From Romanomermis culicivorax (Eukaryota > Nematoda > Enoplea > Mermithida > Mermithidae), in assembly GCA_963922205.1 (NCBI GenBank), contig CAWUHX010000032.1:496001-560000 (forward strand): 64,000 bases of DNA, written 5' to 3'. Positions 1 to 64,000 of this stretch are shown here, one piece after another. Position 1 is the stretch's first letter. Each line of letters opens with the position of its first letter. The notes under the pieces are model-generated. The model saw only the letters and a program-made list of their open reading frames with translations. It did no database searches and was not told the DNA's origin. Made by a program: the position numbers and the translations under genes.

Positions 1-63
1 CTTCCCCCCAAATTTCGGATTTACCCCCCCCCCCCCCAACTGATCGGACCTCTTACAGGTATG
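1..63. mobile_element. Truncated G/C-run element, CATACCTGTA-type end
   Basis: The first bases hold C-homopolymer runs and end in TTACAGGTATG. This is the reverse complement of the CATACCTGTA(AG) terminus seen on the two complete elements at 5148-5342 and 29003-30413, which carry 8-bp target duplications. The other end lies outside the window, so the copy is cut by the window edge. It is non-coding; any long ORF here comes from the homopolymer runs. Confidence 0.55.
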
Positions 64-110
64 CTAACGGCCGCGTCTGATAGAAAATAGTTATTATTAT
101 ACCCATGACC

Positions 111-123
111 GGCGTGAAGCGCC
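111..123. repeat. GC hairpin module, copy 1
   Basis: GGCGTGAAGCGCC is a short stem with a GAA loop, followed by GAAAATTTT-like sequence. It is one of twelve related hairpins in the first 34 kb (others at 575, 1679, 5422, 19278, 19789, 21710, 23030, 28742, 29430, 32703 and 33131). The function is unknown. Confidence 0.6.
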
Positions 124-239
124 AGAAAATTTTGTAATTTTGACCCTTTCGAGTCCACTAAAACGCATCTTTTCGGTTTTGAATTCCCCAAAATTTTTTC
201 CCTCATTTCGAAATTTTTTTCCTCAAAAGACCCCATTTG

Positions 240-435
240 AGGAAAAAAACGGTGGTCGGGATCCCCACGCCCAACTTGGTCAACCCTATACCCAACCCCC
301 CCAAACTCGGAAAAAAGGGAAAAAATTAAAATAAAAGTGGCTTTTTTAGGAAAATTTTCGAAATTTTTTCGACTTTTTTGAGGGTTTTTCGACCCCCCTG
401 CCAAAAATTTTGGAAATGTTGGGATCCCCACCCCA
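240..435. repeat. GGGATCCCCAC-bounded low-complexity repeat
   Basis: A 190-base block bounded by GGGATCCCCACGCCC on the left and GGGATCCCCACCCCAGG on the right, with C-runs and A/T-runs between. It is built like the G/C-run elements elsewhere in the window but uses a different boundary word. No target duplication was seen, so the element boundaries are tentative. It is non-coding. Confidence 0.35.
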
Positions 436-574
436 GGCTTATGTTATTTAATATTTATCAGTCATTGACAACCTATAAACTGGCTGCGATGATACAAATA
501 TACTTTTTGTTGTCGAGGAGAATTCACTAGCTTTCGGGTTCGGACCAAATAAAAGCACTTATTATATTTATTGA

Positions 575-589
575 CGGCGCCAAGCGCCG
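575..589. repeat. GC hairpin module, copy 2
   Basis: CGGCGCCAAGCGCCG followed by AGAAAATTTC. It has the same stem-loop and the same downstream A4T3-4 context as the other copies. Confidence 0.6.
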
Positions 590-659
590 AGAAAATTTCA
601 CGTTTTCAGCCCCTAAAAAATGCATAAACATCAAGAAAATTTAGTCTTTAGCCAGTCAA

Positions 660-1075
660 AAAGTTTGTGTCAATTGGTAAAAACGCTCAAAATTTTTTGT
701 GCCAAAAACCATGTTTTGACACAACAATTAACACTGCTGCAGCTCAACTTTTCCAGCAATGATTGAGAAGATGACGAAGGAAAATGAGCAAGAGAGAAAA
801 AAGTCGTCATAAAAATGGAAATGACGTTGCAGTTTGACAATTTTTCTAAACAAATCGTACTTGATTCCAAAAAATTAAAATGGAAGCTTTAAAAAGTGCT
901 GTCTAAGCAAATAGTTTCACATATCTTGACTAATATAGGTTGAAGAATATGCTGCTTGGATGTTAGAAGACATTTTGAGACCTTTCTTTTCATTATCAAG
1001 AATGAAAAAAATTTTCTATTCCACCCCCTGTCCTGGCTGACCCCCCGCAGAATTTCTATGCTGTGCATGTATGGT
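660..1075 (+). repeat. Dispersed repeat, inverted partner at 18.05-18.37 kb
   Basis: About 400 bases whose reverse complement recurs with moderate divergence at 18050-18370. Shared stretches include the CAATGATTGAGAAG region, GAGCAAGAGAGAAAA, a GAAAAGAATG-like run and CCACCCCCTGTCCTGGCTGA. It ends in GTGCATGTATG, a variant of the CATACMTGYA-type terminus. It is non-coding and the superfamily is unassigned. Confidence 0.6.
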
Positions 1076-1149
1076 GGTTAGGTTAGCTGAAAATTAGGTT
1101 GAGCATGATTTTTACAAAAAATTAATCTGTTAGTGTAGAAAAAAAAATT

Positions 1150-1290
1150 TTGTGCCATTGGCACAAATTTTTTTGGCCTTTTGTGCCAATTGGCACAAAT
1201 GTCCGTGCACAAAAAAAACGCTGTCCGTGCACAAAAAAACGGCACAAATGTCCGTGCGCAAAAAAAACACAAAAAAAACAAAAAAAAACA
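1150..1290. repeat. TTTGTGCC / GGCACAAA word array (element end)
   Basis: Dense repetition of the palindromic word GTGCCAATTGGCACAAA and of GTCCGTGCACAAAAAAA in both orientations. The same words mark an element end at 28197-28275 and the opposite end at 5505-5600. I read this as one end of a host repeat spanning roughly 1150-5600, interrupted by three later insertions. Confidence 0.6.
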
Positions 1291-1512
1291 AATTTTTTTT
1301 CTACAAGGAATATACTGAAAACTGCGGAAAAGTTTTAGGCCAAAAGTTCGATAAAAATATATCCATTTGAACCTATTAACGAATTAATTTTTTGTAAAAA
1401 TTATGCCTAACCTATCTTTCAGCTAATTACGACAGTGAAATACGAAAAAACTGCAAGAAAATATTTCACAGTGACTTAAAAAGAAATGGAATGCTGAGAA
1501 AATTTGAATAAC

Positions 1513-1520
1513 TCTAGAAG
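1513..1520 (+). other. 8-bp target-site duplication TCTAGAAG (left)
   Basis: TCTAGAAG directly precedes the CACTGTTTTTT terminus and is repeated at 3502-3509 right after the opposite terminus AAAAAAACAGTG. A related unoccupied site with one copy (CTCTAGAATTG) lies near 28461-28471. Confidence 0.85.
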
Positions 1521-1678
1521 CACTGTTTTTTCCACATTTGCACTATAATGTGGAAAAAAATCTGGAATGTGGAAAAATTTTTTGAGGTCTTTCCACAAAT
1601 GTGGAAGAAAAATTTGGGGTTTTCATATTGAAAAGATGCATTTTGGTGCATTTTAGGAGGTCCAAAACTCAAAATTTT

Positions 1679-1695
1679 CCGGCGCTCCGCGCCGG
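1679..1695. repeat. GC hairpin module, copy 3
   Basis: CCGGCGCTCCGCGCCGG, a perfect stem next to AAAATTTT, lying inside the CACTG-type element. The sister element at 29272-30294 has it at 29430-29446 with loop TTC instead of TCC. Confidence 0.65.
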
Positions 1696-2148
1696 TTATA
1701 ACTTTAATAATCATAATTATTCATTAAGTAGCTCAGGCGTGGCTTTTATTATGTCTACCTTCATTTATCACTTAATCTATAATAGTTTTCGTCATCTTAA
1801 ACGTAGTATCTCATGTTTTAATTGATAATCTTCAACATTTTATCATAATATTTAATGAAGATTCGCATTTTTTCCTTTTGAGAAAAATCAATATGTACGT
1901 CAAGTCTCTATGCTTTATGATGCGATTATTTCTTTGCTAACAAAAAATCAATTCAAAAGCTTCATGGAAATATCTTTCGGAAATTTATACTCTTCTTACT
2001 CATATATTTTCGACCAAGTTCATGAGAGTTTACAAATAAATTACAGATTTTAAAAATTTTCAATTAAAATTCTAGAAATTACGACTCTTGAACACAAAAT
2101 TGGAATCTAATTCTTGCTAGAAAATTTGTTCAACAATGCTTGTAGATT

Positions 2149-3272
2149 ATCTTATCTACATTATCTTATCTTATTATCTCCCTGATACTTTAAAATCCCA
2201 TGTCTATCTTTTCGCAGATGATGTAAAAATTTTCAACACCTCCACACAATGTAAAACTCTTCAAGATGATCTTGATCAGATTTTCAATTGGTCTAAAACA
2301 TGGCAACTCGAAATTTCGGCTGAAAAAAGTTCTATTCTCTATATGGGCCATGCAAATCCAAAAGTCCCCTACAATTTAGGATTGTCTGAAATTCCAGGTG
2401 AAAACCCATACGTCAGAGACTTGGGCGTACTTATATCCCAAAACTAGAGTTTTAGAGATCACATAGCATCAATTACCAAGAAAGCCTTTAGCTTAAGTTC
2501 TTTGATAATTAGAACCTTTACTTCCCATGATACTTCTAATCTTGTACGCGCGTTTACTGTTTATGTTAGACCCCTGCTAGAATATTGTTCAACTGTTTGG
2601 AACCCTTACTATGCCTCTGACATAAATCTCATTGAAAAAGTTCAGAGAAGATTCACAAAGAGAATATGTGGTTTTGGGTCTATCCTTTCATATGATGAGC
2701 GTTTAACTAAGCTATGCCTTGATAGCTTAGAAATACGCCGACTACGTGCCGCCTTATGCATGATATTTCAAATTATTAAAGGCCAATCCTGTCTGCAAAA
2801 ATCGGACTTCTTTATTAGCAGTAATTTCGAGTCCACCCGTCGTAAAAATGACTACAAACTCAAAACAGGTAAAGCTAAAACAAATATTCGATTATATGAT
2901 TTTTCCAACAGGTACATTAATATCTGGAATGAACTTTCAGCTGAAGTTCTTAGTTCTTCCAATTTACACACATTCAAAACGAAAATCTCTAAGATTGATT
3001 TTTTTGATTACCTCGGGGGAGCGCGTTAGCCTGTTACAAATATGTAACCTGCGCTTCCTATTACCGTCATTAACCTGTTTACTGTAGCGCATATTTTCGC
3101 TGCGATATTGTATTTGTCGTTTTGAAGTAGCCGTCGATTGAGTTTTCGAAACTTTTCTCCGTTTTCTTATTTCATTTTAATCGTTTGTTCTCGCGTTTTA
3201 ACCTTTTTTTTCTTTTCTTGTGTTATATTCCGCCTGATAGATAATAAATCTTCTTCATTCATTCATTCATTC
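2149..3272 (+). pseudogene. 5'-truncated jockey/CR1-like non-LTR retrotransposon
   Basis: A reading frame from about 2136 to 3029 encodes the C-terminal part of a non-LTR reverse transcriptase. The catalytic motif reads FADD (YLFADDVKIF). It is followed by a thumb-like region with RPLLEYCSTVWNPYY, VQRRFTKRICGF and LSYDERLTKL, which is common downstream of the RT in jockey/CR1-group elements. An in-frame TAG at 2445-2447 interrupts it and the 5' end is missing. The 3' end is a TTCATTCATTC-type tail. The copy of the host element at 29.3-30.3 kb lacks the insert: GCTTGTAGATTAGGCTTT there is split here by 1.1 kb. This is a dead copy. Confidence 0.85.
3258..3272 (+). repeat. (ATTC)n 3' tail of the non-LTR copy
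   Basis: Four to five ATTC units end the retrotransposed fragment, directly before TAGGCTTTTAAGTC of the host element. Confidence 0.75.
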
Positions 3273-3501
3273 ACTAGGCTTTTAAGTCGAACATTTCAAT
3301 TTTTTCTTCAATTTTAATGAATTAACTTCTCTAAGAACACCGGAAGGCTTGAAAAAGCTCAAAAACAGTGCGATGCGTCTGTGAGCATTTTTTAGTTAAA
3401 AAACCAGGATTTTAAAACGAAAAAAAATTTTCTCCACATGTGGAAAAAAAATTTGACCCCTTTCCACATTTGTGGAAAAAAGTTCGTGGAAAAAAACAGT
3501 G

Positions 3502-3509
3502 TCTAGAAG
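3502..3509 (+). other. 8-bp target-site duplication TCTAGAAG (right)
   Basis: Identical to 1513-1520. It joins directly to the host repeat sequence TTTTCAGAAATTTCAAATCG, which also occurs near 28472 without the insertion. Confidence 0.85.
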
Positions 3510-3567
3510 TTTTCAGAAATTTCAAATCGATTCAACTTTCGACTGCGAATATTTATATAATGCAAAG

Positions 3568-4915
3568 CACGGTTGGCAAGGCTTTGGTTTTTGGTTTTTT
3601 TGGTTTTTTAAAAAAACCAAAAAATTGGAAAATCTCTTGTTTTTTTCATGTTTTTTGGTTTTTTTCCAAAATCATTGGGAAACTGTTTTTTCACATTAGT
3701 CGATCTTCTAGGCATGTATTGGTGTCTATCTAAATTAACAAAACAATCAATTTAGTTGAATTGACTTCACTACAAAGTAGAAAAAGTCGTATTTTTATGA
3801 TACATTTCTCATACAAAAGATGTGATATTAATCAATCGATATCCTTTCTTTTGTATATATCTTGCAAGCACACATTTGAGTTGAGTTCGCTATAATTTGC
3901 TCACAAAAAAATTGGACGCTAAATCTTTCGTAGAGTGTACTCCGACCATACGGGGTGACATACTCATCCACATCATCAAAATTTTACAAAATATGATTGA
4001 GTATAATAATCCTGAATTCATTGTTGCAGTAGGCTTTTAATTTTCTTAGCTCGAAATTTCAAAATATAAATGAGACAACAATAATAAAATTTTGTACAGA
4101 TCAGTTAAGCATACTGTAGGTTAACAAAGAGAAGAGGTTTCGAGTGGCTTATTTTTATGTGACCTGACGTCACTACTAGGCAGAAAAAAATTGTACGAAA
4201 ATATGTATCTATCATGCAAGCGAGGATAGTATATAAAATAAGACCGATTTGCTGTATAGTAGTTACAGACAGGTTTGAAAAGCAAAAATTTGGAAACATC
4301 TGAAATGTCTATGTGTGACTTTCAACTGAAGTTTGTAATAATTAATAACATATGTAATAATCTATCAAGTTAAAACCCTCTTATCGAAAACGGTATACTT
4401 AAAAGTTGTGTCATTTCATCTTTCCTGTGCATTATGTATATATATATGTGATGCATTGATACAATTCTGTGGTTGATTTTTTATGAGTTTTGATTACATA
4501 CATTGCGTATTGTATATTTCCCTTTATTTATAATTTTTCGTCTTTTCCTTGAATTTGCCCCTTACATATCGCATGCTGTGTTCCATTTTTAATTTTCTTA
4601 TGTTCTTCACTCATCGTTCCTTTCTTATGTGCCCGCTATTACTGTATTTCTATTGATATAATAGGGATTTCGTATAGCATAAAATAACGACACTTCGGGT
4701 AAGATTAATACTTCTAGCTGCCATTTAAAGGCTCCCTGACTAGTCTTAGATGATACAGGGAGCTTCCAGCAGTTTATTACATAGTTATTTTGATGTACCA
4801 AACATTTCAAAGAATTAAACCAGAAAAAAAACCACTAAAAAACCATAGAAAAACCACAAAAACCATAAAAAACCAAAATGTCGAAATTTCAAAAGTTTGG
4901 TTTTTGCCAACCCTG
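3568..4915. mobile_element. Non-autonomous TIR element, CAGGGTTGGCAA ends, 8-bp TSD ATGCAAAG
   Basis: The left end reads CACGGTTGGCAAGGC (one change from CAGGGTTGGCAA) and the right end TTTTTGCCAACCCTG. The flanks are ATGCAAAG on both sides (about 3560-3567 and 4916-4923). Both ends iterate GGTTTTTGG/AAAACCAAAAA. The paralogous locus near 28525 reads AACAATGTAAAGACTAGAG with no insert. The 1.3-kb interior has only short ORFs and no recognisable transposase. A fragment with the same right end lies at 20280-20335. Confidence 0.8.
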
Positions 4916-5147
4916 ATGCAAAGACTAGAGAGAATAAAGTCTAAAATTGTGTAAATTTTCGGTCGAAACACTGTATCAACGATTTCTATTTTTCTATTGG
5001 AATCAAATCAAACACAAATAATAAGGATTTCAGTTTTAAATCCGAATCTGACTGAATGAACGAGAATACGTATTCAGAATTTCTTTTCATTCATCAGTCA
5101 TTAACAATAAGAGCCTGTAAAGTTTGCTGCAACGATACTCTAATACC

Positions 5148-5342
5148 ATACCTGTAAGACCTCCGACCAGTTGGGGGGGGGGTAAATCCGAAATTTTGGG
5201 GGGGGGGGGTAGGAAAAAGTCGAAATTTTTCCCAAAAAAGGCCAAAAAACATACACTTTTTTGCAAATTTTTTTTTCCAAACTGGGGGGGGGGGAATGGG
5301 TTGGCCGAGTTGGGGGTGGGTCCCCCCCCCAAGTACAGGTAT
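5148..5342. mobile_element. 195-bp G/C-run TIR element, CATACCTGTA ends, 8-bp TSD TCTAATAC
   Basis: It begins CATACCTGTAAG and ends AAGTACAGGTATG. The 8-bp flank TCTAATAC is present on both sides, and the paralogous site near 28656 reads GATACTAATACACTGTTCG without the element. The interior has four long G or C runs and AT-rich spacers. It is non-autonomous and the same family as 29003-30413. Confidence 0.85.
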
Positions 5343-5421
5343 GTCTAATACACTGTTCGAAGAAAAATCGTTCGCGTTCGAGTCTCTCATATACGAATAG
5401 GAAATATTATATTGATTGAAT

Positions 5422-5436
5422 CGGCGCGAAGCGCCG
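5422..5436. repeat. GC hairpin module, copy 4
   Basis: CGGCGCGAAGCGCCG followed by AAAATTTTT. The paralogous repeat carries CGGCGCCCAGCGCCG at 28742, so the loop differs while the stem is kept. Confidence 0.65.
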
Positions 5437-5600
5437 AAAATTTTTGGCATTTTCAGCGCCTAAAACGTCTAAAAATCAAGGAAATTTAACGTTTGTCCAG
5501 TCAAAAATTTTGTGCCAATTGGCACAAACGCTCAAAATTTTTTGTGCCATTCCAAATTTTTTTGTGCCAAAAACCATGTTTTGGCACAAAAAAAACACTG

Positions 5601-5921
5601 ACTGCACCATGCGCTAGAAAACCTGCTGGAATTCCGTATAAACTACAGTATAATTAATTCTTGAAGCAAAGTACATAAGAAAAAAGCTACGTGCATTTCA
5701 CTTACACGACTCGATGACACCCAAAAACCTGTAGTTACAAATGAAGTCACAAAGATAATGCTCAAACAATTTGTTGTCCATCGTAAAAATAGAGAAGTCT
5801 AGATACTCAAAGGACATTTCCATACTACAAAGAGAAAATTATATACATTAATGAAAATCTGGACAATGTTCAATAAAATTGAAAAATACATAATATGTAA
5901 CATAAATGTCTAATGATATGT
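5601..5921. other. Presumed 3' flank of the zinc-finger gene
   Basis: AT-rich sequence downstream (on the minus strand) of the zinc-finger gene's stop codon. I see no coding signal, no repeat structure and no canonical AATAAA on the minus strand here. Confidence 0.4.
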
Positions 5922-6322
5922 TCACTGAATCGTTTTATTATTTCCATGGACAGCCGCTACACTGAAATCGTCAGCGTCATTCATAAATTTCAACAACGCC
6001 TCGTAATCTTCCGTTAAATCTTCGACTGGGGCAGGAATAACACTATTAAGGTCATTATTAGTAATATCAGTAGCAATGTTATCGTTTATTGACATTGGTA
6101 GTCGAACAGTGTTGCCGCTGGCGCTACTACTACTTATCGTTCGATCAAAATTTAACGCCACGGACGCCAATAGATCCAACTTTTCTTCAATATCAGTTGG
6201 AAAAATGAAGTTCGGCGCTATGGGGTTAACTATATCTCCAAACGGTCTACTACTTTCTAACACCGGTGGATTAATTGTCGGTTGAATGGTCGTGGGCACG
6301 ATTTCCTTATCGGCTGGATCAG
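5922..6322 (-). CDS. Zinc-finger gene terminal exon 11
   Basis: Acceptor TTGTTTTTAG joins in frame to [18 protein letters not shown]. The exon encodes about 133 residues without fingers, Ser/Asn/Asp-rich, with an acidic stretch ([20 protein letters not shown]) near the C-terminus that could serve as an activation or interaction region. It ends at a TAA at 5922-5924. Confidence 0.85.
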
Positions 6323-9300
6323 CTAAAAACAAAAAGGTGGACCGTCGTAGATAACAAGTGATTAAACTTTACGTTTCATTCATTTCATTCCGTTCCTGTA
6401 CAAGTGAAATGAGAAATCAGGCAGAGTAGTGGTGCATATAGTAAAAATGATTTGGCTTCTGAACGTTGAAACTCCTGAAAAATTATTTTATAAAATTTCC
6501 TTCGAGAGAATTCACGTCACCCTGTGTCAGTCTTAACAATAAGTTGTTGAGAACCAAATTTCGTCTCAAAATCAATGGAACGGTAATTTTGTCGAAAAAT
6601 TTTTCACCGCATGATAGTAAGAAAATAGAAGAGTATTAATTCAGAATCAAATTTCTCAATAAACTAGAAAAAGCTACCTATTGAAAATATTATTTCATTT
6701 TACGAGATATCTATGCCAGATAACGGCGGTGAAAGGTACGATGGGGCATTATCTCGCTATCTAGTTCTGAGAAGCTTTTTTGATGGGCGGGGTGAAACGC
6801 AGCCTAAAATTTAGCTAGAATGTGATTAAAAGGAAATATTTCGAAATTTTGCTTTAAAATATGCTTTTTTGATCTAAAAATGCATAAAAATTTGCATTTG
6901 TGCCTGGATTTTTTAACCACATGTGAGTTGTTACTTCTATTAAACCCAGAAGCTGCTTAGGAAATGCCATTGCAACAAACAGAAATCGTCGATTATTTGA
7001 CTACAGCCATATGGTGATCCGCCCACAAAATTTTCCAATCATATGGCTAGCAATATGTTAGTCATAGGGACCAGACATGCACGGCAAGAATTTTTCAGCG
7101 GGGAGGGTCCATTGACTTTTTTCCCTGGGGGGTAGGGGGGTGGATGAGCAAAAAAAACAAAAAAAGTTCTGCAAGCCTGTTTTTCATACAAAATATGCAC
7201 AAAAATCATGAAAAAAGCTGTCTTGGAAAAAGTTCAGGGGGGTGTTAGACGATTTTTTTGGCCAGGGGGTGGCCAGGGTCTCAGGTATGGGGGTTTACCC
7301 CCCTATGTGCATGTATGATAGGGACCCCTATACTTTTGGTTGGAAAAATACTGAAACATGTCAATTTTTTGCTGAAAAATGCTCATTTTTGAACAAAAAA
7401 ATGGTCAAAAATATCAATTTTTTCAGCGGTTCGCGCTATAATTACATTTCTTTACACTTTTAAACAAACTATTTTTCGGAAAATCGAAATTTCTTTTTTT
7501 CAGGGACCCCACTAAAATTTTGGACAACCGATGACTTTCCGCCCAAAAAAAGTCGCTTGATCACAAATCCAGACCTCAGGGTTCCGTTACATATATGGCT
7601 CTACTCGCACTTTTTTGACAGAAGCCCAATTACTACCAAAAGATTTTGACCGTTTCAAGCTTTCTCTGTTAGGGTTTTTTGGACAAAACCAGTTACAAAA
7701 GCATTTACCGTGACAATATTCCAGTTTACTCCTTCTCAGGCTGACTGACTATGCACAGGTATGGTGCTGACCATACATGCACACCTCAGTATACCTATTA
7801 CTAGCTGTGATATATCCATCACCCATACCTCAATTATGGATCCTTTTGTTTGCTGGCCGTATGTATATGTATGGTGAACAATGTAAACACAATAAAGGGG
7901 GAAAGAAGTCAGACTTTCTTTAATATTACCTTTTCTCCTGACGGGCAGTATGTCATCCAATTTTTTAATCGGTTTACGTTTACGAGCGCGCACTTTCTCT
8001 TGTAGTTGTAGCTCACAGCTACCATTAGCGTCAACGTTCGGCGTCGAACTACACTTCGGATAATTAATTTGCGACTGCGATCCGCTGGCGCTCGCTTCGC
8101 TAGCGATCGGAGACGGCGCAGACGCTAGCAATTGTTGTTCCTGCTGATCTGTTTTAACTGCGACGTTGACAGAATTTTTAATTTCAGATATGACCGAATC
8201 GGAGCGTTCGTTGACGAAGGCGTCCATCGAAGAAGAAAGACCGGCCGCCGTATCGGACAACCATTGCTTGGCTTCGTCGTACTTCTTGCAACGTTTCGTG
8301 TGCGTTTTGAGCCCGGCTTTTTGGGCGAAGCTTTTGTCGCAGGCGATACATCGAAACGGGCGTTCGTTCGTGTGTACTCGTTCGTGAACCTGGACGTTGC
8401 TCTTGCTGCTGAACCGTTTATCGCAATATTGGCATTTAAAGGGCCTAAACAAAAATATAAAATCGCTAAATTAAGGCACATTCATACTTATTTAGAGTTC
8501 CGCGAAGTCTTCGGAGCGACTCTTCGTCAGAACCATGTGTGGAAAATTAAGGAAGACTCGAAATAATTTTAGAATCTTAGAAAACTCGTGTCTATCGACT
8601 CCATAGTTTAAAGATGAACAAGGATTCAGAATTTTTCTAATGAGCAACTTTCCGAGATAAATCGACGCGTTCACCTTTATGTTTTCGAGTTCAAAATCGG
8701 CTGGATACAAAGTATAGTGCGATTATGTTTTACAGTTGTGGCATGTGCAACTTTTTCGCTGGCGAGATAATCAATTGCGTTGTGAGTCATTCGAGAGCAT
8801 TCAAATCACTGCGAACTTAGAAATGCAAAAGATATAAATTATAATATCAACTGATCCGGGCTGCAAACTAAACTTATATGTAAAAGCTAACGATTATCAA
8901 ACGGATTTTTTGAGGATTGAATGAACTCGGCTAATGACGCTCATTTGGGAGAGAAATGGTGAGCCGTCCGGAAAATTCTTCGCCCCAAAAACTGCAAAAA
9001 ATTGTTGAAAAATTCATTTTATGATTCAAAATGTCTAAAAAATGGCCATTTGTATGTGGCGAACAACGGCCGAAATTGACATTTTCCACACTTTCAGGAA
9101 CGAAATTAACTCTTCCAGTCCAAAGGCATTTTAAGAGTTTTCGATCAGGTAGGGGTCGGGGCGATATGTCATTTCATATCACAATTACGTGTACTATGCA
9201 CCAAACTATCCACTTTTGGCTCCAAAAAGTCTTTCTCTGAGATCCTTCCCGCACAATGCCTACGGAAGTTTAAATTCACTTTGTGCATTTGCGTCTGAAT

Positions 9301-12300
9301 TCACCATAATCAACAAAATTCTAGCTAACGAGAAAATTTTATTGGTCGTCAAAAAATTTCAGCTTTTGAAGATATATTATTAAGCATTTCTTCAGTGATT
9401 TAAGTACATTTCTCCTTTTTTGCAGTTCTAGTTGAGTTGGCATATGAACATTACGTATACCAACATTTCTATCATCATAACGTTTTTTTTGCACGAACTT
9501 CAAATTTTCGATTCGAGAGCGTTATGATATCATCAAATAAATGTACTGGCATTGCTCAAAATTCTTTTCGTGTAATTTTAAATACGAGATTCACATCTAT
9601 AAATTCAGAGCACATTTTGCGGTTCGAAAATGATGTGTTAAACTGAATGATCAGAAAATGAGAAGATTAAGAATTATATGAATTAATGATTTCATTTTTG
9701 ATATTTTTGGCAATTGTCGAATCAATATCCAAAATGAAGTAGTTGCCTTCAAAAAAATTTTCATAAAATTTGAAATCAGATATTACAGTCTGGTTACACA
9801 AGCGAATCTAAACTTTCGGTAGGCACTGTACCTTTCGCCAGTGTGATGGCGTAAATGTACGTAGAGACGACTCGGATAAGCGAATTTTTTGTTACAATGT
9901 TTACAAACGAACTTCGATAGTGCTGGCCTTTTTTCGCCGTGGATAAATTCGTGAATCGATAATTGGTTGCGTTGAACGAAAGCTTTTCCGCAAACCTGAT
10001 TATGGGAAAAAGGATTTCGATCAAAACAAATTCCTGCGTGACCGGTGTTTCAAAATATATACCTTGCAAACAAATGGTCGAATACCCAAGTGAATCCTTT
10101 CATGATTCCGCATATTTCCTTGGCTCGAAAAGCTTTTGGAACAAATTCGGCATTTGTACGGTTTTTCGCCACTGAAAAAAACAACATTATATAGAATATG
10201 TGAAGGATGGAAGATAAGGAAAAATGCCAAAATCAAGCCTTCAAATTTTCTAGAATTCTAGAAAGAGAAAAGCATTTATAATGCATTTAGAACGAGTATA
10301 TATGCATTTTCAGCAGGTATAAACAGATATATCACTTTTTCAAAAGAATATAAAACTAATAAATTATTCTAATAAAATTTGGAGATTTAAATTCTTTCCA
10401 CGACAGACTGCCACAGCTCAAGAAAGATATGAACACTAAATATACTTACTTATGAGTCCTCATGTGAATGACCAAACTACCCGCGTAAGCGAAAACTTTA
10501 CCACATTCTGTGCACTGGTGCTGTTTAGCGCCTTGAACGTGCACTTGAGCCATGTGCAACTTCAAATAGTTTTTCAGCGTAAAGTTTTTTGGACACTGCG
10601 GACATTGGAAACGACGTTCGCCGTGCGTTTGTTTATGAGTATACAGAGCGCTAGGGGATGAAAGTACTTTCGGGCAGATAGGACAGGCGTAGGCAGCAGA
10701 GTTGATATGTGTCGTTTCGTGAACGGTTTTGCTACTGAATTGGGCGAAAGCTCGATCACAATATGAACACTTGTAAGGTTTGATTCCGCTGTGGATTCGT
10801 AAATGTATGACCAAAGTGGCTTTCTGGGCGAATCTTTTGTCGCATAACGTACACTGAAATGGTTTCTCTCCTGAAAAATTCGAAAAGCAAATGGGATGAA
10901 ATCAGAAAATATCATAGGCGGGGAATGATTCTAATTTTCAGATTCTGAGTGTCACAATTCTTCCGAATCATATCAGTATTTCGAGTCAAGTCATGAATTG
11001 TCTCTAAAATCATCGGGCTACCTCCTTGCAGAGCCGTTTGATATATATCTCCTGAGCTTAAACCGCTTTTCTCTATTACCATCTCAAATATAATTGAGAA
11101 ATCAGTAAAAACAGGAGAAAGACAGCCTGTATAACAAACAATTCAATCCAAAACCCAAGGCTCAAATATTTTGGGCTTTTCCCAAGTAGACTGAGGGGTT
11201 TCTTGATTCTATCAGAAATCGAAAAAAATTGCCAGCGAAGAGTCACACGTTCATGTATCTCCACAAGTATTTTTTTTCAGGTAATCTTTTGAAAAGAGAA
11301 AATCTTACCGGTATGTGTTCGCATATGGGCATTCAAAACACTCAAGTATGCAAACGATTTGCCGCAATTCGGGCAGATGTGACCATCTTTAAGTAATTTG
11401 TTGATCGGTTGCCGCTGCTGCTGAATCGACGCCAACGTACTGTCGTCGTTGACAGATGATTGGTCACCATCGGACGTTACAACGGGTAAACCCTGACAAT
11501 CGCTTCCGTTAAGAATGCTGGAGTCGTTACTTTTTAAATGTATAAATTGATGTTGACGCAAGCTAGTGGCGTGAGCAAACGATTTTAAACAAATCTGAAT
11601 AGAATTAAAATGCTTCATAGAGGAATTCGCTGCTAATATTTTGACTCATGTACGTTGCAATGGAAGGGTTTCTCTCGCGAATGAGTCCGAATATGAGTTC
11701 TAAGAGCGGCGGGCTGAATGAAACGTTTCTCGCAAATTTCGCACTTGTACCGCCTTAAAATGATACACTGAACGATTTCTTTGAATGAGACAAGAGTTGA
11801 ATCTACGCAAAAGAGCATGAAAAAATTGTTTTGTTTACCGCAATGTGTGACCTGCACAACCGCAGACGAAGACTACAAATCTAAACTCATCAATTTTTCC
11901 AGTTGACCGAAAACTCATCGGATTTATTCCGCATTGAATTTCTAACATAAAAGCAGTTACGAGTTGGGATTTTTGATCAGCCCCCTGTGTTCCAATGAGC
12001 CATACCTAGAATCATAAGATCTGAAAACATTTTTTAGATCTTTACAAAATTGGACCTTAGTTTTACAAGAAGCTCGACAGTCAAAGACAAAAATGATTAG
12101 GACTCAAATATGTTGACTGAAAATCGCAAGTGTTCGGGATTGCATGAAAAATTATTCGAGCATCTTAAAACAGTAAAAGTAATTTTTTTCAGAAAGAACT
12201 TCGAAATTAAAAATTTATTACAATTTAAAAATGCTTCAGATGAAAAGTTTTATCGAATCATGGACAATTTCTAGGTATTTCCGTACCTGTGTCCCGACAC

Positions 12301-15300
12301 AACTTACTACGCTGACGTTAACTTTAGGCTCAGGGTGATATTCACACTTAGGTGCTCGTGTTCTGATTTGAGAGTAGATTTTGGCTTGAATGTACCTATG
12401 CAATTGGAGCAGATGATCCTGAGGGATAGACACCAGTACAGTAAAACCCGATATTTTTTGGTTTATCATACTGAAAATTCAACAATCAATGACAACTTCT
12501 ATACGTAAAACCTCGGATGACCAAAGAAATTTCTTGAATAATTTTTCCACTGAAACTTGAAAACACACTGAACTGCGTGTTTAAAATGAGAAAACTCCAG
12601 CTACCAGAACATCAACGTAGAAAATTTCTATTTATGTTGCCTTTTTCAAGCTGATTTGGATTGAATCCCTTGAAAACCGTTCCACATTCCACAGCCAAAT
12701 TTGGAAAATTCACCTTTCACCAGTATGCGATCTTTCGTGCATTATAAGGGACGTTTGCTGCGTGAATCTTTTATCGCAAAAGCGACACTAGAAAAAGCGA
12801 GAAAGAATAAATCAATATTTTTCATATTGAAGAAAAAAAAGGTAAAATAAGGATATAACATACGTGCTCCCATTATACACACACATATAATATGAACTAA
12901 AGAGTATAAAAAACGTATTTCCTGGATAAAAGAATAGATAATAATAGAAACTAGAGAGAAAGGGAAAACAAAAAAGAAGTCAATAGAAACGAACGACTGG
13001 GAAAGGGACAAAGACAGAGAAAAGGAACAAGAGGTGAGAAAGATAAGAGAACGAAAGATAAAACTGGATGCAAATGAAAAGGCATAAAATAAAATGATAT
13101 ATTTGGAAAAGATAGAAAAAATTAGGAAAGAGTGCAGGGTGAAAGAACAAAAAACAAATAAACAAAAAATAAAATTTGAATTTTACAAAACATACCAGGA
13201 TTTCTCAACGAAAATAGCATAAGGTAGATTATGAGGGAAGAAAAATCTATCGAAAATAAAGAAAAACTGCAATTAGTAAATTTCGTAAGATTACAGAATA
13301 AAACGTAGAAAAAAAGAGAAATAATATGACATCTATAGAAAAGCAATAACTGATAACCAAATCAATCGAACATAACCAAATTTAAATGGCCCAATTATTA
13401 AACCTTTTACAAAGTCAAATATTTGAGTTTAGTTGAAATTACGACGTTAATTTTCATAACAAGTTTGAAAATACAATGATTGAAATTTTTATGAAATAGA
13501 AAAGTAAGCAGCGTTAAAAAAATTATCCTTACGGCAAACGGTCTTTCGCCAGTATGCGTTCTTTCGTGGGCCATCAATGGATGCTTGTATAAAAATTTTT
13601 TATCGCAAAATCTGCAAATCCACTTTCGGGCGTCGACTGGAGGAGGCGGCGTGTTTTGCGGGGTGTTCGGGTCGTTCAACGATACGTCAGAGGCCGCCAC
13701 TGCCGAAGCGCGTTTAGCTTCGTGACGTTTCTTATGTGCGTAAATCGAGCTTCGGTAACTGAACGTTTTGCCGCACTCGTCGCAGGCGAACGATTCCGCC
13801 GGTTCACCTAGTTCGGCCGAATGACTGATCTCGTGCGTTCTTAGGCTGCCAATGGTAGCGAACCGTTTCGGACAAATTTTGCATTGATAAGGCCTTTCGC
13901 CGGTATGTTGCCTTTCGTGGATTTTCATATTTCCCTGAAAAACAGAATGGTTTGTACAGACCTGCGACCAAAAGAATGATTCTAATTTTCCGTAAATCTC
14001 AATTTGTGCAATTAATTCTAACATACTTGAATCTAAATTCCCAACAAGCGATTTAGCACATTATTTTTCTCAGATTGTCCTTTTTAATTAGTTGTGCGTG
14101 TGACAAAAATACTCGAAAATGTAATGTTGGTATCAATGATACAATTCTACGATCATGTTTATAAACTAATAATTTTGGGGAAGTCGTTTTAGATGTCTCA
14201 TTCAAACACTTGATCTCGCAAAAGCATATGGTATCCTGCCCGATTCAACCAATTCTCGATACTGTGAAAAAATCATAAAATGTATACTTGTGATGCGAAT
14301 CCTTTGCCACAAAACTCGCAAATGTACGGTTTTTGACCGGTATGCCGTCTTTCATGGACGATTAAGCTCGTTTTTTGGGCAAAGCCTTTTTCGCAGTGCT
14401 GACATTTGTACGGTTTATCTGCAGAAAACAAAATCAACCGAAAAAGAAAATTTTCGATTAATTAAACTTTGAGCATAACAAGGGATCCAAAACTATTCAG
14501 AATTTCCTTTTCTTCAATGTTTCACAATATTTTTGATTATATTCCTTATAATTTCATTATTTACTATTTCTTCTCGCCCAAAACTGGGCAAACAAAGAAA
14601 ATAGAAAAAATATGACAAACAATAAATCGAAATGGGCCAGTGGAAAGTAAACAAAAAACATATATTCAACGTTATTTCGACTAAACGAATTGAAAGTAGG
14701 AAAACAATAAGATATAAGAAAGGTTATAAACAGGAAATGCGCACCAATGTGAAAAAGCAAGAAAGGATTTTTAGTAAAGATGAGTATAATGAAGATCAAC
14801 CTAAAGAAGAGAAAACAGAATGTACTCGTACAAATATGTAAATGGTGAGCGAACACATATAGACAGATCTTATGGGTTCATCTGGTACCATGCAGCTCGT
14901 CTCTTTGGTTCTCATATCCGAATCCTCAACAGAAATTTTATCGTACTAGAAATAAAAATAGTTCAAAGTTGATTTTTCAACCATTGCTATTGTGGATTTA
15001 GGAGGTCTTAGAATAGATTTCGGCATAAAATTTTCAGGTTAATATCAAACGACTTTATCATACCTAAATTCACCATTGCATGAAATGTTGAAATGAATAC
15101 GGTGCTAGGAACAAGATTCACAAGGTCAGATTTTCTGGTAGGGGTAAATTTCAGTTTGTAGGGGAGGTGCACTCAAATATCCATTGAAACAGCCACTTTT
15201 CTTCAAAATTGAATACGCAGTGATCTATATTGGGGACCCTAAGTTGAGGTAATACCCGATCCATACTCCTGTGTTCAGCAGATGTGGTTTTGAGAAGTCA

Positions 15301-15977
15301 ATCTGACTGCTGTGTTTATACAATTGCTTTCTGAGCGTAGAGTCTATAAGATTAGGTTAACAGAGACAAGGTTTGGAATCTCCTTGCTGACATCAAGGTG
15401 TACTGTCGGCTCAAGAAGTTCTCAGGTTAGGCCTCTGTAAGTCCGCTCGGAAAATTATCAGATTTTATTGTTAGCATGTGGTTAGGAACTGTCGCATTTT
15501 TAATTGTATAAGCCCAAAGGTCAATGTGGTTGTATGCTGGGAACCAGGTCATCAGGTACCGAAGTCGCCTCGTCGGGTACCGAGTTCCACCCAGTTGAAC
15601 CCGTCGTACAGGTATGCGGTAAGCTACACTAGGTCAACGATAGACCTATTTTCTACACCACTTCATACACAGTTTCAGAACTCCGATGTCTTCGTTTGCT
15701 TCAGACATCAGGCACAAAAAATTGGGTATTGTGCATACTCTGTGAACAGTTATTCTGAGATTAAATTAGCATATTTTTACGTTAAACAGGCTTTGCAGAC
15801 ACCAGATATCCCGAAAAGTATCGGCCGTTATTTAATACAGAGTCACGCAGTGCTTGCCCGGCACCTACCTCCGCTATGAATTCTCGAATGGTTGAGCAAA
15901 ACGGACTGGAAAGGGAACCCTTTGCCGCACTCCTCGCATATCCACGGTCGATCGCCCCTTTTATTCCTTGAAGGCAT
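5922..15977 (-). CDS. Multi-C2H2 zinc-finger protein, 20 fingers, 11 exons
   Basis: Likely a nuclear DNA-binding transcription regulator. Eleven exons (15977-15869, 14418-14288, 13934-13533, 12787-12714, 11753-11654, 11594-11309, 10870-10450, 10171-10063, 9995-9832, 8444-7930, 6322-5922) splice in one frame to about 903 aa, all with GT...AG junctions. The protein starts [12 protein letters not shown]. Twenty fingers of the C-x2-C-x12-H-x3/4-H type follow, most joined by TGEKP-like linkers; the last (CIACDKSF...) ends in Cys rather than His. After the fingers come a Ser/Ala/Gln-rich stretch, a basic [10 protein letters not shown] segment (possible nuclear localisation signal) and an acidic C-terminal tail. 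Introns cut fingers at varied phases, so this is not a retrocopy. An upstream 5' exon cannot be excluded. The DNA target is unknown and no orthologue is assigned. Confidence 0.9.
6323..7929 (-). other. Intron 10 of the zinc-finger gene, with two repeat elements
   Basis: Non-coding. At 7005-7070 lies the CATATGGCTAGC word family, whose inverted partner is at 31085-31165. At 7075-7340 a G-run element ends GTGCATGTATG, like the ends at 1075 and 18455. Between 7730 and 7880 further CATACATGCAC / GTGCATGTATG-like ends occur. The long minus-strand ORF into 7736 is exon 10 read through into the intron. Confidence 0.5.
7930..8444 (-). CDS. Zinc-finger gene exon 10 (fingers 19, 20 and basic tail)
   Basis: Acceptor TTTGTTTAG, RPFKC, finger 19, then finger 20 ending ...HTKRC (C2HC). 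A non-finger region rich in Ser, Ala and Gln and the basic run [13 protein letters not shown] follow. Donor AAAG|GTAATA in phase 1. Confidence 0.88.
8445..9831 (-). other. Intron 9 of the zinc-finger gene
   Basis: About 1.4 kb, AT-rich, between exons 10 and 9. Short ORFs on both strands have no recognisable content, and I see no repeat shared with the rest of the window. Confidence 0.5.
9832..9995 (-). CDS. Zinc-finger gene exon 9 (fingers 17 and 18)
   Basis: Acceptor ATAATCAG, then [19 protein letters not shown] completing finger 17, a short spacer, and finger 18 ([21 protein letters not shown]) with TGE. Donor AG|GTACAG in phase 2. Confidence 0.85.
10063..10171 (-). CDS. Zinc-finger gene exon 8 (finger 16)
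   Basis: Acceptor TTTTTTTCAG, NGEKPYKC, finger 16 ([21 protein letters not shown]), then LGIRPFVCK. Donor AAG|GTATAT in phase 0, between the cysteines of finger 17. Confidence 0.85.
10450..10870 (-). CDS. Zinc-finger gene exon 7 (fingers 11-15)
   Basis: The largest finger exon. Acceptor TTTTTCAG, GEKPFQC, then five fingers. Finger 14 has a longer H-x4-H spacing (HMAQVH). Donor CATAA|GTAAGT in phase 2; without splicing the frame would stop at once. Confidence 0.88.
11309..11594 (-). CDS. Zinc-finger gene exon 6 (fingers 9 and 10)
   Basis: Acceptor TTCTATTCAG, then [19 protein letters not shown] completing finger 9. A Ser/Asp/Gln-rich spacer of about 60 residues follows, then finger 10 ([21 protein letters not shown]). 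Donor ACCG|GTAAGA in phase 1. Confidence 0.85.
11654..11753 (-). CDS. Zinc-finger gene exon 5 (finger 8, start of 9)
   Basis: Acceptor CATTTTAAG, then [12 protein letters not shown]...[13 protein letters not shown]. The donor AAC|GTACAT falls between the two cysteines of finger 9, in phase 0. Only a 59-base intron separates it from exon 6. Confidence 0.85.
12714..12787 (-). CDS. Zinc-finger gene exon 4 (finger 7)
   Basis: Acceptor TTTTTCTAG, then [21 protein letters not shown] and TGE. Donor AG|GTGAAT in phase 2. A 74-bp exon encoding exactly one finger. Confidence 0.85.
12788..13532 (-). other. Intron 3 of the zinc-finger gene, purine-rich
   Basis: The plus strand is strongly A/G-rich here (runs such as AGAGAGAAAGGGAAAACAAAA), so the transcript is U/C-rich. 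ORFs predicted on the minus strand are hydrophobic low-complexity artefacts of this composition. Confidence 0.55.
13533..13934 (-). CDS. Zinc-finger gene exon 3 (fingers 3-6)
   Basis: Acceptor TTTTTCAG, then [15 protein letters not shown] completing finger 3. Fingers 4, 5 and 6 follow, with a Pro-rich spacer ([18 protein letters not shown]) before finger 6. It ends HTGERPFA before GTAAGG in phase 0. Confidence 0.85.
14288..14418 (-). CDS. Zinc-finger gene exon 2 (finger 2, half of 3)
   Basis: Acceptor TTCTGCAG, first codon completed to Asp (HSG-DKPYKC). Finger 2 is [21 protein letters not shown]. Finger 3 begins [11 protein letters not shown] and is cut by donor CAA|GTATAC in phase 0. Confidence 0.85.
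14419..15868 (-). other. Intron 1 of the zinc-finger gene
   Basis: About 1.45 kb. Its 14560-14850 part is purine-rich like intron 3. A 133-codon plus-strand ORF at 15478-15879 overlaps exon 1 in antisense and has no recognisable domain, so it is not called. Confidence 0.5.
15869..15977 (-). CDS. Zinc-finger gene exon 1 (finger 1)
   Basis: It starts at an ATG ([20 protein letters not shown]) and ends HSG with donor G|GTAGGT in phase 1. A weak acceptor (CTTGAG) just before the ATG means this could instead be an internal exon with a further 5' exon upstream. Confidence 0.75.
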
Positions 15978-17616
15978 GCTCAAGAATTGTGGAGTATAAT
16001 TTCAAAAAATCTAGAAAAAAGAAAAAGAGAATAAAACGAACATACGCACATAAGCAAAGAGAGCGGGAGGTCTGAAAATTGGCACATGTATTTTTAATTA
16101 CTCGCCGTTTCTAACTATACTAAGAGAGAGAGAGAGAGAAGGAAAGAAAGAAAGAAAATGTATAACATACTATACGCTGTGAGAACAGAGCCCCTATATA
16201 TACAGGCCAACGTCACCGAGCAAAAAGGAAAGAATAGGGAAAGTAAAGAATAGAGAGAAAATGGAAAATGTACACAATACTGGAGCAAATAATAATATAA
16301 AAGAGAGGCAGGGAGGGGAGCACATAGGCCGACCTTCCTAGCACACATAAAAAAGAAAGACAGAGAAAAGAGGGGTTCTCTTCCTTTTGCTGAGCATGCG
16401 AAAAATATCGATAAAAATATACACACACATAACACAAAACGCACATAAGACACGTAGGTATAGTAGAATAAAGTACACACACACAATAGATAATACAAAA
16501 TCTTACGGGCGAAAAAATATAATATATAAAAATACAGTTTGTACGTAGTTTTAAAGACAAGTTTTGCCGCGTGTTGAAGGAAAAGGCACAAACAAAAAGA
16601 CTTGCTTTGTGCCCCGCGATTCAAGTTTTACACGTCAGCAAAATAGCATTTAAAAACGACTAGAATAAATATGAGAGAAAGAGAAGAGAAAAGATATATA
16701 ATAAAAACGGGAACGAAACGAAATGAACTAAACAAATATATAGCACGCATACATACGCACATAGTAGGCATAAAAGAAGATAGAAAACATACAACAGAAA
16801 GAAAAATTGAAAACGAAATCGGGCAAAAAATACTCGCTAAAAGGAGCATGTATAATACCAGGCTTGTCTGAAAGCTCACATACGTACGAAAGCAGCAGAT
16901 ATAAAATATAAACAAGGAACACAAGAATCGAAGAAAACATTAATTTTTTTTCAAAAATGTATACTAATCAAGTTTCTTGGAAAAAGAAAAAAAGATGTTT
17001 GCTATATTATAATAGAAAGCAACAGGGTTTCGTGAAAATATCCCCGTCACAAATATACGATTCTACGATATTTGGATTAAATCGATAAATATTTGTAAAG
17101 TAGAGAATTGAAAAAATCAAGTAGTTTAAACCGATGGGACAATTCAGAATGATAATCAGGATAGAAACGAAACTGTAGCAGTAATAAGAAATGACCAGGT
17201 ACAAACACAAAAGATGACAGACATGAATGCAGCTAAGTTAAAGTACCCGAAGACGGTAACGATATGTCACTTCTCTATTTCTCTTGATTTCAATGCCCGA
17301 AAGGTGCTCGGGACGTCATCAAGAACACATTGAGAATTTTCAACTACTCATGGAATGGTCACCAATAGGCTCCTGATTCTAGGAGTTTTATCTCGGGAAC
17401 AAAGGTTTAAATTTCAATAGAAAGTTATCGACGAGCCACAATTGATCCAGAAGCATTTGCGCACTTTAGTGACTCCTGAATTTTTCCCAGTTTTTAAACG
17501 TGTAAGGCATATACAACGACGATAGTGTAAATTGATGTTAGTGTTAAGGTGACTATCTGCCCCAAAGTAACGTGAAGTGAAATATAAAGTATTGCGCGTC
17601 ATTTACCTAGTTAATT
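15978..17616. other. Intergenic region upstream of the zinc-finger gene
   Basis: Purine-rich low-complexity DNA with CACACA and CATACATACGCACAT runs and a (GA)n microsatellite near 16124-16142. The predicted minus-strand ORFs of 98-169 codons are Phe/Leu/Cys/Tyr-rich translations of this composition. A promoter for the zinc-finger gene would lie here, but I cannot pinpoint one. Confidence 0.45.
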
Positions 17617-17620
17617 CATA

Positions 17621-17745
17621 AGGGGCATTCATACTTGCCTTTTCCGACGGAATGGAACGAAACGGAATACAATCGACAAAACTTAACCGATCGAGAGGGA
17701 AATTTTTACTGTGATCCGTCGAAGAAGGCAAGTATGAATGACCCC
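17621..17745. mobile_element. Short MITE, ends GGGGTCATTCATACTTGCC-like
   Basis: Ends GGGGCATTCATACTTGCC and GGCAAGTATGAATGACCCC form a near-perfect terminal inverted repeat with CCGACGGAA/CCGTCGAAG just inside. The right side abuts TTAA at 17746-17749; the left side reads ATAA, probably a mutated TTAA. Confidence 0.75.
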
Positions 17746-17749
17746 TTAA

Positions 17750-17971
17750 GGATCATTTATACTTGCTTTTTTCGGCGGAACGGAATGCAATCGACACAAC
17801 GTTACCGAACGAAAGGGAAACTTTCGTTCCGTTCGGTTGGAGGTTACCGTCGATCATTTTCTAGAAAGTTGCAATTATCCTTTGCGATCGAAAGTTGATT
17901 TTCAGGCTGAATGTTTCAAGCTGTTGGCGATCGGTTCCGTTCCGTCGAAAAAGGTAAGTATAAATGACCCT
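17750..17971. mobile_element. MITE with TTAA flanks (piggyBac-like target)
   Basis: It begins GGATCATTTATACTTGC and ends AAGTATAAATGACCCT, with TTAA on both sides (17746-17749 and 17972-17975). The interior matches 55068-55284 along most of its length. TTAA target duplication is the signature of piggyBac-type transposition; there is no transposase, so it is non-autonomous. It sits directly against the smaller MITE and shares the TTAA between them. Confidence 0.8.
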
Positions 17972-18035
17972 TTAAGCTTAGGCGCTTAGCGGAGCGGAAC
18001 TACGTGGGCGGACGCGTAGCGCCTAAGTACCCAGG

Positions 18036-18460
18036 ATACGTGCACAGCATAGAAATTCTGCTGGGGGTCAGCCAGGACAGGGGGTGGAATACAATTTTTT
18101 TTCATTCTTGATAATGAAAGGAATGGTCCTAGAAAGGTCTTTAAACATCCAAACATCATATTCTTACGCCTATATTAGTCAGATATGGAAAATAATTTCC
18201 TTAGACAGCACATTTTAATGTTTTGACGTTATTTCTCTGGAATAAAGTATGCTTTGTTTTGGAAAAATTGTTAAACTACAGCATCATTTCCATTTTCATG
18301 AAGACTTCCTCTTCTCTCTTGCTCATTTCCCTTCATCAACTTCTCAATCATTGCTGTTGGACCAAATCTGCTGGGGGGTCAGCAAGAATCTGCTGCGGGT
18401 TAATAAAAATCTGCTGGGGGTCAAAACCATACAAACCCTCCCCGACGTGCATGTATGGTA
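18036..18460 (-). repeat. Dispersed repeat, inverted copy of 660-1075
   Basis: GTGCACAGCATAGAAATTCTG, then CAGCCAGGACAGGGGGTGG and TTCATTCTTGATAATGAAAG mirror 900-1070 in reverse complement. TCTCTCTTGCTCATTTC and CTTCTCAATCATTGCTG mirror 730-800. It then runs into CTGCTGGGGGTCA tandem words and ends GTGCATGTATG at about 18457. Confidence 0.65.
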
Positions 18461-19277
18461 ACCAGCCCTCACCTCTTTATCGCAAATATTTTGCAGCACT
18501 TTATAAGTAAAATCATTGTTCAAGAGTCATTTTTCAGTTTTCAAGCGGACAGTTTTTCAGCATTAATTGAATCTCGGAAAATTAGCAATTGCCCAATTGC
18601 GGAAGAATAACTCAAAATGTTCTTATTAATCAGAATCCGTTGAGATGGTGCTGGTATGACGATATGGATAACTGCCAACACAATTGGCCGGGTAAAGTCG
18701 CTAACTATTGTTAAGACTTGCATAATCTAAAATACCACGGTCTATAGACTGATGGCCACAATCAATAAAAAATGCGGATCGCCAGATATTTCACTAATTT
18801 ACCTGCGGCTCTCGACTGCAATAAATATTTACGCTACGAAAAACGTCGTACGTACATAGAACGCTACTACTCTATCGCCGGTCGATTCTGGTTGTCTTTG
18901 TCGCCACCCATGCGCATAGGCAAGATCTTCGACAGAGACAGTTGACATTTTTGCCTAAATGCAGCTGAAGCAATAAGAATGATAATTCCTAGATGAATTT
19001 ATATGGAATCTATCATAAGGCACTCCTTTCTACGTTTGAGGTACCAACTTTTTTCGCTCATTATATGAGAATCTGGCAAAATCTCTGGCTTTATGAGAAT
19101 CTGGCAAAAAATAGTGAAATTTTTTTTTGCCGTGGGTCTCTTCGATATGCAACTAGCTTTTCGTACCAAGTTTCACAGCGCAAATAGAAGTCAAACATTT
19201 TTCTCACTCAATTATCGATTTCACGTTCTGAAATGATGTTTTTAGCTTTTCAAAACAGAAAATATGAGAAATTTAAC

Positions 19278-19290
19278 GGCGCTTAGTGCC
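19278..19290. repeat. GC hairpin module, copy 5
   Basis: GGCGCTTAGTGCC: the stem is kept through one G-T wobble pair. Confidence 0.5.
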
Positions 19291-19788
19291 AGATATTGAA
19301 TAATATTTTACTCTTACTAATTATTACTAATCAGAAATTTGTTGAAAAATGACTTATTGGAAAAATTCTTTTGAACATTCTTCGGATAAATGCCTGATCT
19401 TGCATTGTTTCATCTTGCTAACGATTGATTTCTTTTAGAATGATGTTTAGACCTGAGCAATGGGCTGCTGTTTTAAATCGGCTAGCAAGATAGAAAAATC
19501 AGCTGGAAGTCAATGGTGTTTCGTTAATTCGAGCAAAACAGAAAATATCATTAAATAGTTTATAGTACTGAAAAATGTCAATTAAAATTCAAAAATCGGG
19601 CACTAAACGTTTGGATTCTTCAACTAGCAAATATTTGAACGAAATATAGAAAATTACTTATTGAAAAGTTAGATAAGACATTTTACATTATAAAAACTAT
19701 TAAAGCTTAACTAATTAATTAGTAAAGTAGACATGCTAACGCCCGCGCTTGAGCTGGATTATAGCCACTGATGATTCATTACTATAAT

Positions 19789-19803
19789 CGACACGAAGCG
19801 TCG
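19789..19803. repeat. GC hairpin module, copy 6 (compensated stem)
   Basis: CGACACGAAGCGTCG followed by GGAAAATTTT. Relative to CGGCGCGAAGCGCCG, one G-C pair has become A-T on both sides of the stem, a compensatory change; one other position is mismatched. Confidence 0.55.
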
Positions 19804-20614
19804 GGAAAATTTTGAGGTTTTGGCTTTTAACATTCTGGAATGCGAGAAAACTAATTTCGAAAAGTCATTCCGAGAATCAGGTTCCATTTTTTTGTTAAAA
19901 AATCGTGCTTTCATCTTTGTTTGAAAATTGAAAAACTGTATTCATATTCTTTCATAACTTTAATGGAAAAAGATTGAAATTTCTGAAAATTACCTTCACG
20001 AAGTTTTAGAATCCAATTCAAATTTACGTCAAAAAGACTATCGTTTCGACAATTTTGGGAACGTTAGAGTGTTCGTATTTCTCGAATAATGTGTTAACGG
20101 AAAAATATAAATTTTCATCAAATATCGGAACAAAATATTGAGGATTACCAATTAAAATAAGTGATGACACGTTTTAGATAATAAAAACTATTAAGGATTA
20201 ATTGATGTTTGCTATATTATAATGGATCAATTGTGGCTCGTCGATAATTCACCAAACATTCTAAAGAGTTAGACCAGAGAATAAAAAACCATAGAAACCT
20301 CAAGAATTTCAAAAGTTTGGTTTTTGCCAACCTTTTACTTTACAGATTAAAAAACTTGGAAAAAATTCTGGAGCCACTAAAGTGCGTAAGTACCAACAAT
20401 TTTATAGAGATACTTAAATTCTCGCAACATTCAATTTTTTAAATCGTTTTCTCCCATAGTTTTTCTTACCTCACTGACGTGATTCTGAAAAATTTTGTGG
20501 CCACGATTTTAACGTATATATAGGTGCAGTAAATGTAGCCTTAAGTATATTTTTATCGAACTACTGGCCTAAAACTTTTCAGGAATTTTCAGTATTTTTC
20601 TGGCGAGGAAAATT

Positions 20615-20690
20615 TGTTTGTGCCACTGGCACAATTTTTTTGTATCTTGTGCCAATTTGCACAAATATCGGTGCACAAAAACAAACACTG
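20615..20690. repeat. GTGCCACTGGCAC word array, element end
   Basis: GTTTGTGCCACTGGCACAA, CTTGTGCCAATTTGCACAAA and GTGCACAAAAACAAACACTGG match the end arrays at 5505-5600 and 28200-28275. It is probably a solitary, degraded end of the same family. Confidence 0.55.
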
Positions 20691-20852
20691 GAAAAAGCAT
20701 TCGTGGCTACGTTATAACCCTTTTTAAAAATGTAGAAAACTTTTGGAGAACGAGGAAATTTTAGGTATGGTTCTCATGTGGGGAAATTTTCGAGGGAATA
20801 AAATCGTGGTTTTAGGCATAAAAAACACTGATACATACTACGTGTGAGGCCA

Positions 20853-20945
20853 GCACTGTTTTTTTCGCCAAATTTTCGGCGAAAAAACTGGAAACGCGAA
20901 AAAAATTTAGGCTCTTTCGCCAAACAAACGAAAAAAATTTTGAGT
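20853..20945. repeat. CACTG-type end with private word CGCCAAA / GGCGAAA
   Basis: Starts CACTGTTTTTTTCGCCAAAT and iterates TTTCGGCGAAAAAAC and TTCGCCAAAC. It has the same layout as the TTCCACA ends at 1521 and 29272 but a different iterated word. Confidence 0.55.
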
Positions 20946-21709
20946 TTTTTCAGTCGGAAAGATGAATTCTGATGCATTTTAGAAAGTAAAAACCTCAAGG
21001 TAATGATTATTTTGATCACTGTTTGCTACAATCCAGCTCAGGTGCGACCGTAAACGTGTCTTTACTTAATAATTAACATTAGCATTAACATTCAATAGTC
21101 TCTACCATCTAGAATGTCTCATTTCGTGGTTTTATCAGTTTATCTTTGACATTGCGTTTAGGAAATGACGAAAATCAAGATTTTTTTCACAAAATTCTTC
21201 CACGATCTTTACAAATTTTTGAACTTTGTCAACATAATTTTTTTGCATTCGGCAAATAATTGGAACACCGTCAGTTTGGGATAGTGACAGATATTTCTGG
21301 TTTAAAAATCAAAATTTATTGTTGCTTGTCTGATTTTTGAAATTTAGTCGGATGCTTTCAATACGATTTTTGAATTTTGTTCGACTACGAAAAATGGCTG
21401 AATCGACTGCGAAATCAGACCACTTATTCAGCAAATAAATGCTGAAAAGATTCATTTTCCAGCGTTCTATGCTATCCAAAATCAAAAAAAAAAATTACAA
21501 CGCTTGGCACAGGAAGTCTATTTATGAAGTTGATGTTCGCTTAAGTTTATGAAATACCGTTGACTTCAAGCTGAATTCTTGGCTGGTTAGCTGATTGTTT
21601 AAGTCTGAACACTATTAGGCTGGAAAAATCAAATTTTAGATCACCAAATCAAGTGGTAAAAAGATTCATCTTCTAACGTCCAAGAGTACACGGATGCAGG
21701 AATTTTTCT

Positions 21710-21722
21710 GGCGCTTCGCGTC
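21710..21722. repeat. GC hairpin module, copy 7
   Basis: GGCGCTTCGCGTC, with one G-T wobble in the stem, preceded by GGAATTTTTCT. Confidence 0.5.
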
Positions 21723-21752
21723 GACAGATAGAATGGTTTAAACTCATTCTAT

Positions 21753-21930
21753 GACACTGTTTTTTGTACTCGACCCGTTTGTACTGGTACCAACGACGGT
21801 CTAAAATTTGTTTGTACTTCATTGGTTACACTGTGATTAACATATCAAATTGAATTTTCATTCCAGAAAATTGTTTGTACTGGTACAAACAAGGCCCAAA
21901 TTTTTGTTTGTACTCAAACCAAAAAGTCTG
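21753..21930. repeat. CACTG-type end with private word TTTGTACTGG
   Basis: Starts CACTGTTTTTTGTACTCGAC and repeats TTTGTACTGGTACAAAC-like words in both orientations. It is a third private word on the same CACTGTTTTTT anchor. Confidence 0.55.
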
Positions 21931-21989
21931 TAAAGTACGAAAAAACAATGGTTTATGATTCTTTATTTTGGCTAAGCACAGATAATTTC

Positions 21990-22700
21990 AGGGTTAGCGA
22001 GCATTGGGTTTTTGGGTTGATACGTTTTTTGGGGTTAGAAAATTATGCATTTTTACGTTTTTGGGTTTTTTGAGAAAAAAATCATTTTTTCTATTTTGTT
22101 CTCGAGAGTGCAAATTTCTACCTGATTTAATAATAAATTGAAAGTTGAGCCAACTGTAATAACTGCAGTGCAGTTTCTTCCCTGACACTGACATGACAAA
22201 AGATTTGAGATGGAATAACACAACACAACAAACAAATCAAATGCATAGTAAATTTTCAATCCAAGAAACTTTTAGCGCCATTCGATTCGGTTCGAATGAC
22301 TGTTTTGTTGAGTTATTCTAATTTAGAAGCTAAAGATTCATATTCAATAAATTTAACTTAATGTCTGAATTGTTTTCGACTGATTCTTTTTTTGGCTGAA
22401 GTTCATTCGCTTTGGTAGTTTATTTGAATATTTGGCAGATTTTAATGCTCATGAGTCATGAGCACTCATGAGCAGTGCTAGTGAGCAATACGCAGCATTA
22501 CTTGCAACTGCCAAAGTTTTGTTATACCTACTGCTCGCAGTCATTAGCAGCTCGTGAGCTGACCGGCGCAGCCCTAAAATTTTGAAGGATACGGCATACC
22601 CCCTGGAGAGAGGGGCAGCTGACAGCTTTTTGGGTCCAAAAATGGACTGAAATAGAAGGATTTTGCTATTTTTTTGAGGCAGCAGGCCGCTAGAAAATTT
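21990..22700. repeat. Repeat copy with GGGTTTTTTGGG ends (paralog at 26.3-26.96 kb)
   Basis: Begins CAGGGTTAGCGAGCATTGGG with iterated GGGTTTTT words, then CATTTTGTTCTC, TGACACTGACATGACA, CACAACACAACA, ATTCGATTCGG and CTCATGAGCAGTGCTAG. All of these recur in the same order at 26390-26960. It is a diverged non-coding duplicate. Confidence 0.65.
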
Positions 22701-24410
22701 TATTTTTTTACATCATTTTTCTTTCATTTTTAGTAGAAATTCATCATAAAAATTTAAATTCAACTTCCTGAATCCTGAGTTGTTTGAAGAAAGAGTCCAA
22801 GCTGCCTTGAGAGTATGTATTTTAAGACCAGGCACAATTTATTTTGTCATGTTATAATCAAGTCAGGGTTTTTTAGGCCAATTAGGAGCCATGGCTCCTA
22901 AAAATTCCGACTGGCTCCTAAAAATTTAGCAGCACAAGCTACATTGGCTTGTAAAAATTATAGCCTAATGACCCTTTTGATTAGTAGCTTCCTGTGCGGC
23001 ATTTTGAAATGGAAAATATCAGGAATTTTCCGGCGCTTGGCGCCGGATTTCAAATCATTTATGATTCGTGGTATCATTATGTTGTGCAGTTAGAAAATTT
23101 CGGCCTAGTTTATACTTATATCTTTTGAAAATCAGCATATTATGGGAGAAAAAAATCGTTTTGAAGTGCTTTAGAATTTTCGGCTATCACGAACATAACT
23201 TTTTTGCATTTGAAAAATGATTGAAACATCATCAGCACGGGAAAATGGCAGAAGTTCTTGCTATCTGAAGAAGCCATCCAGATTCTTTGTTGCTTGCCTA
23301 ATTTTTGAATTTTAGTTTGCCAAACCGAAAACACATTGCATTCACTGTAAGATTGGACACATTTCATGCAGGGAAAAGATATTTAAAAAATTGCTACATC
23401 CAGGATTGGGAAAAAACGCATTTTTTTGCTACATCCAGGATTGGGAAGAACACATTTTCGAAATTTCAAATTTGGGTTTTTAAGGGGTTTCTGGGTTCAA
23501 TTAGGTTTCTTTTTTAATTCCACAATTTTGGATCTGAACGAAGTAAAGTTTGGATCTGAACCAAGCAAAACTTTTTTTCCAAAATTTTTCCAAATTTGTT
23601 TATTTCCGACTAAAACAATGACGCTGATTACGAATATGTTAATAGTTTTGCATAAAATCGAATAATTCAACTGAAAACGGGGTGTTCCATGACAGAACTT
23701 TTTTTGGGAAATTTGCATATTTGTGACTATGTTATGGGCAAATCGATGATGCTGATTACGAACATGCCAGTATTAGCATTACGTGCGATCAAACATATTG
23801 ATCAAAAAACATTAGCAGTGAGGTTTGCATTTTTATCAACATTACAGTTAATTGCGAAAAAAATTGTTTATACTTTACATAATACACAATAGTCAATTAT
23901 TAACTTTGAATCAGACTAATCACAGGTGGCGCGTTAGCGTCAACCTACTTGGCCCCTAAATTTCATGCCCCCCCCCGCTAGAGCCAAAACGGTAAAAGCT
24001 AGAACCTTCGGGTTTTTTGCATAATATCGGGCATAGGGGCAAACTATGGGGTGCCTTTTGTCATTTCGCCTCTATCTGCAAGTGGTGCTCGGTGGGGCCC
24101 CAAAAACATGCAAAAAACGCACTTTTTGAGGTCACCCAGTTCCACCATGCCCAGCAATGAGTGTGGCATATCCAAGCTTCATACTTCACCCTGAGCATCT
24201 TGGGGGTGCAATCTCAAATGCGATTTTTTATTTTTTTTAAATATGGCCCCAATTCAATTACATGGTGGTCCAAAGTCCCGAGAAACACCAAATTCCCCAA
24301 TTTTGTTTTATAATACATACGACTTCAAAAAAAAATAATTTTTTGCAGCATTATGCACTACTAATTTTTTGTTGAGTTGAACCAATTAAACCGGAAGCCT
24401 TATTGGGATT
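22701..24410. other. Intergenic DNA, no gene recognised
   Basis: Contains a GC hairpin at 23030-23046, a short direct repeat of CTACATCCAGGATTGGGAA (about 23393 and 23430) and a C-run near 23972. Predicted ORFs are short and show no domain. Confidence 0.45.
23030..23046. repeat. GC hairpin module, copy 8
   Basis: CCGGCGCTTGGCGCCGG, a perfect stem preceded by GGAATTTT. It is identical to copy 12 at 33131. Confidence 0.65.
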
Positions 24411-25300
24411 TTTGGGCAGTAAGGGTTTTCGACCATTGGGAATTCAATAGATGCGGTCACTTTACACAAAAAGATTATCCCGTTTGAAAAATTGGGTGCA
24501 GCCAGGAGTTATCCCGGTTGTAAACAAGCGTGTTTCCGTAATTTTTTTGAGGAAGGGGTTTTCGACCACGGGGAATTTAATGAATGTGATCACTTTACAC
24601 AAAAAACTTTCCCGGGTGTAAACAAGCGTATTTTCCTGATTTTTTGGCGGAAGGTGTTTTCGACCACCAGGAATCGGATGAATGCGATCACTTTACTTGA
24701 AAAATTATCTCGGGTGCAAACAAGCGTATTTTCGTGATTTTTCAGTGAAGGGGTTTTCGACGACGGGGAATTTGATGGATGCGATCACTTTACTCAAAAA
24801 ACTCTTCCGGGTGTAAACAAGTGTATTTTTGTAATTTTTTGGGGGATAGGTTTTTGAATACGAAGAATTTGATGAATGCAATCACTTTACACAAAAAATT
24901 ATTCCCGCCGTAAACAAGCGTATTTTCGTGACTTTTTTGCGAAAAGGGTTTTCGGCTGCCGGAAATCAATGGATACGTCACTTTACACAAAAAAAATTAT
25001 CTTAAGCGTAATCAAGCTTATTTTCGTGTCTTTTTGTTGAAGGGGTTTTTGACCACGGGGAATTTAATGAATGCGGCCACTTTACACGCAAAATTATATT
25101 GAGTGTATTTCAAATGTATTTCTGCAATTTTTGAGGGGAGACGTTTCTGACCATGCGGAATTCAATGGACACAATCACTCCACGCAAAAAATTGTTCTGG
25201 GTGTATTTAAAACAAAGGTATTTCTCCGGTTTTTTGGGTTGATGGGTTCTTGTTTATGGGGAATTCAATGGAAATGGTCACTTTACACTCTGTTTACAAC
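24410..25300 (+). repeat. Minisatellite, about 98-bp unit, 8-9 copies
   Basis: Each unit contains GATCACTTTACACAAAAAA, then CGGGTGTAAACAAGCGTATT, TTCGTGATTTTT, GGGGTTTTCGACCACGGGGAA and TTTGATGAATGC. The anchor ACTTTAC falls at about 24457, 24590, 24688, 24786, 24884, 24977, 25078, 25164 and 25273, a period near 98 bases in the centre with decay at both edges. Indels rule out a conserved reading frame. Confidence 0.85.
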
Positions 25301-26260
25301 TTGTTTCAAGTTCTATGCGATTTAAATATCTTTTACTTTTACCGAAAGTGAGAATTCGTAGCTTTAAGATTTTTCGTTGTTTCTTTGATGTGAAGATGAC
25401 CAAATTAAAAACTTCAATGCGCTTCTATGTAAGTTTTCATGCATGGTTGAGGCCCACTAAAAAGAAGTGAACGAGTTTATTAGAAAATGCTCCGATGGGG
25501 CAGAAAAAATAAGAATATACTTGCTTGGATAGTTGCCAAGCTAGAAAAAGGATTGAACTAGATTCTTGATAGCTTGGGTTGGAGTTGGAAAAAAATTCAC
25601 TTTCGTTATATTGGATTTTTATTCTTTCTCAAAAAAATTTTCCATGTCTGTGAAAAAGTATATTCTGCAGCTGAGTGCATCAACACACTTTCAAACCAAA
25701 TAGTGGATGTCCGAAATTTTGAGGAGAGTACAGGGCTGGACCTTGGATTTTGGCGTTTTTTGAGACAAAAAATTCAAAAAAAGTTGCTCAAAAATTTTTT
25801 TTCATAATAAATTTTCCAGTTTCAAAACCTCCTCCACTCAGCTTTTTTAGAAAAAAAGCTATAGCATAAAGTCTTCTTCGAACTAAATCGATTGTGCAAG
25901 ATATGTTTAATTCACTCATTTTATATAACATATCGCATAGAATTCACTCTGTAAGTTCTACTGATTACAAGCTATAAACAAATTTATTCTCTTCTATTTA
26001 ACTATTCAACAAAATTGCATCAAATCTGCATGCTACTTATGAAAGGATAAGTTTAATCGATTTATCTAACATTTTTGATTGAGTTCCATGAAACATTTTT
26101 GCGAATTCTCCTTATATAAAAAGTTATACGTTGGAGAAGTCGAATTGACTCGATTTTAATCAAAGTTACCCCACTTTACCTTATAACCTAATCAAAGGGC
26201 GGTCAGGCCTCAAGTTGCACTGTGCAACTTGGCAGTAAAAAATTGGTTGCACATGCAAAA
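25301..26260. other. Intergenic DNA, nothing recognised
   Basis: AT-rich with short ORFs only. No repeat partner elsewhere in the window was noticed and there is no coding signal. Confidence 0.4.
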
Positions 26261-26264
26261 AAAA

Positions 26265-27590
26265 GTCTGGTGTTGGGTTAACCAAGTTGGAGGTGGAGGT
26301 CCCAACCTCCCAACTTGGCGGGCACTGGCTTTTTGGGTTGGAAAATTGGACATTTCTGGGTTTTTGGGGTTTTTAGGAAAAAAGTTCATTTTTTTTCATT
26401 TTGTTCTCAGGAATAGACGTTTCTTTCTGATTTGATTTCAAATCTTTTTTTTTCCAAAATTTCTTCCTGATTTCAAATGGAGGGTTGAGCTATAACTTAG
26501 TTACTGCAACGCAGTCTTTTCTGACACTGACATGACAACAGATTTGAGATGATATCACACAACACAACGAACAAATCAAATGCTATCGTAAATTTTCATT
26601 TCAGGATACTTTTTAGTGCTATTCGATTCGGTTCCTATGACTGTTCTATTCTAATCGAAAAGTTAAAGATTCATATTTAATAAATTTGACTTATATGTTT
26701 GAATTGTCTTTTGGCTGGAGTTGATTTGATTCGGTAGTTTATCTGAATATTAGGCAGATTTTACTGCTCATGGGTCCTGAACACTTATGAGCAGTGCTAG
26801 TGGTGCTAAAGTCTTTGTTATACCCATCAAGGAAAACAATTGATTAACCATCAGCATTTCGTGAGCTGACTTGAGCAGCTCTACAATTTTGAGGGAGACA
26901 GCAGACCCACTGGAAAAAGAGGCAGCTGACGGCTTTTCGGGTACAAAAATGGACCGCCAAGTATGCTGGTTGAATGGCTCTAAGCAGTATAAATGTTGAA
27001 GAAAGAAACATCAACCTTTTTTCACCACGCAAAATCACAATTTACATACAACTCAATGACTAAAAGATCTCGGTAAGTGAAGATGAAGAAAAACTACGTT
27101 TCGTTACAAAATGTAGAGAGTGGCCAAAAATCTACTAAGCAAAATTGGTTGACGGAAAGCAAAATGTGACCTTCGTTCCAAAAAATTGCCCATAGAGTAC
27201 ATTTTTAAAGACTGATAATGGCAAGCAAGCAAAATTTTGCTTTGTTCACACCAAGTTGCATTATCGATTGTCATCTTCATCGGTCGAAAAGCTAGTCTTC
27301 ATAAAATTCAATGCAAAAACTTTTCTTTATGGTGCATTAGTATATGATTTTATTTGTTATGATGAGGAATCTGTGTATTTTTGCTTAAAATCAGGGAAAA
27401 TGATCTGAAAATGTTTTGCTTTATGAAGAATAAAAGTTTAGAGATGTTGCATTTGCTTTTGTTTTATACTTAGTTCAGATCCACAATTCTGAAACAAAAA
27501 AAACTTGATTAAACCCAGAAAAACCCATAAAAAACCCTCAAAAACCCAAATTCGACATTTTGAAAATGGGTTTCTTCCCAACCCTGGCTG
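26265..27590. mobile_element. Non-autonomous element with GGGTTTTTGGG / AAACCCA word ends
   Basis: The left region iterates CCAACTTGG and TTTTTGGG words (26265-26375). The right end iterates AAACCC and closes GGGTTTCTTCCCAACCCTGG at about 27590. The left half duplicates 22080-22700. Its terminus CAGGGTTGGGA is close to the CAGGGTTGGCA terminus of 3568-4915, pointing to a related family with another word. No target duplication was identified. Confidence 0.5.
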
Positions 27591-27929
27591 TACCCTAAGC
27601 CTAAGGAAAATTTACTCACTAATCACAGAAATCGATGAAAATCGAAATTATTAAAATACTAAACTCAAATTAAATTTCCAAATTCGTTGACTTTCGATAA
27701 TAAAGGGTAATATTTCCAACATGGTCTAAAAATTTGCATAATATATATAAAAGTCTGAAAATAGTTGTACATATGTGTTATTTATGGCAAAATACCCTGC
27801 AGAATTTGAACCGGTCGTTCAAATTCGGTCATTTTTTCTTTCCCCGTTCCGCGATCGAAATGGATTTTACCCAAATATTTTGACATATTTTGGCCACGGA
27901 AAAAACAAAATACAATTGCTCTGCAAAGA

Positions 27930-28196
27930 AAGCATTGCGCAGCAAGGTCTGTCATCAATTTGATTGGTCGAAAAAATTTATTGATTTTTTTAGTTGTTCT
28001 GGCAAATTTGCTGGTTTAGGCTTAGACTTATTCTTAGACTTACATAGGTCTACGCTTAGGCTTAGGTTTGAGTTTAGGCGTAGGCTTAGGCTTGGACTCA
28101 CGGTTAAGAAGGAGTAGACTAAAATTTTCGACCAATCAAATTGAAGGTGTAAATTTTTTCGATCCATCAAATTGATGACGGATCTTGCTCCGCAAC
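27930..28196. repeat. Foldback with degenerate CTTAGG repeats in the loop
   Basis: The left arm GCAAGGTCTGTCATCAATTT and GATTGGTCGAAAAAATTTA is mirrored on the right by TAAATTTTTTCGATCCATCA and AAATTGATGACGGATCTTGC. The loop carries degenerate CTTAGG/TTAGGC repeats (28015-28105). It directly abuts the GTGCC-word repeat starting at 28197. Confidence 0.7.
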
Positions 28197-28870
28197 AGCG
28201 TTTTTTTTGTGCACGGACATTTGTGCCAATTGGCACAAGAGGCAAAAAAATTTGTGCCAATGGCACAAAAATACTAGAAATATACTGAAAAGTGCGGAAA
28301 AGTTTTATAAAAGGTTAGCGTTTAAAACTCATTATTTTTTTGGAAAAATCGTGCCTAACTAATTTTTCAAACCATGAGGTCCATGTCAGTCAGATGAAAA
28401 ACTGTGCAAGAAAATAGCTTACGACTCTAAAACAAATGGAATGCTGACAAAATTTAAATAACTCTAGAATTGTTCAGGAAATTCAAATCGATTCGATTTT
28501 CGAATACGAATATGAATTATCTAACAATGTAAAGACTAGAGAAAATAAAGTCGAAATTGTGTAAATTCTAGGTCGAAATATTGTACGATTACCAACGGTA
28601 TCGATTTTTCTATTTCAATCAATCAAACACAAAGACAGCCTATAAAGTTTGCTGCAACGATACTAATACACTGTTCGAAAAGAAATCGTTCGCGTTAGGG
28701 TCAAATATATTCGAATAGGAAATATTATTCATTCATTGACTCGGCGCCCAGCGCCGCGAAAATTTTTGCACTTTCAACTCCTAAAACGTCTAAAAATTAA
28801 GGAAATTTAATGTTTGACCAGCCAAAAATTTTTGCCAAAAACCATGTTTTGGCAAAAAAAAACACTGGTA
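28197..28870. mobile_element. Host repeat with TTTGTGCC ends (unoccupied paralog)
   Basis: Left end CAGCGTTTTTTTTGTGCACG; right end TTTTGGCAAAAAAAAACACTG. Compared with 1150-5600 it keeps the same backbone but lacks all three insertions there: it reads CTCTAGAATTGTTCAGG, AATGTAAAGACTAGAG and GATACTAATACACTG at the three sites. Non-coding. Confidence 0.75.
28742..28756. repeat. GC hairpin module, copy 9
   Basis: CGGCGCCCAGCGCCG followed by CGAAAATTTTTG. Confidence 0.6.
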
Positions 28871-29271
28871 CACACAAATGTCCGTCCACAAAAAAATTGT
28901 TTTCATGTTCATACCCCTGAAATGCAGAAAGAATCATCCGTGGCACGTTTTAAAAATGTAGAAAATGTTTGGAAAATGAGGAGAACAATTTTGGGTTCGT
29001 TTCATACCTGTAAGAGGTCCGACCAGTTGGGGGGGGGGGTAAATCCAAAATTTGGGAGGAGGGCGTCGAAAAAAATCGAAATTTTTTCCAAAAAAGACGA
29101 AAAAACATAAGGTAAAGTGGGGTGACTTTGATCAGAGTATGTTATTTGCTAATTATTTGAGATCAGCAGGTCATTTTTGCTGTGTAGACAACCCCTGCTG
29201 TGAGGTTGTCTACTCAGCAAAAATGACCTGCTGATCTCAAATAGTTATCAAATGCCATACTCTGATCAAAG

Positions 29272-30294
29272 CACTTTTTTTCCACATTTGCACTATAATG
29301 TGGGGAAAAAACCTGGAGTGTGGAAAAAATTTTTGAGGTCTTTCCACAAATGTTGAAGAAAAATTTGGGGTTTTCATATTGAAAAGATGCATTTTGGTGC
29401 ATTTTATGAGGTCCAAATCTCAAAATTTTCCGGCGCTTCGCGCCGGTTATAACTTTAATAATCATAATTATTCATTAAGTAGCTCAGGCGTGGCTTTTGT
29501 CATGTCTACCTTCATTTATCACTTAATCTATAATAGTTTTCGTCATCTTAAACGTAGTATCTCATGTTTTAATTGATAATCTTCAATGTTTTATCATAAT
29601 ATTTAATGAAGATTCGCATTTTTTCCTTTTGAGAAAGATCAATACGTCAAGTCTATATGCTTTATGATGCGATTATTTCTTTGCTAACGTAAAATCAATT
29701 CAAAAGCTTCATAGAAATATCTTTCCGAAATTTATACTCTTCTTACTCATATATTTTCGACCAAGTTGATGAGAGTTTACAAATAAATTACAGATTTTAA
29801 AATTTTTCAAGTAAAATTCTAGAAATTACGACTCTTGAACACAAAATTGGAATCTAATTCTTGAAATAAATGTTCCGAAAATTGATTTTCCAGCATCCCA
29901 GAATGTCAATACACCCGAAAACTTGCCGGAAAGATTACCATCTTTTTTGGGCTTTCTGTCATCATATAGGACTTGACCATTGATTTCTTGTGTAATTCAA
30001 GTCAATTATGCTCTTGGATAGTTTGCTAGAAAATTTGTTCAACAATGCTTGTAGATTAGGCTTTCAAGTCGAACATTTCAATTTTTTCTCCAATTTTAAT
30101 GAATTGACTTCTCTAAAAACACCGGAAGGCTTGAAAAAGCTCAAAAACGGTGCGATAAAGCGTCTGTGAGCTTTTTTGAGCCAAAAAACGAGGATTTTAA
30201 GAGGAAAAAAAATTTTTTCCACATGTGGAAAAAAAATTTGACCTCTTTCCACATTTGTGGAAAAAAGTTCGTGGAAAAAAAACAGTGAGTCACC
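29272..30294. mobile_element. CACTG-type TIR element, second copy
   Basis: Left end CACTTTTTTTCCACATTTGC, right end TTCGTGGAAAAAAAACAGTG. It is colinear with 1521-3501 except that it lacks the non-LTR insert and has an extra 146 bases (about 29866-30025). No full 8-bp duplication is visible at its junctions with the host MITE. Confidence 0.8.
29430..29446. repeat. GC hairpin module, copy 10
   Basis: CCGGCGCTTCGCGCCGG next to AAAATTTT, at the same place within the CACTG-type element as copy 3. Confidence 0.65.
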
Positions 30295-30426
30295 CCAACC
30301 CAACACTTTTTTGCAAACTTTTTTAATTTTTTCCAAACTGGGGGGGGTTGGGTATATGGTTGGCCAAGTCGAAGGGGGCCCCCCCCAACCCCCTCCCCCC
30401 AAGTACAGGTATGGTTCGTTTCTCAT

Positions 30427-30720
30427 TTGAAAAAAAATCTTCAAGGAAATAATCGGATTATCGGAGCCGCGGGCTGCAACGCAATGCTTTATGCCTGCAG
30501 AAATTCATATCCGACAGTAAAGAGCTATTTTTGGTTTGAATTTATGTACTTAATTGTCTGGAAAGAATGTAGACAACCACGATGGAAGGATAAGTCAGCA
30601 ACTATAGAACTTCCAATGAAAATATGTATCAGATCGGTGTATAGTTGCTATAGAGGTCCGATTTGTCCAGGGAATTTATGTACACGAAAAGATGAATTAT
30701 TCATTCAAAAACAAGTATAG
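30427..30720 (+). other. Uncharacterised 97-codon ORF
   Basis: An open frame with unusually balanced composition for this region (Trp, Cys, Arg and Pro residues; contains CYRGPICPGNLCTRKDE). I recognise no family. It lies just outside the element ending at 30413 and just before a CAGGGTGGTCAGCA element end, so it may be a fragment of a transposon or viral gene. No promoter or intron evidence. Confidence 0.2.
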
Positions 30721-30721
30721 T

Positions 30722-30900
30722 CAGGGTGGTCAGCAATCGCGAAAACCACGAAAACCTGGAAATAATCGGGATTTTATTATCGAACCTGGAAAATCGTGAA
30801 ATCTGGGAAATAACGAGGAATTCCGAAAAAATGAAATTTTTATCATTTTCAGAGCAAGGACGAAAAACAAATTGTTAGCGACTATAAACAGCGTTTTTAG
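30722..30900. mobile_element. CAGGGTGGTCAGCA element end
   Basis: Starts CAGGGTGGTCAGCA and iterates AACCTGGAAA/GGGAAAT words. A related end in opposite orientation (TGCTGGCCACCCTG) lies at 34161-34174. The two might bound one 3.4-kb element, but the inner words differ and the flanks do not match as target duplications, so they could be two solitary ends. Confidence 0.45.
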
Positions 30901-31084
30901 CACGAGTCCCATTAAGGCTCGTGCTAATGAAAAAATATTTCATTACCACAGTTAGCTCGGTTGGCCAATGATCTCTGTTGATCTGGAACTGAATTTGTCA
31001 GTTCGATGCTTCCATTGTATTATCAACTCATGAAATCATGCTTGATGTTGATACTCTCAGAAAAACTAGGCTCTCATAATGATT

Positions 31085-31215
31085 CCCATATGACTATCAT
31101 ATGGTTAGCCATAGGATTGGAAAATCTTGGGAAGGGTCGCCCAATGGCTAGCCATATGGCCGAAGATTTTTTTGGAGGGGGGGCTTCCCATAGCACTTTT
31201 CCCCCCAATTACATG
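31085..31215. repeat. CATATGGCTAGC word family, copy 2
   Basis: TATCATATGGTTAGCCATAG and CAATGGCTAGCCATATGGC flank GGATTGGAAAATCTTGGG. The reverse complement of 7005-7070 matches this order. It ends in a G-run and TACATGTATG. Confidence 0.5.
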
Positions 31216-31253
31216 TATGACTAGTACTGATTTGCGTAAACTTCAGCACATGT

Positions 31254-31740
31254 CAAAACAGCTTAAGCTGCAGCTCAGCTGTAGCTTAACTCATACACAC
31301 AAAACATATCATCGGGAAAGTTGAGCTGCAGCTGAGCTGCATCATAACGGCACTGTTATAACATACAGAGTTAAGCTACAGCTCAGCTGTTGAGAGTGGC
31401 CAAAGCAGCAACCTCAACTACGAATTGTTGCAAAAAGAGGGAGCCTTTCCCGCTGCTCGGTTGGCTCAGCGGTTGGTTAGAGCGTGCGGACGGTAGCCGC
31501 AAGGTCCTGGGTTCAAGTCCCAGACCGAGCCTAAGTTTTACCGAAGCCCCGAGTAGCGGGAAAAGGTTGCCTCAACACAGCTGCAGCTTAACTCTCTCGA
31601 CATGTTTTGTGTGCATGAGTTAAGCTACAGCTGAGCTGCAGCTTAACGACAATGGTATAACGTATAGAGTTAAGCTACAGCTTAAGCTGCAGCTCAACTG
31701 GAGCTTAAGTCTCTTTGATGAAACCGGCCCCTGGTGTCAA
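31254..31740. repeat. CAGCTGAGCTGCAGCTTAA repeat, copy 1
   Basis: Repeated AGCTGCAGCTTAAC and GTTAAGCTACAGCTCAGCTG words in both orientations with AACATATC/ACATGTTTTGTGTGCATGAG spacers, ending GATGAAACCGGCCCC. Two other copies lie at 48903-49050 and 55515-55769. This copy surrounds the tRNA-like sequence at 31455-31531. Confidence 0.7.
31455..31531 (+). tRNA. tRNA-like sequence, anticodon GGT (Thr), possibly a pseudogene
   Basis: A full cloverleaf can be drawn. The acceptor is GCTCGGT/ACCGAGC, the D stem GCTC/GAGC, the anticodon stem TGCGG/CCGCA with loop ACGGTAG (anticodon GGT), and the T arm CTGGG-TTCAAGT-CCCAG. B-box GGTTCAAGTCC is intact and A-box-like TGGCTCAGCGG is present. Position 33 is C instead of the near-universal T, there is no encoded CCA, and it lies inside a dispersed palindromic repeat with inverted flanks (CCTTTCCCGCT and AGCGGGAAAAGG). 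A tRNA-derived SINE head or tRNA pseudogene is as likely as a working gene. Confidence 0.6.
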
Positions 31741-32702
31741 ATTGAAGTGTCCAAGAGATTAGAGCCGAAGCTGATTCAGATTCGAGCCACAAAACATGTT
31801 TTTTGTTTTTTCTTTCGTAATGCTGCTTCAATTAATGTTATAATTCATGAACACATTTTTTCAGTGCATTGTTACTCGCATGTACGAAAATGATGTTACT
31901 CAAAGCATCTCTCGTTAGAGCATTATGATTTATAGTCTGTTTTTTATAAAATCCTTCCAAATAGAAAAGTGACAAAAATCAGTCTGTCATTAAAATCGTT
32001 TACATAGAGCTCTTACTGTAAAATTTTTCGCAGGAAAAACTGTTGAAGGTAGTTCTATATCCACACAAATTTTCAGTTCTATATGATATACTGTTAATCA
32101 GCAAAACCTGAAAAAGTGAAATAGTACTTGCTTTTCTTCATTATTTAGGAGCATTTCAAGAAAAACGGACTACACCTGTTCTTTGATCAGAGCCAGAAAT
32201 CTCACTGCATTACTAGCTCCCAGTATCTGGAAATCGTAATTAAAAGCGAACGTTTAAAAGGTTTCCTTGATCTTCGTCGTTGGTAAAGTTGTAACTATCA
32301 TCGAGCTGGCAATGAAATTCTATAGTCTGGTTTTCTTGAAATGCTTCTAAATAATGAAAATGGAAAGTAAGTAGTATTTCAGGTTTTCACGATTTCCAGA
32401 AAAACAGTAGATCACATAGGACTGGAAATTTGTCAGTATACTGACCTCACCTTCGGCAATGTTTCGAGTGGAAAATTTTACGGTAAGATCTCTATGTAAA
32501 CGCTTTTGACGACAGTACTAATTTTTGCCACTGTTCTATTGGAAGCATTTTATAAAAAACAGACTATAATTATTATTCAAAAACCATCAAATACTAATAG
32601 TTAGAGAGAGAGAGAGAGACGAAATATAACTGCAGATGCACTGTAACAATTGAATGTTAAATTGAGTAAGAACCGCACCTCAACCAAATTCAGATTTTAA
32701 AT

Positions 32703-32717
32703 CGGCGCAAAGCGCCC
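32703..32717. repeat. GC hairpin module, copy 11
   Basis: CGGCGCAAAGCGCCC followed by GAAAGATTC. One terminal pair is lost. Confidence 0.5.
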
Positions 32718-33130
32718 GAAAGATTCTGATGCTCTCAACTTCAAACATCCAAATTTGGCTTATCGTTCAACAATTCGGCTAATTTTTCAATAAAAAACTA
32801 TACATAACAATCCTGATTGAAGTTCTCTGACTTTTCCAGGATTTCCACATCTTCCAGGTGAATAAACCGTGTGAATAAAGCTTTCAATTTCCTCATGGAA
32901 CATTGTTCTGAAAATGAGACATGCTCTGTACACGCAGCTATTTTTACTCATTTTAGGGGTCTGGGTCGCCAAAAATTTGGAAATGGCTCATACAAATTTA
33001 GGTTTAGGAGGCATTTTATCTCCTAAATTTTCATTTACATATTTACATTTTGGTGAATTATAATTATTTTCATTCAATTTTAGATAGTAAGTGTTTTGCA
33101 GGCTCTAGAAATCAGAAAACAGAAAATTTC

Positions 33131-33147
33131 CCGGCGCTTGGCGCCGG
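33131..33147. repeat. GC hairpin module, copy 12
   Basis: CCGGCGCTTGGCGCCGG preceded by GAAAATTTC; identical stem-loop to copy 8. This is the last hairpin seen; none occurs in the following 30 kb. Confidence 0.6.
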
Positions 33148-34761
33148 ATTTTATTCTATAATTCTTCGGATTGGTCTTTTCACCGTTTTCCCACAAATCA
33201 AACTTTTTCGGGAAAATAATTTCGAAAAAGTGGAACTATATGAGAGTTTAACACGGAAAAAAGGAATTTTGGTGCATTTTCGGGTTCAAAATCTCTATTT
33301 TTCCAACTTTTTGGCAACTATAATTTTAAACATAAAGCCGAGTTTCCAGAAATAAGTTCCAATTTTTCAAACATGAAAATGTGAGTTTTTTAATTGTATA
33401 AAGATGTTTTTGCACAGAGAATTTGAACTTGATGCTTATTGAATAAGTTCCTTAAATTCAGGCCTGTAGCCAGGAATTTTTTCCGGAAGGAGGGTACACA
33501 TTTTTTCATCCAATTTACTGTAAAATGGGCATTTCTGACTAGACTTTTTTTGAAGAAAGAAACAAAAAGTCTACCTTTGTTTTTCTGACACTTGAAAAAT
33601 TTGGGGGACCATGCCCCCCAAAATGCCTACAGGTCTGCTTAAATTGATTATCCAGCATTTTAGAATGTCAGAATCTAAAAAAATTTCTTGAAATAGGAGA
33701 CAACAGAAGGAATAAGAGAATTAGAACAGAAGATGCATTTTTCACTGCCTTATACTTTTGTGCCCGAAGGGCATGAATTATGAACATGAAAGTGCTACCT
33801 TTCAAGAAGGTTTCTGCAGAAATACACGAGGTATCGTAGCTTTTTTGCATAAAAAATTTTTTTTGTGCTCGATTCTTCGACCGATTTTTGTACATGTATG
33901 TAGGAAGAAGTCTGTACCAGAAAAACACCGATTGCAAATAAAATTTTTAACAATAATTTTTTTGAATACGTATCAACTGATCCACAGCTGTTACAAGCCT
34001 ATTTCTCGATATGCTTCAATTACAAATTTTTGGTCTCTCAAAATTTAAATTTGACTTCTAAAAATTTAGGCCTGTAGGAGCCATTTGGCTCATGATTTTC
34101 AATGCAAAAAAGTCTAACCGGGAGAACCTAGGAGAAACCGGGAATTTCATTTTGAAAAACTGCTGGCCACCCTGTATATTGCACTATGTTGATTGGCGGC
34201 CGAATTGCAAGTCATTGAAATAGTTGTTTCCGAATGTTTGAAACATTAGTCCATTTGTTTTTGATGGTAGTTGCAGCGAACCGATGCAAGTGATCAAATA
34301 AAAAAATCATAACCAAAAAATAAAATGATCTGTTTTTCTTGAAATGCTGGTAAAATGGTAAAAAGCAAATACTATTTTGTATTTTTTCAGGGGATTTTAC
34401 GCTAAAATATATTACGTATACGATTGAAGGTTTTTGAGCATAATCAGTTGGGTCATTCCACGCCAACTGGTTCAATTTTGAAAATCTTTGCTTGCAGCCT
34501 TGAATCTATTTACAAGTTGACGGTGAAGTTCGAAATTAGGCAGCTTATTGAAGTTAGAAATTCTTTTAAAAAAGTAGATTTCGCAAAAAACACTATGGCT
34601 TCCGGAATTTCGGGAGTTGGACGAAAAAATTTTGCTCACAAAATATGGTCGAAATTTGGAATGGTCGAGCGGGAACTCCAGAGCCACTTGGCGTCTAACG
34701 TCAAAGAATCTTTTAAAGAGAAAATTCTTCCGCAAAAGTTTGTGTACTATTTCGAATATAG

Positions 34762-35714
34762 GGTTGTGTCTCCATTCCCCGACAATACCTATTTCCCGAC
34801 CGTCTCAATTTCCCAACCATCCTTTTTCCCTGACCATCCCCTTTCCCCGACCAATGTTTTAATTTCCCGATTCCCCGAGCGTTTCTCGGACGACTCAATT
34901 TTTGTAATAATCCCGATCGCCCGAGCATTGATATTTATGGCACATTTTTTTTGTTTAAAATTTTTTAATCAAGAAAGCAATTACATACAGGGTGTTTCAT
35001 GAAAATAGATGCACATTGTTATTTAGTTGCAGAGTAAATCAGAATGTAAAATTTTGATAGCTTCAACAGATAACCTTTTACATATCTCCAAAAAAAGATT
35101 TTGTGGAATTAAACCGATTCTTTTCTAAATCGGCTAATGATTCTAGCTTCCAGTGCTGTAAGTGAATGTTATTTCAGCACAGCAGGACATTACATATTCA
35201 TGGCGAAGAATCAGTTGCTGAAAAGTTGGTGATTTGTCATACTATTATGTAGTAACTTCGATTAGCCTTGATTTAGGGCCATGTTTTTTCCATTATCATA
35301 CACTTTGATCATTGTGACACATTTTAAAAAATGAATACGTAAAATTTATTCTTTTGAAAAAGAAAAAACATGATTCGGATTATAGCCAAACTCTCCGATT
35401 TTAATGAATTCGATTTTCGATGTTTGGTAAGAATAAATGTTGCAGGATCATAATCTCATATTTTTGAGAAGAAATTAAAGAACTAAGACTAAACTAATCA
35501 GAAATTTTTTGCTTTATATACCCGCTGTGGCCTTGAACTTTTGTAAAGCACAGTGGGAAAACATCCGTGGAAAAATAATGTGTAGCTCAATTTACATTTT
35601 CTTGCGAGCAAGTTTTTGTAATAAGGCATAAATTTTTCTTACTTTATTTATAACATTAGTCGGGGAAAAGGGATGGTCGGGGAAAAGGGATGGTCGCGGA
35701 AAGGGCACACAATC
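34762..35714. mobile_element. TIR element with CCCCGACCATCCC word ends, 8-bp TSD GAATATAG
   Basis: Left end GGTTGTGTCTCCATTCCCC, right end GGGCACACAATC (reverse complement GATTGTGTGCCC). The flanks are GAATATAG at 34754-34761 and 35715-35722. The left end iterates TTTCCCCGACCA-type words and the right end GGTCGGGGAAAAGGGATGG in inverse orientation. No transposase. ORFs across the left end are translations of the word array. Confidence 0.8.
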
Positions 35715-35879
35715 GAATATAGTGCTAACTTTTGCTACTTTCCAATTACAAGCATTTTATGAAGGCATACGGTGACCTACGTGTGATTTTTTGACCAACT
35801 GGTGCGATGCATCGTAACTGTATGGGACGAGAAACAGAGACATATTTCTTTATCATCTCATCAAGTCTCAACATAGGCG

Positions 35880-37016
35880 TGTCCCCAATACAGCGAAATG
35901 CACAACAGTGGAACTCAAAATGGAGAGACTCAAAACAGCGTTTCTCAAAACAGTGAAGTCTCAAAACGGCGATTCTCATTACAGCGAAATCTCAATACAG
36001 CGATTCCCAAAACAGCGAGGTCTCAAAACAGCGATTCTCAAAACATCGGAGTCTCAAAACAGCGATTCCCAAAACAGCGAGGTCTCAAAACAGCAATTCT
36101 CAAAACATCGGAGTCTCAAAACAGCGATTCTCAAAAGAGCGAATCTCAATACGGTGAAAAGTAAAAAGTTCTATGCATTAGAGTAAATGCACGCATTATT
36201 TTTATAATAAATATGCAAATTAGGTGCATTAAAATCGTTTTTTCTAGTTGAGATAGTCTATTTTCAGTTGCCTTTGGCCATTTAAGCTTCACATGCTTTT
36301 GTGCTGCAGTGTCGGAAGGAATGCACGAACGGACCATTCAAAAAACACAAAAAAAATTTTTCATACAACATTTTTTAAAAACGTTTGAAAAAAACAAAAA
36401 TTATCATAAGAATTTCCAATTAAAATTGTTTTGTATATTGCAAAAAAATTAAATTAATGAAATAAATAAAACAAAATGAAATAAGCAAATAAAACGAATG
36501 AATAAAATAATTAAGCAATAAAGGCGGAACAAAAAACAATACAGAAACAAAAATTTAAAAAATGTAGGTAAAAAATAAAACAAAATCATACAACTTGAAA
36601 AAATTAAACTTAAAGAACAAAAAAGCTCAAAATAAGAATATAAAGTGGAATAAGTCAATAAAGGAAAAAAGAACAAAAACATGCATGTATGTATGTTAAT
36701 AATAAACAAACCAGAATAAAAAGCTGTAATGTCGTGAAAACAACATGCTATAGAGCCATAATGTGAGAAATCTGGCGATTCGTCCAAAAATGTGTGACAA
36801 CCAGCATCTACCAGATCGAAATGGAGAACCAAATAGGCCATGCGCCAAAACGTCTACACCGCCCAAATCTCCATTTGTGCGTTCTAAAGATAACTTTTTT
36901 GAAAATTCGCCATTTTGAGAATCTGTTCTATGACTACGCTGTTTTGAGACATCACTGTTTTGAAAATCGCTGTATTGAGTCTCGCTATTTTGAGTTTCGC
37001 TAAATAGGGATGAAAC
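35880..37016. mobile_element. Foldback-like element with 15-bp tandem repeats (AAAACAGCGATTCTC)
   Basis: The left end (35890-36160) is an array of the 15-bp unit AAAACAGCGATTCTC with variants. The right end (36900-37010) is the inverted, more diverged array (GAGTCTCGCTATTTTGAGTT). Between them is AT-rich sequence dominated by AAATAAAACAAA-like runs (36430-36700). It sits about 100 bases beyond the stop codon of the LIM gene. ORFs of Gln/Asn/Ser pentapeptides are array artefacts. Confidence 0.7.
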
Positions 37017-37114
37017 CTCAATGCATCTCTAAATGCACCTCTCTCCCAATTGAAAACCGTCTAAACTTTTTATCCGTACGAAAAATATTATAGCTACAAT
37101 AAATGAGTAATAAA

Positions 37115-37247
37115 TCACAGAACGACTAACATCGGGGGTACATCTCGCCGTCTGCCGTCGTAATAACTTTGACTCATGTCGTTGAACAGCAACTTGTAAT
37201 GCGTTTTGCAATAAATGCCATCTGGACCTGCTGCATAGTTTTCCAGT
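37115..37247 (-). CDS. LIM gene terminal exon (second half of C-terminal LIM)
   Basis: Acceptor TCTCGCAAAG; LENYAAGPDGIYCKTHYKLL completes the LIM domain, then NDMSQSYYDGRRRDVPPMLV and a TGA at 37117-37115. Confidence 0.82.
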
Positions 37248-40200
37248 CTTTGCGAGAAAAAATAATCAACGTGCAGGAAAGGCATTTCATTAGAGAAAAT
37301 TTGCTACCTCAAATTGAATCCGCAATATTTACATTTGAAACACGGTTTATGGTATAAAAGGGCGTCGCATTCGAAACGTTCGGCCAAGTAAACCCTACTT
37401 TGGCACGCCGCACAAAATTCCGGACTGGGAGTTGGCACGCGAACGAACTTCAAATAAAATATTTTGTCGATCGATGAAGGAAAACAAATTTATCAGTAAA
37501 ACATGTTTACACCATAAATAAACAATGTGCCACCACCGAATTGAAAATCATGTATGTACAATAAAACAACGTGTGTAAAGCTGCCCCAAATGATGCAAAA
37601 AATCATAGAATATTAAGGCATAAATTGTAAAGCTATTGAAACTAATATACAGCAAAGTGCACTTGTGATTGAAAGCATATTGAAAACCACCCGAACACCA
37701 TGAGTTGTACGTGCTTCCGAATGTTTGAAGCGTTGTTAAGCGTCCATTGGCTGAAAGATTACACGAGTTTAGTTTAGTAAACATTATTTTGCACAGTGAC
37801 AAAATTTTCCAAATCCACCAATTTCCATGGTCAATATTCACAAAATGTACAATTTCGAGTAATTCTCCAAATTTTGAGACGATAAATTTGGAATACCGGA
37901 ATGATGCAGATCAAAATCCTGAAATTAGTTTATTTTCTTTTGAAATACTGAATTGAATTTCGAATAGAAATCTTTGAACTATTTTTTTGGTTGGTCATCA
38001 TGATCAGAATTCGCTGAAATTTTGAAATAAAAACTGAAAGTATGTCATAAAAACGAAATCTTATCCATGATCGGAAAATTGAATGACTTCGTATTATTTG
38101 CGGACTATATATGAAATTACTCGAAACATTTTCGAACACAGTTTCAGATTAGTCCACTTTGAGATCGATTAATTCTGAAAAAATTAGCTCAGCGATCGCC
38201 ACTCAAAAGCGTTACTTACTGTACCATTATAAATAGATGAGTGAGACCAAGCGGAAACTCTAATCAAGAGAGTTGTAGGTAATTTCTTGGTATAGCATTT
38301 TGCTGACACCAAATTGTTTTCTGCCTGGGTGTATTGGAAATTTATGGTTCATTTTTTATTAAAAGACTTCTACATTGAAAAAACGACAAAAATTGATACC
38401 GTCGTCAAAATCGTTTATATAAAGCTTTTACAACGGGATTTTTTATCGAAAAATTATTAGAAGTTGGTTATGTATATTCGAGTATTTACGATCTTATGTG
38501 TTCGTAAAAACACTACTTACTTAGTGTAGTTTTACATCAAGCATTTAAAGTTGTTGTGTAACAGGTGCGGCATTCAACTCTTATTCTTTTCATTTGATGA
38601 CGAGCAAATTTTTTTCGAAAGCTTACATTCTGCACCGATCGGCGAGCGGCTGCGGCGGCTTTTTGGGCTCGTTTGGCTTCTTTCCGTTCAATCTTTTCCC
38701 ATTTGGCGCGCGATTTTTGTCCATGTTCCGCGGCTATGATCAGATCGGCTTCTTTTTCTTTAGCCGAATCGTCGACCGAAACAGCTGTCGATTCTTCTTG
38801 AGGTTCGTCTTTCAATTGTTGTTCTTTCATTTCTGTAAGTCGTTAAAAAACTTTACTTTTGCAGGCAGGTGGCTAAAAACCGATTTGGATAACGCATGTT
38901 GAGTTGAGAATGGGCGACTCTGCTCTCAACACCCCTTCATCATAATGACATTACATGTAAAAATAGTTCAAACATCTTGTACTCAATATACCTACAGCGT
39001 CATAACAGTCACTTCAAAACTTACAAAAGCATAAATGTGGTCAATTTTTTGAGCTTGTGCAATGTGCTGGGAGATAGATCTATGCTTTTCTGGAATGAAC
39101 AGATTTCACAAAAAGTGCAAAAAATGATCAGCACTTACAGCAATCCCCAGATTAATTGAAATATTTACAAATAATCGAATGACATCGATGAAGAAACAAA
39201 AAGATTTAAATATAAACCGAAATTAGACATAAAACTTGAAATCAGAATAGGAGTTGTGCATTGACGTCTGGAAACATTGAATCGGAGTTTAAATTATAAG
39301 GTAAACAAAGCTTGTTTATTTCATGTGAAAATTCGACTAAACAAACGATTTTTGCGAAATGTCAAATATGATTCTATAAAATTTGAAGACAAAAAATTTT
39401 CCAAGAATCAAAATTCCAGAACATTTAAAAATTAACACTAAACAATCTGACATCAACAAAGGAACCGCAAAGAGAAAAGACAAAGCAGAAAATAAATGCT
39501 TTGCATATTCTGGATCGGAAACTTGTAGTAGTGGCATAAAAATGTACTACTTGAAAATCGTTTACACAAACTTTTACTGCATAATTTTACAGTCAAAAAA
39601 TTTATGACAGTTGATTGAGTCATCTCACAAATTTTTAGTTTCATATGACGTTTGGTTTTCCAAAAAATAACTAAAATATGAAGTATACTTGCTTTGGTTT
39701 CATTATTTGGGAATGGGAACCATGAAAAACAGAATATTCATTCTGTCATGAGAAAACGAGATCATCTATCCAGGAGCGGGCACTTTGAATCATTCATGAA
39801 TTTGAATTTTTGTCTGACGAGAATCCATGTATCTTATGCACGTCGACGGCGTCGAGGATGATGAGTGTCTCGTGTTTGGCTTTCCATACACTTTTACATT
39901 TGAAAATCTCACAATTTTTAAAGTGAAAATATTCAGCCTAATGTGCACTATAAGAGAACATTAAAAAAGCATGCAAATGACATGATTAACAGGAAGATGA
40001 CTGACAGCCCGGATTCATGAACAGCTCTGTACTAAACTGCAATATTGGATTACAGTATGATTGAGCCATAATGAAATAAGCAATCATTTATGAAAGCTGT
40101 CTTAACACTGACCCTTCAACTTTCTAAATTCGTCCTCTAATTGACGTTTTTTTTCTTCGGCCATAGACGGGTCGACTTGGGCTTTTTCGACAGCAGCAGC

Positions 40201-43200
40201 GGCGTTTTCGAATCGCGCTTTCAAATTTTTGGCCTCGACTTTTATACCGGCCAGTTCATCGGCCGGTACGCTGGGCACTACTTCTTTTTCCTTGAGGAGG
40301 ATTGTTCTGGCTTCGGGCCTTAAATTTTCCGATCATGAGTTGTGCCAGTTAGATTTTATGGAAATTTTGAATTTTTTTAATCTTAAAAATAAGCGGTTTT
40401 TTATTTTCACGCTAAATTTTTACTGTTCATAATGGGCAGTCTTTTACTTGATACTTACATGGAACCTTCTGGTGGCGGCGTTATCAACCTTTTAACTTTG
40501 GCAACTTTTCGCTCGTCGGCTTTTCCTTGTTCGATGTCCTTGAATTTGTTGACTAAATTTCCGACCTCGAAATCTCCGTCATCAGATTCCTCATCGTCAC
40601 TTTCGGCTTTTCGGTTCACGGGTTCTGGTCGATTCTTGTGCTATAGAAAACAATACTTTTTGTACCATATTGTATCACAGCCCGCTCATTAGTGAAGACG
40701 AGAGGGTTTATATCGTATTCTCAGCCTTCACATGCCCATAAAACCCTTGGTCAGATCAATTTTATTTCGTCACATACCTCCTTGGCCCATTTACTTTGTT
40801 CGAGCGTTTTAGTGGCCGGGGCAGCATTGGGCACAACTCCGTTTTTTACTTCGCTTTGTACTTTCGAAGTGTTGGTGTCTTCGGCAGCCGCACCTACCTG
40901 CAAACAAAGAAGCTTCAGTGCTATATCACGACCAAGTTTTTTATGAGTCTAGAGCTATAATAACCCTCACAATTTTTTTAGTAAAAACTTTTGTCATAAA
41001 AGGTTAGTGTTGACCACGCTTCTAATTTCTCTCATTTTTTCAATTCAAGCATTTTATAAAAACAGTCTAAATGAACATAAAAATGATGTTCTCATTTTCG
41101 CTGAATCCGCGTTCTCGACCAGTCTGTGAATTTCGTGCTTATCCGAGTGAAATATTGCGCTACACTTTGACATTGGTTCAAAAACTGGATGGTCTATTTA
41201 CTGTAAAATAATTCTTTCATGCGTACGATTTTTCGGAATCATGTACTGTAGCTGCCGAAGTCACGTACTGTGCTGTTCTTATATTGTAAAGCCATAAGGA
41301 TTCGATAAACATCCAATATATTTGTTGTTACTGACCGCCCTTTTTTACCGGAAAAGATCTAAAAAAACTCACCGTTCCGACTTGTTTTTTACTGCTACGC
41401 GCTTGCTTCATTTGTTTCCTGGCTTGTTTTATTTCGTCGAATTCTTTCTCGATTTGTTCTTTCTTTTTGGCCTGCTCGGCCACCTCATCAGTCGTTTGTT
41501 TGGCGCCCGCTTGTTCAAACGTGGCTTTTATTCCGCCCAGTTCGGCGCATCGGACGTCCACGACAACGGTTTTTTCGGTGGTCTTTCCATCGTCTAAAGG
41601 GCGCTTTTCGAAACGCTCTTTTACATTACCCATATCTATATAAAAGAATTTTGTACTACTGAATGGTACCGATTTTGTTGAGTCTGGAGAAAATGTTCTC
41701 GAAACAACGGTATATTTGAACTGATCATTGACAGTTTTGCAATACATCGAGACTACAAATGTGTTTTCGACAAACTAATTGAAAAATATTTTCAACGCTT
41801 ATTCTTAATGGTATTCATACTCTTGAGGATTGAGGTGGGCCATACCATGAAAATCACCATTTTAAATTCGATTCCATGTAGAATTTTAAATTTTATTTGA
41901 TGTAAAAATTCATGCAGGTCATCTCACTTGAATATTTTTTCTTACCATAACGTTATGTGAACAAGATTTGGGAAACATGCCAGTGAATAGCAGTGAGATA
42001 ATGTTAGGTGTTCGTAGATTACTTGGCACAGTAGCTTCCTCGTTGAAAGATTTGACTATCGTGGGGAAATCACCGACGGTGAACTAACAGCAGTGAATGA
42101 CAAGGTCAAATGATCGATGCATAATTTCACGGACAGCTAATAAGGATTTAAATGCACGTATTGATGAGGAGGACGAGAAAACCTACTCACAGGACAATAT
42201 TTGGAATCATCTTCAACAGGGAAGCATTATTGGTGAATAGAAGTGGGAAAGGAATATCTAAAAAATTGGACGTTACAGTTCTGCAACAGTTGATTAAAAA
42301 CATCATTCCTCTTTCGCTATCAGATCGAGCCACTCTATTAGCGAATTTTTATCAGAGTTAAAAAATGGATTCTGTATTCTAACACGATTTGTGAAAGGAA
42401 AAGTTCCGACAATATTCAGGGTGTTGCATAATGATTGGAGACACCCCTGCAGGCGTAAGGGTATAAGCTACAAATAATTATCGTATACTAGCGTGTAGAA
42501 AATTCAATTCTGCATTTCATGAACTATTTTTGAATTTGAAGTACCGAACCTGACTCAATTCATGGGTTAAAAAGAAAAGCTACCCTAAAATCAACAAAAA
42601 AACGAGAGTTTAAATAAATAATCAGTTTCACCGCCATTTGCCTCCCTAACCTATCGAAAACGTTCTGTCATATTCCAATTCGGTCAAAACGAGATGCAAA
42701 TTTTTTTGCAATGTTTCCCTCGAGTAGCGTCTTTGACCGATCTATTGCCAAGTGAGCGATTCCCAAGCGGGCGATTCCCAAGTGAGCGATTCCCAATTGA
42801 GCGATTCCCAGGTCAGCGATTCCAAAGTGAGCGAATTCGCAAGTGAGTGAATTCCCAATTGAGCGATTCCTATGTGAGCGATTCCCAAGTGAGCGAATGC
42901 CCAAGTGAACGAATTCCCAATTGAGCGATTCTCATGTGAGCGATTCCCAATTGAGCGAATTCCCAAATGAGCGTATTCTCACCTGAGCGATTCTCATGTG
43001 AGCGATTCCCAATTGAGCGAATTGCCAAGTGAGCGAATTCCCAATTAGACGATTCCAAACGAGCGACCGAGAATGTAATAACACTTTCTTCATATTTTCT
43101 TTCTTTACCTAACATTTTCCTTTGTTTGTATTTCTTTTTTCTTTCGTTTTCTGGGTGTATTGTTAATGTTTTCGTTCATGTTTGTTTTCTTTTGTCTCTG

Positions 43201-46200
43201 CTTTCTTTCCTTTTCGTTTTTCTTGTCATCTACTTTTTTCTTTTTTGCTCATGAAACAACACTCCTGTATAATTCTAGTACAGTTCGACATACTTGAGTC
43301 TTTCATCGTTGTAAGGGTGAAAATCTTCATAAAAACATAAACAAAAAAAATGTTGAAACAAACAAAACATCAAGAGAAAGGAAACGTCAACAAAAATGAA
43401 GACATTAAGAATAGGTGAAAATTGGTGGAAAGCATTAAAAAAGAAAAAAAACATGAAGACAGTGACAAGAAAGAAGAAGCAACAAAGGAAAAGCAGCTAG
43501 AAAAAAAGAAAAAAATGTGAAGAAAGGACAGAAAAGAAAAAAATCAGGAGAGATTGAAAGCAAAGAACTAAGGAGAAGAATCCCAAAGGATAAAATTATG
43601 TAAAAAATAGAGCGTGCCGAATTGTATAAGAACTATACGGGAGACTATGCTTATTAAAAATAAGAACTTGTAATTTGTTGTTTCGTGAGCAAAAAAGAAA
43701 AAATCAGATAATAAGAAAAAGAAAAATAAAAGAAAACAGAGACAAAAGATGAAAACGTAAAAATACACATAAACGAAAACATTAACAACACACACAAAAA
43801 CAAAGAAAAAATACATACATAGAAACATATAAGGTAAAGAAGGAAAATATGAGGAAAGTGTTACTACATTATCGATCGCTCATTTGGAATCGCCCAATAG
43901 GGAATCCGCTCACTAGGGAATTCGCCCACTTGGGAATTCGCTCAATTGGGAATCGCTCACATGAGAATCGCTCAATTGGGAATTCGCTCAATTGGGAATC
44001 GCTCACTTGGGAATCGCTCACATGAGAATAACCCTCCTTGACCAACCTCCAGATGCATCAAACGTTCCACTCGATTATTAACAATTTCTCCATAATTTTC
44101 AGTGGGATTCAAATCTGGACTGTTGCCCGGCCACATGTCATTTCTACAGAATTTGAGACTTCACTCTCGAAGCAGAAAATTAAAAAAATTTAAAAATTTG
44201 AAAATTAAAATACAAAACAAATTTCTGACTAGTTTTATTTTAACTTGTTTCTTTACACATAAATTTAAAATGTGAACAACGTAATTAATTTATCTGATGC
44301 AGAGTTGAATTTTCTACAAGATGGTATATTACACTTTATTCTAGCATGCACCTATTTGGCTCCAGAGTTGTCTCCAATCATTATGCAACACCCTGTAGTA
44401 AACTGTGGAGCCGTAATGAAAAGCAGAACTGCAACTATTGGGAATATTATAGTTAACTCATGGCGTCATTCACTTCGTCTCCTTGGAACTCGGATTCAGC
44501 ATCCTAAAATCATCTATGCTCGACAGCTGCAAAGGGTGCAAAAATTCGTGATACTGAAGAAGGGTGGTGGTTCGGGTAAATCAAGGATCATCTTTTGTTC
44601 ATGACAAGACAATTTTCTTGAGAAAGCGCCTTAGTTAGAAGATAGCATTAGTCATTCCCTGAGCTGACAGACTGTGAGTTGTGGCTGCGCGAAATGCTGA
44701 ATATTTCATTGATGTGACACAAATTCAAATTATAACTATCAAAATATATGGCTCGACATTACTTCTTTACAATTTTTTATTAATTACAAAGTCACAAAAT
44801 TCGGTGACTTCTCTAACCTGAAAATTTGATGTCTTCTGAGGCTACAGTACGATCCACTGGCTTTGTATCTTGAAAAGCCGTTCCTTTCAGGAACGATTCT
44901 TTAGCAGCGTGGCTAACTAAAACAAATTAACATGATCTTATCACCTTAAAGTTGATGACATAATTATACTTCTACAGAAGCAATACAAATTTTTTATGCA
45001 ATCGTCAAAATAAAAGTTACAGGATACATGAAAATGATAACTTCAAACTCGACAATTACTGCATACTCACATGACGTATCTACAGCTTCTTCGTCGTAAA
45101 CCGATTTGCGCTCTGCGTAAGCACCACTTTCTGATTCGGCTTTATCTTTGAATCTTTCTTTCACCGAAACATTCTTCTTTATTTCGTCCAATTCTTGACT
45201 CCTGTCTTCGATTTCTCCCTGCGCTCTTTCGACCGTTCCGCTTTCCCATTTTGATTTTATAGATTTGGCGCCCACTTGAATTTCGACCTGTAAAAAAATT
45301 GGGATAACGAGAGCAGAAAGTTAAAAAAAATATGGAAAAACGGTCAGCGCAGTCTGGAGGTCGATCAGTATGGCTTAATGGAAAAGCCATGCTTTTTTAT
45401 TCTAAAAAATTTTTTGACATACGTATTTCATAAAAATCCAGAAATTTGGAATCATCGCGGAGTTTAATTGTAAATTGAAATCCATAACAAAATTCACATC
45501 TATTTGAATCGGCTCAAAACATTTCCCTGATTTATCTTCTGCTCTCCGGAGGAAAAAGTATAGAAATTTTCGGGTAATTGAAAATTTTATAGAAAAAAAT
45601 ACTTTTGCTCTCAAAATCAATTGTTTTTGTTTAGTTCTTTCAATCATGGGTAGCAGATTACGTTAACGTAAAAATTTGCATAAAAACAGCAGAATCTGCA
45701 GATTAGTCACAAAGTAAAAAACTGACACGATAAAACAGTCGTTCAATTCAAGTGGGTACATCTCAAGGTTATACTGTAACTTAGTTGACTTTTGCATTAC
45801 ATAGAATAGGAACTTGGAAATACCAATTGATCACAAATTAACTGAACTGATGATTTAGTAGTGAAACTGTGCATCATGGGACATGGAAGGATCTGCTTGT
45901 AAAATTTTCATTCTAAACAGAATGAATACAAGATACTCTAGTCGTCAGCATGCAATCTGTAATTTTAAAATGCTTCAAAATTAAACTTCGTGGTAATATT
46001 CTCAATTGTTTAGTCGAGAAGTCTCGTCATGAAATGTGGTAGAGAAAGAAGAGTTAAAAGATGATAGTGTTTGTATACTTCACATCAGTTTCGTGCTAAC
46101 ATGATTTCAATTATCGGTCAGTTCTGATGAAACATAATATCTTTCAGACCACTCGAAGTTTATTGTTTTATTTTACTTTTTCCTTCTTTTTGCTAGACTT

Positions 46201-49200
46201 GACAATATTTTGATCCATCGATTGTTGTTCAATAACTTCGTCTTCGTCTTCATCTATGCGTTTTTCGCCTTCTATGAATCTGCGAATATACCATGTGGCA
46301 TGAATCGTACGTTTCACATCGGCGATAATCACGAAATTCAGGTGTCGATTTTTGTGGTTCTTACTTTGTCGAATGAGCTTTAACTCTTCCCTGTTCGAAC
46401 AAGTCGGCTTCATTCTCTATAGCTTTTTTGTTCATTTTACCCATTTCTTGAGCCGCAGATTTCGACCACTCGCTTTTCCTACTTTGCAAGCTGGTCAAAT
46501 TATCCAAATCGTCTGTCGACTTGAGGCTTGCTAAAAAGTGCATCCAAAATATGGTAAATGAAAATTATAAACTTCCTCCATCTGTCAGCTCGCATAAATA
46601 TGCGCAGAGCTTTCAGAGATGGTTTGGGCTTCTAAAAATCGACGTGGTAGTCGGTGAGATGAATTAAAAATATCAGTAAAAGAGTCTTTGTTGCACAACA
46701 AAGTTGCAGTATATTTGACTTTCTTAAATTTCTTCACAATTTGCATATGCAGTTGAAAGTCAACTCCACTTCATAAGGTTTATGAAGTCAAACCTATTCA
46801 TATTTCTTGCTTTAAAATTTCAATTCACGTAACGGCAATTCCTTTTGCTCATGAAACGTAGGTACGCTATCTGCATAGTTGTTTTGTAAATCTTCCTGTA
46901 AGGACGCTTTTCAACATCTCTTTTTTTCAAAATTGACTCATCCAGTATATTTCCCTTCAAATTTTTTAATTCCTCCAGGATCTGCCGCAAAATATACGTA
47001 TATCTAAGAGGTCAGAAAACGCAGGTTTAATTCTTATATCGATATGTCTTTCGAAAGTAAATAAAATTCTAACAATGCTGTACGTTTTTCTCAAAAACCT
47101 AAAAATAAAATGTAAAAAAATAACAAAAGCAAAGAGCAAGTTTCTTCTATCACACTATTCTGAATATTCTACTCAAATCTGCGAGACCAATCAATTAACT
47201 CACAGAATTAATTTTGAGTTAGTGGTTTTTTAGGTCACATGCTGACACGATCATGGGAACAAAAACAAAGTAAAAAGCTTCGATTTTAAAAACCAGCGGC
47301 TCGCTACCGCACGTAATGTCATATTCTTATGAGTATAGTTGCGATTTCTTACAATATACAGATCGACCATAGAAAAAATCAATCTGAAATAATAGTATAG
47401 TTTCTTTTCAAACAAAAAACAATCACGGAATCGAGATAAAAGCGGATTGGAAAACTGTCTGTGGTGTGAAAATAATCTTGTTCAGTAATTAGCAGTTTAC
47501 TGTACCCATTTGTATGCGCCTTGAAATAAATTATCAGTCGAGCTGCAAATGGCTCTACAATATTAGCTTATTCTTTGACACAATTTTCTAGGACCAAAAG
47601 AAACAGAACAAGTGAGAGAACAAACAAAAGTAAAAGTTTATTTCATACCGATTCTGTAGAAAGTAGTTCGACTAATCGGAGGAGATACGCTCTCGAAGTT
47701 TTTGTGCTGTTCGATTTCAATGAAAGATGCGCAAGTTGAAGAACTAGTTTCAACGAATTTAATCATTCTAGGCAGTTTTCATATACCAATAAGAAAATTA
47801 TTCTTTTAATTTCTATAAAATTATGTAAGATGATGATAACTAATCGTTTGGATGAGTAAAATAAAAGATAGAGGAAGTAACAACAACAAACTGTGCATAT
47901 ATACAAAAGCGAATGTTTAATTCGACTCCGGTTATTGACCGTATAGAGGCCACCATCAGTAAGTTCAAGAAAAAGTCCTATAACGGAAAAGTTAAACGTT
48001 CGACCAAGGTCATTTTTGCCTAGGCACGAATGGTCAACAGTGTTTCATTTTGTCAGACTAAACATATGCATGCCGAAAGTCGGTGCATGATACAAGGACC
48101 GAAAACAACGATAAATCATTTGCAGTTACCAATTATGCAAATTAAGTATAATTTTTAGGACATATTATGGCTATTGATTCAGCAAAAAACTACGAAAATA
48201 TCAATGAAAGATACAAATGAAAAAAATAACATTGAAATGCATAATCATGAAAGTATATTTTAAATTTTTTCCTTTGGCTTATTCACTGAATTCTCGTTTG
48301 TTTATTTCCGACTTTTTACCCGACTTCACAAGAACACTTACATCTAACTACAGTAGGATCCTTGATTTTTGGCCTTGATACAAGTTCGAATTCACCTTTT
48401 TCGTCAATTTCCACTTCGATATCATCATCATTTACTGAACGATAAAAAGAATATGAATAAAGGAAGGATAAACGTTGCAAAAGAGGTGACTACTTCCCAA
48501 GGAAGGTTGAAAGACAAGTGATGGAAATTTTAGGCTATGAAATTGTATACTTTGCATTTGGAATGTTGAATATACAGTAAATTCCAGAATCAAGATCGGC
48601 ACAATCGAAAAATTCTCCCGCTAATCATTTTGACGAAAAAGTGACTCACTTTCTCCTTTTTGATAAGCTTCTACGGCTTCTGGCTTAACGAGTTCTAGGG
48701 CGTGGAACTTGCAATAAATTTTACTATCATATAAGCAGTATGTTCCCAAACTGAAAAGAGAAACAAAAAACTGGAAAAATTCTCAGAAAAAGAATATACA
48801 GTGGTGGGCTGTTCTGACTAAGATTCTCTTCTTCTTCCAACATTTCATCTTTTATTGATAGCTTCCTACACTTATCTTCAAATGTGCCTCGGAACATAAA
48901 ACAGCTGCATACGCACAAAACATATCGAGAGAGTTGCTGCAGCTCAGCAGCACCTTAACAGAAATGTTATTAACATATAGAGTTAAGCTACAGCTTGAGC
49001 TGCAGCTCATTTGTAGCCTGAGTCTCTTTGATGAAACCGACCCCATAGAAATCCGTAAACGGAGCCCCGTTTCTGATAGTTGTATTTGAAAAAAGGCTAT
49101 CGCGTTCGCAGGTTTTTAAATATTTACGTGAATATCTTCATTCTTTCCGAGACTCATTTAGAAAACTACAGAATCATTAGTTTGAGAGCACTTTTTGACG

Positions 49201-51032
49201 TCATCAAGATTCTACTGAGTTCGAAGTAAGAAACAAACGTGGAAATCAATAAAAAGAGAATATTTATAAAGGACAATAAATCATTAAACAGAATGTATGG
49301 TAGTGAAAAAGTGAGCATCTGCTGAAAGAATGTTGCAGCAATACTTAGGTTAACTTACTCCAGACGTTTCTGGCATTTCGAGCAACAAAAACAAAATTTG
49401 TGGAAAACGCGTTTGCTGGCCGTAATCTTTTCGATCGGATAAATGATTTTCTGACAAATCGAGCAATTATTCGACAGACTTTCGTCTGCTGCCTTGGAAA
49501 AATGAACCTCAAAACCAAAAACACAAAAAAATTAAAATAAAAAGCCTACCATTGGATTGAAGATATTTTTGGCCTTGGTCACTCCTTCGCTCCTCAAACT
49601 GTGGATGTCCAAAGAGGCGTTGAGTGCTTTTTTCTCTTGTTCTTGTTCCTCTGCCTTCAATTTTTCAATATTTTCGAATTTTTCTTTGAAAGAAGAATAT
49701 TGTTCCTGTAACAAAAAAAATCCCGGAATCGGAATCAAAGATTAGTGCCACCACGAAAAACTTGAATCGTCTCAGACGTTTTTAGCCTCTATAAATTGGC
49801 ATTATTCCCTATTCAGAAGTAAAAAATCCTAGGATTTTTTCGCCGACAATCGGCGACAGTTGGCGACTGCACTTCTGAATTGGGCCTTAAATCAGAAAAG
49901 AATCAGACAAAACATTGTTCGAAATCATCTACTTTCATTCACTTGATCACCAATTTTTTCTTCTGTAAGTTTTACCTTGTCTACTTCTACGACGGGCTGA
50001 GGTTTCGGTGAATTTTCTTTGACGTTTCGAATTGTTTCGAAACCCTGCTTGAGGGTGGACAAATTTTCTTGACCTATTCGATTTTCGAAATCGGCGAATG
50101 GTTTGGGCCTCTCCTTTGTCACGGGATTATCGATAGCATTCTGGATAGCATTTTTCTGAAATAGCATCACAAAAGTGACTCAAATTTAGTCTGGAACCTT
50201 CTAGGAAATTCGACATGAATTCTTAAAAAGCCCGAATCCTCAAAATAACGGAAAATGATTCTATGGAGGCTGCAGAAATTTTAATATCTCTGCATGGTCA
50301 AATGGATCTCAAATTCAAGAAATAGGCCTGATTTTTTTAACTCTGTGGGGCAAGATAAAAAAATTACTTTCGTGCCACCAGATAAGATCGACGTAAAGAA
50401 ATTCGAGCAGAACTCACTTTGCTCTCTTTCTTTAAGAGGTTTACAGTAACCCCGCGTGGTCAAATCTTACCACTGAATTCAGATCAGCACTTTTCTCGAT
50501 GTTGAGCATGGGTGGTGGTCCTTTGTCGTCATTTTCGTCGCTGCTGTCCCAAGATTCGCTATCAGACTAAAAGAAACATATTTGAAATTCTCAGCAGTTG
50601 ACATATTATGGTAGTTTGTAAAACAGGGTGTATGAAAACAGTTTTCTGACGTACTGATCATGATAAAAATTCAATTCTAAAGCGCAAGTGATCTGGTAAC
50701 GTCTGAGAATTTTTTTTTGACATGCACGTCTGACAGGAGACCTTTACGGATACTTCTTTCGATGAATTTTGGAATTTGGAATCACTTCAGCTTGAGCTTT
50801 AGGCAGGAAAGAAACTCTAATTTGCATGAAACAATAGTTTAGTAGACCAACGAAAAAAAAGATTCTGCCAAGAAGCATACAAAGTCCGTATTTTGAATAA
50901 ATATTGCAGAAAATTTACTTTTACGTAATTTTGTATAAATATCCTAGAAAATTTATCATTTTCCCACTTGAAGGAACTTCGACTTACGTCATCATGTGTC
51001 ATTTTTTCTGGACCGGGTTGAGTAGTAGTCAT
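37115..51032 (-). CDS. LIM/Xin-like cytoskeletal protein, long form (13 exons)
   Basis: Probable actin-associated scaffold. Exons 51032-50988, 50566-50471, 50155-49976 and 49705-49550 (shared 5' part) join in phase 0 to 45287-45071, 44916-44818, 41635-41373, 40897-40778, 40640-40459, 40318-40113, 38832-38627, 37447-37308 and 37247-37115, giving about 680 aa. The protein is acidic and helical with repeated motifs: SIKSKWESG, VKERF, GNVKERFEKRPLDDG (close to the Xin repeat G-D-V-K...F-E-x-x-P-L-D), GGIKATFEQ, AGIKVEAKNLKARFE and RAKWEKIERKEAKR. It ends in one LIM domain (C-x2-C...H-x2-C-x2-C-x2-C...C-x2-H). These features fit the EPLIN/Xin family. The join of exon 4 to 45287 is inferred from phase alone. 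No orthologue is assigned. Confidence 0.75.
37308..37447 (-). CDS. LIM gene long-form exon (first half of C-terminal LIM)
   Basis: Acceptor TATTTGAAG in phase 0; FVRVPTPSPEFCAACQSRVY, then HKPCFKCKYCGFNL. Donor AG|GTAGCA in phase 2. Exon phases and break point match the internal LIM exon 49492-49359. Confidence 0.85.
38627..38832 (-). CDS. LIM gene long-form exon
   Basis: Acceptor GACTTACAG; EMKEQQLKDEPQEESTAVSV, SRAKWEKIERKEAKRAQKAA, RRSVQN. Donor AAT|GTAAGC in phase 0. Confidence 0.8.
40113..40318 (-). CDS. LIM gene long-form exon
   Basis: Acceptor AATTTAAG; PEARTILLKEKEVVPSVPAD, ELAGIKVEAKNLKARFENAA, then a charged helix ending EDEFRKLK. Donor G|GTCAGT in phase 1. Confidence 0.75.
40459..40640 (-). 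CDS. LIM gene long-form exon
   Basis: Acceptor TTTCTATAG; HKNRPEPVNRKAESDDEESD, FEVGNLVNKFKDIEQGKADE, VKRLITPPPEGS. Donor AT|GTAAGT in phase 2. Contains the G-N-L-V-x-K-F variant motif. Confidence 0.78.
40778..40897 (-). CDS. LIM gene long-form exon
   Basis: Acceptor TTTGCAG; VGAAAEDTNTSKVQSEVKNG then APATKTLEQSKWAKE. Donor GAG|GTATGT in phase 0. Confidence 0.78.
41373..41635 (-). CDS. LIM gene long-form exon (Xin-like motif)
   Basis: Acceptor TATATAG; DMGNVKERFEKRPLDDGKTT, AELGGIKATFEQAGAK, then a Lys/Glu/Gln helix (KKKEQIEKEFDEIKQARKQM). Donor ACG|GTGAGT in phase 0. It holds the best match to a Xin repeat. Confidence 0.82.
42740..44030. repeat. Foldback structure with 15-bp tandem repeats (AAGTGAGCGATTCCC)
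   Basis: The left arm is an array of AAGTGAGCGATTCCC-type units (42755-43060) followed by an AT-rich segment (GTAATAACACTTTCTTCATA, then TTTTGCTCATGAAACAACA). The right arm (43660-44030) is the inverse of both parts in mirrored order. Arms are about 400-500 bases and the central spacer about 300. ORFs of pentapeptide repeats here are array artefacts. Confidence 0.8.
44035..44157 (-). pseudogene. Tc1-like transposase C-terminal fragment
   Basis: On the minus strand the frame reads FCRNDMWPGNSPDLNPTENY then GEIVNNRVERL. This matches the WPxNSPDLNPIENxW block before the last catalytic Glu of Tc1-like (DD34E) transposases. Only about 35-40 residues remain and the N-terminal part is not visible upstream. 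It is dead. Confidence 0.8.
44818..44916 (-). CDS. LIM gene long-form exon
   Basis: Acceptor TTGTTTTAG; FSHAAKESFLKGTAFQDTKP then VDRTVASEDIKFS. Donor G|GTTAGA in phase 1. Confidence 0.72.
45071..45287 (-). CDS. LIM gene long-form exon (SIKSKWESG)
   Basis: Acceptor TTTTTTTACAG in phase 0; VEIQVGAKSIKSKWESGTVE and KKNVSVKERFKDKAESESG. Donor T|GTGAGT in phase 1. The phase-0 acceptor is incompatible with exon 8 (phase 2) but compatible with exons 1-4. Confidence 0.8.
46168..46279 (-). CDS. LIM gene exon 9, terminal exon of the short form
   Basis: Acceptor TATTCGCAG joins exon 8 in frame; FIEGEKRIDEDEDEVIEQQS to KKKEKVK and TAA. A polyadenylation signal AATAAA follows within about 15 bases on the minus strand (46150-46160). 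Confidence 0.75.
46168..51032 (-). CDS. LIM-domain protein, short form (9 exons)
   Basis: Exons 51032-50988, 50566-50471, 50155-49976, 49705-49550, 49492-49359, 48750-48650, 48434-48342, 46530-46365 and 46279-46168 splice in frame to 360 aa. Start MTTTQPGPEKMTHDD. An acidic N-terminus (SDSESWDSSDENDD) and a charged helical stretch (EQYSSFKEKFENIEKLK) precede a complete LIM domain: CSICQ...HKFCFCCSKC...YCKFH. The tail contains SEWSKSAAQE, then acidic EDEDEVIEQQ, and ends KKKEKVK at a TAA followed at once by AATAAA. Either this is an alternative 3' end of the 37-51 kb gene or it is a complete gene lying upstream of a second one. Confidence 0.78.
46365..46530 (-). CDS. LIM gene exon 8
   Basis: Acceptor TTTTTAG; SLKSTDDLDNLTSLQSRKSE, WSKSAAQEMGKMNKKAIENE, ADLFEQGRVKAHSTK. 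Donor AA|GTAAGA in phase 2. Confidence 0.78.
46531..48341 (-). other. Intron 7 of the LIM gene (short form)
   Basis: About 1.8 kb AT-rich with no repeat structure noticed and no coding signal I can support. Confidence 0.45.
48342..48434 (-). CDS. LIM gene exon 7
   Basis: Acceptor ATCGTTCAG; INDDDIEVEIDEKGEFELVS then RPKIKDPTVVR. Donor T|GTAAGT in phase 1. Confidence 0.72.
48650..48750 (-). CDS. LIM gene exon 6 (second half of internal LIM)
   Basis: Acceptor TTTTCAG; LGTYCLYDSKIYCKFHALEL, completing the LIM domain, then VKPEAVEAYQKGE. Donor A|GTGAGT in phase 1. Confidence 0.82.
48903..49050. repeat. CAGCTGAGCTGCAGCTTAA repeat, copy 2
   Basis: Within the intron between LIM exons 6 and 5. Contains GCATACGCACAAAACATATC, GAGTTGCTGCAGCTCAGCAG, GAGTTAAGCTACAGCTTGAG and the end TCTTTGATGAAACCGACCCC, as in the copies at 31254 and 55515. 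Confidence 0.65.
49359..49492 (-). CDS. LIM gene exon 5 (first half of internal LIM)
   Basis: Acceptor TTTTTCCAAG; AADESLSNNCSICQKIIYPI through HKFCFCCSKCQKRL, covering the first zinc site and part of the second. Donor GGA|GTAAGT in phase 2, the same phase and position as in the other LIM domain (37308). Confidence 0.85.
49550..49705 (-). CDS. LIM gene exon 4
   Basis: Acceptor TTTGTTACAG; EQYSSFKEKFENIEKLKAEE, a predicted coiled-coil-like stretch; ends NIFNPM with donor ATG|GTAGGC in phase 0. It can be spliced in frame to either 49492 or 45287. Confidence 0.8.
49976..50155 (-). CDS. LIM gene exon 3
   Basis: Acceptor CTATTTCAG; KNAIQNAIDNPVTKERPKPF and GFETIRNVKENSPKPQP; donor AAG|GTAAAA, phase 0 (60 codons). 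Confidence 0.78.
50471..50566 (-). CDS. LIM gene exon 2
   Basis: Acceptor TTTTAG; encodes SDSESWDSSDENDDKGPPPM and LNIEKSADLNSV; donor GTG|GTAAGA, phase 0. Confidence 0.78.
50988..51032 (-). CDS. LIM gene exon 1
   Basis: ATG ACT ACT ACT CAA: MTTTQPGPEKMTHDD, then donor GAC|GTAAGT in phase 0. The ATG lies in TTTATTTCACT-ATG context. Confidence 0.75.
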
Positions 51033-52160
51033 AGTGAAATAAACAAAGCACAAAACAATCAACAAATAAATATCACAATGAAATCAGATGAGTAACAAGA
51101 TGATTATCAGTATTATATCGAATTCCGGAGTAAAATTTTCAACAACATATTAGCTAAGAAAATTATAGCTGAAGTGCAACATTCTGAAAAGAAGAGAAGT
51201 TCTTTCAAGTTGCTGGTGGCTCCTATGCAGAATGCCTAGGAAAGAATATTCTACATAGATCGCCCAGCCAGGCTAGCCGAAACATATGTTGCTCATACTA
51301 AAATATATTCTAATAACAGAAAATTTGGTCCGGGAAGTTGCAGCACCGTCAAAGTTTTCTAACTCGCAGCTAATAAAAAAATGAACCGCCCACGCATGCG
51401 TTGGGTAAAGTAAAAGTTCGTTTCTTTGGGTCACTGCTGGAGCAGTCGAGTGGATCATGAAAATTTATAGTATTTTGAGCCGTGTGAATTTACGGCTTTT
51501 GTGCGGACAACAGCAATATCGGTCATACCTTTGTTATGTCAGATTTTCTATTATGTATCATGTATATGTAGGCAACATTATGGCTTTATTAAATCTTTTT
51601 TTCTAGGTCAGCCCAGAATCAAAAAATGTGTTTGTGCACACAGCGTCTTACGCCATCTTCATATACTCAAATGATATACCCTGTAGACTACTTGGAGAAG
51701 AATGAATCAACTCAATCAGATCATGGCTGGCTTAGCATTTTTGATGGCACGTTGGATTTTGATGTGATCCTTTCTTAATGCTAATGCACGTCCCACTCTA
51801 ATGAAGCTTTCCGTGAATTGAATACTCTTGGTGGACTTAGTTTCTCTTGATGTTTGGCCCAGGCACGTAGCTGAAGACGGGGCAGGGGAGACTGGTCACT
51901 ACAAAAAAAAGTTTTTTGTTTTAAGACTTGATGTAGGAAGTTGCGCAATGCATGCTAATCTAATCTGACGAAATTTTAAAATATAATGTAGTGTGATTTT
52001 TCTAATCAGTAATTTGATTTTCCATAAGGCTGAATACCTTTCTATAGAACTTTTGCTCCAACATTGTAAGGTTTACAGTTGCATTTAAAGTAATAACCTA
52101 TGAGATGACTCACGCCGATTCTTTTGTTGCTTTACTCTTATGTTTTTCTTCATAATAACA
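51033..52160. other. Region upstream of the LIM gene
   Basis: AT-rich, no ORF of note. The LIM gene promoter should lie here but no core-promoter element can be assigned with confidence. Confidence 0.4.
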
Positions 52161-52164
52161 CATT

Positions 52165-53569
52165 AAACGAAATTGGTAACCATGTCACGTTAAGCAGGAC
52201 TGTGGCCAACCACATTGATGGGAAAACCAATGCCATATTGGTAAAATACGGCCCTGTCACTGTAAGTGACACACTGTGACCCCGTTGGGTGGCTCCGTTT
52301 ATATTCCTTTGGGGAACCTAACCCAGCTGGTACTGGCTATAGAAGGGCCTATAGATTACCTCGGTACTATCCTTGGGTTCTGCTGTAGAGTGATGGACAA
52401 CGCCGCTGGGTCAGGGGTGGCAATTCCTAGTCCCATTCAGTGAGAATGAAGGACAAGGCCATTTGTGGAATGGCCTACTGTAGGGGACCCGATTGTCAAC
52501 CTGAATCCCCTTTTTGGCCCTAACCCAATAGGAACAAGGGCCTTTCTAACTGAGGGGATTCTCAAGGGGAAACTGACTTAGGGAAAGGGTTTCCACAATA
52601 CACCCTCAACAACAATAATCCCCTGAGAAGACTTACCTAGTCCTTTTCTCAACTAGGACTCGGTGTGGGGTGATGGGTTCACGGGTTCACCAGTCCTGGA
52701 ATGACGGGAACAGGCTGATGGCTGTCCCGTTAGGTTCATGGGGTGTGTACTGTAAACCGGTCGGCAGGCGACGCAGTTGAACCACTGGTGAACCACTGGA
52801 AAGTACTAGGCAAGAGAGGCAATGTATATACTCCTATGTAGGAATTGGGCGGTGAATGCAACAATGGACATAAAATCTACGCAAATTTATTAGCAACTGT
52901 AGGTGGCGGACTCAATGTAATATAGAATAACAATATAAAAGTCGACAGACGCAAGACACAGAGCTAAACCCAAAGAAAGCGATGTAGGCCCAAAAATGAG
53001 TACAAAACTAACAAAACAGGCCCTTTTAAAGGGCCTCGTAGACCTACAGTATGCCCTGGGTGGAGCTAACAACGCCCAAGCTAACTTCTGCAGGGGAAAT
53101 TACTGCAGAAGATGCCCATGGTCACATAGACATTTTCCAGTTCGAATACGTTATGCATTGGGATGAGTTTCGCTCTCCAAGCTAAATATATGAACGTCTT
53201 TTAGAGAGAATCTCCAAACTAGTCATTTTGCATTGCAAAACATCGCTAGTTTTTACTGATAAGAGGTGCACATAATGCTCCAATTATAGCCATGAGCTCG
53301 TAGAGCTTATTTTGGTGGAAATTCTAACTAACAGGTGTCACTTGCCGATCAATTTCGCCCAATGTCACATGATTTACATCATGTTTATACTTTATGTTTT
53401 GTGTGATTTTTGTTTAACAGTTACTTACTCTTATTTTCGCATTTTGTTCATTATGTTTTTACATGCATTCTTGTGTGCATTTTTGTGTTTCGTTTCTGTT
53501 TCATTTAGTGTTTTTCTTTGAATTGCTTTTTGTTATTTTTCCTTTGCGAATGTAGACTATGGTATGTAA
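52165..53569 (-). mobile_element. Inverted-repeat element, truncated copy (arm A plus shared end B)
   Basis: Arm A (52165-53335) is the reverse complement of 53570-54745 at high similarity over about 1.17 kb, e.g. CACTGTAAGTGACACACTGT, ACCCAGCTGGTACTGGCTAT and GGGTGTATTGTGGAAACC-type blocks. Segment B (53336-53569) follows and serves as an end repeat. The far end repeat is missing. Confidence 0.7.
52996..53166 (+). other. 56-codon Cys/His ORF in arm A
   Basis: MSTKLTKQALLKGLVDLQYA ... NFCRGNYCRRCPWSHRHFP. The inverted arm carries the same frame on the minus strand (from about 53909 to 53751) with several amino-acid changes and a slightly earlier stop. C-x4-C-x2-C-x3-H spacing could bind zinc. 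Most differences are non-synonymous, so selection is not evident. Function unknown. Confidence 0.35.
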
Positions 53570-54985
53570 CCTGTTAGTTAGAATTTCCGCCAAGATAAGC
53601 TCTACGAGCTCATGGCCATAATTGGAGCATTATCTGCACTTCTTATCAGTAAAAACTAGCAACTTTTGGCAATGAGAAACAACTAGTTTGGAGGTTCTCT
53701 CTTAAAGACATTCATATATTTGGCATGGAGAGTGAAACTTGCCCTAATGGTTAACGTATTCGAACTGGAAAATGTCTATGTGACCAAAGGCATCTTCTGC
53801 AGCAATTTCCCCTGCAGAAGTTAGCTTGGGTGTTGTTAGCTCCACCCAGAGCATACTGTAGGTCTATGAGGTCCTTTAAAAGGGCCTGTTTCATTAGTTT
53901 TGTACTCATTTTTGGGCCTGAATCATCTTCCTTGCCTTTTAGCATGCCTCTTGCATTCATCGACTTATTTTATATTAATTTACATATTCATTGCATCCCC
54001 CCTATATTTCAATAAATTTGCATACGACCTCGCGTTCACCACTGCGTTGCGTTACTATACCCCTGCATAGGAGTTACCCGTCACCCCTTTGATTAACACT
54101 TGCCCGTCATCCCTCTTTGTGGATCACTTGCATCACTCACCGACCTGTCTACAGTACACCCCATGCTGAACCCAAACTGGACCAACGTCACCCCCATTCC
54201 CATCGTCCCAGGATCCGTGAACCCTTGAACCCGTCGACCCACACTGAGTCCTAGTTGAGAAAGGACTAGATAAGTCTTCTCAGGGGATTATTGTTGTTGA
54301 GGGTGTATTGTGGAAACCCTTTCCCTAAGTCGGTTTCCCCTTGAGAATCCCCTCAGTTAGAAAGGCCCTTGTTCCCATTGGGTTAGGGCCAAAAAAGGGA
54401 TTCAGGTTGAAAATTGGGTCCCCTACAGTAGGCCATTCCACAAATGGCCTTGTCCTTCATTCTCACTGAATGGGACTAGGGATTGCCACCCCTGACCTGG
54501 CGGCTTTGTCCATCACTCTACAGCAGAACCCATGGACAGTACTGAGGTACTCTATAGGCCCTTCTATAGCCAGTACCAGCTGGGTTAGGTTCCCCAAACG
54601 AATATAAACGGAGCCACCCAATGGGGTCACAGTGTGTCACTTACAGTGACAGGGCCATATTTTACCAATATGGCATGGGTTTTCCCATCAATGTGATTGG
54701 CCCAAATTCAGTTAATGTGACACGGCTCCAATTTTGTTTAATGTGACACGGGTTACATACCCTAGTCTACGTGGGCAATGGAAAAATAACAAAATGCAAC
54801 GGAAATGAAAACACAAAATAAAACAGAAATGAAACACAAAAATGCACACAAGAATGCATGTAAAAATATAATGAATGGCACGAAAAATAAGTGTAAGTGA
54901 CTTTCAAACAAAAAGTGGCGAAAAACATAAAGTATCAGCATGATGTAAATCACGTGACATTGGGCAAAATTGACTGGCACATGAC
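53336..54985. mobile_element. Inverted-repeat element, complete copy (B - A' - B')
   Basis: The terminal inverted repeats are 53336-53569 and 54746-54985 (about 235 bases): GATCAATTTCGCCCAATGTC and TTTACATGCATTCTTGTGTG recur inverted, and the ends read TGTCACTTGCC / GGCACATGACA. The 1.17-kb interior is the inverse of 52165-53335. It shares its left end repeat with the truncated copy. No transposase. A short Cys/His-rich ORF occurs in both interiors. Confidence 0.7.
53751..53909 (-). other. Partner Cys/His ORF in arm A'
   Basis: Minus-strand counterpart of 52996-53166: MSTKLMKQALLKDLIDLQYA ... NFCRGNCCRRCLWSHRHFP, stop after VRIR. No recognised family. Confidence 0.35.
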
Positions 54986-55067
54986 AATAATTAAGCAAAA
55001 GGATTTTTTTCACAATTTGCTATATTATGTATACTTACAAAAAAAAATTGGTCCCTAGAGTTATTAA

Positions 55068-55284
55068 GAGTCATTTATACCTGCTTTTTCTGAAGGAACA
55101 GGATGCATTCCATGCAACGTTACCAAATGAAACAGAAATTTTTGTTCCGTTATGTTCGGAGATTACCATTGGTCATTTTCCAGAAAATTGCATTCATCTT
55201 TTCCAAACGAAAGTGGATTTTCTGGCTGAACATTTCAAGCTGTTGGCAATCCATTCCATCGAAAAAGGCAAGTATAAATGTCCC
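55068..55284. mobile_element. TTAA-flanked MITE, second copy
   Basis: Starts GAGTCATTTATACCTGC, ends GGCAAGTATAAATGTCCC, with TTAA before and TTAG after. The interior aligns with 17750-17971 (ACGTTACCAAATGAAAC, GATTACCATTGGTCATTTTC, CATTTCAAGCTGTTGGC). Confidence 0.75.
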
Positions 55285-55514
55285 TTAGACCTGACTACGT
55301 GTCTGGTTTTTTCGTTTATTCTGTACTCCCGTTGCACGAAATAATGGAAGACCCTGTTGCACAATGACTGAATTTTCCAACATTCCCTATAGCTATAATT
55401 TGCTAGACTAAAAATTTTCAATGCCCCAGAAAAAGTTGTGGATTTTGGGCAAAATTATTGCTTTCAATGAGATCATCAGTTTTTTCCAAATGCCATGTGG
55501 TAAAAACTCCAGGG

Positions 55515-55769
55515 GCTGGTTTCATCAAGGAAACTTAAGCTCCACCTGAGCTGCAGTTAAAGCTGTAGCTTAACTCATATACACAAAACATATCTGGAAA
55601 GTTAAGCTGCAGCCGAGCTGCACCTTAACGACAATGTTATAACATACAGCATTAAGCTACTGCTCAGCTGCAGCCTAATTTTCTCGATATATTTTGTGTG
55701 CATGAGTTAAGCTGCAACCGAGCTACAGCTTAACAGCAAATATAGAGTTAAGCTACAGCTTAAACTACA
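55515..55769. repeat. CAGCTGAGCTGCAGCTTAA repeat, copy 3, cut by the LTR element
   Basis: GGTTTCATCAAGGAAACTTA, CACAAAACATATC, GAGCTGCACCTTAACG and GTTAAGCTACAGCTTAAAC. The retroelement's LTR begins immediately after it, so the LTR element probably inserted into this repeat. Confidence 0.65.
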
Positions 55770-56663
55770 TGTAACGTACCTGCTAAAGCAGTACTGTAAA
55801 CATGTAGCATACTGTATGTAATAGACATTTATTAGATATTATTTTATTTTCACATTTTATCGTCTCAAGGATGTCTGGGATTCACACCCAAACATTCCTA
55901 CAAAATTACGTGAAGTACTTTATTTTGATCCGTTCACACCCCGGTAGCCCAATTAAGATGCCCTAATTAATTCGCACAAACGGCAGCTGTTCCCCTAGAA
56001 TCTACACTAAACTACACATTCCACAGCTACCGTAATCCCCAGTAATAATCGTAAACAACACCTGCACACAGTAAAATGCGTAGAAGCCCCGCCGTACAGT
56101 AGTCTCAAGTGTAACAGTAGCGGCGACCCCATAAAACATGTGTATACAGAGAAACCGATACAGGAAGCATGCACAGAAGCACAGAGGTGTGGCCAAGCCC
56201 ACCGTAAAAAGCAAGTAAAGCACAGAAAGCATACGGTACCAGAAAAGCGTTAGAGAGGCGTAACTAAGAAAGCATAAAAAGCGTAGCCGGAAACGACGAT
56301 TGGCGGAAGAAGATGGACAGAAGCTCGACCTCCCACAGCGTCCAGGGAGTGGCCAAAATCGCCGTATAAAAGAAGAAGCAAAGCGTGATTTTGATCATTA
56401 TATTCTGGTTCTTATTCTGGTATCGTTTTATTCTTGATCCGCGCTCGCCCCGTCTTTATACATTTGCAAGCGGCCGACTATTCGAAAGCATTTAAACCGA
56501 GGCCCCCGTCTGTATTTTAATCCGAAGCGCGTATATTTGTCGACGTTCAAGCGACCGTCGAATTAGCCGTTGTTGTTGTAACCGTTCGCCCTGCCCCGTA
56601 TTTGCCCCGCCGTATCGACCGATTGGTCCAAGTAAAGTACCTCACAGAAATCTGGTCGTTACA
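55770..56663 (+). repeat. 5' long terminal repeat of the gag-env-pol retroelement
   Basis: It begins TGTAACGTACC and ends CTGGTCGTTACA, a TG...CA pair extended to a perfect 6-base inverted repeat TGTAAC/GTTACA, length about 894. A primer-binding site follows 5 bases later. The 3' LTR is outside the window, so LTR identity and age cannot be judged. Confidence 0.75.
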
Positions 56664-56668
56664 TATTT

Positions 56669-56686
56669 TGGTGACCGTACCATTAC
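56669..56686 (+). promoter_or_regulatory. Primer-binding site for minus-strand DNA synthesis
   Basis: TGGTGACCGTACCATTAC starts 5 bases after the LTR. The leading TGG complements the CCA end of a tRNA, as in other LTR elements. I have not identified which tRNA. Confidence 0.65.
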
Positions 56687-56906
56687 GTTAACCAGTGGAA
56701 CTCCCTGCCCCCAATTAGGTGTACTCTTATCCGGGCATTTAGAAGCATTAGATAATACAGTAGTAATCATTTCCTACAGTAAGACAGTATTCGTATTAAG
56801 CAAACTGGAAATCCCCTCCAACGAGACATTAAGCGATACATTTAAACGAATACAGCGTGAAGCAAAAATTGAAGCATTCAAGCAGAAATCCCATCGTAAA
56901 CCAAGA

Positions 56907-58655
56907 ATGACCCACCAAACGCAAGATCATTTAGGAGAAATCGTTAGAGAACAGATAAACGATTTATTTTCAGAACATTTTCGTACCCTACGCACACAAT
57001 TGAATCAGAATACAGTAAACCCCACCCTAATAGACGATTTAAGAACAGCAAACATTCGTAATAACATGGCAAACAATTTCTACGCGAAACCTACAGTATT
57101 CACGGGCGGCGTGACCCAACATTTTGGTGAATGGAACAAAAGATTAGAACAATTCATGGCACTCCAAGGCATGAAGGATACAGACGTACAGTTAAAGTTG
57201 GCATGTTTAGAGATTCATTTAGGAGGAGCCGCGTTAGCAAAATTCAAAAGTTTAGCAAATTCCGAAAACCCTCCCCACACATACGAGCAGTATAAAGTCG
57301 CATTACAGACATTTTTCCCAAACAATAGAGATAATGAGCTACATCAACAATTCTTACGCGAAAGAAAACAAAAGCGATCAGAAACAGTAACGGAATTCTT
57401 ATTTGATCTAGAACATCTCGCAACCCTCGCCTACCCTAACTTTAACACAGATGCACGAGAAATGATCATAAAACCCCTCTTTGTAGAAGGCATGCAAAAC
57501 GAAATCAGGGAAGCAATTAAGTATAGAAGGTTCGCAACTCTAAAAGAAATGTCAGACGAAGCAGCTTACATTGAACAACAAATCCTTAGAAATGAGCTGA
57601 AATCTAACGTCCTTCCCTTCATACCCCCAAAACCCGAACCCATCTTTTCCCTAACCAAAAATACAGACCAACAGGATCTTTTGCATCAGCTAGAACAACA
57701 AGTAAAAGATTTACAGTTGCAGATCAAACAAAAAACTCAACCCCCACAACAGAGTAGCTACAACAATTTCAGCAACAATACTTTCAGCAGGAATAATGCT
57801 TACAGGAACAATACCACCCCCAGGCAACCCACATGCTTCCAGTGTGGACAAATCGGACACGTAGCTCGTAATTGTAAATCAGTAGGCACCCGAAAATCAT
57901 GTGAAATCTGTTTCCGTAATAATCACAGTACACGTGATTGTAAAAGCCCATGCATCCACTGCTCCCAAACAGGACATAGATCAGATAACTGCCTTTCAAA
58001 ACCCTACTCCAATTTTCAATGTTTTCTATGCAAGCAGAGAGGTCATACAAGCAGGTATTGTCCAAATCAGCAAAGTCGTAATATTCAAAATTGCATTGAG
58101 TATAGGCAACCCCAACCCCTCATGGACATTGACGACCCCGCATTTTACTCAAAATTACCCGCCATAACTAACGGCCCTCAGACTACTTTAGGAACTATCA
58201 TGCCCAACACCCACCGCCGCAGTGACGAATACGTCCTTGATCTGGACGTACCCGATTGGTGCGCCATGTCACCACCCCCCACGCCTGAAGCCGCAAAGAT
58301 CGAAAAATCGCCGCCCACCATCCCCGTAGGCTACAAGATCCCCCGAAAACAAGACACTACGCCGCCCACCGCCCCCGAAACCCCGTCGAAAACAGGCCGC
58401 AACTTGTTATCCCTTCTCCATGGCCTGACCCCCGAACCCTACCAATTCCGCCCCCGCCAAACATTGCTACCGACCCCCGCAAGTAAGCAAGTCCAAACCC
58501 CATCCCATAACTCAAATTCCAAACTTTTACGGACCGTTCAGATTTCAAACCGGCCACCCCCCCAGCCCAAAATCGCAAAACGACAACACCAAAAGCCCCA
58601 ACGCCAAATCGAGCACAACGAAAATATACAGTACCCCGCCGCCTCCACTAAAACG
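56907..58655 (+). CDS. Gag region with four CCHC zinc knuckles
   Basis: Structural polyprotein. A capsid-like helical segment contains FGEWNKRLEQFMALQGM and TVTEFLFDLEHLATLAYPNF, typical of retrotransposon Gag. Four C-x2-C-x4-H-x4-C knuckles follow between 57834 and 58075: CFQCGQIGHVARNC, CEICFRNNHSTRDC, CIHCSQTGHRSDNC and CFLCKQRGHTSRYC. About 190 further residues are Pro-, Lys- and Gln-rich. One or two knuckles are the norm in Ty3/gypsy Gag, so four is unusual. Confidence 0.82.
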
Positions 58656-61600
58656 CTACATTGGCCATTGTATTGTATATTTTTATGTATAATAATCCCC
58701 ACATCGTGTAGTGCCCAATTTCAGATGTGTGGAACTTCATTGAGCGGTCACTCAGTCAGCATACCAAAACTTGTATCATGCATGCCCCCTTCCACAGTAG
58801 ACAAACCCGTACAAACATTTGGAAAAATCTATATCCCCTCCACTAAGCCCCACATTACAGACGCATACAAATGCAGTGTTCGCAAACGCAAAATTTGTAC
58901 TAATACAGGATTTTTTGGATCAAAAGGTATTGTCTTCGACCAAACCGAAATGCAAAATCTAACCCCACATGTTTGTAAGGCAATCGTTATAGACAAAGAA
59001 CACAATGGTCAAAAATTATACGAAACCCAACCAGGATTTTGGTCAACAAACAACTCCCTAAGCATAGAATACACATGGTGTTGTACAGACCATTGTACCT
59101 CAGTCACTAACGTCATCATAGAAATAGGACAAATAGCATCTTGGAATGGAAAATCTATGACAGGTACATTAGGCGACCTAGGGTCATGCAAACCGACATC
59201 AGGTCATTGTGTCACAGCCGACGGATCTATTATCTGGAATGAAACAGCATTTGAAAACTTATGCCCTTTCGAATACAAAAATACACATCCCATCAAACTC
59301 ACGCAAACACACATGATAATAGAAGAACTACAAGGTGCATTCTCGGTCAAAAATACAGTTTTTTCGAACCCCAATTGCCCAGAAATCCAAGATAGCATTC
59401 TAACCGAACAAGGCATTATCGTACAATTAGACAAAAGCACCCCACATCGTAATGCATTTTTAACCCCAAAAACCAACGAAACTCATACTACATTATACGA
59501 TTTTGATGATTTTGAACCCATTAATGCAAAACTAAACTATCTAGCAGACAAAATACAGGAATTCGAAATTCAAAATTTCAAAAATGTATGGAATGAATTA
59601 TGCAGACAGGCACAGCGTCACCTTGATCTCGTATGGCAAATCTTGCGTCTTGATGCAACCCTTGGAGCGCGTGCATTCCTACAGCGAACCGACATCATAG
59701 CAGAATTCACAGGAGAAGCCCTCACAGTCTGGCCCTGTAAACAAGTAAATGCATCTAAAATCTTTTACAACCATAAAATCAACCAAACATGCTACAAACT
59801 TTTGCCCATTCTCGTAGGAACTGAACTCATGTTTTCAAATCCAGGAGGCAACGATTTGACCCCTTTTTCGCAAACCGTTGACTGCCATCACATGCATGTA
59901 GCCCTTTACAAACAGAATAATACATGGGTCAGTGAAACAGGATTCCCGCATGTCACAAATTTACCCCTAGAAATCGTCTGGAACCAAAATTTCTCCCTTT
60001 TCCATTTTAATACACCCGCCATTTTTCATGATCAACTTGCAACTATTTCAACCAACTTACTCTTTTTGAAACAATACATTTACAAAACTCACACACTCGA
60101 AAACATTGTCAAAAAACTCGTCAATTACACCGCCCAAATGTCTCTCAATTCCGATACAGTTTACAACATAATCTCAGGCACTGGTCAAGCACTCGGAAAT
60201 ACACTCTCTGGCGCCGGTCAAGGCATAGAACATGTAATAACCGGTACCACCCAAAGTCTCACGGACGGATTAAACAATTTACTCAAAGGACCCCTGCAAA
60301 TTATTATAAATCTAGCCGTTATTACTGTAGTTATTGCAGGCGTCTTTTATTCGTTTCTCGTTCTTCGAAAATATTTCCCCTCTTCAAAGCATCATGCCAC
60401 AAACGAACATGCATACGAAATACCATCAAACAACAGACATTTACATGAGACCATTCCCCCATCATTCGGCCATGCTCTCTTAGAATTAGCTAATCGTCGT
60501 GGGGCACAAACGCAGCAGAAATACGTCCTTGTCGATATTGATACCCCCCGAACTCCTGCAATCGAACTCATTAATCAAATTCAGCAATCTGCATCAAATA
60601 AACCACCCCAAAACGTACCTGAGAAACATACCCCTCATATTCCAATCACACTTAACGGCAAATTAATGACAAAAGGCATGATTGACACTGGTGCAGTTTA
60701 CTCACTCATTGATTCCCGAGTCGCGCAACTTTTACAGTTAGACATGAAACCCCCGCTAGTCCAAGCAAAAGCAGCAAATAATCTTCCGATTCACTTTGTA
60801 GGAACCACTTTTGTCACAGTAACAGCCCAAACAATCCAGGAAACAATCATGGTCCATGTCCAAAAAGATTGCACAGCAGACATCCTTCTAGGCAAAAACT
60901 TTCTCAGTCGATTTTCGGAATACACTATCAACAATCAAAAATCACAGGTCAAATTTGGCAATGTTATACTACCTTGTGATGGCCTAGAATATAGCCCTCT
61001 TTCAACTCGTGGTGGAACTTATTTGGATGAAAAATTAGAATTACCACCCCGTACAGTAACCGAATTTACTGTCCCCTTGCCCAAATCCTACTTACAGGTC
61101 AAACAGCTTGAATTCACCCCAAAACCCAAACAGAATCCCAAAGTCCATTTCGCAGCTTGCATCTCTGAAAATCAAAACAGTCGCATACGCATATCCGTCT
61201 TAAACACACAAGAAACAGCCCAAATTCTTTATCCTGGAACATGCATTGGTACAGTCTCATGTTACATCCCAAAACAAAATGCTCCCGCTAATCTAACCCC
61301 TTCAATGCAAAACCAGCCCAACCGTTTTGATACATTCACATGGTTAAAAGAAAACGTCAATTTGACCTCCAGTGACCTCACAGAAACCGAGAAAATGCAA
61401 CTCCTACGCGCCCTATCGAAGTACCCTACATTATATGCTAAATCCAAAATGGATGTAGGTAGAACCACCCTCGTTTCACATACAATTGACACCAATGGCT
61501 CCCAACCAGTACGTAGACAACTTTATCGGACTTCCCCAAAAGAAAAGCAAATCATACAAGCAGAAGTTGAGCAACTCGCAGCAGCAGGTGTCATAAGCCA

Positions 61601-64000
61601 AAGCAATTCCCCATGGTGTACCAACACAGTTTTAGTTCCCAAAAAAGACGGAGGCCATCGTTTATGCATTGATTTTAGAGGCCTCAACAAAGTCACCAAA
61701 AAAGATACCTACCCCTTGCCCCGGATAGACGAAATTCTAGACACCCTCCGTGGAATGAAATATTTCACCTCCCTTGACCAATCCAATGCATACTATTCCA
61801 TTCCCATAGCACAAACAGACAGAGAAAAAACAGCCTTTAATTGCTCAGCCGGCCAGTATCAATTCAATTACCTCCCCTTTGGACTCACCAATGCCCCAGC
61901 CACATTCCAAAGGTTAATGGATGTTATTCTTTCGGGTCTGCAATGGAACACATGCCTTGTATATCTCGACGATGTCTTGGTATTCGCAGATTCCCATGCC
62001 CAAATGCTGGAACGTTTAGACACTATTCTTGCCCGATTCTCACAAGCAGGCCTTAAGCTAAACATCCAAAAATGCAAATTCTGCCAGCCCCAAGTCCAAT
62101 ACTTAGGCCACGTCATTTCCCAGCAAGGCATTTCACCAGACCCCCATAAGGTACAGGCAATCTATGACATACCCACGCCCAAAAGCTCAAAAGAAGTTAA
62201 ATCATTCCTTGGCCTACCCTCATATTATCGTAGATTCATCCCAAATTGCTCTCAAGTTTCTAGCCCACTCACATCGCTACTCAAAAAGAACTCAGAATTT
62301 TCCTGGGGCCCTGAACAGCAAAATGCATTCACTAAGCTTAAAGAATTACTCATTCATGCCCCAATACTGCAGCACCCCGATTTCACAAAACCGTTTATTC
62401 TGCAAACTGACGCCTCAAAACTCGGCATCGGCGCCATTCTCAGTCAGCTAGATAGTAAAGGTCAGGATCGCCCCATTGCTTTTGGGAGCCGCACATTGAA
62501 ACCCGCAGAACGCAACTATCCGATCACTGAGTTAGAAACCCTTGCAGTAGTCGAATTTGTCAAGTATTTCCGCCCCTATCTTTTCCAGCAACATGTTATT
62601 GTACACACTGACCACACAGCAGTTCAGGCAGTCTTACAAAAGGAAAACCCGTCCCCTCGCATTGCCCGTTGGGGATTAGCTCTCTCTGGCATTCAGCTAG
62701 ACATTCGACCCAAGAAAGGCACTGCTAACCGCAACGCAGATGCAGTTTCTCGATTCCCCTCACAGACAGCAAAGCAATCCTTTGATATTGAGCAATTAGA
62801 AACCCGCCCCGAAATATCAACCATCAATTCAGTTTTGGAAGCCGAAGCAACTGAACAAGAAGAGCAACAGAAAAACTTTGCCGAACTCCAACGCACTGAT
62901 CCAACTGTCAAAAGTATTTTAGCAAAAATTGCCCAAAAACACCCCCTTACTCTGATCAAATTCGCCGTGCATCAAAACATTCTCTTCCGTATAGTCGACA
63001 AACAGGCAAAACTATACATTCCCAAGTCCCAAGTCCAGCATCTCATCGCCTCACATCATGACAGCAAGTTCACAGGTCATTTTGCGGCCCGGAAAACCCT
63101 ACACTTGCTCAGACAGAAATATTTTTGGCCCCAAATGAGCCGTGATATCAAACGTTACTGCAAAACTTGTCACCCATGCCAGACACAGAAAGCCCTCCGA
63201 CACAAAGTGCATGCAAACTTGGTACCAATTCAGCCGACTGGCCCCTTTGATAGAGTCGGTGTTGATTGCATGGGACTGTTACCCCTCACTGAAGACGGCA
63301 ACCGATTCATTGTCGTTTTCATCGATTATTTCACAAAGTATGTAGAGGCATTCCCGACCCCTGACATCACTGCGGCCACTATTGCCAAGCTATTCGTAAC
63401 CAAAATTGTTTGTCGTCATGGGTCCCCAAAAATCATCCATTGTGATCGTGGCACCGATTTTGTATCCGATCTCTTCTCACGGATCACCAGTTTATGCAAC
63501 ACTCAGAAAATTCACACTACCCCATATCATCCCATTGCCAATGGAGAAGTTGAGCGTTGCAACCAAACCCTAGCCACCCGTATCCGCATGTACATCAATT
63601 CAAATCACACTGATTGGGATACTTATCTGCCCTATGCCGTTTTTTCGATCAACATCCATAAAAATGATAGCACATCCTATCCCCCATTTGAATTACTCCA
63701 CGGTAGGCAAGCTAATCTGCCGTCAGATGCAGCTCTAAATTTTTTCCCCACGTCCTACATGGTTGACTTAGACGATTACGCCCTTCGTGTAAAATCGCAT
63801 TTTACGGAAGCACTCTCAACCGTGCAGAAAAGTTTGCAAAAAGCCCAAGCCCACTATACCCGTCAGTATAACAAGCATGCTCAGAACATACATTACAAGG
63901 CAGGTGATCTTATTCTCTACAAAAATCATTCGTGTAAACAAGGGCTGACTCCCAAATTCCTCCCTCGCCAGAACGGGCCCTATACAGTTACAAACTTCAT
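56907..64000 (+). CDS. Single Gag-Env-Pol polyprotein ORF (3' end outside window)
   Basis: The first in-frame ATG is at 56907 (MTHQTQDHLGE). The frame is open upstream too, back past the PBS, but without an ATG. Landmarks all fall in the same frame: zinc knuckle Cys at 57834, signal-peptide Cys at 58686, protease motif at 60678 and RT catalytic Asp at 61968. No in-frame stop appears up to 64000. The protease would process the precursor and signal peptidase probably also cuts at the Env start. No frameshift, readthrough or internal stop separates gag from pol, so stoichiometry must be set in another way. Confidence 0.85.
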   Translation, partial: MTHQTQDHLGEIVREQINDLFSEHFRTLRTQLNQNTVNPTLIDDLRTANIRNNMANNFYAKPTVFTGGVTQHFGEWNKRLEQFMALQGMKDTDVQLKLACLEIHLGGAALAKFKSLANSENPPHTYEQYKVALQTFFPNNRDNELHQQFLRERKQKRSETVTEFLFDLEHLATLAYPNFNTDAREMIIKPLFVEGMQNEIREAIKYRRFATLKEMSDEAAYIEQQILRNELKSNVLPFIPPKPEPIFSLTKNTDQQDLLHQLEQQVKDLQLQIKQKTQPPQQSSYNNFSNNTFSRNNAYRNNTTPRQPTCFQCGQIGHVARNCKSVGTRKSCEICFRNNHSTRDCKSPCIHCSQTGHRSDNCLSKPYSNFQCFLCKQRGHTSRYCPNQQSRNIQNCIEYRQPQPLMDIDDPAFYSKLPAITNGPQTTLGTIMPNTHRRSDEYVLDLDVPDWCAMSPPPTPEAAKIEKSPPTIPVGYKIPRKQDTTPPTAPETPSKTGRNLLSLLHGLTPEPYQFRPRQTLLPTPASKQVQTPSHNSNSKLLRTVQISNRPPPQPKIAKRQHQKPQRQIEHNENIQYPAASTKTLHWPLYCIFLCIIIPTSCSAQFQMCGTSLSGHSVSIPKLVSCMPPSTVDKPVQTFGKIYIPSTKPHITDAYKCSVRKRKICTNTGFFGSKGIVFDQTEMQNLTPHVCKAIVIDKEHNGQKLYETQPGFWSTNNSLSIEYTWCCTDHCTSVTNVIIEIGQIASWNGKSMTGTLGDLGSCKPTSGHCVTADGSIIWNETAFENLCPFEYKNTHPIKLTQTHMIIEELQGAFSVKNTVFSNPNCPEIQDSILTEQGIIVQLDKSTPHRNAFLTPKTNETHTTLYDFDDFEPINAKLNYLADKIQEFEIQNFKNVWNELCRQAQRHLDLVWQILRLDATLGARAFLQRTDIIAEFTGEALTVWPCKQVNASKIFYNHKINQTCYKLLPILVGTELMFSNPGGNDLTPFSQTVDCHHMHVALYKQNNTWVSETGFPHVTNLPLEIVWNQNFSLFHFNTPAIFHDQLATISTNLLFLKQYIYKTHTLENIVKKLVNYTAQMSLNSDTVYNIISGTGQALGNTLSGAGQGIEHVITGTTQSLTDGLNNLLKGPLQIIINLAVITVVIAGVFYSFLVLRKYFPSSKHHATNEHAYEIPSNNRHLHETIPPSFGHALLELANRRGAQTQQKYVLVDIDTPRTPAIELINQIQQSASNKPPQNVPEKHTPHIPITLNGKLMTKGMIDTGAVYSLIDSRVAQLLQLDMKPPLVQAKAANNLPIHFVGTTFVTVTAQTIQETIMVHVQKDCTADILLGKNFLSRFSEYTINNQKSQVKFGNVILPCDGLEYSPLSTRGGTYLDEKLELPPRTVTEFTVPLPKSYLQVKQLEFTPKPKQNPKVHFAACISENQNSRIRISVLNTQETAQILYPGTCIGTVSCYIPKQNAPANLTPSMQNQPNRFDTFTWLKENVNLTSSDLTETEKMQLLRALSKYPTLYAKSKMDVGRTTLVSHTIDTNGSQPVRRQLYRTSPKEKQIIQAEVEQLAAAGVISQSNSPWCTNTVLVPKKDGGHRLCIDFRGLNKVTKKDTYPLPRIDEILDTLRGMKYFTSLDQSNAYYSIPIAQTDREKTAFNCSAGQYQFNYLPFGLTNAPATFQRLMDVILSGLQWNTCLVYLDDVLVFADSHAQMLERLDTILARFSQAGLKLNIQKCKFCQPQVQYLGHVISQQGISPDPHKVQAIYDIPTPKSSKEVKSFLGLPSYYRRFIPNCSQVSSPLTSLLKKNSEFSWGPEQQNAFTKLKELLIHAPILQHPDFTKPFILQTDASKLGIGAILSQLDSKGQDRPIAFGSRTLKPAERNYPITELETLAVVEFVKYFRPYLFQQHVIVHTDHTAVQAVLQKENPSPRIARWGLALSGIQLDIRPKKGTANRNADAVSRFPSQTAKQSFDIEQLETRPEISTINSVLEAEATEQEEQQKNFAELQRTDPTVKSILAKIAQKHPLTLIKFAVHQNILFRIVDKQAKLYIPKSQVQHLIASHHDSKFTGHFAARKTLHLLRQKYFWPQMSRDIKRYCKTCHPCQTQKALRHKVHANLVPIQPTGPFDRVGVDCMGLLPLTEDGNRFIVVFIDYFTKYVEAFPTPDITAATIAKLFVTKIVCRHGSPKIIHCDRGTDFVSDLFSRITSLCNTQKIHTTPYHPIANGEVERCNQTLATRIRMYINSNHTDWDTYLPYAVFSINIHKNDSTSYPPFELLHGRQANLPSDAALNFFPTSYMVDLDDYALRVKSHFTEALSTVQKSLQKAQAHYTRQYNKHAQNIHYKAGDLILYKNHSCKQGLTPKFLPRQNGPYTVTNF
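58656..60620 (+). CDS. Envelope-like membrane glycoprotein region, internal to the polyprotein
   Basis: An internal signal peptide (58656-58715, hydrophobic core ending SCSA) is followed by a cysteine-rich N-terminal half (about 58716-59270), about nine N-x-S/T sequons, a basic RKRK stretch near 58880, a Gly-rich helical segment (60150-60280) and one transmembrane helix (about 60290-60366: INLAVITVVIAGVFYSFLVL) with a basic cytoplasmic start (RKYF). This layout is that of a class of viral entry glycoprotein. The segment LGARAF...GEALTVWPC is faintly reminiscent of glycoproteins of chuvirus-like negative-strand viruses, but I cannot confirm the family. No in-frame ATG lies just before it. Confidence 0.72.
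60620..60960 (+). CDS. Aspartic protease region
   Basis: Pepsin-like retroviral protease. HIPITLNGKLMTKGMIDTGA gives the catalytic D-T-G (Asp codon at 60684), and ILLGKNFL is the C-terminal I/L-L-G motif. It lies directly after the Env cytoplasmic tail rather than after Gag. Confidence 0.85.
61400..62340 (+). CDS. Reverse transcriptase region
   Basis: Motifs in order: SPWCTNTVLVPKKDGGHRLC, IDFRGLNKVTKKDTYPLPRI, FTSLDQSNAYYSIPI, LPFGLTNAPATFQRLM, the catalytic YLDDVLVF (61962-61985), then CQPQVQYLGHVIS. All match Ty3/gypsy RT. The catalytic aspartates are intact. Confidence 0.92.
62380..62760 (+). CDS. RNase H region
   Basis: FILQTDASKLGIGAIL gives the first acidic residue, NYPITELETLAVV the Glu, and VHTDHTAV and NRNADAVSRF the remaining Asp residues. 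Intact. Confidence 0.88.
62880..64000 (+). CDS. Integrase region, truncated by the window
   Basis: Zinc-binding HHCC (HH near 63054-63059, Cys pair in KRYCKTCHPCQ). Core D,D,E: DRVGVDCMG, HCDRGTDFVSDLF and PYHPIANGEVERCNQT. It reaches a GPY-type motif (PRQNGPYTV) at the last bases. Whether a chromodomain or a further domain follows is not visible. Confidence 0.88.

What the first reader, a model, noticed from the sequence alone, without database searches (positions are those of the whole stretch)
56907..64000. One ORF encodes Gag, an Env-like glycoprotein and Pol in the order Gag-Env-Pol
Seen: all domain landmarks from the CCHC knuckles through the signal peptide, ectodomain, transmembrane helix, protease, RT, RNase H and integrase lie in a single frame without a stop. 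Known: in retroviruses and env-bearing Metaviridae the env gene lies 3' of pol and is made from a spliced RNA. Rearranged pol orders exist (Gmr1-like elements with integrase before RT), but I know of no Env fused between Gag and protease. Inference: a previously undescribed genome organisation.
Basis: partly seen in the sequence, partly recalled or inferred. Interest (0 to 1): 0.9.

Follow-up and report, generated by a model that had tools for sequence, protein, structure and literature searches.

The report
Retrotransposon with envelope between Gag and Pol
This is a virus-like jumping gene, probably from an animal genome, whose single reading frame carries a herpes/chuvirus-type membrane-fusion protein between its capsid and its enzymes, an order different from the textbook one in which the envelope gene comes last.

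Summary
Window 56907-63998 is one stop-free frame (2364 codons, open at the window end; longest in 300 Markov controls 274). In order it encodes Gag with four CCHC knuckles, a Pro-rich linker, signal peptide, ectodomain, TM helix, protease, Ty3-type RT, RNase H and integrase. The inserted segment resembles class III fusogens: PF24664 E 6e-18, herpesvirus gB by profile E 1.7e-9, and by Foldseek on a low-confidence model. It is probably not a one-off: P0001, 36% identical in Env, reads signal peptide-Env-TM-protease-RT start in one frame, though its Gag is not seen. P0002 has the Env after a weak DUF5641 match, perhaps a BEL/Pao Pol end. Env shares the strand bias of gag and pol. For Metaviridae the ICTV profile puts Env downstream of integrase; single-ORF Gag-Pol-Env is known (Atlas virus). 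Likeliest mechanism, inferred: a flavivirus-like polyprotein threaded through the ER. Untested: other genomic copies, 3' LTR, transcripts; the genome search did not complete. Main unread source: Chary and Hayashi 2025.

The parts
55770..56663 (+). putative 5' LTR (TGTAAC...GTTACA ends, TATAAAAG at 56365); boundary unproven because a 3' LTR would lie outside the window
   Evidence: motif positions; inference
56669..56676 (+). putative primer binding site TGGTGACC (resembles a tRNA-Trp type PBS, recalled)
   Evidence: position; tRNA assignment recalled, not tested
56907..58106 (+). Gag: weak Ty3/PNMA capsid-like region and four CCHC knuckles (knuckles 57834-58061)
58107..58652 (+). proline-rich linker between Gag and Env, C-rich third positions
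58653..58715 (+). internal signal peptide-like hydrophobic stretch (about res 583-603)
   Evidence: hydropathy; by eye P0001-P0003 also have a hydrophobic stretch just before the conserved Env start
58716..60293 (+). class III (gB/chuvirus-like) Env ectodomain, with PF24664 at 59475-60011
60294..60365 (+). transmembrane helix, about res 1130-1153 (stop-transfer)
60366..60641 (+). predicted cytosolic tail / linker to Pol
   Evidence: inference
60642..60911 (+). aspartic protease (DTG motif)
   Evidence: motif
61635..62117 (+). reverse transcriptase, YLDD at 61962
   Evidence: Ty3 Gag-Pol is the best solved relative, E 2e-124
62304..62687 (+). RNase H
63018..63998 (+). integrase: H2C2, rve core, C-terminal part with a GPY-like motif (by eye), cut by the window end

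Best explanation
It is an apparently intact (as far as the window shows) Ty3/gypsy-type element whose class III fusion glycoprotein sits inside one Gag-Env-Pol polyprotein. Shown: the order, the single frame, the domain matches, the signal-like and TM flanks, and a second Env-Pol join in another protein. Inferred: the polyprotein is made on the ER like a flavivirus polyprotein. Gag is synthesised in the cytosol; the internal signal peptide opens translocation and signal peptidase frees Gag-linker from Env; the ectodomain folds and is glycosylated in the lumen; [quoted passage not shown] the element's own protease then trims the cytosolic parts. This would give an enveloped, potentially infectious particle without a separate spliced env mRNA.
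For: One frame of 2501 stop-free codons. Domain order. Class III similarity by Pfam, PDB profile and Foldseek. Env flanked by one signal-like and one TM segment, which makes the topology self-consistent. No in-frame Met between res 454 and 607, so no start codon just before the signal peptide. P0001: signal peptide-Env-TM-protease-RT start in one frame, its part after Env colinear with the window over 375 aa, 20% identity, E 6e-17. Of 16 columns with Cys in at least four of six Envs, 12 are Cys in every sequence that covers them and 4 differ in one sequence. Env shares the A/C-rich strand bias of gag and pol (GC skew -0.23 against -0.18 and -0.27; flank 0.01). No pyrimidine-rich acceptor motif between the end of Env and the protease active site. 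Nematode precedent for a single-frame Gag-Pol-Env element (Atlas virus).
Against: No RNA, protein or second genomic copy was examined. Gag is not seen in P0001: that ORF starts at its own Met before the signal peptide, and Pfam finds no protease or RT domain in it at E 0.1 or better, so the Gag-Env join has one example. On the six-sequence Env tree P0001 groups with P0002 (ultrafast bootstrap 84; FastTree 0.976), not with the window, so the two Env-Pol joins may be separate events. Equal amounts of Gag, Env and Pol would be unusual. GTAAG donor-like sites lie in the leader (56779), linker (58483) and Env (58975), so splicing is not excluded. The structure model is poor (mean pLDDT 43, pTM 0.27; Foldseek TM-scores 0.12-0.27). 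The capsid match is weak. None of 73 other gypsy-type loci carries this Env.
Confidence: 0.58

Rival explanations
1. The genomic frame is continuous, but expression uses splicing: a Gag-Pol message that skips Env and/or an Env message built from an upstream exon, as Cer1 makes a spliced cerv mRNA from a continuous polyprotein frame.
For: Cer1 encodes a 2272-aa polyprotein and also a spliced mRNA (PMC10309623 passages). GTAAG donor-like sites at 56779 (leader), 58483 (linker) and 58975 (Env); TTTCAG occurs 4 times in 9 kb where base composition alone predicts 1.85.
Against: For skipping Env while keeping an active protease, an acceptor is needed between the end of Env and the DTG codon at 60684: neither TTTCAG nor YYYYNCAG occurs there, the nearest being 60737, past it. 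The TTTCAG at 58724 would remove the signal peptide. Other acceptor types were not scanned.
Confidence: 0.27
2. A one-off insertion or assembly chimera that placed an unrelated Env in a Gag-Pol element.
For: None of 73 other gypsy-type loci carries this Env; copies in the own genome could not be counted.
Against: Frame kept across both joins; P0001 has an Env-Pol join of its own; matching strand bias.
Confidence: 0.06
3. The segment no longer works as an envelope: it has become a membrane anchor or targeting module for Gag-Pol, with no particle entry.
For: Its place in the polyprotein would tether Gag and Pol to membranes; fusion function is untested.
Against: Conserved cysteines, nine sequons and gB-like similarity reaching to the TM suggest a kept fusogen fold.
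Confidence: 0.09

Closest known systems
Errantivirus and other env-bearing Metaviridae
   Same: Ty3/gypsy Pol with a captured viral fusion glycoprotein; type III fusion glycoproteins in gypsy elements are mentioned in PMC13172572 (passages)
   Different: Env is encoded downstream of integrase according to the ICTV profile (PMC7879559 passages); here it lies before protease, in one frame with Gag and Pol
Atlas virus (hookworm belpaovirus, PMC9094657; abstract, passages and section 6 seen)
   Same: single polyprotein frame with Env, no stops or introns
   Different: order Gag-Pol-Env; BEL/Pao RT; class II phlebovirus-like Env
Anakin (mosquito BEL/Pao with chuvirus glycoprotein, PMC7642597, passages)
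   Same: chuvirus-type glycoprotein captured by an LTR element
   Different: BEL/Pao; the paper's introduction puts the Env-like proteins of Roo, Tas and Cer-7 downstream of the polyprotein; the place in Anakin itself was not seen by me
Jingchuvirales glycoprotein EVEs (PMC10084718, abstract and passages)
   Same: chuvirus-type glycoproteins in animal genomes, two of them in Nematoda, many near gypsy fragments
   Different: the authors report no clear capture by gypsy elements; the nematode ones are described as flanked by simple repeats
Cer1 (C. elegans Ty3/gypsy, PMC10309623, passages)
   Same: single long frame, Ty3/gypsy order of Pol
Flavivirus-type polyproteins (recalled)
   Same: capsid, internal signal, envelope, TM and cytosolic enzymes in one chain: the proposed way of working
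   Different: unrelated viruses; analogy only, no membership

Membership tests
Metaviridae (Ty3/gypsy) | protease-RT-RNase H-integrase order with Ty3-like RT | tested here: met
   order; best solved relative is Ty3 Gag-Pol, E 2e-124
Metaviridae (Ty3/gypsy) | two LTRs, PBS, polypurine tract | tested here: inconclusive
   putative 5' LTR and PBS only; the 3' end is outside the window
Metaviridae with env (ICTV description) | Env encoded downstream of integrase | tested here: not met
   this Env lies before protease; description in PMC7879559; sequence past the window end was not seen, so a second env there is not excluded
Class III fusion glycoproteins (gB / Monjiviricetes) | sequence profile match | tested here: met
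   PF24664 E 6e-18, above its cut-off; herpesvirus gB E 1.7e-9
Class III fusion glycoproteins (gB / Monjiviricetes) | class III fold | tested here: inconclusive
   the 50 Foldseek rows listed, of 565 at E up to 10, are herpesvirus glycoproteins, 48 named gB, best E 6.9e-10, but model pLDDT is 43 and TM-scores 0.12-0.27
Class III fusion glycoproteins (gB / Monjiviricetes) | fusion activity | not testable with these tools
   needs expression
Errantivirus | phylogenetic placement in the errantivirus RT clade | not tested
   no named reference RTs were at hand; window RT is at most 45% identical to the 59 comparison RTs aligned

The most novel reading that the evidence does not exclude
A separate, old lineage of animal retroelements has given up the env-last, spliced-env plan and makes enveloped particles from one ER-threaded Gag-Env-Pol polyprotein, a flavivirus-like strategy that I know from no reverse-transcribing element, with its class III Env exchanged between gypsy and BEL/Pao elements.
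Probability: 0.4. Interest if true: 0.87.

Novelty: new variant of a known kind. Interest (0 to 1): 0.74.

Why it matters
In the retroviruses and env-bearing LTR elements described in the passages I read, the envelope gene comes last. An intact-looking element with the fusogen between capsid and enzymes suggests that another plan is viable, and that membrane topology (signal peptide in, TM out) may make it so. It gives a concrete test of how a polyprotein can place one segment in the ER lumen and still assemble a retrovirus-like core, and adds a possible case of class III Env movement between LTR superfamilies.

Tried and rejected
Contigs carrying the same Env: none found in viral contigs or genome contigs; these scans reach only relatives that match a few short peptide patterns. 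A search among long proteins with words from the Env region: none of 7566 candidates. Pol of the window in viral contigs: none. A Pol alignment brought 72 loci from genome contigs, most of them bins labelled as prokaryotes (eukaryotic contamination, my inference), and one IMG/VR locus; 0 of 73 match the Env profile at E up to 1. Troyka was considered and rejected: it encodes no envelope (PMC12440569, abstract and passages). dN/dS on Env: not possible, no second DNA copy. Host not identified: one Env relative is annotated from the mermithid nematode Romanomermis culicivorax (P0005) and the window has a degenerate TTAGGC array, so a nematode is a guess. An RT tree of 60 sequences gave the window no supported close neighbour (its smallest clade has support 0.23). 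The Foldseek search of the viral library never ran.

Rows dropped and caveats: one search counted 71 sources with an RT start (70 loci and the window) of 74; 38 loci plus the window had an upstream CCHC and 32 loci had none found. It looked in all three forward frames, at most 4500 bases upstream, and many contigs end sooner, so long distances are under-counted. One search used the 60 sequences (window included) with at least 300 RT positions. The E-value is for a one-sequence database with composition correction and low-complexity filter off. The cysteine columns were chosen for having at least four Cys. One search also returned P0006-P0009, which match by the Pol part of the query. My notebook gives a codon phase for the linker donor and calls the acceptor count chance; neither is used here, one search replaces them.

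Full report
What is there. In 300 first-order Markov sequences modelled on the same 8 kb the longest open frame was 274 codons. [quoted passage not shown] The best solved relative of the Pol part is Ty3 Gag-Pol (E 2e-124); the Gag part matched zinc-knuckle entries but no capsid entry in the PDB. Upstream lies a possible 5' LTR (55770-56663) followed by TGGTGACC, a primer-site-like sequence; its partner LTR would lie outside the window, so both remain putative.

What the extra segment is. Pfam gives PF24664, viral fusion glycoprotein of Monjiviricetes, E 6e-18. A profile of five relatives (A1) matches herpesvirus gB entries in the PDB, best E 1.7e-9 over profile positions 279-582, which reach to the TM helix. 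An AlphaFold model from only five sequences is poor (mean pLDDT 43, pTM 0.27). Foldseek with it gave 565 matches at E up to 10; the 50 rows listed are herpesvirus glycoproteins, 48 of them named gB, over 422-733 columns (best E 6.9e-10, TM-scores 0.12-0.27). NCBIfam had no match for the segment. A class III fusogen of gB/chuvirus type is the most likely reading; a fold-level proof would need a better model.

Is it a one-off? Two protein searches returned five Env relatives, P0001-P0005; a third, limited to long proteins, returned none. P0001 (1079 aa, contig of 6995 bases) reads, partly by eye, signal peptide, Env, TM, a DSG-protease-like stretch and the first part of a gypsy-type RT in one frame. 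Its part after Env aligns colinearly with the window's protease-RT start over 375 aa (20% identity, E 6e-17 in a one-sequence comparison), though Pfam alone does not recognise protease or RT there. P0002 carries the Env after a weak DUF5641 match (E 0.015, below its cut-off), which I read, from recall, as the end of a BEL/Pao Pol. P0003-P0005 are incomplete; P0005 is annotated from Romanomermis culicivorax. So Env directly before Pol is seen in two proteins, at 36-38% Env identity. Against a single origin: on a six-sequence Env tree P0001 groups with P0002 (ultrafast bootstrap 84; FastTree 0.976), not with the window; branches are long. Gag before Env in the same frame is seen in the window alone.

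Controls. Of 73 other gypsy-type loci fetched with a Pol alignment, 0 match the Env profile. In the 38 of these where an upstream CCHC was found, the CCHC-to-RT distance is 231-874 aa (median 310); in the window it is 1157. Short contigs limit long distances in this control. The Env segment has the same A/C-rich strand bias as gag and pol (GC skew -0.23, -0.18, -0.27; AT skew 0.15, 0.26, 0.13), while the flank is near zero. I take this as a sign of long residence in the element; that step is inference.

How it may work. Read as a membrane protein, the chain is self-consistent: cytosolic Gag, a signal that starts translocation, a luminal glycosylated Env, one TM that stops it, and cytosolic Pol. 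This is how flavivirus polyproteins work (recalled). No in-frame Met lies between res 454 and 607, so there is no start codon just before the signal peptide from which Env could be made apart; splicing from an upstream exon could still do it. Donor-like GTAAG sites lie in the leader (56779), the linker (58483) and Env (58975). TTTCAG occurs 4 times in 9 kb against 1.85 expected from base composition. Between the end of Env and the protease active site neither TTTCAG nor YYYYNCAG occurs, which speaks against a simple Env-skipping intron that keeps the protease; other acceptor types were not scanned. Cer1 shows that a continuous frame can also be spliced. Cleavage steps, stoichiometry and particle formation are inference.

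What is known. The ICTV profile places Metaviridae Envs downstream of integrase (PMC7879559 passages). Atlas virus is a single-frame Gag-Pol-Env belpaovirus (PMC9094657, section 6 read). Anakin is a BEL/Pao element with a chuvirus glycoprotein (PMC7642597 passages). A follow-up survey reports abundant gypsy fragments near such glycoproteins and two nematode cases, but no clear capture by gypsy elements (PMC10084718, abstract and passages), while a 2026 paper speaks of type III fusion glycoproteins in gypsy elements (PMC13172572 passages). In ten paper searches, judged by titles, abstract starts and opened passages, I saw no Gag-Env-Pol element; four returned no paper, and searches listed 20 of 43 and 20 of 172. 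The survey most likely to hold one, Chary and Hayashi 2025, is not held. Novelty is therefore probable, not proven.

Limits. The source genome could not be searched. Other copies, the 3' LTR, a possible second env past 64000, selection on Env and transcripts remain untested. The host is unknown.

Noticed in passing
52204-54986: Nested inverted repeats (arms 443 nt at 96%, 417 nt at 85%, 128 nt at 88% and others) forming a large palindrome-like structure upstream of the element, perhaps a foldback transposon.
   Followed up: no
7739-14060, minus strand: Open stretches with C2H2 zinc fingers (three of three tested matched), probably exons of one or more host zinc-finger genes.
   Followed up: partly
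2121-3026: Open frames that by eye resemble the end of a non-LTR retrotransposon RT; Pfam gave no match for 2448-3026.
   Followed up: partly
28016-28093: Degenerate TTAGGC array, 13 copies at 67% match; TTAGGC is the nematode telomere unit (recalled).
   Followed up: no
P0002 (protein, 739 aa): The same Env family directly after a weak DUF5641 match, read from recall as a BEL/Pao Pol end: a possible sign of Env exchange between LTR superfamilies.
   Followed up: partly
58107-58652: The Gag-Env linker differs from the rest of the frame: 40% C, third-position GC 0.60.
   Followed up: no
42744-44029: Two tandem arrays whose units (ATTCCCAAGTGAGCG and ATCGCTCACTTGGGA types) look like reverse complements of each other.
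   Followed up: no
31455-31531: ARAGORN calls a tRNA-Thr (ggt) with bacterial settings, but Rfam at gathering score found nothing in the window, so it may be a chance call.
   Followed up: no
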